Notes under the pieces: generated by a model
Seen by the model: only the letters and a program-made list of their open reading frames with translations
Told to the model about the DNA's origin: nothing
Databases searched by the model: none
Source: Beroe forskalii
Lineage: Eukaryota > Ctenophora > Nuda > Beroida > Beroidae
Reading direction: 5' to 3'
DNA length: 64,000 nt
Assembly: GCA_011033025.1 (NCBI GenBank)
Contig: WFMF01000009.1
Location: 744,001 to 808,000 of the forward strand
Part shown: positions 1 to 64,000 of the stretch, one piece after another
How the letters are laid out: every line of letters starts with the position of its first letter
Position numbering within the stretch: position 1 is the first letter of the stretch
Position numbers and translations under genes: made by a program

Positions 1-590
1 AGTGCACCAGCTTGAGTCCTCAACTTGTACTACTCAGTGATAAAGATCACGTACAATGTGCACCGTATTTAATGTTGACTCAATACTTCAATACTTGTGC
101 ATATTATTGCATTGCTTTGTACAATGAGAGTATTAACTCATTAACTGTTGGTTGATTAAAAAGTATCCAATCAATCGTCATTCCAGAGATCTGTGCACGT
201 TTTAATCACAGAATGTTTTATTATGGCTCTTAAAATACATCAAATGGTCATAACTTTATCCCCAACTCTCAACTAAAAGTCAATTCATAGCTTAAGCTGC
301 AGTTATTGAGCTCCTGAAGCCAGATTACGTCAGAACTGTAATATAAAGCTGTGGTTATTGACCGAAACAAGCACCATGGCAGTGACGAAAGTGACATGTC
401 ATGACGCAAACTTAATTAAAATGTTGTAACTTTGAGGGGTATCCTACCTGACATTTCACATGTGGTAGGAAGTCAGAAATACAGGGTCCAATACACCTTG
501 ACGTCAAGAAAATGATGGTTCAGCGTTCTGATCAAACCGTATACGTGTCAAATATACAATCTGTAGTGTAAGGCCGTTGTTCCTGGTCCG
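1..590. other. No gene seen (left edge)
   Basis: AT-rich sequence with stop codons in all frames. I see no splice-flanked coding block, tRNA or clear repeat here. Confidence 0.5.
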
Positions 591-800
591 TTTTTGGAGC
601 CGTTTTTGGTGCCGTTTTTCAAAAACGGTACCAAAAACGGACAAAAACGGTTCCCAGTGTTCCCGCATTTTCAACAAATACGGCGTTTTTCAAAAACGCT
701 TCCAATTATAAAAAACGGCGTTTTCAAAAACGGCGTTTTTCTAAAAACGCTTCCCATCTGCCGTTTTTGGAACCGTTTTCGAAAAACGGCAAAATATCAC
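591..800. repeat. Short CCGTTTTT/AAAAACGG inverted-repeat cluster
   Basis: The 8-mer CCGTTTTT and its complement AAAAACGG alternate many times in about 200 bases, so the segment can fold on itself at many places. The open frame crossing it (594-812) is low complexity and is a by-product of the repeat, not a gene. Confidence 0.7.
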
Positions 801-1261
801 GTGACTTGCTAAAATCACGTGGATAGTTTTCAGCAATTTCGCGAAGTTGAAAATGATTCAACTAGATTGATCTTTTTAAAACATAAACAACCCCGTTTTT
901 CTGACATTCGTACGATACACAGAAGCAAAGTTATGGTCCAATTATTGAAATAAAGTTAAAAGCTGCACTTTGCAACGATATATATTGCGAACCAAGGTTC
1001 TGCAAAAGGGTACCTACACATTTCTGATCTTAATTGTAATCATCATAATCCTAATAGACGATAATATCTCATGACATTGAAATTGTATCACGTTGCACCT
1101 GAATGAGCGACGTAACTAGGTCAACCTACCCATTTGGGCAAAACACATGTCCCCGACTTCAATGAAGAGAAATGCCAGACTGATCCCTTGACACGCCATC
1201 AATGCTTTAATAGTGTAGTATGTCAATCAATACGTCTAATGAGCTAATGTGATCCATACAG
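801..1261. other. No gene seen
   Basis: Unique-looking AT-rich DNA between the AAAAACGG cluster and the first palindrome pair; no coding or RNA signal recognised. Confidence 0.4.
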
Positions 1262-1454
1262 TTCCCGCCCTGGCCAGGGCGGTAACCCCCCGCGGTAATA
1301 AAAAAGACTGGCCAGGGGTATAAGTTAGAGATTTGAGTGTCACAGGGTGATATAATATATAATTCCCGCCCTGGCCAGGGCGGTAACCCCCCGCGGTATA
1401 ATAAAAAAGACTGGCCAGGGTATATATTAGACGAACGAGTGTCACAGGGTGATA
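1262..1454 (-). mobile_element. Pair of type-B palindromic elements (about 90 bp each)
   Basis: Two tandem units, each starting TTCCCGCCCTGGCCAGGGCGG, passing through GTAACCCCCCGCGG and ending GTGTCACAGGGTGATA. The core CCCTGGCCAGGG is palindromic and recurs inside the unit as CTGGCCAGGG. The two units differ in their middle (AGTTAGAGATTTGAG versus TATTAGACGAACGAG), and the same two subtypes recur as a pair at 19149-19349 and 58974-59154. Here the pair stands alone, without the large composite element that precedes it at the other two loci. Open frames across it are artefacts. Confidence 0.8.
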
Positions 1455-1469
1455 GCATAAGATCTTAAT

Positions 1470-3525
1470 TATAATTTCGTAAGAGCACGTGAATAATGTT
1501 TGTGCTCCCGTACACAATTAAAATTTGAGCTTGCCAAGAAAATATCAAGGAAAACGAATGCAAACGGGAAAAAAGAGGTGCCGTTGCTATGGAGATTGGA
1601 TATTTGCACACGTGCAACATAAAGTAGTTCGCAATGTAGTGTTACTATTACGTTAGTGATTTAAGCTGTCGAGATGTTGCTTTTAAATGTTGATGTTTTT
1701 AAACTTAAAAGTTCATGAGGCATGTAGGAATATTTAGGACGACAGTTTAGGACGAAGTTTAGGAAAGTAGGGAGTTATAACAAGAAATCTCTAAGCGGTA
1801 GAGTTCAACCAATGAAATAAATTCGCACTGGACGATGTCCGTACGTCTCGGCGTGTTTCAAAATTAATGAGAAGTTCACGAAGGAACACTTCACGTAAAC
1901 GTATACGTAAGGGAAAACAAAACTGTTGAACTAGCGAAATGAACAAAATGCAGTGCGCGCGCATTGTAATATTGCGCGCTGAAACTCAGCGCGCGGCGCT
2001 ATTTTTCTGCACAAAGTTATTTTAGATCGACTCACATACGTACAAGAGGAAATGCGCGGCGTAAAATGATGAATTTGATTTTGCTGTGCTTATTCTGAGC
2101 GCGCGCCATGCAAGGCCTAAAATTAATCTTTAATTCATTTCCACTTATTACGCAGCTTTATTCAACGTATACAAATGAAGGAAAAATAATAATTCACGGT
2201 AAGACCAGTCAAACATTGCGTTAGTGTTTCCTAATGCCTAACCAAGTAACCACGCGCACGTCGGTGCGTCGCAATTTTATCGTCGTTTGGCGGTTTGGTC
2301 CTTTGAGCCATCAGACAACGCACTTAGCTTCGGCAACTTCAGTTCCTATCAATCTGTTTACTTACTTAATTCTGCTGGCTCTTGGTTTCACCTAACCAGA
2401 TGCTTACGCGCGCGCGGCCTGCCGCCTGAGGAGGAACGTCGGAACGACGGCGCGCCGCGCAGAATAGGACGATGGTTAGGGCAAGCTGTTGTTAACTTGA
2501 TAAGAATTTGCGAACGAGGCGGCGCGTAGCGCCGCCGAGTGAGCAATGTAATAGCAGGCCCACCGGGCCTGCTAGTATAAGAATAATTTCGTAAGAACAC
2601 GTGAATAATGTTTGTGCTCCCGTACACAATTAAATTTGAGCTTGCCAAGAAAATATCAAGAGAAATGAATGCAAACGGGAGAAAAGAGGTGCCGTTGCTA
2701 TGGAGATTGGATATTTGCGCACGTGCAGCATAAAGTAGTTCGCAATGTAGTGTTACTATTACGTTAGTGATTTAAGATGCCAATATGTTGCTTTTAAATT
2801 TTGATGCTTTTATTAAACTTTAAATTTCATGAGCCATGTAGGAATATTTAGGACGACAGTTATTGGAAGTTTAGAAAAGTAGGAAGTTATTACAAAAAAT
2901 CTCTAAGCGGTAGAGTTCAACCGATGAAATAAATTCGCACTGAACGATGTCCGTATGTCTCGGCGTGTTTCAAAATTAATGAGAAGTTCACGAAGTTCGA
3001 TTCAGAACACTTCACGTAAACGTAAGGGAAAACAAAACTGTTGAACTAACGAAATGAACAAAATGCGGTGCGCGCGCATTGTTATATTGCGCGCTGAAAC
3101 TCTGCGCGCGGCGCTATTTTTCTGCACAAAGTTATTTTAGATCGACTCACATACGTACAAGAGGAAATGCGCGGCGCAAAGTTATGAATTTGATTTTGCT
3201 GTGCTTAGTCTGAGCGCGCGCCACGCAAGGCCTAAAATTAATCTTTAATTCATTTTCACTTATTACACAGCTTTATTCAACGTATACAAATGAAGGAAAA
3301 ATAATAATTCACGGTAAGACCAGTCAAACATTGCGTTAGTGTTCCCTAATGCCTAACCACGCGCACGTCAGTGCGTCGCAATTTTCGTCGTTTGGTCCTT
3401 TGAGCCATCAGACAATGCACTTCGGCAACTTCAGTTCCTATCAACCTATCTTTTTACTTACTTAATTCTTACTTAATTGCCGAGTGAGCAATGTAATAGC
3501 AGACCCACCGGGCCTGCTAGTAAGA
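1470..3525. repeat. 1.1-kb tandem duplication (two diverged copies)
   Basis: Copy 1 runs about 1470-2576 and copy 2 about 2577-3525. Both start with AATTTCGTAAGA.CACGTGAA and both end with GCCGAGTGAGCAATGTAATA followed by a CCACCGGGCCTGCTAGTA palindrome. Copy 2 is shorter; it lacks the GC-rich segment seen at about 2400-2520 in copy 1. Several GCGCGC-rich blocks lie inside. No coding function is recognised; the frames at 2287-2648 are conserved only as repeat. Confidence 0.85.
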
Positions 3526-3530
3526 TATAA

Positions 3531-4616
3531 GGGGGGGGGGCCAACCCCCTCAATTTTGGTGGATAAAAAAAATCGCCAATAGGGGGTTTAATTTTGGGGG
3601 TTTTGGGGGTTTTAGGGGGTTTGGGGGCTTAATTCTTAGTGCAAAAATGGGCATTTTTTCTCAAATGGTACCTTTTTGTTCCTGATTTTTGCACCATTTC
3701 AAAATGGTACCATTTTTGGTCGTGATTTTTGGCGATTTTTATAAATGGTACCATTTTTGTTCCTCATTTTTTGCACCATATCAAAATGGTACCATTTTTG
3801 TTCGTGATTTTTGGCTATTTTTAGAAATGGTACCATGTTTGTTGCCGGTTTTTGGTACCATTTTTGTTTATAATTTTTGGAACTTTTATAAAATGGTACC
3901 ATTTTTGTTTCTGATTTTCAGCATCTTTTTCAAATGGTACCATTTTGTTTCTGATTTTAACACCCTTTCAAAATGGTACCATTTTGTTCCTGATTTTTGC
4001 ACCATTTCAAAATGGTACCATTTTTGGTGGTGATTTTTGGCGATTTTTAGAAATGGTACCATTTTGTTTCCGGTTTTTGGTACCATTTTTGTTTATAATT
4101 TTTGGAACTTTTATGAAATGGTACCATTTTTGTTTCTGATTTTCAGCATATTTTTCAAATGGTACCATTTTGTTTCTGATTTTTAACATCCTTTCAAAAT
4201 GGTACCGTTTTTGTTTCAGGTAACCAGCCCCTTTTTAAATGGTACCAATTTTGTTTTTGATTTTTGGCATCATTTTTAATTGGTACCTTTTTCGTTTCTG
4301 ATTTTTCAGAAGTACCCTTTTAAAATGGTACCAATTTTTTGTCCGATTTTTTGCGCCTTTTCGAAATGGTACCTTTTTATTCGTGTTTTTTGGCAACTTT
4401 TTCAAATGGTACTTTTTGTTTCTTCATTTTGGTGCTTTTTTGAATCATACTAGAATAATTTCTGCTGTCGATAGGGGGTTTAATTTTGGGGGGTTTAATT
4501 TTTGCTGTCGATAGGGGGTTTAATTTTGGGGGGTTTAATTTAACCCCCTGGTGGATATAACAAATTTCCAATAGGGGGCTTAATTTTGGGGGGTTTTGGG
4601 GGGTTGGCCCCCCCCC
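3531..4616. mobile_element. TIR-bounded element filled with GGTACC minisatellite
   Basis: The ends are inverted: the left begins with a G run then GGCCAACCCCC, and the right ends GGGGGTTGGCC then a C run. Both subterminal parts contain TTTAATTTTGGGGG-type motifs. TATAA occurs directly outside each end (3526-3530 and 4617-4621), a plausible 5-bp target duplication. The interior (about 3664-4420) is a minisatellite of roughly 40-70 bp units built on AAATGGTACCATTTTTG, itself palindromic around GGTACC. No transposase is encoded, so it would be non-autonomous. Frames on both strands are repeat artefacts. Confidence 0.7.
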
Positions 4617-5491
4617 TATAAGATTAATAATATATAATATCATGATAATTGGGAGCAAATTTAAAACGATGAGATCTCAAGAACGGGAAATGGTAGAGCC
4701 ATGATCGAGGTCAGGTTTTGTTGATCTAAGATGGGAAAATGTTATAGGCTATAAGAGAAGTTCTGGTGACGTCATTTTCACGTCATTATGACGTCATCAA
4801 CTTAGCGAAATTATATTTCTTTTTTAGCGAAAATAGGCTATTTTCGAGCGCATTTTTCACCAAGAAGGAAAGGAGATAGCTGTCTGATTTTTCAGAATGA
4901 TTTTTAGCAAATTTAAAGAGCTTTCAGAAAATCATATGGATCATTGGGCTATCTCGATTTTTCATCGAGATATACACGATTTTCTAAGGTACGGTGAAAA
5001 ATCGATTTCAAAATTTTAGGAGAAAAACTTAAACGAGTGATATGTCAAGAACTGCGACTTATCTTGAGATGAGACCGGTCAAAGTATGTTGTACTAAAGC
5101 GGAATTGTGTGATAGGCTATATGGGAAGTTGGTTTGAGGCTGTTTTGGTGCGGTGATGACGTCATCAAAATCGCGTAAAACCACTAAAATAACGTATTTT
5201 GTGATAGAACGCTATTTTGCGCTACTTTGAACATCTCTAACACCAAGAGTTTTCATCAGATTATTTTTTGTTTTGACATGCTGCTTTTAGACCTTGAGGT
5301 TTAGCTATAAAACGAGTTTCAGGACGATCGGTCGAAGATTGTTGTCGTGGAAGGCTTCTAAAAATTGAACTGCAAATTGATTGAAATTATGATTATGACA
5401 AAAATTTGTACTGTAGTCCTATTCTGTGATACGATGGTGAACTGATAATGGTTTCTCCATGTCTCGTAGTACATACATCTGTCAAGATATC

Positions 5492-5634
5492 ACCACCAAA
5501 ACCGTTGGACGGTTGGTCTAGTAACCCCCCGCGGGTTTGGATGTGACAACGGAACCTGAAAAGAGACAAAATGGGCTGATCACATCCAAACCAGCGGGGG
5601 GTTACTAGACCAACCGTCCAACGGTTTTGGTGGT
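5492..5634. repeat. Hairpin A (143 bp)
   Basis: Near-perfect inverted repeat with arms of about 55 bp. It opens ACCACCAAAACCGTTGGACG, passes through GGTCTAGTAACCCCCCGC and GGTTTGGATGTGA, and closes with the complement, around a loop of about 35 bases that includes CCTGAAAAGAGACAAAATGG. The length is almost constant in all five copies of the window. Confidence 0.85.
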
Positions 5635-6747
5635 TATATAATAGATATATCATGATAATTGGGAGCAAATTTAAAACGATGAGATGTCAAGAACGGGAAA
5701 TGGTAGAGCCATGATCGAGGTCAGGTTTTGTTGATCTAAGATGGGAAAATGTTATAGGCTATAAGAGAAGTTCTGGTGACGTCATTATCACGTCACTATG
5801 ACGTCATCAACTTAGCGAAATTTTATTTATTTTTTAGGTCATCTTTGTGCTCATTTTTCACCAAGAAGGAATGGAGATAGCTCAAAAATGTTGAAAAATC
5901 GTTAGTTGGAAATTTAAAGAGCTTTCAGAAAATCATACGGATCATCGGGCTATCTCGATTTTTCATCGAGATATACGCTATTTTCTAAGGTACGGTGAAA
6001 AATCGATTTCCAAATTATAGGTCAAAACTTAAACGAGTGAGATGTACAACGTATCTTGAGATGAGACCGGTCAAAGTATGTTATAATAAGGTGGAATTGC
6101 TTGATAGGCTATATGGGAAGTTGGTTTGAGCCTATTTTGGTGCAGTGATGACGTCATCAAAATCGCGTAAAACCACTAAAATAACGTATTTTGTGATAGA
6201 ACGCTATTTTGCGCTACTTTGAACATCTCTAACACAAAGAGTTTTCATCAGATTAATTTTTACTTTGATATGCTGCTTTTAGACCTTGAGGTTTAGCTAT
6301 AAAACGAGTTTCAGGACGATCAGTCGAAGATTGTTGTCGTGGGAGGCTTCTAAAAATTGAACTGCAAATTGATTGAAATTATGTTTATGACAAAAATTTG
6401 TACTGTAGTCCTATTCTGTGATACGATGGTGAACTGATAATGGTTTCTCCATGTCTCGTAGTGCATAGGGATAGTGAATATACGATGGACTAGTGAAGCA
6501 CGTGAGTTCACGCGGACGTTTTGTAGAAATTAGGGGATTTGAAGAAATTGATATTTACACGGGATTTTCGACTTGATTACGTTGAAATGAGTTCAAATAC
6601 GACTAATGCACGTGAAATTAGATCTTAGTGCTACATTTCAGCACGTGAGTTCACGCGTACCTTTTGTAGAAATTAGGGAATTTGAAGAAATTGATATTTA
6701 CACGGGATTTTCGACTTGATTACGTTGGAATGAGTTCAAATACGACT

Positions 6748-7110
6748 AACGGGGTCCGAATAACGGGGGTCCGACTAACGGGGGTCCGAATTACGGGGGT
6801 CTGAATAACGGGGGTCTGAAACGGGGGTCCAATGGGTCCGAATGACAGGGGGTCGAATAGCGGGGTCCGAATAACAGGGCCCGAATGACGGGGGTCCGAA
6901 TGACGGGGGGTCCGAATAACGGGGGTCGAATAAAGGGGTCCGAATAACGGGGGTCCAAATAACGGGGGTCCGAATAACGGGGGTCCAAATAACGGAGGTC
7001 CAAATAACGGGGGTCCGAATAACGGGGGTCCGAATAACGGGGGTCCGAATGACGGGGGTCCAAATAACGGGGGTCCGAATAACGGGGGTCCGAATAACGG
7101 GGGTCCGAAT
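6748..7110 (-). repeat. 15-bp satellite (CGGACCCCCGTTATT), minus strand
   Basis: About 24 tandem units. Because 15 is a multiple of 3 and the unit has no stop in two frames, long overlapping frames (FGPPL and YSDPR repeats) appear; they lack any other coding sign. The same array occurs at 16085-16440 and 58107-58317, always inside the composite element. Confidence 0.9.
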
Positions 7111-7127
7111 ACATCTGTCAAGATATC

Positions 7128-7269
7128 ACCACCAAAACCGTTGGGATTTGGTCTAGTAACCCCCCGCGGGTTTGGATGTGACAACGGAACCTGAAAAGGT
7201 CAAAAATGGACTGATCACATCCAAACCAGCGGGGGGTTACTAGACCAACCGTCCAACGGTTTTGGTGGT
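7128..7269. repeat. Hairpin A (142 bp)
   Basis: Second hairpin of composite copy 1, same arms as 5492-5634 with a small deletion in the left arm (GTTGGGATTTGG instead of GTTGGACGGTTGG). Confidence 0.85.
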
Positions 7270-7789
7270 ATAAATATAATGAGAATATGAGATCGTTACA
7301 CATTACACAATGATTAATTTCAAGTTTGTTACTTATCTTCCTACTTTCCTAACGACAACTATAGTCAACTCAGATATGACAAAGGGGTGAAGAATAGACC
7401 CTCAAAGAGTCCAAGTATGGCGCTATACTGTTGAGCCGGTTACATCTCTGGTGTTGGAAATTGTTTCATACATGGACAAAGGATCAAATTTATCAGAATT
7501 ATTTTTCTTAGGATTTCATGAAATAGTTTTGCTGCACGGTGGCTCCGAAAATGGCCAAATTCAGAAATTTCAATTCGATCACTTCATCGTGCCACTGTAC
7601 TCATAATTTTGATTAATTAAAATGGCGTAACAATGTTGCTTTTTGTGCTTTTGTGACAGAAACATCAAATTTTCATAAGATGTTTCAATTTTCACTTCAC
7701 GGGGAGCTCAACTTCGGGACTTATAACCTGCATAGTGCATAATTTGGTGGAAATCAGGTCATACGAGCGAATCACTGCGGGAGACTCCC
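7270..7789. other. No gene seen
   Basis: Spacer between composite copy 1 and the next minisatellite; no coding or RNA feature recognised. Confidence 0.4.
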
Positions 7790-8690
7790 GGGAGTCCTCC
7801 GAGACTCCTCCGGGAGTACTGCGGGAGTACCTTGAGAGTCCTCCCGAGTACCTTCCGAGAGTCCTCCGGGAGTATTCCGAGAGTCCTCCGAGTACCTGAG
7901 TACTCCCGGAGTCCCCCTGGGAGTGCCACGGGAGTACCCTGGGAGTACCACGGAGTACCCCGAGTCCTCGAGAGTCCTACGGGAGACATGGGAGTACCCC
8001 TGGGAGTCCTCCGAGCCTCCGAGAGTCCCTTGGAGTACCCGAGAGTCCCGGGAGGCTCCGAGAGTCCTCCGGGAGTACTCCGAGAGTCCTCCGAGTACTC
8101 CGAGAGTCCTACGGGAGCATTCGAGAGTCCTCCGGGAGTACTCCGAGAGTCCTCCGGGAGTACTCCGAGAGTCCTCCGGGAGTACTCCGAGAGTCCTCCG
8201 GGAGTACTCCGAGAGTCCTACGGGAGTACCCCGGGAGTCCTCCGGGAGTACTCCGAGAGTCCTCCGGTAGTACTCCGAGAGTCCTCCGGGAGTACTCCGG
8301 GAGTACCACGGGAGTGCCACGGGAGTACCACGAGAGTACCACGGGAGTGCCACGGGAGTACCCCGGAAGTCCCTCGAGAGTCCTACGGGAGTACCCCGGG
8401 AGTACTACGGAGTCCTATTTGAGTACCCCTGAGTCCCTGAGTCCTAATGAGTACCCCGCAATTAGCCAGGCTTACCTCACAGGTGCCGCTGAGTCTTACG
8501 GAGTATTCCGGAGTAACGGGGACCTCGGAGACTCGAGTACTCCCGCAGTACTGCTGGGACTCCTGTAGAACTTTGAGTACTCCTGCAGTACTCCTGCGGA
8601 CCCTGTAGAACTCCTGCAATTCTGTAGGACTCTCGAGGGACTCCCGGGGTACTCCTGCAGGACTCCCTGAGGACTCCCCGGGTACCCCAG
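7790..8690. repeat. GC-rich 22-bp minisatellite
   Basis: Units based on GAGAGTCCTCCGGGAGTACTCC with single-base and length variants. The unit is partly palindromic (GGAGTACTCC). Frames stay open on both strands (7772-8353 minus, 7832-8422 plus), encoding Ser/Arg/Gly/Pro repeats with no domain. I read them as artefacts. Confidence 0.85.
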
Positions 8691-8714
8691 GCATAGTTGC
8701 CGAATCAGCCTTCT

Positions 8715-8760
8715 TTCGGCAGGGCGCCCTGCTTTGCCCCTGCCTTTACGCCCTGCCGAA
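8715..8760. repeat. Short hairpin TTCGGCAGGGCG / CGCCCTGCCGAA
   Basis: 12-bp perfect arms separated by about 22 GC-rich bases with a second nested CGCCCTGC. Small foldback; origin unknown. Confidence 0.6.
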
Positions 8761-9149
8761 CAATGTCAACCCTGCTTTAGAAGGGCATTTTTGAGTGGGT
8801 ACCTGACCAGAAAAGGTACCAATTTATATAAATTTAATTAGAAAGTTAGAATTTTATCCAAAAATCCCATCTTTGAGATGTTTGCAAAAGGGCAAAATTG
8901 AACTTATCGCCAACAACCACAAACAGTTTAGTTGGTAGAACAACTAAGGGTTTGAAGTGAAGGTGAATATTTGAGAAGTATATGGTCAGTTCTAGGCAGA
9001 AAAAATTCCCAACTATATTATTTTTGCTAATGCAAGTCAGGTCTTCTTGATTTTGCTCTAAAATTTTATAAATTGTGCATAGTCAACTGTGTAATTTAAT
9101 ATCACATAATAAATGTTAATTGCTGTAGATGATTTCAAGATAGTGTCCA

Positions 9150-10615
9150 TTTAACAAGGTAAACTAGAAAAATTGGTTTCAAAAAGGTACTCATTTCACT
9201 GTTCACAAAAATGTATCTATTCAAAAGTTACACTAGAGCAAATTATTGTCAAAAAGGATATCAAAAAGAGAAAATGAGAGATAGGTTCCTGATTGTTTTA
9301 AAAAAGGAACTTATTGAACAAGTTACAATAGTGAAAATCATTGTTTTCAAAAAGGTACCTATTTTAGAAGTTACATTATGTAGAAAATGTTTGTTTTCAA
9401 AAAGGCACCAATTCCACAAGTTACACTTGAAAAATCATTATTTCAATATACCTAGGTACCTAATTACCTATTTCTCAAGTTACACTGGAGAAAGGGATTG
9501 TTTTCAAAAAGGTGTCTATTTCATAAGTTACACCAGAGAAAATGACTGTTTTCAAAAATGACTATTTCTCAAGTTACACTGGAGAAAGGGATTGTTTTCA
9601 AAAAGGTGTCTATTTCATAAGTTACACCAGAGAAAATGACTGTTTTCAAAAAAGGTACATATTTCATGGGGTCCTCTAAAGAAAATGATTGTTCTCAACA
9701 AGGTACCCATTTCACAAGGTTCACTAGAGAAAATCATTGTTATCGAAAAGGGACCTATTTCACAAGTTACACTATCTAGAAAATTGTTGTTTTCAAAAAG
9801 GTACCGATTCCACAAGTTTGAAGTTCCACTTGAAAAAATCATTGTTTCCAAAAAGTACCTTTTTTGCAAGTTACATTGATTGTTTTCAAAAAGGTACCTA
9901 TTTCATGAGTAACACTAGAGAAAATGATTGTTTTCAAAAAGTTACTTATTTCATAAGGCCCTCTAAAGAAAATGATTGTTTTCAAAAAGATACCTATTTC
10001 ACAAGTTACACTAGAGAAAATCTTTGTTTTAAAAAAGATACCTGGTTTAGAAGTTAACTTATCTAGAAAATGTTTGTTTTCAAAAAGGCACCAATTCCAC
10101 TAGTTCCACTTGAAAAAATCATTGTTTTCAAGGAGGTACCTATTTCACAAGTTACACAGGAGAAATTGATTGTTTTCAAAAGGTACCTATTTCAAAAGCT
10201 ACATAGAAAGTGATTGTTTCCAAAGAGGTACCTATTTCACAAGGTCCTCTCAAGAAAATTATTGTTCTAAAAAGGTACCCATTTCACAAGGTCACTAGAG
10301 AAAATCATTGTTATCGAAAAGGTACCTATTTCTTAAGTTACTCTATCTAGAAAATGGTTGTTTTCAAAAAGGTACCTATTTCACAAGTTTGAAGTTCCAC
10401 TTGAAAAAATCATTGTTTCCAAAAAAAGTACCTTTTTTGCAAGTTACATTGATTGTTTCAAAAGAATTTATTTCATAAGTAACACTAGAAAATGATTGTT
10501 TTCAAAAAGGTACCTATTTCACAAGGTCCTCTAAAGAAAATGATTGTTTTCAAAAAGATACCTATTTCACAAGTTACACTAGAGAAAATCATTGTTTTAA
10601 AAAAGGTACCTGGTC
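9150..10615 (+). repeat. 48-bp minisatellite
   Basis: About thirty diverged units of roughly 48 bases built from GATTGTTTTCAAAAAGGTAC, CTATTTCACAAGTTACACTA and GAGAAAAT. Higher-order grouping is visible: the block with CACAAGTTTGAAGTTCCACT recurs about 580-590 bp apart (near 9810 and 10390). Small Cys/Lys/His-rich frames across it are not convincing genes. Confidence 0.85.
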
Positions 10616-11520
10616 ATCAATAGTTGGATTAAGGTTACAATTCCAACTAGCTCACATTTAACCACTACTATAAAACAAATTGGTGAATTCATATTGAAAC
10701 CAGTTACACCACTCAGAAGGCATTGAGCTGTCGACCAAGCATAAATTTGATCCTTCCAAAGCCTTCTGGTGAGAACCAAGGGGCCCAAAAAATTGGTGAA
10801 AAAAGGCCAAAATTGGCAATTTAGGGGACAAGTACTCCAATTAACCACAAGGTGGCAAATATTGAGAAAAGTATAAATCTCTGAGGACCCTTGACAGGTT
10901 TTACTCCCCTTTGCTTTTTTTGGACAGGATTTGAGCGGGTACCGCCTTTCAGGAGAAAGCTTGATTTGAGAGGTCTTCATGATAAATGTTGGGTTATTGA
11001 CGATATTAATGATATGTTTAAATTGTTTCACTGTCAGCAAACTTCATTTTTCTCAATCAAGCGATACCTGTTTACAGTTGGATAAGTTTAGTTGCCAATT
11101 GTCTAAATTTTTCCAATTTATACAAGTCTGGAAGCGCCATGAAAATAGCAGAATAAAGCACATTATTTTAGCAGTTAAGAAGACCCTAATCTATTTTAAG
11201 CAGCAGCCTTGCAGGTGCAGTATTGCTACCGACCTCGACCGATGAGCTTCTAATCTTAGTGTTTTAAATTCAGTTGAAACTATTTTTTCTCTACAGTATA
11301 AATCAATTGATTGTACATTTTGATCATTTCAAACAAATTGTTGAATTACACTGATTTGGTTGTATACATTTGAATCCTTCATATTAACATGAGTCGGCTA
11401 TATAAATGCGATGACGTCATGCAATCACGTAACGAAAACCGCGCCACTAAAAACTGTGTCGTTCGCGTTGGGAAATGGTCGCGAGCTTTGTACAGTAAAA
11501 AGCTTCACTTCAGAAATAGG
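10616..11520. other. No gene recognised
   Basis: Short frames occur on both strands (for example 10597-11040 minus), but they have no recognisable domain, no long exon and no consistent splice pattern. I leave this stretch unannotated. Confidence 0.35.
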
Positions 11521-11770
11521 GGTACGGTGGCCGAGCAGACTCCACTTTTTTATAAAAAATTTTCGCAAATTTTTTTATAAAAAATTTTTCATAAAAAATT
11601 TTTTATGTAAAAATTTTTGAGCCTTTCGTCCAACCCCGTGGCCGAGGAGGATCACTTTTTTTACTATAAAAAATTTTTCAAGAAAAAAACATGAAAAGTT
11701 TTTTAGGCTCACTTTTTAAAAAATTGAGCCTCTTCATGCCCGTGGCCGAGGAGGCTCACTCCAGGGCATC
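11521..11770 (+). repeat. GGCCGAGGAGG / AAAAATTTTTT dispersed repeat
   Basis: Alternating blocks of GTGGCCGAGGAGGCTCACT and runs such as TTTTTTATAAAAAATTTTTC. The same blocks occur in opposite orientation at 21690-21898, so this is a dispersed family that folds on itself. Confidence 0.65.
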
Positions 11771-13485
11771 ACTTTTTCAATAAAACTCGCGTGCATATCA
11801 ATCCCGCGCTGAAGTGCTCGTAGAATGAGTAGCGTGTTCCATAATATGCGAAAATTCATGCACATTTGATAAATAAAGCGGTCGAGATGTCGTCATTATC
11901 AAGACTTTTATATAGTAAGTTAATGACGCCTTGCGGCTATTTTAATATGGTGCATAACAGAATCGACAAGCTGCCACCCGTACAATTCGACTACGGATAA
12001 AGGTCACCATATTCGTATAATTAAAAGTTTCACATTTATTCGTCTTTATCAGAAACTCGACCAGGAGAGCTGACCGGTACTGATAGCCCATTTTCATACC
12101 TAGCTATCCAGGTGTCCCGAAAACAACAAAATTAAATCGTATTCAGGGTATATGGCGACCGATACGTCAGTACTTCCAGTTAAATATGCGGCGACCGTTG
12201 GAGTTCTTCATTTAATTTCAAGGTGCGTGAGTCGTGACACGTAAGTAATGGTCTCAGTGAGGCATTTTTGAAAGACAATACAATAACATTCTGTAATTTT
12301 CCTTGACAAACGAAGCTTTGTCAAGGAGTTTTAATCTTGTCGTGCCTATAGGGTCCCTGATACAATTTTGGTTTCAGTTCTGGTATAGCTAATTCAAGAA
12401 ATGAAAGAAGTTCAGTAACAAATTTGAAGAGACAAAATAATACAATTCATATATTTAGTTCATTAATTGTCCAGTATATTTCACAATCATTATAGATACA
12501 ATGAGTCAATGAGTATATCTTTCAAAATTCTTATCACCACTCCCGTTCAAATAACTCCTACAATGCAGTTAAAAGGAGAATATAACTGGCATTTCACGGG
12601 CGTGCAAATTTAGGAATCATGTAATATACGGTAAATGCACACTTGCGAGTGGGATCCATGCAATAAATGCGACCTTGCTAGTGGGATTCATGCAATAAAT
12701 GCACCAGCTTGCGAAGTCATTGCACGAGCTTACGAGTGCAATTACGATGGTTATTCTAATACCCATGTGAGCATTTACTGTATCAATACCCTGCCATATA
12801 CGAAACAACGAAAAACAACGAAATATGAATCATCGTTTCAAGAAGTCATATGCATCATACATTATTTCTTTTATATCACGATCGAAGAGGTTGAAAAAGT
12901 TGACACTCCCTTCGCCATTCGTTAATTCATACAAAGTCAGTGTAGCATAAATGCCTAATCATAGCGCCATGGTATTATGTAACAAATAAATACAGAGGCC
13001 AATGATCACAACATGCCAAGCGGGAGTATAGTGTAAAGTACATCGAGCAATGGGAATGGCGCCAATATGCATGTATATTTAATATCTATACCAATCTTAA
13101 AACCCTAACTTAAAACTCAAGAAATAAACTCTGACACATCAAACACGGCAAAAGATATGAAACATAACAAAAACAAAATCATAAAATGGACCACAAGTCT
13201 GTGTTATCTTTATTTTCATCCCCAGACTGGGGATACAGATTACATTGTGCTCCATCCCTGCCCACCAGATATAGAGGTGATATCATATATATTTTAGAAA
13301 TTTTTATCTTGCGTTAATAATAACAAATAAACTGTTAGTGCAGAAATGAGGGATTCCCTTAAAATTGGGAAAAGGTCGAAAAAGTTGTGATATTGCTTAA
13401 AAATTTAAAGGGAAATGCTCGAAACGTTAAAGAAAAGGTCGCTTGAAGAGTCTGCAATGGGTTTCTCGGATTTCTGAGGTACGGG
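11771..13485. other. No gene recognised; small repeat near 12.63-12.74 kb
   Basis: No coding exon recognised. Between 12630 and 12740 there are about three diverged copies of a roughly 36-base unit containing GCTAGTGGGATTCATGCAAT. The rest is unique-looking AT-rich sequence. Confidence 0.4.
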
Positions 13486-13489
13486 AGGT

Positions 13490-13790
13490 TTGTTCAGGTG
13501 TGCGTTATGAGTTGAGAGGGGTGTGCGTTGAGTTGACAGGGGTCTGTTATGAGTTGAGAGAGGTGTGTTATGAATGGAGAGAGGTATAATATGAGTGGCG
13601 GAGGTGTGTTACGAGTGGAGAGGGGGGTGTGTTATGAGTTGAGAGGGGTGCGTTATGAGTTGAGAGGGTGCGTTATGAGTTGAGAAGGGTGTTATGTGGG
13701 AGTGGATAGAGGTATAATATGAGTGGAGAGGGGTGATTTACAATGAGATAGGGGTATGTTATGAGTTGAGAGGGGTGTGTTACCCGTAAG
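13490..13790 (+). repeat. About 21-bp minisatellite (GTGTGTTATGAGTTGAGAGGG)
   Basis: Twelve or more imperfect units with variant GAGTGGAGAGG and ATAATATGAG forms. No frame of interest. Confidence 0.75.
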
Positions 13791-14340
13791 TAAGCCTATC
13801 AAACTCCTTAGAAAGTCAATGCCAGTCGCACTCCTAAGAAAGCCCGTCACACTCTTCAGTTACCCTCAGTTAGCAAATTTAAATTACTATTTTCTCGCAA
13901 AGTAGACGAAAATCAAAATTCTATCAAAAGATTATCGAAAACCATGCCAATCATAAATATCACCCCTCTGATGTATGATTAACCGGGCTCCAAATTAAAA
14001 TTCCTAACTTAGTTCTTTCAGTAAATTTGGTCAGTTTCCAAGGTTAAATCATTTCAGATTCAAAAAATTACACTTTAACCTTTGAAAAAGAACAGAAAGT
14101 TTTATTCCCTCCTGTGGCTCAAACTCCAGTGTGATAATAAGCGGTTACATGTCGAAGTGGTGACCGTATACCGCAACTTACATGGTCGAGGTGACAGCCG
14201 AGACTGTGTAAGTTGGATAATGGACGAGGCGTGCCGAGTTCATTATCGAGTATACAGTCACAACTGAATCATGGAACAGATTATACCCGACCGGAAACAG
14301 CTGGAACCCACTATTCTCAGTCCAAACAACAGTATTTCTT

Positions 14341-14657
14341 CCCACTCGGGTCTGACGACCCTCGTCCGGATTCAACGCTTAAGTAGATTTTCGAGTGCTC
14401 CTTTATAAAATCAAATTTCATTTTGACCTATTTTTGTACTGTAATTCAGTGGAGACCGTATAACCAAACTTACACGGTCGCTAAAACAAGCTTGGGAGGG
14501 GTATAATTATCGATATATCACTCCTTTGTAGAACTACTGCAAAGTGGCGGAATAATAGAGCAGAATATCGTTAAATAAATTGTTGATTTTATGAAGGAGC
14601 ACTCGAAAATCTATAAAAAACGTTGAATTAGAAGAGGGTCGTCAGACCCGAGTGGGA
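14341..14657. mobile_element. Foldback/MITE-like element with about 75-bp TIRs
   Basis: The left arm begins CCCACTCGGGTCTGACGACC and runs to TCGAGTGCTCCTTTATAAAA. The right arm (about 14580-14657) is its reverse complement with a few mismatches. The loop of about 160 bases carries no frame. The nearby GACCGTATA..ACTTACACGGTCG motifs (14160-14215, 14455-14480) are small separate palindromes. Confidence 0.75.
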
Positions 14658-14659
14658 GG

Positions 14660-16070
14660 GAGAACTGTTTTGTCGAGTAATAATACAATTAACAAACTCA
14701 TGGATCGTGTGATATCGAAAATTTTCAAACTCGGCTGACGCCTCATGTGATGATTTTCGATATCCCATTCGTCCGATATAAAACGGCAAAATTAACCAAA
14801 AATCTGCCGAGTTGCTTCCTGGTAAAAAGATTATTCAAATATTCATTATGTAATCATAAGTATGATTTAGATATGGAATATGCTTAATATGGCTCCAAGT
14901 ATTCATAATGCTCATAAGGATTATTATATGGCTACATGTGAGTTTCATCTCAGGTTTGTGGAATGGCATGAATATGAATATGGGATCATTCACATATTAC
15001 GTAATCAGCCGAGGGGACATAATCATCAAAATTTTACGGACATTAATATTCACGCTCGATCCTGCCACTTCAAATTTCAAGACAATCTCGAAATTTTCGG
15101 TTCGATTTTTTCTATTTTTACAACGATTTGAATACTTGATTTCAAGATTTTTCAATATATTTCGTTAATTGATATGATAAATTTCCATATAGCAGGTTCT
15201 AAGCATAAAAAGAAGCATAATTTCCTTAAAAATTTTGTTATTGCGTTTAAAGAGATAAAGTCAGAAATTTTGCTTCTCTACCTAGAAATTTTAGAGGGAA
15301 ATACCGGACAAAATTTTCACGGACATTAATATTCACGCTGATGTGCTTAGCTGTGTGATTTTAATGTCCGTGTTAATCTATGTCCGATAAGGTATACCTC
15401 TTAGTTTCATGACCTCTAAGTTTCATGACAAAACTGCTCCTTATCCAAAAGATTTGACCATCATTCGATGAAAATTGCATTTCAATGGAGATCTCAAATC
15501 TTGAAAAAAAACTGATAGACTGAATACGAAATTTTCACCCTCCTATTTTCATAAATTTGGGCCCAAAAAGTAGTTTCTGTAGACTGTAGGATAAAACATA
15601 TTTTCAAGATTTTTTGCGTGGACGAATATACGATTTTCTTCGTAAAGTGCGCTAAAGTGTAAAAAAAGGCAATTTCCAATATTTCTAAAGTTCTAATTAT
15701 ACTTCAATACTAGCCAAACTGTGTTCGTTAGGTATTCAGTTTCGCTGAACATAAATCATTAAAATGATTATCAATTATAATAATAAAGCACACATTTTAA
15801 CCCTTAACCATAATTAAGAAACTCAATTCTCTAGGCATCTAAGCGGTAATTGTTGAGTGACGTTTCACATCCTTTTGGATCCTTTTCAAGAACATTTAAT
15901 CACAAATGAGCATTATGGTAACATAAAACATTAAATCTAGTAGTTATATCCAGAAAAAAAATTAAAATTCTAAGTCAATCAAGTTTTGCACATCATCAAT
16001 ATTGTCTGAAAAAGCACATCTGAAGAAGTATGTTTTCAATGCAATTATAACATGCTAAAGTAAAGAACTT
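14660..16070. other. No gene recognised
   Basis: AT-rich. A CGGACATTAATATTCACGCT motif occurs twice (about 15038 and 15320). No coding signal was seen on either strand. Confidence 0.4.
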
Positions 16071-16084
16071 TGTTTCAGACAGAT

Positions 16085-16440
16085 GTATTCGGACCCCCGT
16101 TATTCGGACCCCCGTTGTTCGGACCCCCGTTATTTGGATCCCCGTTATTTGGACCCCCGTCATTCGGACCCCCGTTATTCGGACCCCCGTTATTTGGACC
16201 TCCGTTATTTGGACCCCCGTTATTCGGACCCCCGTTATTCGGACCCCCGTTATTCGGACCCCCGTTATTCGGGCCCCCTTTATTCGGACCCCCGTTATTC
16301 AGACCCCCGTCATTCGGACCCCGTCATTCGGGCCCCGTTATTCGGACCCCTGTTATTCGGACCCCGTTATTCCCCCCCGTTATTCGGACCCCCGTCATTC
16401 GGACCCCCGTTATTCAGACCCCGTTATTCAGACCCCCGTT
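16085..16440 (+). repeat. 15-bp satellite (CGGACCCCCGTTATT)
   Basis: About 23 units, the same satellite as 6748-7110 in reverse. Variants such as CATT for TATT and CAGACC for CGGACC are interspersed. Confidence 0.9.
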
Positions 16441-17568
16441 AGTCGTATTTGAACTCATTCCAACGTAATCAATTCGAAAATCCATGTGTAAATATCAATC
16501 ACTTCAAATTCCCTAATTTCTACAAAAGGTCCGCGTGAACTCACGTGCTGAAATGTAGCACTAAGATCTAATTTCACGTGCATTAGTCGTATTTGAACTC
16601 ATTTCAACGTAATCAAGTCGAAAATCCCGTGTAAATATCAATTTCTTCAAATCCCCTAATTTCTACAAAACGTCCGCGTGAACTCACGTGCTTCACTAGT
16701 CCATCGTATATTTCCTATTCCTATGCACTACGAGACAAGGAGAACCATTATCAGTTCACCATCGTGTCACAGAATAGGACTACAGTACAAATTTTTGTCA
16801 TAAACATAATTTCAATCAATTTGCAGTTCAATTTTTAGAAGCCTCCCACGACAACAATCTTCGACCGATCGTCCTGAAATTGTTTTATAGCTAAACCTCA
16901 AGGTCTAAAAGCAGCATATCGAAGTAAAAATAATCTGATGAAAACTCTTTGTGTTAGAGATGTTCAAAGTTGCGCAAAATAGCGTTCTATCACAAAATAC
17001 GTTATTTTAGTGGTTTTACGCGATTTTGATGACGTCATCACCGCACCAAAACAGCCTCAAACCAACTTCCCATATAGCCTATCACACAATTCCGCTTTAG
17101 TACAACATACTTTGACCGGTCTCATCTCAAGATAAGTCGCAGTTCTTGACATCTCACTCGTTTAAGTTTTGTCCTATAATTTGGAAATCGATTTTACACC
17201 GTACCTTAGAAAATCGCGTATATCTCGATGAAAAATCGAGATAGCCCAATGATCCATATGATTTTCTGAAAGCTCTTTAAATTTGCTAAAAATCATTCTG
17301 AAAAATCAGACAGCTATCTCCATTCCTTCTTGGTGAAAAATGCGCACAAAGATTACCTATTTTCGCTAAAAAACAATAAAATTTCGCTAAGTTGATGACG
17401 TCATAGTGACGTGAAAATGACGTCACCAGAACTTCTCTTATAGCCTATAACATTTTCCCATCTTAGATCAACAAAACCTGACCTCGATCATGGCTCTACC
17501 ATTTCCCGTTCTTGAGATCTCATCGTTTTAAATTTGCTCCTAATTATCACGATATATATTATATCTAC

Positions 17569-17711
17569 ACCACCAAAACCGTTGGACGGTTGGTCTAGTA
17601 ACCCCCCGCTGGTTTGGATGTGATAAGCCCATTTTGTCTCTTTTCAGGTTCCGTTGTCACATCCAAACCCGCGGGGGGTTACTAGACCAACCGTCCAACG
17701 GTTTTGGTGGT
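17569..17711. repeat. Hairpin A (143 bp)
   Basis: Same arms and length as the hairpins at 5492, 55867 and 57426. It is followed by GATATCCTAACAGATGTATG, the internal side of the element. Confidence 0.85.
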
Positions 17712-19148
17712 GATATCCTAACAGATGTATGTAGCCCTCATGTAGTCCAAACCCACGTTACTAGCCCACACGCAAGTCTTACCCACGTAACTCACAATTC
17801 CGCCTTAGTACAACATACTTTGGTCGGTCTCATCTCAAGATAAGTCGTAGTTCTTGACATCTCACTCGTTTAAGTTTTGTCCAATAATTTGGAAATCGAT
17901 TTTTCACCGTACTTTAGAAAATCGCGTATATCTTGCCCAAACGCAGTTTGAGCCCACCTAACTTGCCCTCACTTAGTCCAAACCCACGTTACTTGCCCAC
18001 ACACGCAAGTCTTACCCACGTAACTCACTCTTACGAAGCCCAAAACTACGTTATTCTAACTTGGAATTACTAGAATTGATATATTTCTTAATTTCTACAA
18101 ATCGTCCACGTGAACTCACGTGCTGAAATATAGCAACCAGATCTAATTTCACATGCATTACTCGTATTTAAACTCATTTCAACGTTATCATTTCGAAAAT
18201 CCCGTGTGAATATCAATTTCTTCAAATCCCCTAATTTCTACAAAACGTCCGCGTGAACTCACGTGCTTCACTTGTCCATCGTATATTTCCCACCCCTATT
18301 CACTGTGAGACATGAAGAAACAATCATCAGTTCACCATCGTATCACAGAATAGGACTACAGTAAAAAATTTTGTCATAAACATTATTTCAGTCAATTTGC
18401 AGTTCAATTTTTAGAAGCTTCCCACGACAACAATCTTCGACCAATCGCCCAGAAACTCGTTTTACAACTAAATCTCAAGGTCTAAAAGCAGCATAGTAAA
18501 GTAAAACATAATCCGATAAAAACTCTTTGAGTTATAAATGTCCAAAGTAGCGCAAAATAGCGTTCTATCGTAAAATACGCTATTTTAGTGGTTTTACGCG
18601 ATTTTGATGACGTCATTACAGCACCAAAATAGGCTCAAACCAACTTCCCATATAGCCTAAGCCACAATTCTGCCTTAGCACAACACACTTTGGCCGGTCT
18701 CATCTCAAGATAAGTCGTAGTTCTTGACATCTCACTCGTTTAAGTTTTGTCCAATAATTTGGAAATCGATTTTTCACCGTACCTTAGAAAATCGCGTATA
18801 TCTCGATGAGAAATCGAGATAGCCCAATAATCCATATGATTTTCTGAAAGCTCTTTAAATTTGCTAAAAATCATTCTGAAAAATCAGAGAGCTCTCTCTT
18901 TTCCTTCTTGGTGAAAAATGCGCTCGAAAATGGCCTATTTTCGCTAAAAAAGCAATAAAATTTCGCTAAGTTGATGAGGTCATAATAGCGTCATAATGAC
19001 GTCACTGAACCTTCTCACATAGCCTAAGCCAGACTCCCATCTTAGATGAACAAAACGTGACCTCGATCATGGCTCTACCATTTCCCGTTCTTGAGATCTC
19101 ATCGTTTTAAATTGGGTCCCAATTATCATGATATGATATATCTTATTA

Positions 19149-19349
19149 TATCACCCTGTGACACTCGTTCCTCTAATATATACCCTGGCCAGTCTTTTTT
19201 ATTACCGCGGGGGGTTACCGCCCTGGCCAGGGCGGGAATCTATATTATGCTATCACCCTGTGACACTCAAATCTCTAACTTATACCCCTGGCCAGTCTTT
19301 TTTATTACCGCGGGGGGGGGGGGGTTACCGCCCTGGCCAGGGCGGGAAT
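19149..19349 (+). mobile_element. Pair of type-B palindromic elements
   Basis: Two units TATCACCCTGTGACACTC...CCAGGGCGGGAAT separated by an 11-base spacer. The second unit has an expanded G run (12 G) at its GCGGGGGGTTACC site. It closes composite copy 2. Confidence 0.85.
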
Positions 19350-19463
19350 ATGCTTATACGATGGGATAAAATATTATTATGATTAATTGATATCTGTCCA
19401 TTCTAAGGTCCATCAATGGAATTCTCCCATTTTTTCGATTCCAAGGTGCTATTTTGTGCTGCT

Positions 19464-20740
19464 TGCGGTATTGGAAAGTCAGCAGGTGCGAGGCAGAAGC
19501 TCCTATCGGATCAGAGAATCTTCATCAAAAGTTCAAGGAAGTACCAGGATAAGCACCGACCAAAGAAGCATCAGCAGTCAATCCTGAAAACGTATGATAC
19601 ATGAGTTTTCACAACTAATTAACCATCAATGATTATTAATCAATATCAGACCATTCAGAATTCAATTAAATTTTTCCAGTTTCTGACCCCCACCTGCTAA
19701 TGATTATCATAGTTTACCTGTTGGATTATATTGCATCGAAAAGGTCTGCTGGTCAGCAGGTGTGGGGCAGTGCTCAGTAGCATGTATCGGATCAGGGAAC
19801 CTTCTTCAGCAGTTCAAGTCTATGAGTAGACAGGAGTAGGCAAACCTGGACACGTTTTTCAATTACATGAGTTTGAAAAAGTTATTGACAACCGTCAACC
19901 TTCTACTCATACACTGAAATGGCAATGTGATTACTGCATTATTTAATACCTGTTCATTCTATGGTGCTGGTAAGTAGGGGTAGCCCATGTATCAATTTTG
20001 AGATACATGGGCTTTTTGCCTCCTTGACATGGGTTTAACTCCAATCATACCCCTCACACAGTATGGTAGTATAGTTGACTCCATCATATATGATGGAGTC
20101 CCATCATATATGATGGAGTCCACACCTTCGAATAACCCGATATATGAAGGATCATGGGCATTTGGGGTCAAAATTGCATTTATTTGGGGCTCCTATATTT
20201 GCCAACCCCATCAAGTCCCTTATTTCAACATTCAAGCATATTTATGAAATCTAGCACTGTTTACCTGTTAGATTGCATTGTGTTGAAAAGGTCTGCATGT
20301 GGTAGGTACTTAGTAACTTGCTTCAGATCAGGAATCACACTTCAGCAGTTCACTGAAGGCAGGAGACAGGAGTAGACAAACCTGGACAGGTATTACAATT
20401 ACATGAGTTTTAAAAAATTAATGACCATCAACCTTATAGTTACAATGAAATAATGACATATTCAATATCTGGCAATATTGAAATCTTAAATCTTTCCAGT
20501 TTCTTATCTCGAAATGTTACTTCATGATTATTATAGTTAACCTGTTGCATTGTATTGTATTCAACTGCAAGAAGTCTGCAGCTCCAAGCGGTAGGTAATT
20601 TGTAGCTCACATCATATCAGGGAACCTTCTTCTGCAGTTCAAGGAGGCACCAGTAGACAGGAGTAGGCAAATCTGGACATGTATTACCTACATGAGTTAT
20701 AACAACTGAACAACCATTAAACTTTTAAAATGAAATAACA
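19464..20740 (+). repeat. Four diverged copies of a roughly 280-bp unit
   Basis: Copies lie near 19470, 19745, 20290 and 20575. Each contains in order GTTTACCTGTTGGATTATAT, TCTGCTGGTCAGCAGGTG, ATCGGATCAGGGAACCTTCT, TCAGCAGTTCAAG, GACAGGAGTAGGCAAACCTG and a TTACATGAGTTT end. About 260 unrelated bases separate copies 2 and 3; these include a perfect 12-bp-stem hairpin (19982-20013) and two ATCATATATGATGGAGTC palindromes (about 20080-20120). No coding function is assigned; the frame at 19416-19604 covers copy 1 only and is not kept in the other copies. Confidence 0.6.
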
Positions 20741-21590
20741 ACTTTCAATTGTAACTATAAGAGCTTCTCAGGGAATTTTTGAGTAATGCTGCCTTTGGTG
20801 CAGAGCATGAATTGTTGTTAATTTAAATTTGTTCATGTCCAAATAAGGAAGCTAGCTTGCATTTAAGAAAGGGTTAATTTTTTTATGCCACAAACCTGGT
20901 TTCACTATGTCATGTGGATGAAGTGGATGCAACAATTGCCTCAATCTCTAAAATGAAAGAGTCTTGATTGGTCTATATATTTTCTGGGACATTGCATTAT
21001 TTTGGCATGACTTTTGCAGCTAAAGGGCTATGTTGGAGAAGCAGCAGTTACCAATTTAGTAGAGAAAAATCCATAAAATAAAGAATTTCTTTAAAACATC
21101 AATGTTCAAGCATAGAAACAGTTTACATTTGTCACAAATATAGCCCCAATCCTTTTATAAAACATAATTCATAAGATAATTCATAAGATAATTCATAATT
21201 CATGAATCAATTAACAACATAAAATAATTTGATTTATAGCATCAAAAGCATTCAGATGGATAGCCCAATTAACCAAAGTATCCATGAAGCTCTATCCATT
21301 GCAGAATAAACCTATTCATAGAAATTAATGTCTTGAAGAAAGATTTCTTTTTATTTCAAATAAATTCATAGAAATAAATAATTAAAATGATTTATAGTGT
21401 ATAGGATATTTTGATTTAATACTGACATTTAAGATCATTGATTCAACAGAAACATTTATTTCAAAATACGTGCCCATGGTTCATTAGAAAAATATGTCTA
21501 CGGCCTTTTCATCGAATTAAGTTGAATAATTAATAATTACTGCTCAAGGCAAAAATACAAAAAATCGACTCAAATAATTTGTCAGAATTC
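20741..21590. other. No gene recognised
   Basis: AT-rich unique sequence with a small ATAATTCATAAG triplication near 21165-21205. No exon was found, although the missing 5' exons of the MRG gene must lie somewhere upstream of 23765. Confidence 0.35.
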
Positions 21591-22126
21591 CATCTGCGCG
21601 TGCGCGCCGCGCGTCAGATCGGCCGCCTAACGCGCGCGCGGCCACGGCCACAGCAGGTGGCCAATGGCCATTATGCTGAAATTAGATCTATAGAAGCGAG
21701 GAGGATCAAAATTTTTTATGTAAAATAAATTGATCCTTCTCGGCCACTGCAGTGGACGGAAAGGCTCAAAAATTTTTACATAAAATTTTTTGATCCTCCT
21801 CGGCCACGGGGTTGGACGAAAAGGCTCAAAAATTTTTACATAAAAAATTTTTTATGAAAAATTTTTTATGTAAAAAAAAGTGAGCCTGCTCGGCCACCGT
21901 ATAGGGGTGTCGTTTCGCGACACCCCTGGTTAGGGGAAAACGCGAACGTCTGCAGTCTGGCAACACTGGCAAATTGCTTTAACCACTAACCTTGCTAAAC
22001 GCGTGTATATTATCCCTGTTATTTGCTAAACACGTATATCCCTGTCTGCGTTGCGCGGCGCGCTTCCCCAGTGAAGCGCCGCGCGCGTACACACACCTAT
22101 GCGGGCTTAGGAACCCTGTTATCGCG

Positions 22127-22225
22127 TTGCCAGGCGTTGCCTGGCCCCCTCGCGCGCGCGAAGCGCGCGCGCCCCGACTCGCAGAGTTATTTTGAAAAAA
22201 ATGTGGGGCAGGCAACGTCTGGCAA
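22127..22225. mobile_element. Short TIR element (about 99 bp)
   Basis: The ends TTGCCAGGCGTTGCCTGGCC and GGCAGGCAACGTCTGGCAA are inverted copies of each other. A homologous element lies at 44190-44275 with AT-richer sequence. The interior shares TTATTTTGAAAAAAATGTGG. Confidence 0.7.
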
Positions 22226-22327
22226 GTTATCGCGTACACACGGCGCGTACACACGGCGCGTACACACACTTATGCGCCATGCGGGCTTAGGAACCACTAT
22301 CCAGATCCCTAGTTTTACTTGCTAAAC

Positions 22328-22556
22328 ACTTCCCCTAACCAGGGGTGTCGAGGCCTGTCTGCGTTGCGCGGCGCGCTTCCCACACCTATGTGGGCTTAGG
22401 AATAGTTTTACGCGCGCGCCGCGCCTTGTTCCTAAGCCCGCATAGGTGTGTGTACGCGCCGCTGGGGAAGCGCGCCGCGCGAGCCACACAGGGATATACG
22501 TGTTTAGCAACGCGCCTTGCGACGACGCGACACCCCGGCCCTGGTTAGGGGAATAG
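22328..22556. repeat. Large GC-rich inverted repeat
   Basis: The left arm starts CCCCTAACCAGGGGTGTCG and runs through GCGTTGCGCGGCGCGCTTCC to CACCTATGTGGGCTTAGGAA. The right arm is its complement, longer by insertions (it includes the complement of GCTAAACACGTATATCCCTG). The two arms meet at a GCGCGCGCC core. Confidence 0.7.
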
Positions 22557-22709
22557 GGGAAACTGATAGTGATAGACAACAGCCGAACAGCGGGTCTGGT
22601 AATGATATCACGGTCAGGCAAAGACGCGCGTTCTTGCACAATGACAATTGCAATTAATTAATAATGCGAAATACATCTCGACGGACCGACGGTAACATCC
22701 TACGAGATC

Positions 22710-22933
22710 ACATCACATCATGTTGTCGTACGATGTATAACCTGCTGACGCCAGCCGCGGCGCTGATTTTCGAGAAGGTCTGTCGACGTCAGACAAACAT
22801 CATGAAACCGGACAATTTTTGTCTGGCGTTGACAGACCCTCTCGAGAATCAGCGCCGCGCGCGCGGCGCTGATTCTCGAGACGCCAGCCGCTTCGCAGCT
22901 GGCGTCAGCGGGTCATACATCGTACGACAAGAC
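22710..22933. repeat. Inverted repeat ending TTGTCGTACGATGTAT
   Basis: The outer arms are TTGTCGTACGATGTAT..CCTGCTGACGCCAG and the complement at 22895-22932. Nested inside are CTGATTCTCGAGA arms and a GTCTGTCGACGTCAGAC core. The outer tip GTCAGCGGGTCA..ACATCGT recurs at 43457-43478, so it is a family end. Confidence 0.7.
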
Positions 22934-22960
22934 AATTTGAAATTGAATAAGCTGCACGAT

Positions 22961-23764
22961 GACCAAGCATGACATTCAATTTCACCTAGCCTTTGCTTAA
23001 TTGCTTTGGGTTGGCGTCTTCGGAAATTATATTTATAATTTCTTAATTTATAATTATATTTATAAATCATTTAAGTATTTTCGCAATGCCCGCGACCCGT
23101 TCTGTCGGGCGTTGATCTGTGCCAGTATGCCTTCAATGAAAGTAACACTTCCATAGAAACTGGGAATGGGACATATCGACATACGAATTAAGATACAGTA
23201 TGCAGTATGATGAACAAGTTCAAACTTCAAATTTGAAATAACAAGCAAGAAGTTCTATTTCTATTAAATTTAATGACAAAGAAACAGCGGAATCTGAAAA
23301 CAAAATCCAATGTTGCGCAGGTACAATTGTTTATGGATCAATATCATTATCATGATTGAAAATATTTATGAACCTTTTTGACATAGCTTAGGGATTCAAC
23401 AATTTCAAACTACGATCATGAGATTGATTCTGAAATTTCTAATTCTACCCGACACCGTTATTCCACGACCACTACCACTACCAGAGCCGTACGACTTGGA
23501 GTTGAAATTTCAGAATGATTCTCATTTCTCGATGCAATGTGGCGACACCTGTTAGACTTACCCTTGAAAAGAGATACATTCAAAAATTTTAAATATTGTA
23601 GTTAATTCATTGCATTTCTGTTAACCTAAGATAGCCAGTTACGACCTAAATTTAAATATGGCATCTAATGATTAAATAATAGTCAGGCAACTTTATTAGT
23701 GCAATATCTCAATTTAAAGTTCCTATCGGAAACCTATTAAGACTTTTTTATTTTTGAACTTCAG
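22961..23764. other. No exon recognised upstream of the MRG exons
   Basis: Presumably intron of the MRG gene. It ends in a good polypyrimidine tract and CAG at 23762-23764. I could not find the preceding exon. Confidence 0.4.
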
Positions 23765-24174
23765 CTGGTAAAGTGTGTGATATCTACGGCACGGAGCATC
23801 TCCTGCGACTCTTCACTAGGATTGGAGAACTGCTGGCCTTCACTGAGCTCGACAACAACGCAATCTCCATCCTTCAGAAGTACCTTCACCAACTACTAGC
23901 CTTCATTGGTGAGTAGGAAAGGGAGAAAGATGAGGGTTAAATTGGTAGCAAGATTTGTTATACTCCACCAGTTTCACAATTAGACTCCTATACTCATTAC
24001 TCCTATATATCATTGATAAAATGTAGCTATTGATAAGCAAAGAATGTGGTATCAGCATAAACCCCATCCCTCAACTGACTTAACCAACCCTCAGACATGC
24101 ACAGAGACAAATATCTGGACTCCTCAAACTACGTAATAGCAACTCCAGACTACTTGAGGCGAGCTGGCGTCTAG
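23765..24174 (+). CDS. MRG-domain protein (MRG15/MORF4L1-like), last two exons
   Basis: Exons 23765-23908 and 24095-24174, joined by a GTGAGT...CCCTCAG intron. The first reads GKVCDIYGTEHLLRLFTRIG followed by ELLAFTELDNNAISILQKYL. This matches the conserved YGxxHLLRLFxRIG..LAxT.LD....LL..YLH helix region of the MRG domain. The second exon gives YLDSSNYVIATPDYLRRAGV and a stop, the expected C-terminus (family pattern FSxSDYxxAPPEYxRKAV). Known family role: MRG15 is a chromodomain/MRG subunit of the NuA4/TIP60 acetyltransferase and Sin3-type complexes that reads H3K36 methylation in the nucleus. The chromo-barrel and first half of the MRG domain were not found upstream, so the gene is partial here, either with distant exons or 5' decayed. 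Splice phases are consistent (2 bases, 47 codons, 1 base, then 2 bases). The stop codon lies within a repeat (see 24145-24321). Confidence 0.75.
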
Positions 24175-24321
24175 CCAGACTACCTGAGGCGAGCTGGCGT
24201 CTAGCCAGACTATCTGAGGCGAGCTGGCGTCTAGCCAGACTACCTGAGACAAGCTGGCGTCTAGCCAGACTACCTGAGGCGAGCTGGCGTCTAGCCAGAC
24301 TACCTGAGGCGAGCTGGCGTC
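24145..24321 (+). repeat. 30-bp tandem array seeded on the MRG stop-codon peptide
   Basis: Six copies, each encoding PDYLRRAGV plus TAG in the first five. The first copy is the genuine end of the coding exon; the remaining five lie after the stop. The period is exactly 30, so frame is kept, and the last copy loses the TAG (GTCAAATTAAAC). Confidence 0.9.
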
Positions 24322-24992
24322 AAATTAAACGAGCTGGAATTATGAAGAACTGTTGTGAGACAACTTATGAAACCATATAATATGGGAGGCTGGGAGCTGA
24401 AATATGCCCCAATGAAGCAGAGAGATTGCAGATCAATCGGTCTGATTGTTCGAAGCGGGCGTTTAGCAACACCATCGAGACTTTCTGAGATCAGACAATT
24501 TGAAATCTCCTCCGGTCGCAATTCTACCTTAGTAATTTATTCGTTTGTTCAGAATTTCTATCGTATTTTAATGCTGCCAATTCGAAATATTCAAGTCAAG
24601 TTCGTGCCATTCCCCAGACTTTTAAATAAGGCAAGGAATAAACAATACATCATAGCAAGGCTTTCCTTGCAAACATGCAAATTACCTTGACTTGAGCTTT
24701 TAAATTGCTACGAATAGGTGCTGACAGGCGCAGTACAAGCATTTTGTACTCGTAAACATGTTGTTATTTGTTGTTATTGAATGCCTTCCAATCCTTTGTG
24801 TACATTGACCCTTTGTGTACATTGAGCCTACTCTAAACGACTTCACCCAGGTTTCTGGTTTACCCCAGTATAAGCTTTTATCGTTCCAAGCATCACCTCT
24901 TTACCTTTGCACTTTGCACATGGTTTTGCCATTTCACTAAGACCTCACTATGTAACTTTTCTAGTGTTATTCATTAAAGTTCAGCTGTCCCA
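24322..24992. other. 3' flank of the MRG gene; nothing else recognised
   Basis: A frame at 24355-24690 has no recognisable domain. Part of the segment is probably the MRG 3' UTR and downstream flank. Confidence 0.4.
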
Positions 24993-25136
24993 GGTGCCTC
25001 TACCTTTTGAGGCGCGGTGTATTACGCCGTGCCTAGGTACTCAATTGCGGCATGCAAAATATTTTAAACGCAAAGCCCCTTAACAAAAGCTCCCAAGCGC
25101 GGCGTAAAACGCTGCGCCTCAGAAGGTGGAGACACC
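24993..25136. mobile_element. Foldback element, about 144 bp with about 45-bp arms
   Basis: It starts GGTGCCTCTACCTTTTGAGG and CGCGGTGTATTACGCCG, and ends with the approximate complement (CGGCGTAAAACGCTGCGCCT then AGAAGGTGGAGACACC). No target duplication is obvious. Confidence 0.7.
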
Positions 25137-25154
25137 ACGATGATTCATTTTTCT

Positions 25155-26790
25155 GCGCTTAACTTCTTCACTATTTAGGGGTACACGACTAACTTCTTCA
25201 CTATTTAGGGGTATATGACTAACTTCTTCACTATTTAGGGGTACATGACTAACTTCTTCATTATTTAGGGGTACATGACTAACTTCTTCACTATTTAGGG
25301 GTACATGACTAACTTCTTCACTATTTAGGGGTATAGACTAACTTCTTCACTATTTAGGGGTATAGACTAACTTCTTCACTATTTAGGGGTAAACGACTAA
25401 CTTCTTCATTATTTAGGGGTACATGACTAACTTCTTCACTATCTAGGGGTAAACAACTAACTTCTTCACTATTTAGGGGTACTAGACTAACTTCTTCACT
25501 ATTTAGGGGTACATGACTAACTTCTTCACTATTTAGGGGTACACGACTAACTTCTTCACTATTTAGGGGTACATGACTAACTTGTTCACTGTTTAGGGGT
25601 ATATGACTAACTTCTTCACTATTTAGGGGTACACGACTCACTTCTTCACTATTTAGGGGTACATGACTAACTTCTTCTCTATTTAGGGGTACATGACTAA
25701 CTTCTTCATTATTTAGGGGTACACGACTAACTTCTTCACTATTTAGGGGTGTTATGACTTCTTCTTCACATTTAGACTAACTTCTTCACTATTTAGGGTA
25801 CATGACTAACTTCTTCATTATTTAGGGGGTATATGACTAACTTCTTCACTATTTAGGGGTACATGACTAACTTCTTCACTATTTAGGGGTACATGCACTA
25901 TTTAGGACTAACTTCTTCACTATTTAGGGGTGACTAACTTCATCACTATTTAGGGGTACATGACTAACTTCTTCACTATTTAGGGTACACAGCGACTAAC
26001 TTCTTCACTATTTAGGGGTACATGACTAACTTCTTCACTATTTAGGGGTACATGACTAACTTCTTCATTATTTAGGGGTACATGACTAACTTCTTCACTA
26101 TTTAGGGGTACATGACTAACTTCTTCACTATTTAGGGGTACATGACTAACTTCTTCACTATTTAGGGGTACATGACTAACTTCTTCATTATTTAGGGGTA
26201 CATGACTAACTTCTTCACTATTTAGGGGTAAACGACTAACTTCTTCACTATTTAGGGTGTTTTATTAACTTCTTCACTATTTAGGGGTACATGACTAACT
26301 TCTTCACTATTTAGGGGTACATTCTTCACTATTTGACTAACTTCTTCACTATTTAGGGGTACATGACTAACTTCTTCACTATTTAGGGGTACATGACTAA
26401 CTTCTTCACTATTTAGGGGTACATGACTAACTTCTTCACTATTTAGGGGTACATGACTAACTTCTTCACTATTTAGGGGTACATGACTAACTTCTTCACT
26501 ATTTAGGGGTACATGACTAACTTCTTCACTATTTAGGGGCATGACTAACTTCTTCACTATTTAGGGGTACTAACTTCTTCACTATTTAGGGTACATGACT
26601 AACTTCTTCACTATTTAGGGTACATGACTAACTTCACTATTTAGACCAACTTGTTCACTATTTAGGGGTACATGACTAACTTCTTCACTATTTAGGGGTA
26701 CATGACTAACTTCTTCACTATTTAGGGGTACATGACTAACTTCTTCACTATTTAGGGGTACATGACTAACTTCTTCAAATTTGAGGGGTA
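25155..26790 (+). repeat. 30-bp array of 3'-splice-site-like units upstream of RANBP3
   Basis: About fifty units of the form GGGGTACATGACTAAC followed by TTCTTCACTATTTA. Each unit contains a branch-point-like ACTAAC, a pyrimidine-rich TTCTTCACTATTTAG acceptor, and an ATG six bases after the AG that opens an eight-codon frame (MTNFFTI, stop). The last unit is altered to TTCTTCAAATTTGAG, which turns the short frame into the start of the RANBP3 reading frame at 26762. On the minus strand the array reads as VPLNSEEVSH decapeptide repeats, an artefact of the 30-bp period. Confidence 0.9.
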
Positions 26791-29700
26791 CATGACTGGG
26801 TCGCTGAAGCGCCACCCCTCTGAGGAAAGCGAAGAAACTCCGTCATCAAAGCGCCAAGAACCCCTCCCTCCCGATACCACCAACCCTCCTGATACCTCCA
26901 ACGCCCCTGAATCCGGAGATTCACCAGACACCTCTGATTCCATTCCTCCAGCTGAATCCACAGCCCCAGACACCACTGAATCCACTGAATCCCCAGTCAC
27001 AGCCTCTAACACAGGAGCTCCCTCACATCCAGTAGCCGATGCTTCCCCAGCTACATCAACAGATGATGCCCTAGCAGCGTCCCCAAACCTAGAAACCTCA
27101 GTTCAACCCTCAGACCCAGCCTCAAAAGAACCCTCAGAAGACCCAGCCTCGACAGCAGATGTCCCCAAGCAACCTCCCCCCTCAATATCGATAACTGCCC
27201 CTCCTACCATCTCAATAACCGCCCCAGTAGAAGCGCCTGCCAGTGATGGGGTGCCATCTGAGATTCCTCCTGCTGACTTAGCCCCCACACCCCCAGACAC
27301 CCCTCCAAAGACTGCTCCCAGTGAGGTCCCTGAAACCCCGAATTGTGAGGTCCCTGAGCCCAGTGGGGTCACTGAAACCCCTACTACTGGGGTCGCTGAG
27401 ACCCCTTCCGGTGGTGTCTCTGAGACCCCTTCCAGTGAGGTCTCTGACCCTCCTTCAAGTGGTGTCCCCCACCCCGTCCTATCGCCTGCTAGTAAGTTGG
27501 AGGGGGCATTGAGGAAGGGTCGGAGCGAGGTTAAAGTGAACGGAACAGAGAACTCCATCCTGACTAGCGGCTTCTCCCTGGCAGGCTCCTCCGCAAACCT
27601 CTCCCGCGCAGGTGATACTCTTTGGGTGCTGTTACCCATTTGTGTGCAGAACGCTCTATTGAAAAAGACTTTGATAAAGACGCGCGAAATTGTGTGCTTT
27701 TGACGGAATTTATAAAGAAAGTTGAAGCGCGCAGAGGAAATCCGCGCGTCTTTCTTTATCGAGGCCTCTGTCAATCAAGCGGTCTGCACACATATATTGC
27801 GTGATATTCTTTGCATTGCCGCTCAGTTTTCATGGTCGCTCGTGATCTTCATCTTACAATCAAAGCTATGTAATACAGGCATTTATTTATGGTATGCTTT
27901 CGATTGTCCATCGTTGCCACATGTCTTATTGTTCTACAGAAGTTTAACTCCAAACACTTTCCGCAGCCCCCACTGTGAACGGAGGTGGCAGCACGAGTAT
28001 CTTCGCCGCCGCTCTCGCCAACTCTTCCTCTGTTGCTGGCGAAATATTTGGCAACAAATCAAATACCTCTGGCGCTGGCGGAATCTTCGGCAGCAAATCA
28101 AATTCCTCTGGTGGCGGAATCTTCGGCAGCAAATCAAATTCCTCTGGAGGCGGAATCTTCGGCTCTTCCTCAAACTCCTCCTCTGGCGTTGGTATATTCG
28201 GTGGAGCTCCCAATGACTCTGGTGGAGGCGGTATTTTCAGCGCTGCATCTGATAAAAGTAGTGGAGGTGAGCTGCATGTGTTACCTTGTTGTCTTGACCT
28301 TATGTTACCGTAGTCGTTTTCTGGTAATCGGTAATATGTACGTTACATTAAGACCAGCTGGTGGCAAAATAACGTTCTGCAGTGCTGCCCTTATATACTC
28401 AATGTTTTGTTCATGTATTGGACAATACTGTATTACTCTATATTGGGCAATACTGTATTACTCTGTATTGGGCGATTCTTTATTGCTCTATATTGGACGA
28501 TTCTGTAGGGAACAGCTGGGTTTGCTCTCAGGGAGCAGCTGGGTTTGCTCTCAGGGAGCAGCTGGGTTTGCCCTCAAGGAGCAGATGGGTTTGCTCTCAG
28601 GGAACAGCTGGGTTTGCTCTCATGGAGCAGCTGGGTTTGCTCTCAAGGAGCTGGGTTTGTTCTCAGGGAGCAGCTGGTTTTGCTCTCAGGGAGCAGCTGG
28701 GTTTGCTCTCAGGGAGCAGCTGGGTTTGCTCTCAGGGAGCTGGGTTTGCTCTCAAGGAGCTGGGTTTGTTCTCAGGGAGCTGGGTTTGCTCTCAGGGAGC
28801 AGCTGGGTTTACTCTCAGGGAGCTGGGTTTGCTCTCAAGGAGCTGGGTTTGTTCTCAGGGAGCTGGTTAAGGTTTTTCTTTTGAAGATGTTGGATTTTTC
28901 TTATTCCATCAAAAATTAAAACAAACTTACGGAAATTATTTCTTAATGTAGGCGCAGAAGGAAATTTTTACTTAGATTTAATAAATCTTAAAATCTACCG
29001 TACCATAACTTTTACTTTTTACGAATTTTGGCTTCATTTTCAGCTTGAGAAGCAGTATTTTGATATTTCCATTGATTTGACAAATAATTTTAGAACTTGA
29101 ACGACCGTTTTAACTTTTAGTTTTTATGTGAAATTGGATTTAGTTTGGTTTTATGAAGGAGTAATACCATTATGTCATTTCCGTAATTATTGCCCAGTTG
29201 GATCCCAGTTGGATTTGCTTGGTTCTTTGGAGATACATTTAATGAAAGGTGTTTGCAGTCTCGGGCTTTTGCTCATGGTGTCCATGGCTACTGCACTTAC
29301 ACCTCCAAACATTATCTACATACTATTGGATGACTGGGGCTATCAGGATGTAGGCTTCAGAGATTCTAACATTCTCACCCCAAACATGGACAAACTGGCA
29401 CGTGAAGGAGTCATCTTACAAAACCATTACGTAACCCCCATCTGTGGTCCAACCAGAGCCTCTCTGCTGACGGGTCGCTATCCAATACGAACTGGATACT
29501 GGAATGGGAATCATGGTGCAGCTGTTCAATGGGGACTCCCCCTGGATGAGACCACCATGGCAGAAATGCTGTCCAGCCGAGGGTACTCCACGCATGCCAT
29601 CGGAAAGTGGCATCTTGGCTTCCACACGGAACAACATCTGCCAGTTGGACGAGGTTTTGACACTTTCCTCGGATTTGTATCGAGTTGTGATCAGGATCAT

Positions 29701-32700
29701 TTCCAGCACAGAACAAAATCGGGAGGATATGATTTGCGCTTGCAGTACCTTGGTGCAGAGGATGAAGTGAAAGATGAAGTGCTTTACGATATGAAAGGAG
29801 TGTACAACGCTGATATCTTTACCAACCGAACACTGGACTTGATAAAATCCCACGATCCCTCTGAACCATTTTATACTTATCTTGCATATGCCAATGTTCA
29901 TTCCCCTCTTCAAGCACCCCAGGAGGCGTATGATCAATACACTGGACACTTGAGTGAGAATACACCTCACGAAAGGAAACTAGTGGCTGCCATGGCTTCC
30001 ATTGTTGATGAAGGAGTAGGGAGAATAGTGGCTGAATTAAAGAAGACCGGGCTTTATGACAACACAATACTGGTGGTGAGTAGTGATAACGGTGGTCCAG
30101 GCGAATATCATTCCAACTATCCTTTACGAGGATTCAAACGGAGTGTTTATGAAGGAGGGGTGAGGAGCATGTCTTTCGTTCACAGCCCTCTTCTCTCACT
30201 GACTGGCTACATTAATAGCCAGGTTTTCCATGTTGTGGATTGGTACCGGACATTCCAACGGCTCTCAGGTGGAGAGGATGCTAGAGAGGAGAACGAGGGA
30301 AAAGCTGGAGAGGAATTCAAGTCTGAAGTACAACTAGACGGGGTCGATATATGGGATGCAATCAGCTCTAACCTGCCCATCCTTCGAAATGAAGTCCTCC
30401 TTAATTTCGGTCATGCTGATTTCTGTCATGATTGTCCCAGGAATAAAGGACATCCTCCGGACTTTGGTTTTGCAATCCGCAGTGGCAACTGGAAGCTCGT
30501 TGAAGATTCGATCAATCCAGATACATCCTACAGTGCACCAAATGGTTCAATAGTCGAGTATGAAGATCTGGCAGAAAGCCAAAGCCTTCCAATACAGCTG
30601 TACGACCTGTCAAGAGATGAACGCGAGCTGAAGAATGTTGCAGCGGATCACCCCGAGGTAGTGGAGCGGCTTCAAAACCGGAAAGCGTATTATAAGGGCC
30701 TTATCAGACACCTGTACCCTGCAGAAAATGGTCTTAATATCATCAATGATACCACATACTGGTGGAGCTAGATTGTTCTTCAAATGAAGTCACGATAAAT
30801 TGATGCTTCGAGAGCTTCGTTTCTTCAGACGTACTTCAGAAGCCTAAGACAAATATTTGATGATTTTAGACTTGAAATATATTATTACTCTATTGTAATT
30901 TAGAAATCTGTGATATGTTATAGTTAATAAGTTTCTTGAATTTTTCAATAAAATACTGATTTTTGCGTCAATAATCAATAAGTTACTCAAAGACTGAATA
31001 TACCTCAGAGATATCAATATGTTACTCAACGACTTAACACTTTACCATACCTCAGAGAAATCTAAAGAATCAGTTTGCGTCTTGATGATGTTCTCTTTCT
31101 CTAAGTCACTCTATTGTCATGATTTGTGAAAGCCATCATGATAATGTATCTCAGCTGATTCATGATTGTACAAATCAAATCCGCTGCATTTCATAAATTA
31201 TGGGGGTTGGGGGAAATTACTAAAATTCATTCATTCTTTCATTGCAGTAAAAGACGTATCTGATACACAGGAGGAGAGGTTATAAAATTCGGGCCATAGG
31301 AAACGCCTGGCCTTACTAGTCCTGCTGGGTGCTAGCTCAGGCGTAATGTTTACTATCTTTTCCTTGTGATTATCTTTTCCTTAGGGTTGACGAGAGAAAG
31401 AGAAACAAGAGTTTGAGTCAATAATTAATAAATAATAACATCAAATGTAAAAGATGCAATGCACTGTTGGCAAAATAAAGTTCTGCAGTGCTGCTGAGAG
31501 CTGCCCTTATATACTCAATGTATTGTTCATGTATTGGGCAATACTGTATTGCTCTATATTGGGTAATACTGTATTACTCAATATGGAAGGGGCGTAACCA
31601 GGGGAAGGCGACACAGGCGGCTACCTCCCCCTTTTTGGACAGTCCACCATGTGAAATGTCGTACCTGGGGACACCTCTCCTTCACTGAGGGACTCTGGCA
31701 GTGTTTAGCGGTATCTCTCTGCTTTCTACTACTCTGGCAGTGTGTAACTGTATCTCTTCAGGGTTCGTGTTTGGCGCCAATCTGTCCGACAGAGTCGTCA
31801 CGCCCAAGAAGGGAGAGGAGACCGAGTCTAAAGAGGAGGAGGAGAAGACAGAGGAGGATAAGGAGGAGAGTCAGGAGGAGGCAGCATCCTCAAAAACATC
31901 ATCCTCAAAAACATCGCTGAAAGAAATAGAGGTGAGACAACAGAGTCGAAATGAGGAATAAGGCTTGAAATAGGGCTGCTACTCAGTCAATCTACTACCA
32001 GTATCCAGTGCCGAATGCCGGTGACAAGTGAAAAACCTGTTCTCCCCCCTCACTCCTACAATTGCAGGTGTCAACAGGTGACATACCAGTCCCCTCACTC
32101 CTACAATTTCAGGTGTCAACAGGTGAGGAGGGTGAGAAGGTGGTGATGCAGGTGGCTTGTAAGCTCTACCAGTTCTGTCCCCTCACTAAGAACTGGATCG
32201 ACAGAGGAGCAGGGAATCTGAAGCTGAACGAGAAGGAGACTGAGGAGGCCGTGACGTCACGCATTGTCTTCAGATCTAAAGCTGTCATGAAGGTACATTT
32301 GAATGCATTGGAATGTACGATAATACATACTCCAATTCTCTGTTGTTGGAACTGATGTCACACTATTTCTCCCCATTACACTTGCCTAACTAAGGCATCC
32401 TTTTAATTCCCCACCTCTATAACTCCCCACTCCCTCACCCCCCCTCCCATCACCCCACTTCCCCCCCCCCTCCCCTCACCTCCTCTCACCCCCTCACCCT
32501 GCAGGTGATGCTGAACTCTAAGATATTCGCGAGTATGATCATTAACCGAGCTAACCTCACCCCCCTCACCTCACCCCCCTCACCTCACCCCTCCTCACCT
32601 CCAACTCCTCACCCCCTCACCCTGCAGGTGATGCTGAACTCTAAGATATTCGCGAGTATGATCATTAACCGAGCTAACCTCACCCCTCTCACCTCACCTC

Positions 32701-33775
32701 ACCTCCTCACCTCACCCCCTCACCTCACCCCTCCTCACCTCCAACTCCTCACCCCCTCACCCTGCAGGTGATGCTGAACTCTAAGATATTCGCGAGTATG
32801 ATCATTAACCGAGCTAACCTCACCCCCTCCCCCTCCCTCACCCCCTCCCCTCACCCACCTCAGCCCTCACCCCTCCTCACCCCCTTACCCTGCAGGTGAT
32901 GTTAAACTCTAAGATATTCGCGAGTATGATCATTAACCGAGCTAACCTCACCCCCTCATCTCACCTCACCCCTACCCCCCTCACCCTGAAGGTGATGCTG
33001 AACTCTAAGATATTCGCGAGTATGATCATTAACCGAGCTAACCTCACCACTATTCGGATATCTGGAGTTGATCTGCACGATGAGAAGTTCGTTACTTACC
33101 TCCTGAGATGCTCCAGGAACGAGTGCGACAAGTGAGTCTTCACCCACATTTGTATTTTACATTTGAACTGTAGTGGGTAATTGATGTGACAAGGAGTTCA
33201 AAGCGAACTCCTTTAATTTGTGATTTAACTTCCCGCCTATGTTTGTCTTAATTTCTTATTAAACGAGCTACTGGTGCACCATTGTACGTATTAGACAGTA
33301 TTGCCCATGTTCTCGAATTTTGGCACTCTCTTCCAACTCTCTGTCTTCTAACATGAGAATGTTTTGCCAACTCACCTAAAACCTTGTCAAGTTGCACACA
33401 GCTCTACTGAAGAGAAGGGAAATGGCACGCCAATACCAGGAGGAGCAGGGAGAAGTGAAGACTAAACCCCCCTCCTCCTCTACTACTACTCCTGGTAAAC
33501 CCTCCTCCTCATCTCTTGCTGGGGTCAAAACAACCCCAGGCGCCAAGAAGTCTACTGCTCCTTCATCAACACCCCCTGAGGGCGCAGAAGCAGGGAAAGG
33601 AGATAAGAGTGAAGGAAAGGAGGAGGAAAAGGAGGAGAATAGTGCAGCTGAGAGCGAGGAAAGTCCGTCAAAGTCCGAAGCGAGCAAGGAGAGTAAATCA
33701 GAGGGTGGGGATATAGCTAACGGAGCGAAGAGTAAAAGCAGCACATCAAATGAGGAATGTTCTGCAGTCCCATGA
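26762..33775 (+). CDS. RANBP3-like Ran-binding protein (six exons)
   Basis: Exons: 26762-27611, 27967-28266, 31762-31931, 32113-32292, 32992-33131, 33392-33775, about 674 residues. Exon 1 encodes a Ser/Thr/Pro-rich region with LKRHPSEE and SSKRQEP basic patches, possibly an NLS, and VSETPSS-type repeats. Exon 2 encodes four to six GGGIFGSKSNSSG (FG) repeats. Exon 3 has FVFGANLSDRV, the RANBP3 signature, then an acidic stretch. Exons 4-6 encode the RanBD1 domain (about residues 441-560; CKLYQF, NWIDRGAGNLKLNE, SRIVFRSKAVMKVMLNSKIF). The tail is acidic and Ser/Lys-rich. Known role: RANBP3 is a Ran-GTP-binding cofactor of CRM1/exportin-1 in nuclear export. Start: ATG at 26762 or in-frame ATG at 26792. 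The exon 5/6 junction is off by one base with canonical splice sites (see findings). The human protein is somewhat shorter and, as I recall, lacks tandem GxFG repeats, so NUP50/Nup2-like is an alternative name, but the FVFG..L.DRV motif favours RANBP3. Confidence 0.82.
27967..28266 (+). repeat. FG-repeat coding minisatellite (RANBP3 exon 2)
   Basis: Tandem 33-39-bp units encoding GIFGSKSNSSGG and variants (EIFGNKSNTSGAG, GIFGSSSNSSSGV, GIFGGAPNDSGGG, GIFSAASDKSSGG). GxFG motifs are the nucleoporin-type docking sites for transport receptors; here they sit N-terminal to a Ran-binding domain. Confidence 0.75.
28361..28470 (+). repeat. Direct repeat, left copy, flanking the nested arylsulfatase
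   Basis: GTGGCAAAATAACGTTCTGC through GCCCTTATATACTCAATGTT and two to three TATTGGGCAATACTGTATTA subunits. The matching copy is at 31466-31583. Confidence 0.8.
28508..28866 (+). repeat. About 23-bp minisatellite (GCTGGGTTTGCTCTCAGGGA)
   Basis: Sixteen or so units GGGAGCAGCTGGGTTTGCTCTCA, some lacking the 6-base AGCAGC part (17-bp form). TTTGCTCTCAG|GG resembles a splice acceptor. It lies in RANBP3 intron 2 between the left direct repeat and the arylsulfatase. Frames open in all three phases are artefacts. Confidence 0.85.
29242..30771 (+). CDS. Arylsulfatase (ARSB-like sulfatase), intronless, nested in RANBP3 intron 2
   Basis: 509 residues from ATG 29242, chosen because it gives a hydrophobic signal peptide (MKGVCSLGLLLMVSMATA) followed by the sulfatase strand PPNIIYILLDDWGYQDVGFR with the metal-binding DD. 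The catalytic signature CGPTRASLLTGRYPIR (residues about 68-83) contains the Cys that sulfatases convert to formylglycine (C-x-P-x-R). GKWHLG, the typical second sulfatase signature, and SSDNGG (metal-binding D-N) follow in order. Length and motif spacing fit the arylsulfatase B/I/J group, lysosomal or secreted enzymes that remove sulfate esters from glycosaminoglycans or other sulfated glycans. Several N-x-S/T sites agree with the secretory route. It lies wholly within the 3.5-kb intron between RANBP3 exons 2 and 3, same strand, with its own AATAAA at 30947. An intronless body suggests a retrocopy or an ancient intron-poor family; exact substrate unknown. Confidence 0.9.
   Translation: MKGVCSLGLLLMVSMATALTPPNIIYILLDDWGYQDVGFRDSNILTPNMDKLAREGVILQNHYVTPICGPTRASLLTGRYPIRTGYWNGNHGAAVQWGLPLDETTMAEMLSSRGYSTHAIGKWHLGFHTEQHLPVGRGFDTFLGFVSSCDQDHFQHRTKSGGYDLRLQYLGAEDEVKDEVLYDMKGVYNADIFTNRTLDLIKSHDPSEPFYTYLAYANVHSPLQAPQEAYDQYTGHLSENTPHERKLVAAMASIVDEGVGRIVAELKKTGLYDNTILVVSSDNGGPGEYHSNYPLRGFKRSVYEGGVRSMSFVHSPLLSLTGYINSQVFHVVDWYRTFQRLSGGEDAREENEGKAGEEFKSEVQLDGVDIWDAISSNLPILRNEVLLNFGHADFCHDCPRNKGHPPDFGFAIRSGNWKLVEDSINPDTSYSAPNGSIVEYEDLAESQSLPIQLYDLSRDERELKNVAADHPEVVERLQNRKAYYKGLIRHLYPAENGLNIINDTTYWWS
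30947..30952 (+). terminator. Poly(A) signal of the nested arylsulfatase
   Basis: AATAAA 176 bases after the stop codon, within the RANBP3 intron. If it were used on RANBP3 pre-mRNA it would truncate that transcript. Confidence 0.55.
31466..31583 (+). repeat. Direct repeat, right copy
   Basis: GTTGGCAAAATAAAGTTCTG through GCCCTTATATACTCAATGTA and TATTGGGCAATACTGTATTG subunits. Same order as 28361-28470, with an extra CTGAGAGCTG. Confidence 0.8.
32055..32130 (+). repeat. Duplicated acceptor of RANBP3 exon 4
   Basis: CTCACTCCTACAATT(G/T)CAG followed by GTGTCAACAGGTGA occurs twice, with AG ends at 32066 and 32112. The second continues into the real exon (GAGGAGGGTGAG); the first runs into CATACCAGTCCC. 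The period is about 46 bases. Confidence 0.8.
32505..33048 (+). repeat. Five copies of the 5' part of RANBP3 exon 5, each with an acceptor
   Basis: A 57-base coding segment (VMLNSKIFASMIINRANLT) starts at 32505, 32628, 32768, 32896 and 32992. Each is preceded by a C-rich polypyrimidine tract and CTGCAG, except the last, which has CTGAAG. Only the last copy continues into the rest of the exon (TIRISGVDLHDEKF). Copy 4 is in frame with copy 5 with no stop between; copies 1 and 2 are in frame with each other. Confidence 0.9.
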
Positions 33776-35855
33776 ACTGTTCCACCATACAGCAGAATGC
33801 CATTTCCTCCAAAATATAGCCTCAAATCGCACATATCCTCAAATCATAATCCTCATTACATAACGCTAAGAACAGTTTTTCCGCTATAATATTTGTAAAA
33901 ACGGGTTGGATTTACCTACACTGGAGTGAAGTCGAAAGGAATTAATGCTAAATGCTAGGAAATGTTTTGTTTGTAATGTGCGTACGCTAAAACACCGACA
34001 TGGATTATTTAGGATGGAGTTAAAACTAAATGCTCACTCATTCCAATTTAAAAATGCGCAATGAATCACAGAATATTTGAAGCACTATTTGATGCTGATT
34101 TCAGATTGATATCGTGTCGAAGTGGGTCCAAAATCTGGCATCAATTAAACCGCGGTTTTCTTATAATTCCACGCCACTCCATGTTTCAATTTTATCTTCG
34201 TTTTTAAATTTTAATATTTTATCACTGTTCACGTTATTGAAATGATGGCTGAATAATAGTTAAGATATTTGTTAACTGGATTTAACACAGTCTGTACATG
34301 TTTATGCGAATATCGTCTCGGTCTTCAGCCGCTATAAATCCAGCGAATGTTTTTGTGACGAACTAAACAATGGTTAATATGTCTATTGACTGTGATAGTG
34401 GAGTATTTTCCAAATTATGAAGACTTCATCTTAATATGCAGTAGTCTTTTTGTATCAGAACGTTGAAATTACTTGCGTGTACTCATTAGTCAGAAACAAA
34501 TTTTCAAAAAGAGGACAACGGGCCAGTGTACAACCAGTTATCCGGTATTCCTTTTGCAAAACTGTCCCATCTGACATCTTATTCAATGAGCTGCATAACA
34601 ATTGCAGTTCTGTTCTTGAATGAGATGTCATTCCTATCAACGTGGCCTTTTCTACGTCCCCATTCCTGTTCACGTTGACCGACCGAATTCCTTCAACGCG
34701 GCACTTTTCCCACGGTTTCTTCCTAATTTCTACAAAATCTATAGAAGAACGCGCGTGCGCGCACTAAACTAGTTGCCGCGCGTTACGTTTAAGACGCCAG
34801 CAAAATTTTGTATTCGTGGATCTGGCCACGTCAGCAGATTTTGCATCATCACCTCAATCGTGCAGTGAATCCACGTTGCAATGTGATAAATGGGAGCATT
34901 TGGGGGTGTATTCCAACCTGCAAACCCATTAAGGTCTGCAATACTGTGATTTGCCACAGTTTGGGAGAAGGGAGCCCGGCTTATCACCTAAACTTGAATT
35001 TCAGCAACAAAATTATCAGCTAATCGGCTTGCTTAAACATTTTACTTTAATTTTTCCTAACATTATTATTTTCCTAATATTATTATTTCGTTAAATCTGT
35101 AGGAAGGGCGAGAGTTGGGCCCGTGATACGTGTATAAGTCTACATATGCTGTTTCTCAAGTAACAACTACAGATCAGCTAGGCCTTTAACTGGTTATATT
35201 TCATCTAGAAGAATTTATCTTAAAACAGAAGTCCATGGATTTATCAATTTGAGAAGATACAGATTTGGTGAACTAAGAGAAAACCAAATTCTTCACATTG
35301 CATGAAAATAAACAAAAATGATTTACACAGAATTCCATAATAAAAAAGTATAAAATAAAGTAGTCAAATCTTATTATGTAAACAACCTTAGTAAGAAATT
35401 GAGACGCTTCCGATCAAAATACAATCAAAAAGAGGTTTTTGAATGTTATATCTATTTACATAACAATATAACTGACAAGTGTATCGCTTGATAAAAATAA
35501 TTTAGTTTTTGGTTGTTTTAACCTCTGTATTATTATAAATACCCCGTTCTGGTAAAAATGATAAAATATCTTATAAAAATTAGTAGCAGTATCAAGTCAT
35601 CTTCATACTCACTTTACTAATTCACTACTTAGAATCCTTGGCCTTTGAGGACCATGGAAATCTGGCAACAAACAGAATCCCACTAAATTATTCTTCCTCA
35701 ATTGTTCCCTATGAGACAATACAAAATCCACTCAGAGTTTAATAAAAACAAATAACTTCAAAGCGCAGTTGGAAAGGAGAATGCTTGAAGACACACCCTC
35801 ATGATAAAACCTAGAGTTCTGCTGACAAGGATATCTAATACAAGAGAAGGACCCT
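33776..35855. other. Intergenic: convergent 3' ends of RANBP3 and the FKBP gene
   Basis: No exon or RNA recognised. Short frames such as 34455-34673 lack domains. A small GC-rich patch (about 34745-34800) resembles the GCGCGC material elsewhere. Confidence 0.45.
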
Positions 35856-38640
35856 CTAAAGTTCGTCGTGTTTTCCCTTTTTAGGGCCGCTGAACTCATT
35901 CATATCCACAAACCCGTCCTCGTCTGTGTCCTCCAGTTTAAAGATCTCATCCACTACGTTGTTAATCTCACTCTGTCCTCGGAGCGTCACAGTGCGTCCT
36001 GAGATAACACAAGGTTAATAAAGCGTCACAGTGCGTCCTGAAATAACACAAGGTTAATAAAGCGTCACAGTGCGACCTGAAATAACACAAGGTTAATAAA
36101 GCGTCACAGTGCGACCTGAAATAACACAAGGTTAATAAAGCGTCACAGTGCGACCTGAGATTTACATGATTGTGGCACGATCACATAATTAGGGGGGATT
36201 ATCAGAATCAACCTCTCGAATGCAATCTTTTTCTTCTTAACATGATTCAGATGAAAGCCCCATTTGATCTCGAACTTGCCACTTGAAAACGAAAGGTATT
36301 CGAAATGTTGCATTTATTAAGGAACATGATAAACATTAACCTGTTTCCAGAATGAACTCTGCCATCTCGTCCTTACTGATCTTCTTGTCTTGGTTCTTAT
36401 CTATCTTGGCGAATATGTTAGGGGGCGTCTTACCCTTCTGGATGTGGATCTGAAACAGAGTTATGTAAATATTACAACAAGAGGCGTATACATCGCAACA
36501 TTAACAGAAGAAACAGAGCGAACCCTGAATTGTTAGTGAAAATTACAGCACAATAATCGCGAAGCAGACTTTGATTAGTGAGCTAAATTCACGAGTTGAA
36601 GCCGAGTGCAATTAGTGCAATAGTACCACTGGGGGGCGTCAGATTAGTGTATTGCCCCACGACACAACTTAGCAAATGATTGGTGGACTGCTACTGGAAA
36701 ATTTATTGAGAAACAGATCAACGGAATGAAACATGCCGAGGCATTTACATTCCTAATGTGAGTGCTGAATGTTAGTACATTACTCGACAAATTTGAATAG
36801 TGCCGGCTCGGCCCGGTAACATGACCCAAAACTTTGAATTGACTGAATTGCAGATACTGAAATAACCAGAGACTTGAAACGCTCAGTTCACGGAGTGTAG
36901 CCTCCACATTGCATGAACTGGAAGTTTCAACTCGGTATGTGGCTCAGTTCCTTCCCCAGGTCAGTACAAAGTTTTGGGTCACGTGACCGAACCGGCACTA
37001 TTCAAATGCGCCTTGTTCAGTCAACTCACCACTTCCACATCGTAGATGAGGTCGGCACCGGGGGGCACGTTCTTGTTGTCCCCGAGTTTACCGTACGCTA
37101 ACAGGGCGGGAATGTGGAGTCTCCTCTTCTCACCCACACACATGCTCTGTAAACCTGAGGAGAAGGGGTTAGAGGCATTATACCATATATGGCATGATTG
37201 GGTGGGTTGAAATGCGCACGATCCACATTAGATCAGTAATATTTCCTGTGTGCTTGCGGTATATATGCAACTTATGTCCCTGGAGGTGTGGGGAGAAGCT
37301 TCGTGCCTTGCCTGGCTTAATACGGTGGATGTCCTTGCTGTACGGCTTGTTAAACTTTTAAACAAGGAACTGAAACCGTAGGGCTCCGTACAGGCTTTGC
37401 TCTACACCTTCTGGTTATAATGTTGCGATATGAACGCCTCTTGTTGTAATACATTTCGATAGGGTGCCCTCTATGAGGACTACAGAAAAATATAAATGTC
37501 TGTAACGTTGCCCCGCTGCACGGAAATCTTTAGTAAAAGGCGAAAGATTTATTTGTGATGCAGTGAGACCAGACTGCCTGCTAAGGCCTACATTAGCACT
37601 ATCAAGGGAGGGTGGAAATATATCCTTGTGGTTGAAGAATGGATGAAATAATAATTCAATCAGATTGGATTTTGGATGTTTCTATTGAAAACTTATGTAG
37701 ATAACGATAATTAACTCAAATATTATGAAATTGGGTGTTAATAAATCTTTATAAGGAGAAAATAAATTCATATTTGAAAAATAAATTTTGTGTACGAATG
37801 TATTGTGACAGCTAAGTCACATGAATATTCTTAAAGTTATTTGTCATGCAAGCCTCTCTCGAGTACTTTGAAGTTTGATCATGTAACCATGCCCTATGCT
37901 ACCTCTCTCAAGTATTGTATAGTTATCAATAATCATGCATCTGTTTTAACAATTAACATCTCACTTTGAGAGCTGGACAGGAATGTACGAGACGAAGTCG
38001 AGTCAGTTGTGCAGCTCGAAAAGTTGTGCAGCTCGGAAAGTTGTGCAGCTCGGAAAGTTGTGCTGCTCGAAGTGTTGTGATGCTCGAAAAGTTGTGCAGC
38101 CAGAAAAAGTGAATACAGTGAGTTTTATCCATGTCCCAGTTTATGTTATAGTTTACCTCTCTCCAGTCCTTTGATCATGTAGCCATGTCCCAGTTTGAAG
38201 GAGGAAGGTTTCCCAGTGTCGTGGGAACTCTCGAATCTGTCGAGGGAGTTAGCAAGGAAGCCGTGGAAATCTGCTGTTAACAAGTCCCCGTCTTCTGCTT
38301 TCTTAGAGCAGTCTTCACCTGAGGGGGACAAGAGGTGTCAAATAGGGGGGAAATGCATTCAAGTATTCGGAGATATCAGACAATATTTTCCAGTTAAATT
38401 ACAAGAAGTATACCTGGATGGCAGAAAAAATTAATAGTCAGTCAATAAATTGAAGATACTGTAATATCTCCGGATTCAGTAATCCACCCAACAACACTCA
38501 CCTCTTCTGAGCACATCCACCTTCACCCCCTGCATGTCGTAGGAAAAGAGGACCTCCTCTGTCTCATTGTACTCGTATACTTCGTTACAGATAACAGATA
38601 CAAACAGCAACACACTGATGTATAGTGTCGCACAAACCAT
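35856..38640 (-). CDS. ER FKBP-type peptidyl-prolyl isomerase with EF-hands (FKBP14/FKBP7-like)
   Basis: Minus-strand exons 38640-38502, 38318-38157, 37154-37030, 36449-36341, 35998-35856; phases agree and all introns are GT-AG, giving 225 residues. Signal peptide MVCATLYISVLLFVSVIC. The FKBP domain follows (about residues 36-125: VDVLRRGEDCSKKAEDGDLL, FKLGHGYMIKGLERGLQSMC, VGEKRRLHIPALLAYG, IYDVEVV). Two EF-hands follow, with loops DKNQDKKISKDE and DTDEDGFVDMNE keeping the Ca-binding D/N/D/E positions. The C-terminus is KHDEL, an HDEL ER-retrieval signal. Known family role: FKBP14 and FKBP7 are Ca-binding prolyl isomerases that help fold procollagen and other secreted proteins in the ER lumen. 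The length is close to that of human FKBP14/FKBP7. The start was chosen at 38640, directly before the signal peptide; a plausible acceptor (GCGTTCCAG) ends four bases upstream. Confidence 0.92.
35984..36160 (-). repeat. 39-bp array: five copies of the FKBP last-exon acceptor
   Basis: On the minus strand each unit reads TTAACCTTGTGTTATTTCAG then G(A/T)CGCACTGTGACGC. The copy at 35984-36022 is the genuine acceptor and first 15 bases of exon 5; four more lie upstream at 39-bp spacing (36023, 36062, 36101, 36140). Use of any upstream copy would reach TAA within about eight codons, cutting off the second EF-hand and HDEL. Confidence 0.9.
36792..37006. mobile_element. MITE-like foldback in FKBP intron 3
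   Basis: The arms are TTTGAATAGTGCCGG(C/T)TCGG...ATGACCCAAAACTTTG and the complement at the other end (about 45 bp with a few mismatches and a small indel), around a loop of about 125 bases. No frame of interest. Confidence 0.75.
38002..38108. repeat. 17-bp tandem repeat in FKBP intron 2
   Basis: Six imperfect copies of AAGTTGTGCAGCTCGGA just downstream (in gene sense) of exon 2. Confidence 0.75.
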
Positions 38641-38689
38641 GGTCCTGGAACGCAGCAATACTTAAACCTTAATTTAGTTAATCGTTATT

Positions 38690-39054
38690 TAAACCACTAA
38701 AGTTAAGGGTACTCTAATCTTAAGTTCCACTGCACTATGATGTATGTATGTAGATGCGCTTCCGAAGATGCGCTGTGCCGAACGACTAGACTCCTCACAT
38801 TTAACAATTAAGTCTGAGGAGTAACGGTCGTGCCGTGAGCGGCGAGGCTGATATGTTGGCGTGCCAAATAGTCTAAATAGCAGAGGGCAGGTGACTATAC
38901 AAACTATTGAACGCTTAACTATAAGTGCCAGTTGGGTAATAAAGCCCAATGGCCTCAACTCGAGAAGTTATCTGCCTAACTGGCTTGAGCCGAAAACATA
39001 TGCTCAATTTCTTTTTAAGGCGATGAAAAAGGCAAATGCTTCTCCTCCATGATA
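38690..39054. other. Unassigned; ends in an (ATT)n run
   Basis: The plus-strand sequence ends CTTCTCCTCCATGATAAATT before an (ATT)n tract shared with the LINE tail. A frame 38861-39052 ends exactly there, which could mark the 3' end of an old retroelement on the plus strand, but no domain is recognised. Confidence 0.3.
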
Positions 39055-40523
39055 AATTATTATTATTATTATTTTTTTTTATTTCAAAATTCAAATTTTA
39101 CATGAAATATATTTCACAATGTCATTCAGGTTAAAATATTCTGTCATTCCTACTTAGCACAGAAAATATGAATCAAGTGCAAAATCTGGGCTAAACTCCC
39201 AACACAGCGTTAACCATTATTACAGGGAGGCCCGTCAAAAACATCAATCAATAAATAGGGTATAAAATAAATGATAACAATAATAATAAATAATTACGTC
39301 ATCTGATAAAATTAAATCACAAACTCACAAATAATATGGTTGTCAATTGTAATCATAGATTGGTATTTAAATTGTCACACTTAAAGTCCTAGGCCACAAA
39401 GAAATTACTTTTCTGCATCAAGACCATCATTTCGAAAAATACAAATTTGTTAATAATTTCTTGTATAAGGGTATTTTGCTCTTGCCTTACAACTTAATGA
39501 CCATCTAGTTCACAGACTGAGTAAATTGAATTAATCGGGCCAGTCTAGATCTGCTTTCCAAAGGAAAGTTTTGAGTTGTGATTTAAAGGTGGAGATGCTT
39601 TTAACTTGCCTAATACTATAAGGGATTTTGTTCCATATGACCATTGTTCTATAGAAAAATGAATTCCTAAAATTATCACAATTGGGCCTTATGGTACATT
39701 TTAATCTTGAACAATCCTCTTTGCTCATAATATCATGTGTACTTCTGGTGCTCCTTACTTCAGTATGTTTAATGATATGAAAGCCTTCTGGTAAGGTGAT
39801 GTTGATAAGAGAGTGTATGATTTTGAACATCATGATTTGGTCAGTTATGATAAATTTGTGTTTTATTGGAGGGATATTCAGGGTTTTCAGTTTATTATAG
39901 TATTCAGTATCACAGATATGGTCATGGGGACGGCCTTCAATCCACTTAATGGCCCGCTTTTGGATGGCCTCAAAACCACTGAGCTGGTTGGAGCTGACTG
40001 GATGCCAAATGATGGAGCAATGCTCAAATAAAGACCTAACTAGTGTAAGGTAAAGGTTCTTTTTGTCTTTTATCACAGGTGAAATGACAAATACGTGTTA
40101 CAAGTCCTAGACGGGAGCTTGCTTTAGATAAGAGACTGTTGCATTGTTCTGACCATAAAAGTCTAGAGTTTACTGTGACTCCCAGATCTACTTGAGATGC
40201 AACATAATCTATGTAAGTATTGTGAAGCTTGTACTGGAAGATTGTACATGGTAGATTATGGAGTATGTTTCTTTGGTTTGTTACAGCTAAAGCTTTACAT
40301 TTCGAAGGATGAAATTTCATCTTGTTTAGTACAGACCAGTTATGAAGATTATCTATGTCAGCTTGTAGAGCAAAATGATCAGCCGATATCTCAATTTCTC
40401 TCCAGATTTTTGTATCATCTGCATAAAGGGCGATGTTAGTTTCAGGACTTATACAGTCGAACATGTCATTAATGAATAAAACAAATAGCAAGGGACCTAG
40501 AATAGAACCTTGGGGTATGACCT
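39055..40523 (-). mobile_element. 5'-truncated non-LTR retrotransposon (LINE), RT C-terminal part
   Basis: Reading on minus from 40523: VIPQGSILGPLLFVLFIND, the conserved RT motif, then ALYADDTKIW with the catalytic YADD (about 40425), DLGV and, after a one-base frameshift in the A-rich run near 40065, LYLTLVRSLFEHCSIIWHPV and a C-terminal YRTMVIWNKIPYSIRQVKSI..FKSQLKTFLW to the stop at 39531. The layout is that of jockey/CR1-like LINE ORF2 downstream of the endonuclease. The 3' end is an A/T-rich tail with (AAT)n at 39055-39085. Truncation at the RT and the frameshift mean it is a dead copy. Confidence 0.85.
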
Positions 40524-40665
40524 ACAGTGCATAATAAATCCGGATTTTGGCACTACAGTGCGCAATAATTTATTACGCACAGTACCCTAGTGCCAATAGG
40601 GTTTTTGAACACATTGCAAAAACATGCCTGGAAGGTGCATAATGAAAAATTTCGAAGTTTATTGG

Positions 40666-40738
40666 GCTGTGATAGCTCAGAGGTAGAGCAACCGATGCAT
40701 TATCGCAGAGGTTGTGGGTTCAAGTCCTGCTCCCGGCA
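40666..40738 (+). tRNA. tRNA-like sequence (degenerate; CAT in the anticodon position)
   Basis: 73 bases with acceptor GCTGTGA/TCCCGGC (6 of 7 pairs, one a wobble), TA, a perfect D stem GCTC/GAGC, an anticodon stem with only 3 of 5 pairs, and T arm GTGGG-TTCAAGT-CCTGC (wobbles). The A box TAGCTCAGAGGTAGAGC and B box GGTTCAAGTCC are good, but position 33 is G, not T, and the anticodon stem is broken. A tRNA pseudogene or the head of a tRNA-derived SINE is more likely than a working tRNA. Confidence 0.5.
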
Positions 40739-40916
40739 ATGGCCCTTTGATTTTCAGATTGCTACGACACTATGTGCCTAACTGGGCATTACCACAGAAA
40801 GGCCCCATCACCCAAAAACATTAATAGAAAGGGCAAGTGGAAAGGACTGGTAGAAAGGGCTTAAAGAAAGGACTGGTGGCAAGTAATGGTCTAGAAATGG
40901 CTGATTAGAAAGGACT

Positions 40917-41390
40917 GGGTAAAAGGGCTGAGTAAAAGGGCTGAGTAAAAGGGCTGAGTAAAAGGGATGAGTAAAAGGACTGGGTAAAAGGGCTGAGTAA
41001 AAGGGCTGGGTAAAAGGGCTGAGTAAAAGGGATGAGTAAAAGGGATGAGTAAAAGGGATGAGTAAAAGGGATGAGTAAAAGGGATGAGTAAAAGGGCTGA
41101 GTAAAAGGGCTGAGTGAAAGGGCTGGGTAAAAGGGATGAGTAAAAGGGCAGGGTAAAAGGGCTGAGTAAAAGGGCTGAGTAAAAGGGATGAGTAAAAGGG
41201 CAGGGTAAAAGGGCTGAGTAAAAGGGCTGGGTAAAAGGGCTGAGTAAAAGGGCTGGGTAAAAGGGCTGAGTAAAAGGGATGAGTAAAAGGGATGAGTAAA
41301 AGGGATGAGTAAAAGGGCAGGGTAAAAGGGCTGAGTAAAAGGGCTGAGTAAAAGGGCTGAGTAAAAGGGATGAGTAAAAGGGCCGGGTAT
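40917..41390 (+). repeat. 13-bp tandem array (AAAAGGGCTGAGT)
   Basis: About 36 units with four common variants (CTGAGT, ATGAGT, CTGGGT, CAGGGT). The unit is not a multiple of 3 and has no stop on the minus strand, so three overlapping frames of 173-196 codons are open with one 13-residue peptide; these are artefacts. Confidence 0.9.
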
Positions 41391-41494
41391 TGTCCCATGA
41401 CCTCCCGCAGAGCAACAGTCCACCAACTGCTGAGAGGTGGGGATTGTATAGTTTATATCATTATATGATATACATTGCTGGAGGATACCTGTGC

Positions 41495-41645
41495 ACTGAA
41501 CATCTAGGTGTGACTCATTTTGATTTGGCTGTTCTTACATAGAATTTCTCAAGAAATCATGTCAAAGTTGGAGTCCAGAGTTGGAGAAAAGTCTTGCAGA
41601 TTGATGTGTTTTAAATGATTTATTCTTTAATTGTTGATACATAAT
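41495..41645 (+). repeat. 150-bp direct repeat, copy 1
   Basis: AGGATACCTG..CACTGAACAT through GATTTGGCTGTTCTTACATA and AAATGATTTATTCTTTAATT. Copy 2 is at 42412-42548. The SINE and the G/C-run hairpin lie between them. Confidence 0.75.
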
Positions 41646-41911
41646 TGACCATGTTTTCAGGATAATCATCTCTCAAGATGGAGTATGGGAGCATGATGTA
41701 TTTCATCATGTTAGTTGATGCATGCCACTTCTCATTTTAAATGCAGCAAGTTAAAGGATTACAAATTAGTAAATTACTAGGATCCATCAACTGGGCCTAT
41801 ACTTCTCTTCACCAAGTGTGGTACTTAATTTCTTGATGTTTAAGACCTCTATTCAGTTCAACCAGGTGGTCACTCATTCCATTACACACTTTTTCGAGCT
41901 AGTGGGGGCCA

Positions 41912-42148
41912 AGCCAGTGACGGTTAAGGAAGTGTAATCCATGCTTTCTTTGCCAGAGACTTCGCTGCAATGGGCAGCTCCTCATTTAACCCTCCCGCAC
42001 AGTTTCCTGTACGCTCGGCTGAGTGAACTGTGTGGCTGCTTAGGTGAGAGTTCTCACCCTTAGCACGGTAGGCAGGGCCGGGAATCGAACCACCAACCTC
42101 TCCATTGAAAGTATGACGCCTCAACCACTGCGCTACCTGGCCACTTGA
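41912..42148 (-). mobile_element. tRNA-derived SINE
   Basis: On minus, the head (42143 down to about 42065) reads GGCCAGGTAGCGCAGTGGTT with A box TAGCGCAGTGG and a perfect B box GGTTCGATTCC. It is followed by about 150 bases of unrelated body (CCGTGCTAAGGGTGAGAACT...). The tRNA cloverleaf is degenerate, as usual in SINEs. Confidence 0.7.
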
Positions 42149-42208
42149 ACTTGATTTTACACTTCATTTTGATGTTCAAATTTTTGAGTAAAACCCTAGG
42201 TAGGGCCA

Positions 42209-42299
42209 AGTCCCCCCCCCCCCTAAGATTTTTCTAGGGGGGGAGGGCTTTTCAAAACTAGAGGGGGCCTCCCCCCCTAAGGGGGGGAGGGGGGCATGT
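42209..42299. repeat. C-run/G-run foldback
   Basis: Alternating runs of 7-13 C and G (CCCCCCCCCCCCC, AGGGGGGGAGGG, GGGGGCCTCCCCCCC) that can form hairpins or quadruplexes. It resembles the ends of the element at 3531-4616 in composition only. Confidence 0.6.
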
Positions 42300-42411
42300 A
42301 GTCCCATGTGGTCACTGCACTTGACAGTGCAATACCCTGGTGCAGGGGGAGTCAACCTCATAAAAAGCTCTCACAATTTAAACACCCCGAAAGCTGAGGT
42401 AGGTATTGGAC

Positions 42412-42548
42412 TGAGGATACCTGAGCACCAATCATTTAAGTGTGACTCATTTGGATTTGGCTGTTCTTACATAGGATTTCTCAAGAAATCGTGTCAAACT
42501 TCGAGTCCAGAGTTTAAAATGATTTATTCTTTAATTTTTGATATACAT
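42412..42548 (+). repeat. 150-bp direct repeat, copy 2
   Basis: Matches 41495-41645 with a few substitutions and a deletion of about 27 bases. Confidence 0.75.
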
Positions 42549-43319
42549 TGCATGCAATAAGAGGAAATTACATCTCTATTGCTCTGTTCCACTGCTTTCT
42601 ACTGTTCCTTATCCCTTCTTGTTTCACCAAGGAATCAGCAAATTCAGGGAATATTCAAATTGACTTTCAAGTTTTATTGAATAAAAAATCAGCCAGAAAA
42701 CTTGCGACAAGTGGGGAGAGACAATAGCAATTTTCATGGAAAATGTCTAGGCCAGGTACACTGACTAAGCACTCTCCCCATTAAAGTGCGTGGAAAAATC
42801 TTGGAGGAGAGTGAATTTTATATAGCTTGAGAAAGCACCAAACATTCATAATGGATGGTGTATTGCAATAGCAGAATCAAATAATGAAAAAATAAAATCT
42901 GATATCAATCAATATTATATGATTCAAGGTTTAATAGGGAAGGAAAGTGATGATAAAATAGGTAAGGAAAATATTATGCAGTATTAAAACACATCTGAAT
43001 TATACAACAATATATCTGAGAATGGTTCCAGGACATTACAAATCACATGATTCATCACACAACCTATACACCTTACTCAAAATAGTTATCACTATGATCA
43101 AACTATTCCTTTGAATTCGAGAAAAGTTTCAGGCTCCAAAAACCAAAATCATACAACAATATATCTGAATTCAAAAATTTAATAAATTATAAAAACATCC
43201 CCTGTATGATAAGCAATAAGCCCTAAAATTCTATGTCAGTGTCAAATAGAAGGGTACAAACGTCTGAACAATGATTATATTGGATAACTTAGCAATAAAA
43301 ACACAATACAATTTATCTC
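42549..43319. other. No gene seen
   Basis: AT-rich with AACAATATATCTGA occurring twice; no exon or RNA recognised. Confidence 0.45.
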
Positions 43320-43680
43320 AATAACAGATAAACGTTGATAAACCTTCCGAGCGACGCAACGTTGCCCTAACCAGCGCCCTGGTTTCGCGCACGGAGTGCG
43401 CGGCGCGGCAAGCCGCGACGCCCCTGGTTAGGGGAAGACGCAACGCTGCTTGTGTCAGCGGGTCAGACATCGTCTGACAACGCGCGCAACGCCGCAACGC
43501 GCGGCGCTTGCTAAACACGTATATCTCTGCTTGACTCGCCCCAGCACAGTGTCATGGTTGGGAAGCACTTTATCCTACGTCGCGTTGTAGGACCTATTTT
43601 ACGCGCGCAAGCGCGCGTGTTCCCCTAACCCTGTTTGTGTTGAGCGGCGTGTACACACACCTATGCGGGTTTAGGAAGAG
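43320..43680. repeat. GC-rich hairpin island related to 21.6-22.95 kb
   Basis: Contains CGACGCCCCTGGTTAGGGGA, GTCAGCGGGTCAGACATCGT, GCTAAACACGTATATCTCTG and CACACCTATGCGGGTTTAGG, all shared with the cluster at 21.9-22.95 kb but in a different order. This suggests several mobile palindromes inserted into each other. Confidence 0.7.
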
Positions 43681-44189
43681 TTCTGAAAACAGTGCTGATG
43701 TGTGAATCAAAATCTATTCCTTGTTTTTTTCAAAATTTCATCGTTGTTGTGAATGGAAACTGCAACTTCCACATTTCTAATATTATCCTTAACTCTGGTG
43801 ATAGTATGTAGCATAAACATGAACCTACACTATCTAGCATCTTCACAGGCAATTAATGCATTAAGTAATCAGCATGCAGATTCACGGTCAATTTTTATGT
43901 ATTGATTTTCGTCAGACTGTAAGAAATATTTTGACTTCAGATAATATTATTGTTTCTTAATCATTGTAATTGTGATACACCTCTCATAATATGAGTGTTG
44001 GGTATTTTATAATATTTGACTCTCTTTGGAGATTTTTATCACAAGAAAAAAGGTTTTGTACTGATTGTGACAAAGTTAGTATACTACGGATAAAATAATT
44101 GCCAAAGAAATTCTAAATTGTAATGATACTTTTGTTGTTTTGAATAAACAGGATTGATGTTTTGTCTTAGTGAGCAGTGATGGTTCAAT

Positions 44190-44275
44190 TTGCCAGGTGT
44201 TGCCTGGCCCCTGCAAAAATTCTGTACAAAAAGTCTTATTTTGAAAAAAAATATGGGGCAGGCAATGTCTGGCAA
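44190..44275. mobile_element. Short TIR element, relative of 22127-22225
   Basis: TTGCCAGGTGTTGCCTGGCC at one end and GGCAGGCAATGTCTGGCAA inverted at the other; the interior shares TTATTTTGAAAAAAA. Confidence 0.7.
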
Positions 44276-44482
44276 GGTTAAATACCACAACTCTTAAACT
44301 AAACTAAACTAATAGCTTAACTGTCTCAAAAATTTGATTTGATGGATTCTCATTTTTCTAAAGAAAAATTGTTGTGAATGTCCCTAATGTTTCGCTTCCT
44401 TTTTTGAAAGCACATATTAATTCTATTTTAATTACTGTTTTGTAATCTCACTCAAGTAACTATTTCAGATAAGGAATAAGAA

Positions 44483-44917
44483 ATGCACATGTTAGTATCA
44501 GCTGGAATTCTCCTAATACGAAATACATCTTCACCAGAAATTCTTCTGTTAAAATCTGCTGAAGGATGTACTTGGGGCCCACCAAAAGGGCATTTGGAAG
44601 GATCTGAAAATGGTATTCAAGCTGCTTTAAGGGAAACTTTTGAAGAAACAGGATTAACATATGATAAGATTGATTTAGTAGATGGATTCCAAGAACTCAT
44701 CTCATACCAAAGCCGGTCTCGGCGATTCAAAACTGTTGTGTTTTTCCTGGGAAATGTCAATGACTCTAGTGCCCAAATAAAGATTTCTTCTGAGCATAGT
44801 GACTTTGCATGGAAGAGTTTGACTGAAGCCTTACAACTGGTTGAGATGGACATAGTGAGGGAACTACTCTGTCATGCTTTCTCATATTATAAAAGGATGC
44901 CAATTGAGAGCTATTAG
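44483..44917 (+). CDS. NUDT2: NUDT2-like bis(5'-nucleosyl)-tetraphosphatase
   Basis: 144 residues. It has a complete Nudix box GHLEGSENGIQAALRETFEE followed by TGL (G-x5-E-x7-R-E-x2-E-E-x-G-L) at about residues 36-58, with the catalytic glutamates intact, after TWGPPKG, which is typical of the diadenosine tetraphosphate hydrolase branch. Length matches human NUDT2 (about 147). Known role: Nudix hydrolase that cleaves Ap4A to ATP and AMP, Mg-dependent, cytosolic. The start is the first ATG after a TATTTCAG acceptor at 44468, so a 5' UTR intron or another leader exon lies upstream. No signal peptide or membrane segment. Confidence 0.92.
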   Translation: MHMLVSAGILLIRNTSSPEILLLKSAEGCTWGPPKGHLEGSENGIQAALRETFEETGLTYDKIDLVDGFQELISYQSRSRRFKTVVFFLGNVNDSSAQIKISSEHSDFAWKSLTEALQLVEMDIVRELLCHAFSYYKRMPIESY

Positions 44918-47851
44918 CTCTTCCTTAGAACAGAAGATAAATTTAATTTTAGTACATTATAAACCAATTGTGAGTAGGAACTGACAAATTTAGGAGGACT
45001 TTAAAATTGAGTGATGAAATTTTATTGTTAAAAGGATAAGTTGCTAAGATAATGAACAATTTATTAGCCTACTAGGTATATAGGTATATGGTATACTGAT
45101 TATACTGTATTATATTACATTTTATATAATATGATTGAATTGGATTCCTATAACCTAATCACAGCCTAATCACCATAATATTCAAGAGATCTCTGAAATT
45201 GTAGTAGGTTATAATAGTGATATCAAAATTTTCCTGGTATGAATAATTTAAGCTAAATACAAATGCATCATGAGATTTGGCATATTAGCAAAATAATTGA
45301 TGAAGTTTTTTGCATGCTAGTCTAGGTGATAATCTCATTTTTGTTAGGAAAATAGAGGGTGAAGTGAAATTTACGACCTATATTGTATTATAATGTCACA
45401 TTATTAAACTAATTAGCTCCCATGTTCAACCATTATGGACATGATTATGCCTGTAATAAGACTTATTTTTTGCTATTTGAATGAATTAGGTTTATATTGT
45501 AATCAAATAATTATGATATATTGATATAATCATAATAATGTTTGAAGGACTAAAAGATCTATATAAGCTTGAAATTATATATGATTGGTTGTATATTACT
45601 ATGAAAATTGTGTAGTACAATAATGTACATTAATAACATCTATATATTTTAGGAAATAGGTGTAGCTAAAAATAGTTAATTATTTGATCTAAATCTCTAG
45701 AACCTATTAAGGGTTAAAGTGTTTTTGTTTAAATTATGTTTCCTTGCATGATTTAAGTAAAATTAGTTTTAATTCAATGCACATCATTGGACATAGCTTA
45801 TATCAATAGGTAATAGGTATTTATTGCGCCATCACTAATTTGTCATTATATCACACACTTACTGAGGTCAAAAATGGGTAGTTGCTTAATATTGATAAAG
45901 TAAATTTCTTTCTGTAATTTGGAGGTAGTTTGCTCATTGTTAATTAAAGAAATGCATTGAAGAAACAGTTCAGTTACAACAATCATTTAAAAATGGTAGG
46001 CTCCTAAGCACAAATACAATTGAACTGTCCATTAGATGTACTACAATTTTTATGAGTTATAATTTTAATGTACAGGTTTTGTACTTTTTAAAAATCTTAA
46101 TCTGATTTAAGACACAATTTGCCACCATCAGTTTGATATCTCATCCATGATATAGAAAGCAGACCCTAAGACAAACTAGGAAGCAAACTTTCCAGTTATC
46201 TAATTGTATTGATGATTACATTGATTGTGAATGGTGGTATATTCATGGATGGCATATTGAGCTGATATTTATTATTGCCCTAAAATAAGGAAAATTACTG
46301 ACTCCAATACTAAACTCTCTGTGATATGCTGTGACAGTGTCAAGTTCTATTCCCCAAAGCATGTCCTCAATGAAACAATTAATCCACCATTTTGATATTT
46401 TTGCTTTTAGGGCAATATTGATTTTAATTTATTCATAGCCTGGTTTTCTTTACTAGGATGTTTGTTAAACACCCATATACTACTATATATATTATGATAC
46501 ACTATGTATGATATAGAACAATTTTAAATTATCACAATATATGGATTAATTTATTATACCATCTAGACTACATATCCAGCATATTATTCAAATATGCTTG
46601 ATATTTAGAGCATCGATAATATGCTCCTTAATAAAATATAACAATACACTAATGCTAAACTGTAATTAACATGATCAAATCATCAAAACAAATAGGCAGA
46701 TGCTCTCAATTACTGTGGATGTTGTTATCCAAATATGTGACACTTAATAACCAATTTGAAGTTTCATGAACAAGCTGCCATGTTTTGTTGATTTGGTGGA
46801 TCACCTTTGCATAATATAGGTGTAGATAGTTAAATATGTTGTATAGAAATAACAAGTCATTTATTTTGTATTATATTTGAAGTTCTAAATTTGGTTGTGA
46901 ACTTTACAATACTATTTTCTAAATAATGTTCTTGTTTGAGTTCTAACTTCCAGGCCCTTCAGGAAAAGGTCAAATAAGATAGGGATAAGTTAGATGTCAA
47001 TAGTCAAAACTGATGTTAAACAGCAGGATAAATGTACAAATCAATATTAAAGGTTGACGTGCAATATCAATTGTATTTGGTACTGACTTCTTTAAGTGAT
47101 TTTATTTACATAGGTAGTTAAAATGGAATTAAGAAAATATCAGTCTGGAAAGTTTCATCGACAACTTTGTTGGTATTTTAAGACTATAGAACTACAATTT
47201 GTAATTAAAACAATGTTGCCAATGAAAAATCTGTTAAGGACAGTGCATGCTTACTTTTTGTAAGCTTCTGAACTGAAAAGTATCTAGTATTAAACTATTT
47301 AATCAATCAACACGAAAGTATCAATAATGTGACATGATTGGACTTTGAATCATTGATTATTCACAATATAATGTCGAATCATGCTCAAATGGCCAATGGT
47401 TTTGGAAAACTACGCACTTAATTGCTTCTACTATTTCTATCTGTTGATATTGCTTTCAAGAGTTAGGGTACCTAGGGATTAAGGGAAAATTTTCAAGAAA
47501 TAAATGACTCATATCAGCTTATTACTATTGTAATAGATGTTAACCAGTTATAATATTGGATTGAAAATACCTGATGTATTGATGATTTATTTTTGGTTTC
47601 ATCTATCATGTAACCTCCTTGTTTCATTGTGGTATCTTTCAGTTTTAATTCAAGACCATGATCATGGCAGGACAAGATTCCCTTATTCCTTGAACTTATA
47701 ATATTAAGAATGCTGTGAATTTTTTAATCGTCAATCTCATCATGTAACCACAATAGTCAAACAAAGAATTGTGTTTAGTTCATTTTCCATTGACTAGATA
47801 ATTTTTCTTCAAATATTACTGACGTGACTACATTTGAGGTATGATCTAGAA
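44918..47851. other. 2.9 kb AT-rich spacer without recognised genes
   Basis: It holds the NUDT2 3' UTR and the ACSL upstream region. Unlike the rest of the window it shows no obvious tandem repeat or foldback. No exon was recognised on either strand. Confidence 0.5.
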
Positions 47852-50021
47852 ATGTTGGGACTTATTCTTGCCTCTGTGATCTTTGCAGTATGTTGCACAC
47901 TTTTGTACATCACCAAGAAACCTGCATCAAAGAGTAGGCCTCATTCCCTTCTGACTGAACCTGTCGATGGCAAGGAGTACCATCGCAAAAACATCCTCAG
48001 TGATAGTCATGTACCTGTTATAGGATCGCTTTATGATGCTTTTAGGATGGGTATATCTCGTGACCCAAATGCTCCTTTTCTGGGATACCGCCAGCAAAAT
48101 CTCCCTGGGTCACCTTATGGATGGTACACTTACAAGCAGGTAAGCTGAGATCTGAGTGCTAGTGTAGTACCTACTTGCTTTCTTTATGCTTGATAATTCA
48201 ATGTGGAAAAGCTACTTTTCATGCAGTTCCCAATCTAAATTGGCACCTACTTCAAACCAAACCAATCAGGTTGTTTTGCTACATTAATTGTTGTTCATTT
48301 TATTTACACTTAGAATTTGTTCTTTCTCTCAGATCGAAGAAAGACTGCTCAACACTGGATCTGCTTTAGTTGGATATGGTGCTGAAATGAAGAGTTTAGT
48401 TGGAATTTATGCAAAGAATAGTCCAGAGTGGGGAATAATCATGCATGCTTGCAGTACATTCAACATAACTTTAGTACCCCTGTATGATACATTGGGAGCC
48501 AAAGCTATGAATCACATTCTGGATCTTTGCAATCTCGAAATCATCTTCGTTGATGCAGCCCTGGTGTTCAACTTACTGAAGTGGGTGAAACACAGTAAGG
48601 TAAAATTGATAATTACTCTTGGGAAAGAGTTGTCAGTTGACTGTTTGGAACAAGCATCCAGTATGGGTATTGAAATTATTGCACTTGAAGAATTTGAGTC
48701 ACGTGGGTCAAGAGAACTTTGTGAGCCAAGGCCCCCAACACCAGAAGATATTGCTTTGATCTGCTTCACAAGCGGGACAACAGGCACTCCCAAAGGGGCA
48801 ATGATATCCCATGGCAACATTGCCACATGCTGTATCGGCATCAAGGCTAATCTGGATGATTTTGTTATAGATCACACAGACAGCATCATTTCCTACTTGC
48901 CTCTTGCACATGTATATCAGTTTGCAATTGAGTGTTTCATGGCTTATCTGGGGGCTAGAATAGGGTATTTCCAGGGAAATGTAGCTCATCTTCTGGATGA
49001 CTTTGAAACTTTGCAACCAACCATCATTCCTGCTGTTCCTAGGGTTCTGAACAAAGCTTATGATAGAATAAATAATGTAGCTTCTGGGACTCCAGTCCTT
49101 GGAAAGTTGTTTAATTTTGCAATTTCGTCAAAAGTAAAAGAAGTTGAATGTGGTATAGTCCGCAAAAACTCGATATGGGACTTAATTATGCTCAGAAAAA
49201 TCCAACGATCATTTGGGGGTAGGTGTAGGATGCTTATCACAGGATCTGCACCTTGCAGAGGCGAGATCCTCAAATGGTACCGTGCAGTTCTTGGTTGCTT
49301 TGTTCTTGAAGGCTTTGGTCAGACTGAACTCTCTGGTGTTGGCTCAATGTCTTTGAATTGTGACTACTCTGTTGGACACATTGGAGTTCCATTGCCAAGT
49401 CTCGAAGTAAAATTAGTTGATGTGCCTGAGAAAGAATACTATGCCAAAGACAACAAAGGGGAACTTTGTTTCAGGGGTCCTACAGTTTTTAAAGGATATT
49501 ATAAGGAGCCTGAAAAAACAGCAGAGGCCATTGATTCTGATGGATGGCTTCACTCTGGTGATATTGGCAGATTCACTGAGATTGGTAATATTTCGATCAT
49601 TGATAGGAAGAAGAATCTGTTCAAGCTTGCGCAAGGTGAGTACATTGCACCAGACAAAATCGAGGCACTTTGTGAACAAGCCACCATCGTTAATCAATGT
49701 TTTGTGTATGGCGAGTCACTCAAATCCTCTTTAGTTGCTGTTGTAGTTCCTAATGCCCATGCACTGTCCAAGATGAGTCCTCCAGCCACTCTCAAAGAAT
49801 TTGTGTCTGATCCAAATAGTGCTGGATTAGTTCTCCAGGCAATTCAGACGGCAGGTCAAAAGGAGTTGAAAAGCTTTGAGCAAGTGCGCCATGTCACCCT
49901 GTCCTCTGAAATGTTTTCTGTGGAAAACAATCTCCTGACTCCCACAATGAAGAAAAGAAGAGATGCAATTGCTGAAAAATACAAGGATGTTCTGAAGGCA
50001 ATGTTAGCTAATATGCCATAA
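47852..50021 (+). CDS. Long-chain-fatty-acid CoA ligase (ACSL1/5/6-like)
   Basis: Two exons, 47852-48139 and 48333-50021 (intron GTAAGC...TCTCTCAG, phase 0), 658 residues. An N-terminal membrane anchor MLGLILASVIFAVCCTLLYI is followed by the AMP-binding enzyme fold: P-loop CFTSGTTGTPKGAMISHGN, FEGFGQTE-type motif (LEGFGQTELSG), HSGDIG with DGWL before it, and the C-terminal hinge IIDRKKNLFKLAQGEYIAPD. KLAQGEYIAPxKIE is the form seen in the ACSL1/5/6 branch. Known role: ATP-dependent activation of long-chain fatty acids to acyl-CoA at ER, mitochondrial outer membrane or peroxisome. Length is slightly below the vertebrate enzymes (about 680-700). No frameshift or missing motif. The start is the first ATG that places the hydrophobic anchor at the N-terminus; an upstream ATG in another frame stops at once. 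Confidence 0.93.
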
Positions 50022-51177
50022 ATGTATAAAATATAAATAGTGTGAAACTATTCTTAGATTCATGTTTGTTATGTTTATTAGTATATGTCTGCAAGTGGCT
50101 GGCCACAGAGTTATACTAATATAGCTTAGATACTGATATATAGATTACTTAAACACCTGTTTTGATATTTGTGCACTGTCTTCAAGTAACATCGCTATGT
50201 TACACCTAGATTGATACCATGCACGAAGTTTTGAAAAACTGGTATTGGGGATAATTTCCCTAATTTCAGCTAGTAGAGTAATATATACAATGTAGCGAAT
50301 AGCCTCATCAAGTTTGATTCAACTGAAATAAGGTGAGACATGATGTTATTCTTGAAACTTCTTATTTATTTGAAATTGTGTTGTCATCTGTAATTATCAA
50401 CTGCTATTTTTGCTCTGAATGATTACTTCAGTAATAATTTAATTATACATGGGATTGAAAAAACGTTTTGGTACATTTAATTTTAATAAATTTGATTTAA
50501 ATTGATTTGTTAAATTAACATCTAGTAATGTGATGATTAAGAAGCTTAGACCACTCAATATTTATTCAGCATTTATATCTTGAATCCCTACCAACATTTC
50601 AGAATTGCATGACTTTTGATATTTCGGTTATATAACAAGCTATGAAATTAAATAGATCACATTAAATAGACTTACTGCACCTCGAAACGTTTTTCTCAAC
50701 TTTCATTTAGGTTGGGGAGCTGATTCCATACACAGATTTTGATGAATCTAAGCTTTGCCTAGTAATTCTGTGATTCAAAGTACTGTCTAATCGTAAACCA
50801 GTTTTCAATTGTTGATTTTTCTATTCCTGATTGACTATGTGCCTTACTAAAGTATTAAGGTCTTTGGCAACATGTAAAATAATACCCCTAATTTTGTAGT
50901 GGTACATGGTTATAAAAAGGATTTGTAAATTCATTCTTAATTGATTTGTGTTTCAATTGGCTGCCATGCAGCTCTGTATTAATTAAGTGGCGCACTTTGT
51001 GTGTCAAATCTTATAGATTCATCACAATATGGGTTCTTGGTTCAATTCAGATGTATCTAATTCTAATGATAACTTCGTGTTGTATGATAATATGCCTTTT
51101 ATGTGTTATTATATATGTATTAAAAAAGCTTATTTACTTATTTGTGTCTCATTCAGTCTCTTGTTAATTCATATGAT
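50022..51177. other. ACSL 3' UTR and spacer
   Basis: AT-rich; several AATAAA-like signals; no coding block recognised. Confidence 0.45.
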
Positions 51178-51465
51178 AAAATTTACCCACATTAGCATTC
51201 AAATGTTCAGGCGTTAGTTATATTCAATTATTAACTCTGATAGGAATCTTTCATTCTTGCTATTTCATTCTGAAACTGAACCATATCAACTCATCTCCCA
51301 ACTTTCCTACTGGTTGCAGAATGTCAATGAGCAATGATTTCATTTCAGCCAATTCATCTTTGAGATGGGACTGCATTGTATCCATTTTCCTATCAAGAAA
51401 GCAAGAATATCAACACGTTCATTCTGACTGACAGTGGTAATTTTGTCTTAAATTTTATGTTTAAA
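51178..51465 (-). repeat. Dispersed repeat with coding relic (shared with 60388-60536)
   Basis: 51178-51325 matches 60388-60536 (CTTGCTATTTCATTCTGAAA, CTGAACCATATCA, CTCCCAACTTTCCTACTG). On minus, 51410-51270 reads KMDTMQSHLKDELAEMKSLL then IDILQPVGKLGDEL, a coiled-coil-like stretch, with VGKLGD and FSFRMK kept in the second copy. It is probably a decayed mobile-element frame. Confidence 0.5.
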
Positions 51466-51861
51466 ATATGCAATGTTCAATTGTTCACACATGTTTGGTG
51501 CCATGATTGTAATTTGTAGATCATGTATTTGATGAAGATGATGAGTGGTGAGGGCGAACTTAAGTTTAAATTTGAAGAGCTTGTTAGTAAAGTAGTAAAA
51601 CTTATCATCGTTATGGTCAAGTGAATATTCAGATCTATAGCAATCACAAAACAGTCAGATTTTAACAGAATGTCTCAGACTAATATATCCAGTTGTTCGT
51701 TGAATAAAGCTGATGTATTTCCAGGTCTATAGATAACAGAAATGTTATTTTTTCCGTCCCATTACCAGACGTCAGTGAAGCAACTATATATTATATTCAA
51801 ATTAATTTACCTTTATTATTAATAATCTTAATTAGTATTAATCAATTATTATTTTCACAGC

Positions 51862-53443
51862 ATGGTGTCTCCAAGCTCTTACATCATGACAAACAAACTG
51901 CTCCTTTTGGCAACATTGATTTCAGTCACGCATTCAGCTAATATATTCATGGGTTCATTATTCGATGGTAGCCAATTCAGTGCAATTCATAATGTTGCAA
52001 TAATTCTAGCAAATGCAGGCCATAATGTTACTTTTATCAACATTGTTGATGGGCTTCTGGATGGACATCAAGAGCATGAAAATCTAAATCATATTAATTT
52101 AATTGCATGGAAAAAGGGTGAGACTAAGATAATGTGGACTGAATGTATAGAGGACATTGTGAAGAATCCTTTAACAGAACCAGGACAAGATCTCAATCCA
52201 AATTGCACCAAGGTCTGGGCAGAAGTATTGAAAAGAGCTGCTGATGTTTACTGTGACATCGATGTTATAAACATGTTCAAAGATACAAAGTATGATGTTA
52301 TTATTGGAGAAAGGGCTGATATGACTGGCATGGCGATACATGGAACTGTTTTCAATGTTCCTGTGGTTGACTATGACACAAGCATGTTTATTTCAGGTTC
52401 TCAATCCTATAACAATCTGCCCATGCTTTTATTTAGTCAGCCATCATTTTTTTATGATCATGGATATGATAAACCTTTTTCTTTGATTGATGGTCTACAT
52501 GTTGAATTTAATGAGTATTGGTGCTAAAACATTAGAACCACATCTTATTAAATGGGGCGTAGATTCTTCACAATTGGATGTTCAAAATTCGATAAAACTA
52601 TTCCTTTCCAATGACCATCCTGCTTTTACTTTTCCTATGCTTAGACCCCCTAACAATATTCCAATTGGCTGTGCTAGTCTTCTACATTCAGAAAAAGATC
52701 ATAGACAGGTTCATTTCACACCTACAATAGAAAGTTTTCTAGAGCTTTCTACTGGTAAAGATATCATCTACATGTCTTTTGGCACATACATAAAAAGTGT
52801 GGAGTCTGTTCCCTGGTTTTCAAAACTCATTGATATATTCATTGAACTCAATTTGAATGCTGTAGTCAAAAGTCGTTCCTCTGAATACATATCTAATCAA
52901 GAATCTGTTTTAATGCTTGACTGGGTTCCTCAGAAAGATCTCTTACGTTCTGGGAGAATAAAACTATTCATCAGTCACTGTGGTAATAATGGGCGACTAG
53001 AATCCACCTACTATTCTGTTCCTTTACTATGCATCCCTCAAGTTGCCGATCAATTTGCTAATGCTGACATTATCAAGCACAAAGGATTTGGTGAGGTACT
53101 CCTCAAAGAAGATATACCTAGAATTGGCAAAGAAAAAATAAAAGAGATGCTCCTCAATATAGAGACTTACAGATCTAAAATGAAAATAGCATCTGATATA
53201 CTGAAGAATGAGCCAGGCAATGTGAAGGAAAGATTGCTGTTTCATATTGAATATCTAGCTAAGCATGGCGAAGTTGATTATTTGGTGAATCATGTTATCA
53301 AGCAACAGAGTTTATTTGAGATTTACTGTATTGATCTGATCGTGCTCATTTGTGGAATGATTATAATTATTGCGGGAGTAATTTTTTATGTCATTAGAAA
53401 GTTAATCAGCAAACTCATGAAATATAAGATGAAAAGAGAATGA
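51862..53443 (+). pseudogene. UDP-glycosyltransferase (UGT family 1) with an internal frameshift
   Basis: Frame 1 (51862 to about 52500) gives a signal peptide (MTNKLLLLATLISVTHSA) and the UGT N-terminal acceptor-binding half. Frame 2 (about 52500-53443) gives the donor-binding half with the UGT signature DWVPQKDLLRSGRIKLFISH, then CGNNGRLESTYYSVPLLCIP and VADQ, a C-terminal membrane span (LIVLICGMIIIIAGVIFYVI) and KMKRE, a KxKxx ER-retrieval tail. One extra base (or two missing) between about 52488 and 52527 separates them. The joined length would be near 525 residues, normal for the family. Known role: ER-membrane glucuronosyl/glucosyl transfer from UDP-sugars to lipophilic compounds. Everything else is intact, so a recent mutation or a sequence error is possible. 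An acceptor (TTTTCACAG) ends one base before the ATG. Confidence 0.8.
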
Positions 53444-53481
53444 TGTATCTTTAACTTCACTTCAAAAGTTGTCAGAAAAAC

Positions 53482-55625
53482 TGAAAGAGATGCTCCTCAG
53501 ACCTCAATATAATAGACACTAATATATATCTAAAATGAAAATAGCATCTGACATAGTGAAGAATGAGCCAGGCAATGTGAAGGAAAGATTGCTGTTTCAT
53601 ATTGAATATCTAGCTAAGCATGGCGAAGTTGATTATAAATTGATGAATCATATTGTTATCAAGCAACAGGTTATATGGGCAAATCCACGAAAACGAGGAA
53701 AAATTTTGAAATTTGAAATCATCAGTCCAGCAAAAAGCTTTGACTTCAAATGAAAGCTAAGACTTTCCTCTAAATGATGCAAAAACCGCATCAAAAAATA
53801 TTGAAAGACCTCGACGATTTAAGCGATTGAGTAAGGGCTACTTTTGGACAATGTTCAGCCCTCAATTAATGGCATTTTTGAATTATCATAAAGAATGCTT
53901 ATATTTGTAATCAAGGGGAATAATTTTTGCTTAATAGTGGACTTTTGATCTAGTTTGATTCATATTTTAATATGAAAACTTCGCTTTCTCTAACTATTTT
54001 GAAGTGACGTTAAAACTCTTTGGGGACAATTGATGTGTGCGTTACGTAACAAAATGATGCAAAAAGTTTTGTAAAGCCTTAATTCATTTCCATTTATGCC
54101 GAAAACTCATTTTCAGCTGTTTTGGATACTTTTTGGTCGTCATGGCACATGTGTGAAAGCTTAGACTGATCAAATTTAGACAATATGGCCTTGTGCGTTA
54201 AATAACGTTACGTAATGCACAAAACTTTTCCAATTAATTTTCAATGAAAGAAACTGCAAGAAATAACCATTTCTAATCAGAAAATTCTGTAATAACTTAC
54301 AGATAAGGAATGTAAAGTAAATTTGAACTTAGAAAAGAATTACAAAAGAAAAAGTTAGTATTTAGTCATTCAATCCCACATACATTAGAAAATCAAAGCA
54401 TAAATCGATAAATTTTCTTTTTCTAGAACCTAAATGGTATCAAAAATGTATTCAGGGGTATAAGATATCAATGCCCTTGAGGAATTGTGCTTTAATGGCC
54501 TCAAAAAGTGTGATTTTCTCAAAATTTGCCACTTTGTGACACATGAAAAAAACATCTTTTTCTACTAGCAAACTCGAAAATCGTTGAATTTGGCCCTCTC
54601 ACGATAGGAATCGGCCGTTATTCATCTTGGAAAGTTGCTGGGTGATACCAAGAGTTATCTTAACCCTGTCAGAAATGAAATATTCTAAGTATGACAGTAA
54701 AATCATAGAAAATTGATCCAATTTTTTTTGCTACACTTTTGATGGCCTAATATGGGACTGAAATTGATAGAACCACCAACATTTTTTTAGATTGAGGACC
54801 TTGATTGCTCCTGCATCTAATTGAGGCCTTACTATGCCAATAGAACAGTATAAAATAGGTCTATTCACAGTGAGGAAAATTTGTGCATTACGTAACAGGC
54901 AATTTGTGCATTACGTAACAAATTATGTGAGCCTGGTAAAGAAAATGGAGTGCATCAACCAATAAAAGCATTGTTAAACTTAAAGTTTATATATTCTTCT
55001 ATCATTAGAAACTAGTGTGAACTCCCCATTCGCTCACATGGAACTGACTTTTGTGATCAAATTCTGTCAATTGATTTTATTAGATCCAGTCCTGTGCGTT
55101 ACGTAACATTTTTTGATGGCTTGTGTAAAATTTTCTTTGCAACCAATTCTCATTCAAAACATCAAATAGGCTCAACGAATGTTTGAAGTTTGTCTCTAAA
55201 GCAAGGAATAGTGCTGTGATGACTTCAATTTGGCTGCCTTGACCTTTGAATCCTCAAAATCGAGTAAAAAGTGTGCGTTACGTAACGTGGATTTGGACAT
55301 ATTTGAGATTTAGTGTATTGACCGAAGTAGTTTTGTGATATTTAGTTGTTTTTATTTTGTAGTATAGCCTTACCATATTATTAATTAGTATGAACTAACA
55401 AAATTATTTCTTGAATTTTAACTTTTGTATATTACTCAATTTTAGAGACTATAATCATCATTTATCAGTAAGTTAGTATGCATTGATCTGATCATGCTCG
55501 ATTGTGGAATGATTATTATTATTGTAGGAGTAGTTTTTATGTTATTAATTAACACACTCATGATATCTAATATGAAAAGAGAATGTATCTTTAAGTTTAA
55601 CTTCTTTTCAAAAGTTGTCAGCTAT
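53482..55625 (+). pseudogene. Partial tandem copy of the UGT 3' end, split by an insertion
   Basis: 53482-53668 repeats the UGT sequence of about 53140-53310 (KMKIASDI.KNEPGNVKERLL), and 55476-55625 continues it (the membrane span and tail region, TTGATCTGATC..GCTC through AATATGAAAAGAGAATG). The copy is interrupted by 53669-55475. The second part has indels and no long frame, so it is a broken remnant. Confidence 0.8.
53669..55475. other. 1.8-kb insertion in the UGT copy, with RTTACGTAAY sites
   Basis: No frame, TIR or poly(A) recognised. It contains six sites of the type GTGC(G/A)TTACGTAA at 54041, 54207, 54888, 54910, 55098 and 55277. (G/A)TTACGTAA(C/T) is the consensus of PAR-bZIP/NFIL3 factors. 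Confidence 0.6.
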
Positions 55626-55866
55626 AATTCTTAAATAAATGACAATTTTTAAGTCTGATTTTTTTACTCTTAGTTGGTCGAACAAATGATTAATATTTAT
55701 AGCTCACAGCAATTTCTTTATTTAAATTTGTTGCAGGGTAAAGTATAGCATTGGAAGTGGATTAACGAAACATGTGCTATTTTTAGATTGCATATTTAAC
55801 TGCGTATGTGATCATGATATTATGCACGGATTATGTATACTCGGGCATTAGGTATCTTATTATAAA

Positions 55867-56009
55867 ACCACCAAAACCGTTGGACGGTTGGTCTAGTAAC
55901 CCCCCGCTGGTTTGGATGTGATCAGCCCATTTTGTCTCTTTTCAGGTTCCGTTGTCACATCCAAACCCGCGGGGGGTTACTAGACCAACCGTCCAACGGT
56001 TTTGGTGGT
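55867..56009. repeat. Hairpin A (143 bp)
   Basis: Left boundary of composite copy 3; arms as at 5492. Confidence 0.85.
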
Positions 56010-57425
56010 GATATCTTGACAGATGTATGTAGTTTGAACCCATGTTACTTGCCCAAAGGCAGTTTGGACCCACGTAACTTGCCCTCACGTAGTCCGAACC
56101 CACGTTACTAGCCCACACGCAAGTCTAACCCACGCAACTTACCCAGACGAAGTCCCAAACTACGTTATTCTAACTTGGAATTACTAGAATTGATATATTT
56201 CTTAATTTCTACAAATCGTCCACGTGAACTCACGTGCTAAAATATAGCAACCAGATCTAATTTCACGTGCATAAGTCGTATTTGAACTCATTTCAACGTA
56301 ACCAAGTCGAAAATCCCGTATGAATATCAATTTCTTCAAATCCCCTAATTTCTACAAATCGTCCGTGTGTACTCACGTGCTGAAATATAGCAATTCGATC
56401 TAATTTCACGTACATTAGTCGTATTTAAACTCATTTCAACGTGATCATGTCGAAAATCCCGTGTAAATATCAATTTCTTCAAATCCCCTAATTTCTACAA
56501 AACGTCCGCGTGAACTCACGTGCTTCACTTGTCCATCGTATATTTCCCATCCCTATTCACTGCGAGACATGGACAAACCATTATCAGTTCACCATCGTAT
56601 CACAGAATAGGACTACGGTACAAATTTTTGTCAAACATAATTTCAATCAATTTGCAGTTCAATTTTTAGAAGCCTCGCACGACAACAATCTTCAACCGAT
56701 CGCCCTGAAACTCGTTTTATAGCTAAATCTCAAGGTCTAAAAGCAGCAGATCAAAGTAAAACATAATCCGATGAAAACTCTTTGAGTTGGAGATGTCCAA
56801 AGTAGCGCAAAATAGCGTTCTATCGCAAAATACGCTATTTTAGTGGTTTTACGCGATTTTGATGACGTCATCACAGCACCCAAATAGGCTCAAACCAACT
56901 TCCCATATAGCCTATAAGACAATTTCGCCTTAGTACAACATACTTTGACCGGTCTCATCTCAAGATAAGTCGCAGTTCTTGACATTTCACTCGTTTAAAG
57001 TTTTGTCCTATAATTTGGAAATCGATTTTTCACCGTACCTTAGAAAATCGCGTATATCTCCATGAAAAATCGAGATAGCCCAATGATCCATATGATTTTC
57101 TGAAAGCTCTTTAAATTTGCTAAAAAAAAAAAAATCATTCTGAAAAATCAGACAGCTATCTCCTTTCCTTCTTGGTGAAAAATGCGCTCGAAAATGGCCT
57201 ATTTTCGCTAAAAATGCAATAAAATTTCGCTAAGTTGATGACGTCATAGTGACGTGAAAATGACGTCACCAGAACTTCTCTTATAGCCTATAACATTTTC
57301 CCATCTTAGATCAACAAAACTTGACCTCGATCATGGCTCTACCATTTCCCGTTCTTGACATCTCATCGTTTTAAATTTGCTCCCAATTATCATGATCTAT
57401 CTTATTATATCTATATTATGCTTAC

Positions 57426-57568
57426 ACCACCAAAACCGTTGGACGGTTGGTATCGTAACCCCCCGCTGGTTTGGATGTGATCAGCCCATTTTGTCTCTTT
57501 TCAGGTTCCGTTGTCACATCCAAACCCGCGGGGGGTTACTAGACCAACCGTCCAACGGTTTTGGTGGT
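57426..57568. repeat. Hairpin A (143 bp)
   Basis: Internal hairpin of copy 3. The left arm has TATCGTAAC in place of TAGTAAC-type sequence, while the right arm is intact. Confidence 0.85.
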
Positions 57569-58106
57569 GATATCTTGACATATGTATGTAGTTTGAACCC
57601 TTGTAATTTGCCCAAAGGCAGTTTGGACCCACGTAACTTGCCCTCACGTAGTCTGAACCCGCGTAACTAGCCCACACGCAAGCCGAACCCACGTAACTCA
57701 CCCTGACGAAGTCCAAAACTACGTTATTCTAACTTGGAATTACTAGAATTGATATATTTCTTAATTTCTACAAAACGTCCGTGTGTAATCACGTGCTGAA
57801 ATATAGCAACCAGATCTTATTTCACGTGCATTAGTCGTATTTGTACTCATTTCAACGTAACCAAGTCGAAAATCCCATGTAAATATCAATTTCTTCAAAT
57901 CCCCAAATTTCTACAAAACGTCCGTGTGTACTCACGTGCTGAAATATGGCAACCAGATCTAATTTCATGTGCATTAGTCGTATTTAAACTCATTTCAACA
58001 TAATCAAGTCGAAAATCCTGCGTAAATATCAATTTCTTCAAATCCCCTTATTTCTACAAAACGTCCGCGTGAACTCACGTGCTTCACTAGTCCATCGTAT
58101 ATTTCC

Positions 58107-58317
58107 CCGTTATTCGGACCCCCGTTATTCGGACCCCCGTTATTCGGACCCCCGTTACTCGGACCCCCGTTATTCGGACCCCCGTTATTCGGACCCTCGA
58201 TATTCGGACCCCCGTTATTCGGACCCCCGTTACTCGGACCCCCGTTATTCGGACCCCCGTTATTCGGACCCCCGATATTCGGACCCCCGTTATTCGGACC
58301 CCCGTTATTCGGACCCA
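58107..58317 (+). repeat. 15-bp satellite (CGGACCCCCGTTATT)
   Basis: Fourteen very homogeneous units, with TTACT and ATATT variants placed at regular intervals (an apparent higher-order period of about 75-105 bp). Confidence 0.9.
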
Positions 58318-58973
58318 CATAATCCGATGAAAACTCTATGAGTTTGAGATGTAAAAGTAGCGCAAAATAGCGTTCTATCGCAAAATATGTTATTTTAGTG
58401 ATTTTACGCGATTTTGATGACGTCATCACAGCACCAAAACAGCCTCGAACCAACGTCCCATATAGCCTATCACACTATTCCGCCTTAGTACAACATACTT
58501 TGACTGGTCTCATCTCAAGATATGTCGCAGTTCATGACATCTCACTCGTTTAAGTTTTGTCCTATAATTTGGAATTTAGTTTTTCACCGTACCTTAGAAA
58601 ATCGCGTATATCTCGATGAAAAATCGAGATAGCCCCATGATCCATATGATTTTCTGAAAGCTCTTTAAATTTCCAACTAACGATTTTTCAACATTTTTGA
58701 GCTATCTCCATTCCTTCTTGGTGAAAAATGCGCTCGAAAATGGCCTATTTTCGCTAAAAAGCAATAAAATTTCGCTAAGTTGATGACGTCATAGTGACGT
58801 GATAATGACGTCATCAGAACTTCTCTTATAGCCTATAACATTTTCCCATCTTGGATCAACAAAACCTGACCTCGATCATGACTCTACCATTTTCCGTTCT
58901 TGACATCTCATCGTTTTAAATTTGCTCCCAATTATCATGTATATTATATCTATATTATATATTAATCTTATTA

Positions 58974-59154
58974 TATCACCCTGTGACACTCAAATCTCTA
59001 ACTTATACCCCTGGCCAGTTTTCTTTTTACCGCGGGGGGTTACCGCCCTGGCCAGGGCGGGAATATCACCCTGTGACACTCGTTCGTCTAATATATACCC
59101 TGGCCAGTCTTTTCTATTACCGCGGGGGGTTACCGCCCTGGCCAGGGCGGGAAT
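58974..59154 (+). mobile_element. Pair of type-B palindromic elements
   Basis: Same two subtypes as at 19149-19349, but in the opposite order (CAAATCTCTAAC type first, CGTTCGTCTAAT type second) and joined without spacer. Confidence 0.85.
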
Positions 59155-60387
59155 ACATTCTTATTGTGTTCATGGGCGTGTGTAACTGTTTCTACTTTTA
59201 GCTGTTTTATGTTTATGCTGCTTTTGATAACGGAGAAAGATCCTTTCCATTTGACTGTTAATACTTAACATATGGGTGTAACTTCTTAACTTCTAAATTT
59301 ATATTAGGATATTTTTAGTGTACACGTGACATTGAACGTGACTGTGAACGTGACCCTCACACAGCATTTTTACGCGTTATGAGCCACAGACAAGTTGTAT
59401 ATAAGGGGCGGTCTGGAATCATTTCTAACCTTTTAGTTCGTGGGCATAGAGGGAACTTGTCAACTGCAACTCGCAGTCTGCAAGCAACCTCTGAAGGGAA
59501 CTGTAATCCAATGACTTTTCTATAAAGGTGTATGGGTATACTACATGCATAACAAAATACTGCATATCAATTTTCTAATTCAATGGTTGACATTCTGAAT
59601 CCTACTCAGAAATTTGATGTTCTTAACTCATTCCTTGAAATGGATAAATCAGAAGTGTGGCACCCCGAAAATTTCTTTTAAATTTCTTTTGAGAATCCAA
59701 AATTTATAATTTAATAACTTTATTACCTATCCCTGGTCCCCCTCACACCACGGACCAATCAAACTAATCAACATTTATTGAAAATGGCCCCAAAAATGGC
59801 CCAATGTTGATGGATTGCTCTCTCTTCCCTGCTAAACTTAGTTGCACATCTTACCATAACACTGGCTTCAACAAGGGGGTCTATTGAAACTCTAGGCGAA
59901 TAGGGTCCTGTGCTAGGATCTCTGTTGATTTTATTAAGAAGGCAAAACTTGACCTCACCTGACAATGATACCCTCAGCTTAAACTTCTCAATTTATTTCG
60001 TTGCATAGATGTGTAGCTATGACGATCCCCCCCCCAATCCTCAAAAATCTAAATATTATTTTTCTTTACAATTGCATAACTTTGACAATATTGATGATTT
60101 GATATTCATATAATTTATACCTATTGATTGTAGTAAAAATAATAAAATTTAGTTGTTTGATTTGTTGAACAATCCGTTGTTATACTTGAGCAGTGACACT
60201 TAGGTAAGCCATAATAGAACCCTCGAACCAAATCACCACTCTTAACCCTAGTTTTAGTCCTTTTTAACAAATTACAGTAATAAAGATCGTATATAATCAA
60301 TATCTCAAATATTATTTTCAATAGCACCCTTTTTGAAACATTTCAAGATCTCTAATCAGGATTTTATATCTGGGACTTCCCAATTTA
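59155..60387. other. No gene recognised
   Basis: AT-rich DNA. GTATATAAGGGGCGG at about 59397 looks like a TATA box, but no coding exon follows that I can identify. There is a CCCCCCCC run at 60027. Confidence 0.4.
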
Positions 60388-60536
60388 CCTACATTAAGGA
60401 TTAAAATGTTCAGTTGTTAGTTATATATGTTTAATGTTTATATCTATTAACCCAGATAGCTATCTTTAATTCTTGCTATTTCATTCTGAAACTGAACCAT
60501 ATCAAATAATCTCCCAACTTTCCTACTGATATATAC
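60388..60536 (-). repeat. Second copy of the 51178 dispersed repeat
   Basis: Matches 51178-51325 and lies directly upstream of the spartin exon, as the other copy lies upstream of the UGT. Confidence 0.7.
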
Positions 60537-60601
60537 CAAATGAAAGTAATTTCATCCAAGTTTTCATCAATTTTCAAATTAAAACCTTCTCTTTTACTAG
60601 C

Positions 60602-62158
60602 ATGCAAGTTCAGTCACATCAACAGGCTCAGCGTAGTGTGGATCAGAGCAGATCAGTTGAAATTATTCAGTCGAAAATAAAAAGAGGGTTTAAGTCCATA
60701 TTTGATGCTCAAACTGCTGACACTCACCGAGATGCAGAGAAAGCCAAGCAGCTATACTATGAGGGAATAAACCAAATCACCAGGGCAATCAGTATGAGAT
60801 GTTCTGACCCAAAGGTTGCTGAGGAAATGAGGAAAGCAAACTTCGTTTTAAACATGGCCAAGGAGCGTATAAGAGTCCTTGAAAACGTGGTCCCTGAGAA
60901 AGACAAAGGTGTTCAGCCCCAAGAAGAAGATGATGATTTATCTGGTTTACTAGATGACATCGATGAGATCCATGACATTCTGTCTGGTGCTCAGGAGGCC
61001 AAAGAAATCATAAACATACCCTCTGGAATATCAGTATTTAATATTGATGGAAGTGGGGATGTCAAACAGACTGGCAAGAACATCTCTGCTAAAATTAGTC
61101 ACATCATCTCTTCCAAATACACGAACCCTGTGTCCTGTCTCCAATTAGGTGGACTAGCCTACCCACTTGTATCCAAAGCATCTCCAGTTCTTCAAGTGGG
61201 CGAAAAACAGTTCATGTTCCCATCCCTTGATGAAGCCAACAAGTACATTGGCGTCATCTTGGAGAATGTAGACACCAAGACAGTGTCTGATTTCCAGCGA
61301 TTGATTATGTCCCTGACCAACCTACATGTAAAGTCATGGGATGATGTTCTGGAGGATATGGCTCCCGAATCTACTACGGAGGAAGCTCTTGCTCCCTCAG
61401 CCCCTCCAAGACCTCCCCCACCCACTGAGGGTGGTGCTGTCAAACCTTACCTCCGACCTGAGCCCTCTGAGCCTAGGACAGTGGACAAGGTCTCCAGTGG
61501 GATACAAGTTACTGCTGAAGTGGTATCAGCCGGTTTGGTGTGGGGTTCCCAAATAGGAGGGGACTTGCTCCGTAAAGGTGCTCACTCCCTTAAAGAGAAG
61601 ATAAAACCTAGCACCAGGAACGTTGAGATCAGTGATAACACGAGGGAGCAGATAGCCACTCTACGGACTACAACCCACAATGTCTGCATGCTCACGGGAC
61701 AAGCTGTGAGCCAGCTAGCTTCTGGTATTGGAGCCCTGGCTAAACTCATGGCACCGCATGTGACACGGGGTGTGAAACATGTCATCAGCAAATCCGACAA
61801 CAAAGTGGTGTCTGGAGCGAAGAGCAGGATATCTGAGCAGAATGTGAAGGATGCCTGTCAAGTGGGGGCCAGTGCTATGTCAGGTCTGGTAACACTGTAT
61901 GAGGGACTGGAGGAGGGAGCTAAATGCTTAGGGAGGGCCCTTGCAGAAGGGGCTAATGTTACTGTAGGAGCTCGCTATGGTGAGGCAGCAGGCGAGGTTG
62001 CTGAGAACAGTCTGCACTGCATCGGTAATGTCGGATTGACTTACGGCCAGGCTAAAAAGCTTGGGAAGAAGGCACTGGCTAAGAAAGCTGTTAAAAGCAC
62101 GGCAGCGGAGGTTGTGAGACACAATGCACCATCAAACAGTGCTTCAAATGGACAATGA
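60602..62158 (+). CDS. Spartin (SPART/SPG20-like): MIT plus senescence domain
   Basis: 518 residues in one exon. The N-terminal MIT-type helical hairpin (about residues 20-98: FDAQTADTHRDAEKAKQLYY, EGINQITRAISM, ANFVLNMAKERIRVLE) is followed by an acidic linker, a central region, a proline-rich stretch (PSAPPRPPPPTEGG, about residue 265) and the C-terminal spartin/senescence domain (about 290-490: SGIQVTAEVVSAGLVWGSQI, LRTTTHNVCMLTGQAVSQLA, HCIGNVGLTYGQAKKLGKKA). Known role: spartin binds ESCRT-III IST1 through MIT and acts on lipid droplets, endosomes and cytokinesis. It is shorter than the human protein (about 666 residues). An acceptor (CTTTTACTAG) ends one base before the ATG, so the leader comes from another exon. 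AATAAA is at 62686. Confidence 0.9.
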   Translation: MQVQSHQQAQRSVDQSRSVEIIQSKIKRGFKSIFDAQTADTHRDAEKAKQLYYEGINQITRAISMRCSDPKVAEEMRKANFVLNMAKERIRVLENVVPEKDKGVQPQEEDDDLSGLLDDIDEIHDILSGAQEAKEIINIPSGISVFNIDGSGDVKQTGKNISAKISHIISSKYTNPVSCLQLGGLAYPLVSKASPVLQVGEKQFMFPSLDEANKYIGVILENVDTKTVSDFQRLIMSLTNLHVKSWDDVLEDMAPESTTEEALAPSAPPRPPPPTEGGAVKPYLRPEPSEPRTVDKVSSGIQVTAEVVSAGLVWGSQIGGDLLRKGAHSLKEKIKPSTRNVEISDNTREQIATLRTTTHNVCMLTGQAVSQLASGIGALAKLMAPHVTRGVKHVISKSDNKVVSGAKSRISEQNVKDACQVGASAMSGLVTLYEGLEEGAKCLGRALAEGANVTVGARYGEAAGEVAENSLHCIGNVGLTYGQAKKLGKKALAKKAVKSTAAEVVRHNAPSNSASNGQ

Positions 62159-63614
62159 AGTGCATTAAGTGTAGACCAATAATTGTAAATATGTGGTTTT
62201 TATTTATTGTATTTCAATTTCAATTTGGACTTATTTGGCTATATTTATCCACCAGGAAATTCATCAAATTTATTACTGCATGTGGGGTGACCGGCTAGTT
62301 TGTAACTTTGAAGCAGTTCTTATCAAATTCTTATTAAAAAGGGGCTTTTATCTTTTTAATGCTAGAAAAGTAGCGACAGAATTGTTATCTAATTCCCATC
62401 ATTTCATATTGAATTACAATTTCATTATAAAATTTTGTACATTACTTTTTATTGTTAATTATTAGATGCAGGTATTTTCAGTTAGTTTGATTGTTTTATT
62501 CTTATAAAATTTTGTTAAAATTATCTAAATCTAGGGTTTTAGATGTGAAATATTGAATTAATGCTCTTACCTTAGATTGTAATTCTCTTCCATAATCCAT
62601 TATCAATATTGGGATGTAAAATACTGTATGCAAATAGCATCCGTTGTTCTATGTTTTAATAATACAGCAAGTGTACAAGTAGAACAATAAATATCATTCA
62701 ACATTCCTAAGTTCTGCGGAGTAAGTACTGTTTTGTCACTTTCGCGACATTGTCAGAGTACCTTCTTCACCTGACTCTGGGTTAAAGTGGGAAATGGGCA
62801 GGTGGCCAGGTTTAAGTTGGTAGGTTTGTACGTCCCGATAATGGCTGATAAAAACCCCACAGAGCTAGGCAGGGATTGTGTGAAGGTGGGTGTCTGCGCT
62901 AGACTCCACCGGCGCCGATGAAGGAACATTTGAGGCCACTCGATGGCTTCCCCCACACTGCGGTTACCTCCTGCCGACTTCTAGTGAAGAGTATGCGGAC
63001 CTTTGTGCGTGCAAGGTTAGCTCCAAACTTGCATGATATCTGTGTTAATTCTATGATCCGGGATTTCAGCTGAATTCAATACTTGTCGTTCTCTGTCGGG
63101 ATTGCTGTTATTTGGAACTGATATATGATTGAAACTGTAGCTATGACGTTCCGTTTTGGCTCATTATGTGAATAATACTCGTCCTTTAAATTAGCAATCT
63201 GTTTATTTCCGCTGGAATCGTTTTGCAAACTTATAATTTTAATCTTGTTCCGACTTCCGTGCACTTGTCATGTCAAATAAAATGTAAACTTGTTACATTA
63301 GCGCATGTTGTATAACCTTTAATATTATCTGGTTTTCTTCTTGCTCATATTTCATTTTTCTTATCTGCACGCCATTTTTACTGGGTTAAGATTTGATGAG
63401 TATTGGATTTCCACCCTGTAGTCCAGACTTGTAATTTGATTCTATGAAAGTATGAACCAGGATTGATTGTGGACCAATAAAATTGCTGATTCTCCCAGTA
63501 TTTAAATTCAAAATATTGGCCAGGATACGAATGTCGTATATACACATACACTCTTATACGAGGAGGCAGGATTCTTCCTGGTTAGAAATGTCTGTTATGG
63601 TCATAGCTTCCGAA
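62159..63614. other. Spartin 3' UTR and downstream DNA, no second gene recognised
   Basis: 62700-62990 is GC-richer and reads on minus as MGEAIEWPQMFLHRRRWSLA, possibly an old repeat, but I could not assign it. The rest is AT-rich. Confidence 0.4.
62686..62691 (+). terminator. Probable spartin poly(A) signal
   Basis: AATAAA about 530 bases after the spartin stop codon, in AT-rich 3' flank. Confidence 0.4.
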
Positions 63615-63788
63615 CTGCCCTCTTTTTGAGAGGGCGCCCTCTCATGCCCTCTTTTTGCCCTCCTTTTTGGGTCTTGCCCTCCAAGCCCTCTTTTTTGCCC
63701 TCTTTTAGGCTCAATTTGCCCTCCTTTTTGACCTTTCTCAAAATAACCTAACATATATGGCCTAAAATGGGTCTTTCTGAGCGGCGAC

Positions 63789-63823
<35 letters not shown>
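63615..63823 (+). repeat. GCCCTC(T)n short repeat followed by a 34-A run
   Basis: Nine or so TGCCCTCTTTTT units (63615-63735), then at 63790-63823 an uninterrupted run of 34 A flanked by GACC on both sides. Either a poly(A) retroelement tail with a tiny duplication or a simple A microsatellite. Confidence 0.65.
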
Positions 63824-63825
<2 letters not shown>

Positions 63826-64000
63826 CCATATATTTCGGGAATATACCTAACAAGCACTAGCTCTGATTGATTTTGGAAATCTACTTTTAGTAAATTTGCA
63901 CCTGGCGGACACTGAATTCTCCTAAAATACACCCTAAGTTCCTGAAATACGCTCTTGAATCTGAAAATACACCAAATAAGGACTATCTCGGATTGATCTA

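Follow-up and report, generated by a model that had tools for sequence, protein, structure and literature searches.

Three tandem arrays in a stretch of 64,000 nucleotides of Beroe forskalii DNA (contig WFMF01000009.1, positions 744,001 to 808,000; hereafter the window) multiply the acceptor of the gene in which they lie. They are found at RANBP3 exon 4 (two copies), RANBP3 exon 5 (five copies), and the last exon of an FKBP gene (five copies). The best explanation, to which we give a probability of about 75%, is that they are ordinary minisatellites in a genome rich in such repeats, where some arose by chance across an exon edge. In structure, the arrays match the amphioxus "mirages," exon-intron boundary minisatellites of an already described kind, now in another lineage. 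No new mechanism is shown by the arrays alone.

Acceptor arrays in RANBP3 and FKBP

The tandem arrays listed in a preliminary description of this DNA were located at their positions in the window by TRF and by reading of the sequence (Table 1). In this way, the doubled exon 4 acceptor, the five exon 5 acceptor copies with 57 coding bases, and the five FKBP acceptors were all seen; the exon 4 doublet is absent among the TRF rows at a score of 50. Pfam backs the gene names, with Ran_BP1 for RANBP3 (matched by exons 4 and 5), FKBP_C and EF hands for FKBP, and MRG for the gene of that name.

Table 1 Features of the window (positions counted from its first nucleotide)
Feature	Position	Strand	Basis or detail
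30-bp minisatellite, 5.9 units, on the last ten MRG codons including the stop (PDYLRRAGV*)	24145..24321	+	TRF, translation
30-bp minisatellite, 55 units, directly 5' of the presumed RANBP3 start codon	25160..26797	+	TRF
First coding exon of RANBP3 (presumed start ATG 26792)	26792..27611	+	Reading frame
Two intronic minisatellites (25 bp, 23 bp), off exon edges, for comparison	28416..28863	+	TRF
Doubled RANBP3 exon 4 acceptor (tandem copies at a distance of 45 bp)	32046..32130	+	Exon starts 32068, 32113
RANBP3 exon 5 acceptor array, five copies	32440..33048	+	TRF, translations
RANBP3 exon 5 functional body, last array copy	32992..33131	+	Reading frame
FKBP last exon (EF hand, C-terminal HDEL)	35856..35998	-	Translation, Pfam
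FKBP last-exon acceptor array, 39 bp x 4.5	35983..36158	-	TRF
17-bp minisatellite inside an FKBP intron, off exon edge, for comparison	38005..38100	-	TRF

Translation indicates that the upstream exon 4 acceptor (32068) is in frame and would add 15 amino acids. The unit of the exon 5 array consists of a C-rich tract, an AG, and 57 coding bases, giving exon starts at 32505, 32628, 32768, 32896, and 32992. All five copies have the AG (four CAG, one AAG), and the last acceptor reads CTGAAG both in the window and in C110, a second copy of this region, against CTGCAG in the four upstream window copies. The reading frame stays open to the exon end only from the last copy and from copy 4, whose acceptor is in frame and would add 32 amino acids; copies 1 to 3 lead to stops in translation. 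A CTAAC motif precedes the exon 5 acceptors, but an AG intervenes in two of the five, and we therefore build no claim on this motif.

The FKBP array holds five acceptors on the minus strand, with exon starts at 36154, 36115, 36076, 36037, and 35998; they were located by searching for CAG plus the exon start, so that all five found in this manner have CAG. The four upstream acceptors run into RTVTLY*, and 35998 alone yields the full C terminus (...KHDEL*).

Arrays at a presumed start codon and at a stop codon

The preliminary description counted at least four arrays with a gene's own acceptor. This is confirmed for exon 4, exon 5, and FKBP, but not confirmed for the 55-unit array before RANBP3, the consensus unit of which ends in ATGAC and adjoins the presumed start codon. 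Most of its units hold ACTAAC, pyrimidines, and TTTAG or TTTAGGG (in total, 50 ACTAAC and 51 TTTAGGG). The array also contains 37 ATGs upstream of ATG 26792, and 36 of these are closed by an in-frame stop before that position. We know of no exon upstream of the array. In the second copy of this part of the locus (contig C100), a single unit is present, which ends in TTGAG rather than TTTAG. Because TTGAG would be a poor acceptor, the array probably represents an amplified stretch that runs up to the presumed start codon of RANBP3 rather than an acceptor array. The array at the end of MRG is indeed seeded on the stop codon, its unit comprising the ten final codons, stop included; C100 has only scattered fragments of this unit.

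A second copy of the locus differs in copy number

C110, which is either an allele or a duplicate, is homologous to positions 31052 to 42799 of the window. Both ends of the homology fall inside the 100 kb of C110 that were compared; besides it, there are scattered short matches. The separate contig C100 (11,761 bases) matches RANBP3 exons 1 and 2 and portions of the MRG region, and the first coding exon of RANBP3 is found in it at 87%. Across RANBP3 exons 3 to 5, the window and the second copy differ by 10 synonymous and 1 nonsynonymous base in 488.

Copy number in the window versus C110 is 2 versus 1 at exon 4, 5 versus 4 at exon 5, and 5 versus 1 at FKBP, and the array 5' of RANBP3 has 55 units versus 1 in C100. 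The opposite direction is seen at an MRG exon acceptor, with 1 copy in the window and 3 in the second copy. The intronic half of the FKBP unit was not found by fuzzy matching in the stretches searched of either copy, so that simple duplication of the C110 sequence does not account for the FKBP array.

A pattern search of the 216-Mb assembly returned 39 exact matches of the RANBP3 5' array unit and four matches of the FKBP unit with up to two mismatches, each confined to its own locus. For these two units, an origin from a dispersed satellite is thereby rejected. The earlier statement that the arrays do not stem from one event is upheld by their different units (two of them locus-unique), their presence on both strands, and their separate copy-number differences from the second copy.

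Array background in the genome

In 352 kb sampled, we counted 154 arrays (period, 9 to 200; at least 45 bp), or 4.4 per 10 kb, covering 11% of bases. Coverage is 13% when all TRF rows of period 9 to 300 are counted, and it reaches 22% between 24 and 41.5 kb of the window. Of the 12 filtered TRF arrays in this last interval, 2 lie on acceptors and 8 touch no gene edge under study. The concentration of edge arrays within 11 kb is thus not shown to exceed what such a minisatellite-rich genome gives.

Outside the window, acceptor arrays are also present at L030 (13 copies), shortly upstream at about C1024:743402 (3 copies), and at an OGT exon of L003 (2 copies). A C-rich tract is common to the exon 5 and L003 arrays, and the donor-side case L005 has a G-rich one. 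The "many competing acceptors" of the preliminary description can accordingly be retained as a structure, at three introns of the window and at these further loci; the competition itself is putative.

Acceptors show no excess of tandem copies in the sample

Exons in the 352 kb, out of 216 Mb, were called with a home-made predictor. On reversed sequence, it returned 27 internal exons versus 97 on the real sequence at a score of 8, and 8 versus 77 at a score of 12. For 114 predicted exons above a score limit of 8 after discounting repeat-masked bases, tandem copies were found at 4/100 acceptors, 1/93 donors, and 37/600 random nearby noncoding points, a sample biased in that one of the four acceptors (L003) and the one donor (L005) belong to loci fetched for their resemblance to the C-rich tract. 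A donor copy at L053 has an identity of merely 72%. The predictor missed the true RANBP3 exon 5 acceptor and scored the last exon of FKBP below the limit; adding both by hand, which as an addition of two known positives favors the idea of acceptor targeting, gives 6/102 acceptors versus 1/93 donors (Fisher P = 0.12). Overlap with TRF arrays was seen for 1/100 acceptors, 2/93 donors, and 57/600 random points.

Two more comparisons excluded L001 to L008 and the C110 segment. Within introns, tandem copies occur at 3/85 acceptors and 0/82 donors versus 4 to 7 of 80 to 84 points placed 100 to 400 bases into the upstream intron. Points nearer before the acceptor give 3/85 (-70), 6/85 (-40), and 1/85 (-20). 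After the donor, the counts are 1, 1, 2, 3, 3, and 3 of 78 to 80 at 8 to 150 bases and 4/78, 7/78, and 6/76 at 200 to 400 bases. Predicted acceptors reach 8/88, a count raised by the inclusion of predicted exons that are themselves repeats, versus 116/700 acceptor-like decoy motifs outside predicted exons (drawn from 940). In addition, the 154 array units were compared with the same units reversed at scores of 2 to 5. Acceptor-like units number 25/19, 9/9, 4/3, and 3/2 (forward/reversed), and donor-like units 22/30, 9/12, 2/5, and 0/3; acceptor-like scores are thus at most slightly above those of reversed units, and donor-like scores are below.

Across the 352-kb sample, none of these comparisons shows an excess of tandem copies at acceptors over random points, intron interiors, or decoy motifs. 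Acceptor-targeted amplification therefore found no support in four tests (motif scores, random points, intron points, and decoy motifs). Acceptors exceed donors in the counts, not significantly, an observation that runs against a chance origin. Moreover, because selection should act against arrays at exon edges, arrays could arise more often at acceptors than an equal frequency reveals.

Origin of the arrays

Under the chance origin that we prefer, a short local stretch would be duplicated in tandem, and the array would then lengthen or shorten, presumably through slippage or through unequal exchange. A duplication that includes the 3' end of an intron would create extra upstream acceptors and partial exon copies, that is, a mirage. 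Such arrays may survive because the copy fused to the rest of the exon retains its own acceptor, the upstream copies probably being tolerated by selection. Splicing to most upstream copies would lead to a premature stop, and splicing to a few would add in-frame amino acids. The occurrence of arrays on start and stop codons as well as on acceptors counts for a chance origin.

The preliminary description had instead suggested that short segments are amplified by a process acting at intron-exon borders. Slippage favored by the C-rich tract at the 3' end of the intron would be an example of such a preference. Three introns of two neighboring genes are affected in the window, more acceptor arrays exist at L030, upstream of the window, at the L003 OGT exon, and at the MRG exon of the second copy, and acceptor counts surpass donor counts. 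The shared C-rich tract of exon 5 and L003, and the G-rich one of L005, would also fit, but both loci were chosen for likeness to that tract and are not unbiased. Since acceptors do not stand out against any of the noncoding controls, array units lack a clear enrichment in acceptor motifs, and start and stop codons are affected too, we regard such a process as unlikely. The extra acceptors could also have been kept through use, as alternative 3' splice sites that generate isoforms or, in the 55-unit array, as repeated acceptors for trans-splicing or a 5' untranslated region intron. The in-frame acceptors of exon 4 and of exon 5 copy 4, the ACTAAC, pyrimidines, and TTTAG of most 30-bp units, and the deviating CTGAAG of the last exon 5 acceptor are consistent with this. 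However, exon 5 copies 1 to 3 and all four upstream FKBP acceptors end in stops, and the second copy lacks the exon 4, FKBP, and 5' arrays, its single 5' unit ending in an improbable acceptor. Retention through use seems unlikely.

We tentatively raise the possibility that a few per cent of introns have multiplied acceptors, many of these introns with a branch-like site, a pyrimidine tract, and an AG in every unit, and with acceptors affected more than donors. Hundreds of young multi-acceptor introns, varying in copy number between locus copies, might then supply new splice forms or introns. If so, as the small sample hints, they would provide a direct measure of how the spliceosome chooses among near-identical acceptors, of how often this choice fails, and of whether repeats become new introns or isoforms.

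Relation to mirages and other exon-edge repeats

Among the papers searched, none dealt with minisatellites at splice sites in a ctenophore. In amphioxus, mirages are described in Adh3 (units of 10 to 72 bp), TnC, globin (150 to 160 bp), and PGBD5; one globin gene has 6 versus 3 units in two haplotypes, and reverse transcription-PCR shows regular splicing according to the authors (PMC3087553, PMC3902484). The arrays here are alike in that units span the 3' end of an intron and the 5' part of an exon (RANBP3 exons 4 and 5, FKBP last exon), many copies keep AG/GT signals (five AG in exon 5, five CAG in FKBP), and donors are affected too. Copy number varies there between haplotypes and here between copies of the locus, at exon 4, exon 5, and FKBP. 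They differ in the ctenophore lineage, in reaching 13 copies (L030), in the start- and stop-codon arrays alongside, and in being known from DNA sequence alone. Mirages would thereby be extended beyond lancelets to an animal lineage distant from them, which would favor a general by-product of minisatellite birth over a lancelet peculiarity.

Caenorhabditis elegans minisatellites tied to alternative splicing (PMC4039745) were rejected as a parallel, being intronic regulatory repeats and not copied splice sites. The Rogers model, cited in the literature on amphioxus mirages and on human segmental duplications, derives intron gain from sequence with AG/GT that is duplicated in tandem; potato RdRp (PMC4974935) belongs to the same topic. 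Here too, new intron borders can result when a splice-like site is duplicated in tandem; unlike in that model, existing introns gain spare acceptors, and no new intron position is seen. Human segmental-duplication genes carry variable internal tandem repeats, with 27 intron modifications reported at exon-intron boundaries (PMC2812944). Those cases include transcript-supported new introns and alternative forms, whereas ours are read from genomic DNA only. The two sets are alike as minisatellites with units of about 30 bp that vary between recent gene copies.

Acceptor arrays of a known kind

Tandem Repeats Finder (TRF) recovered every named array in the window, with the exception of the exon 4 doublet. 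Together with direct reading, this shows that the arrays, which are rather striking, are real and were correctly spotted in the preliminary description.

Genes, arrays and other features of the window (G000:C1024:744001-808000, contig WFMF01000009.1; assembly of 216 Mb in 1134 contigs), with unit numbers in the window and in a second copy of the locus
Feature	Position	Strand	Description	Window	Second copy
RANBP3		plus	Ran_BP1 domain across exons 4-5 (Pfam)
FKBP gene		minus	EF hands and C-terminal HDEL (translation, Pfam)
MRG stop codon	24172-24174		Translation, Pfam
MRG exon acceptor	near 23760		Difference in the opposite direction	1	3
30-bp array before RANBP3			Runs into presumed start codon 26792	55	1
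RANBP3 exon 4 acceptor			45-bp unit	2	1
RANBP3 exon 5 acceptor array			C-rich tract, AG and 57 coding bases	5	4
FKBP last-exon acceptor array			39-bp unit	5	1
RANBP3 intron 1 element	27632-27795		About 160 bases
Sulfatase gene	29242-30768	plus	Intronless, whole inside RANBP3 intron 2 (Pfam Sulfatase, 9.9e-54)
13-bp array	40895-41383			37.5	76.8 (C110)

Amphioxus "mirages", as described in two reports, are minisatellite-like duplications of an intron 3' end and the 5' part of the exon. Both exon edges can be affected, the globin mirage has six versus three units in two haplotypes, RT-PCR suggests regular splicing, an intron-gain model is offered, and TnC and PGBD5 are added as further genes in the second report (PMC3087553/PMC3902484). 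In human genes, too, variable tandem repeats have been described where exons meet introns (PMC2812944). The acceptor arrays reported here share the structural marks of mirages and, on those marks, belong to this already known kind. Our literature search found no paper uniting minisatellite, splice site and ctenophore.

The intron 1 element occurs at some 40 further places genome-wide and has weaker self-matches on the opposite strand, so it is palindromic and appears MITE-like.

Predicted outcome of using each copy

By translation, the upstream exon 4 acceptor adds 15 residues in frame. Copies 1 to 3 of the exon 5 acceptor lead to stops, copy 4 adds 32 residues in frame, and copy 5 yields the exon without any addition. 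In FKBP, each of the four upstream acceptors runs into a stop within the unit, and only the last yields the EF hand and HDEL. Of the nine upstream acceptors in the window, two are therefore predicted to be open and in frame, unlike the other seven. In exon 5 the last acceptor reads AAG and the four upstream ones CAG, so by the splice-site consensus the copy that continues into the full exon does not have the strongest acceptor.

The 55-unit array before RANBP3

The consensus unit of this array ends in ATGAC. Contig C100, which carries a second copy of this region, has matches to window positions 24835-25190 and 26767-26912 that overlap by 31 bases, equal to one unit. This single unit (TTAACTTCTCCACTATTGAGGGGTACATGAC) has TTGAG where the window has TTTAG; GAG is a poor acceptor. 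Reading C100 by eye shows an open frame beginning at an ATG 45 bases upstream; the unit may therefore at one time have belonged to the 5' coding sequence. Ahead of 26792, the window array contributes 37 ATGs, 36 of which are closed in frame before it. If transcribed and retained, the array should hinder translation, but not necessarily if it lies upstream of the transcript start or is removed by splicing. The preliminary description had listed four acceptor arrays, of which those of exon 4, exon 5 and FKBP stand. The fourth is probably a start-codon array, given the unit's end at the start codon and the TTGAG of the C100 unit. It is not counted here among the acceptor arrays, although, less probably, it may hold a 5' UTR intron or trans-splice acceptors.

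A second copy of the locus

Contig C110 (417028-428519) matches window positions 31052-42423, which span FKBP and RANBP3 exons 3-6; a short additional match covers 42534-42799. C100 matches RANBP3 exons 1-2 (87%) as well as parts of the MRG region. Regardless of whether this copy represents the alternative haplotype or a duplicated locus, the presence of the exon 5 array in both speaks against an assembly artefact for that array, and the other differences in copy number indicate gain or loss since the two copies parted. On C100, the MRG exons look scrambled, and small pieces resemble the 30-bp MRG unit.

Similar arrays and the background at exon edges

Similar arrays occur elsewhere in the genome. 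Among the acceptor arrays seen, the highest copy number is that of a kinase-bearing locus (L030:30-870), where some 20 bases from the beginning of a predicted exon are repeated in 13 tandem copies, 12 of them directly preceded by AG. The predicted peptide has no Pfam match, and the exon is therefore a prediction. An acceptor in three copies lies at C1024:743402, about 599 bases before the window. An OGT exon (Pfam Glyco_transf_41; L003) has two acceptor copies, of which the upstream copy leads to a stop. Two further sampled loci, L005 and L053, hold donor-side copies. The donor-side array at L005:1380-1900, with a G-rich intron tract, mirrors the C-rich acceptor arrays, and at the donor of a predicted myosin exon (L053:3199-3260) a 22-base GT...AG stretch recurs twice in head-to-tail order, with each unit resembling a tiny intron. 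Genome-wide, many protein kinase domains lie intact in a single open frame, whereas most myosin heads are broken up into numerous pieces, as if one set had spread by retrocopying.

The preliminary description had proposed a process that amplifies short segments at intron-exon borders. This found no support in our sample, neither in unit scores nor in recurrence counts against random, intronic and decoy-motif controls. Across 154 arrays, units versus reversed units at scores 2, 3, 4 and 5 numbered 25 versus 19, 9 versus 9, 4 versus 3 and 3 versus 2 for acceptor-like motifs, and 22 versus 30, 9 versus 12, 2 versus 5 and 0 versus 3 for donor-like motifs. Tandem recurrence (36 bases, 80% identity, within 600 bases) was found at 4/100 predicted acceptors, 1/93 donors and 37/600 random noncoding points within 1 kb. 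With 32 bases, and biased loci and the second copy left out, the counts were 3/85 at the acceptor and 0/82 at the donor, compared to 4/84 to 7/82 at intronic points 100 to 400 bases upstream of the acceptor. Decoy motifs outside predicted exons recurred in 116 of 700 acceptor-like cases (from 940) versus 8/88 predicted acceptors (Fisher P = 0.09), and in 109 of 700 donor-like cases (from 5126) versus 6/85 predicted donors (P = 0.03). Tandem copies at acceptors thus look like background or slightly less, and those at donors are lower still, which fits arrays that arise at any position and are then purged from exon edges, perhaps to a lesser extent at acceptors. These counts come from a small sample with predicted exons (at score 8, 27 internal exons on reversed sequence versus 97 on real sequence), and a modest excess at acceptors would be compatible with them.

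Mitochondrial observations

The mitochondrial sequence points, with moderate confidence, to a ctenophore. ARAGORN found no tRNA genes within the 2.8 kb examined of the contig carrying COX1; one report describes ctenophore mitochondria as fast-evolving and without tRNAs (PMC6991124). COX1 itself, on a contig of 13,339 bases, needs TGA to be read as tryptophan, and its sequence looks very divergent.
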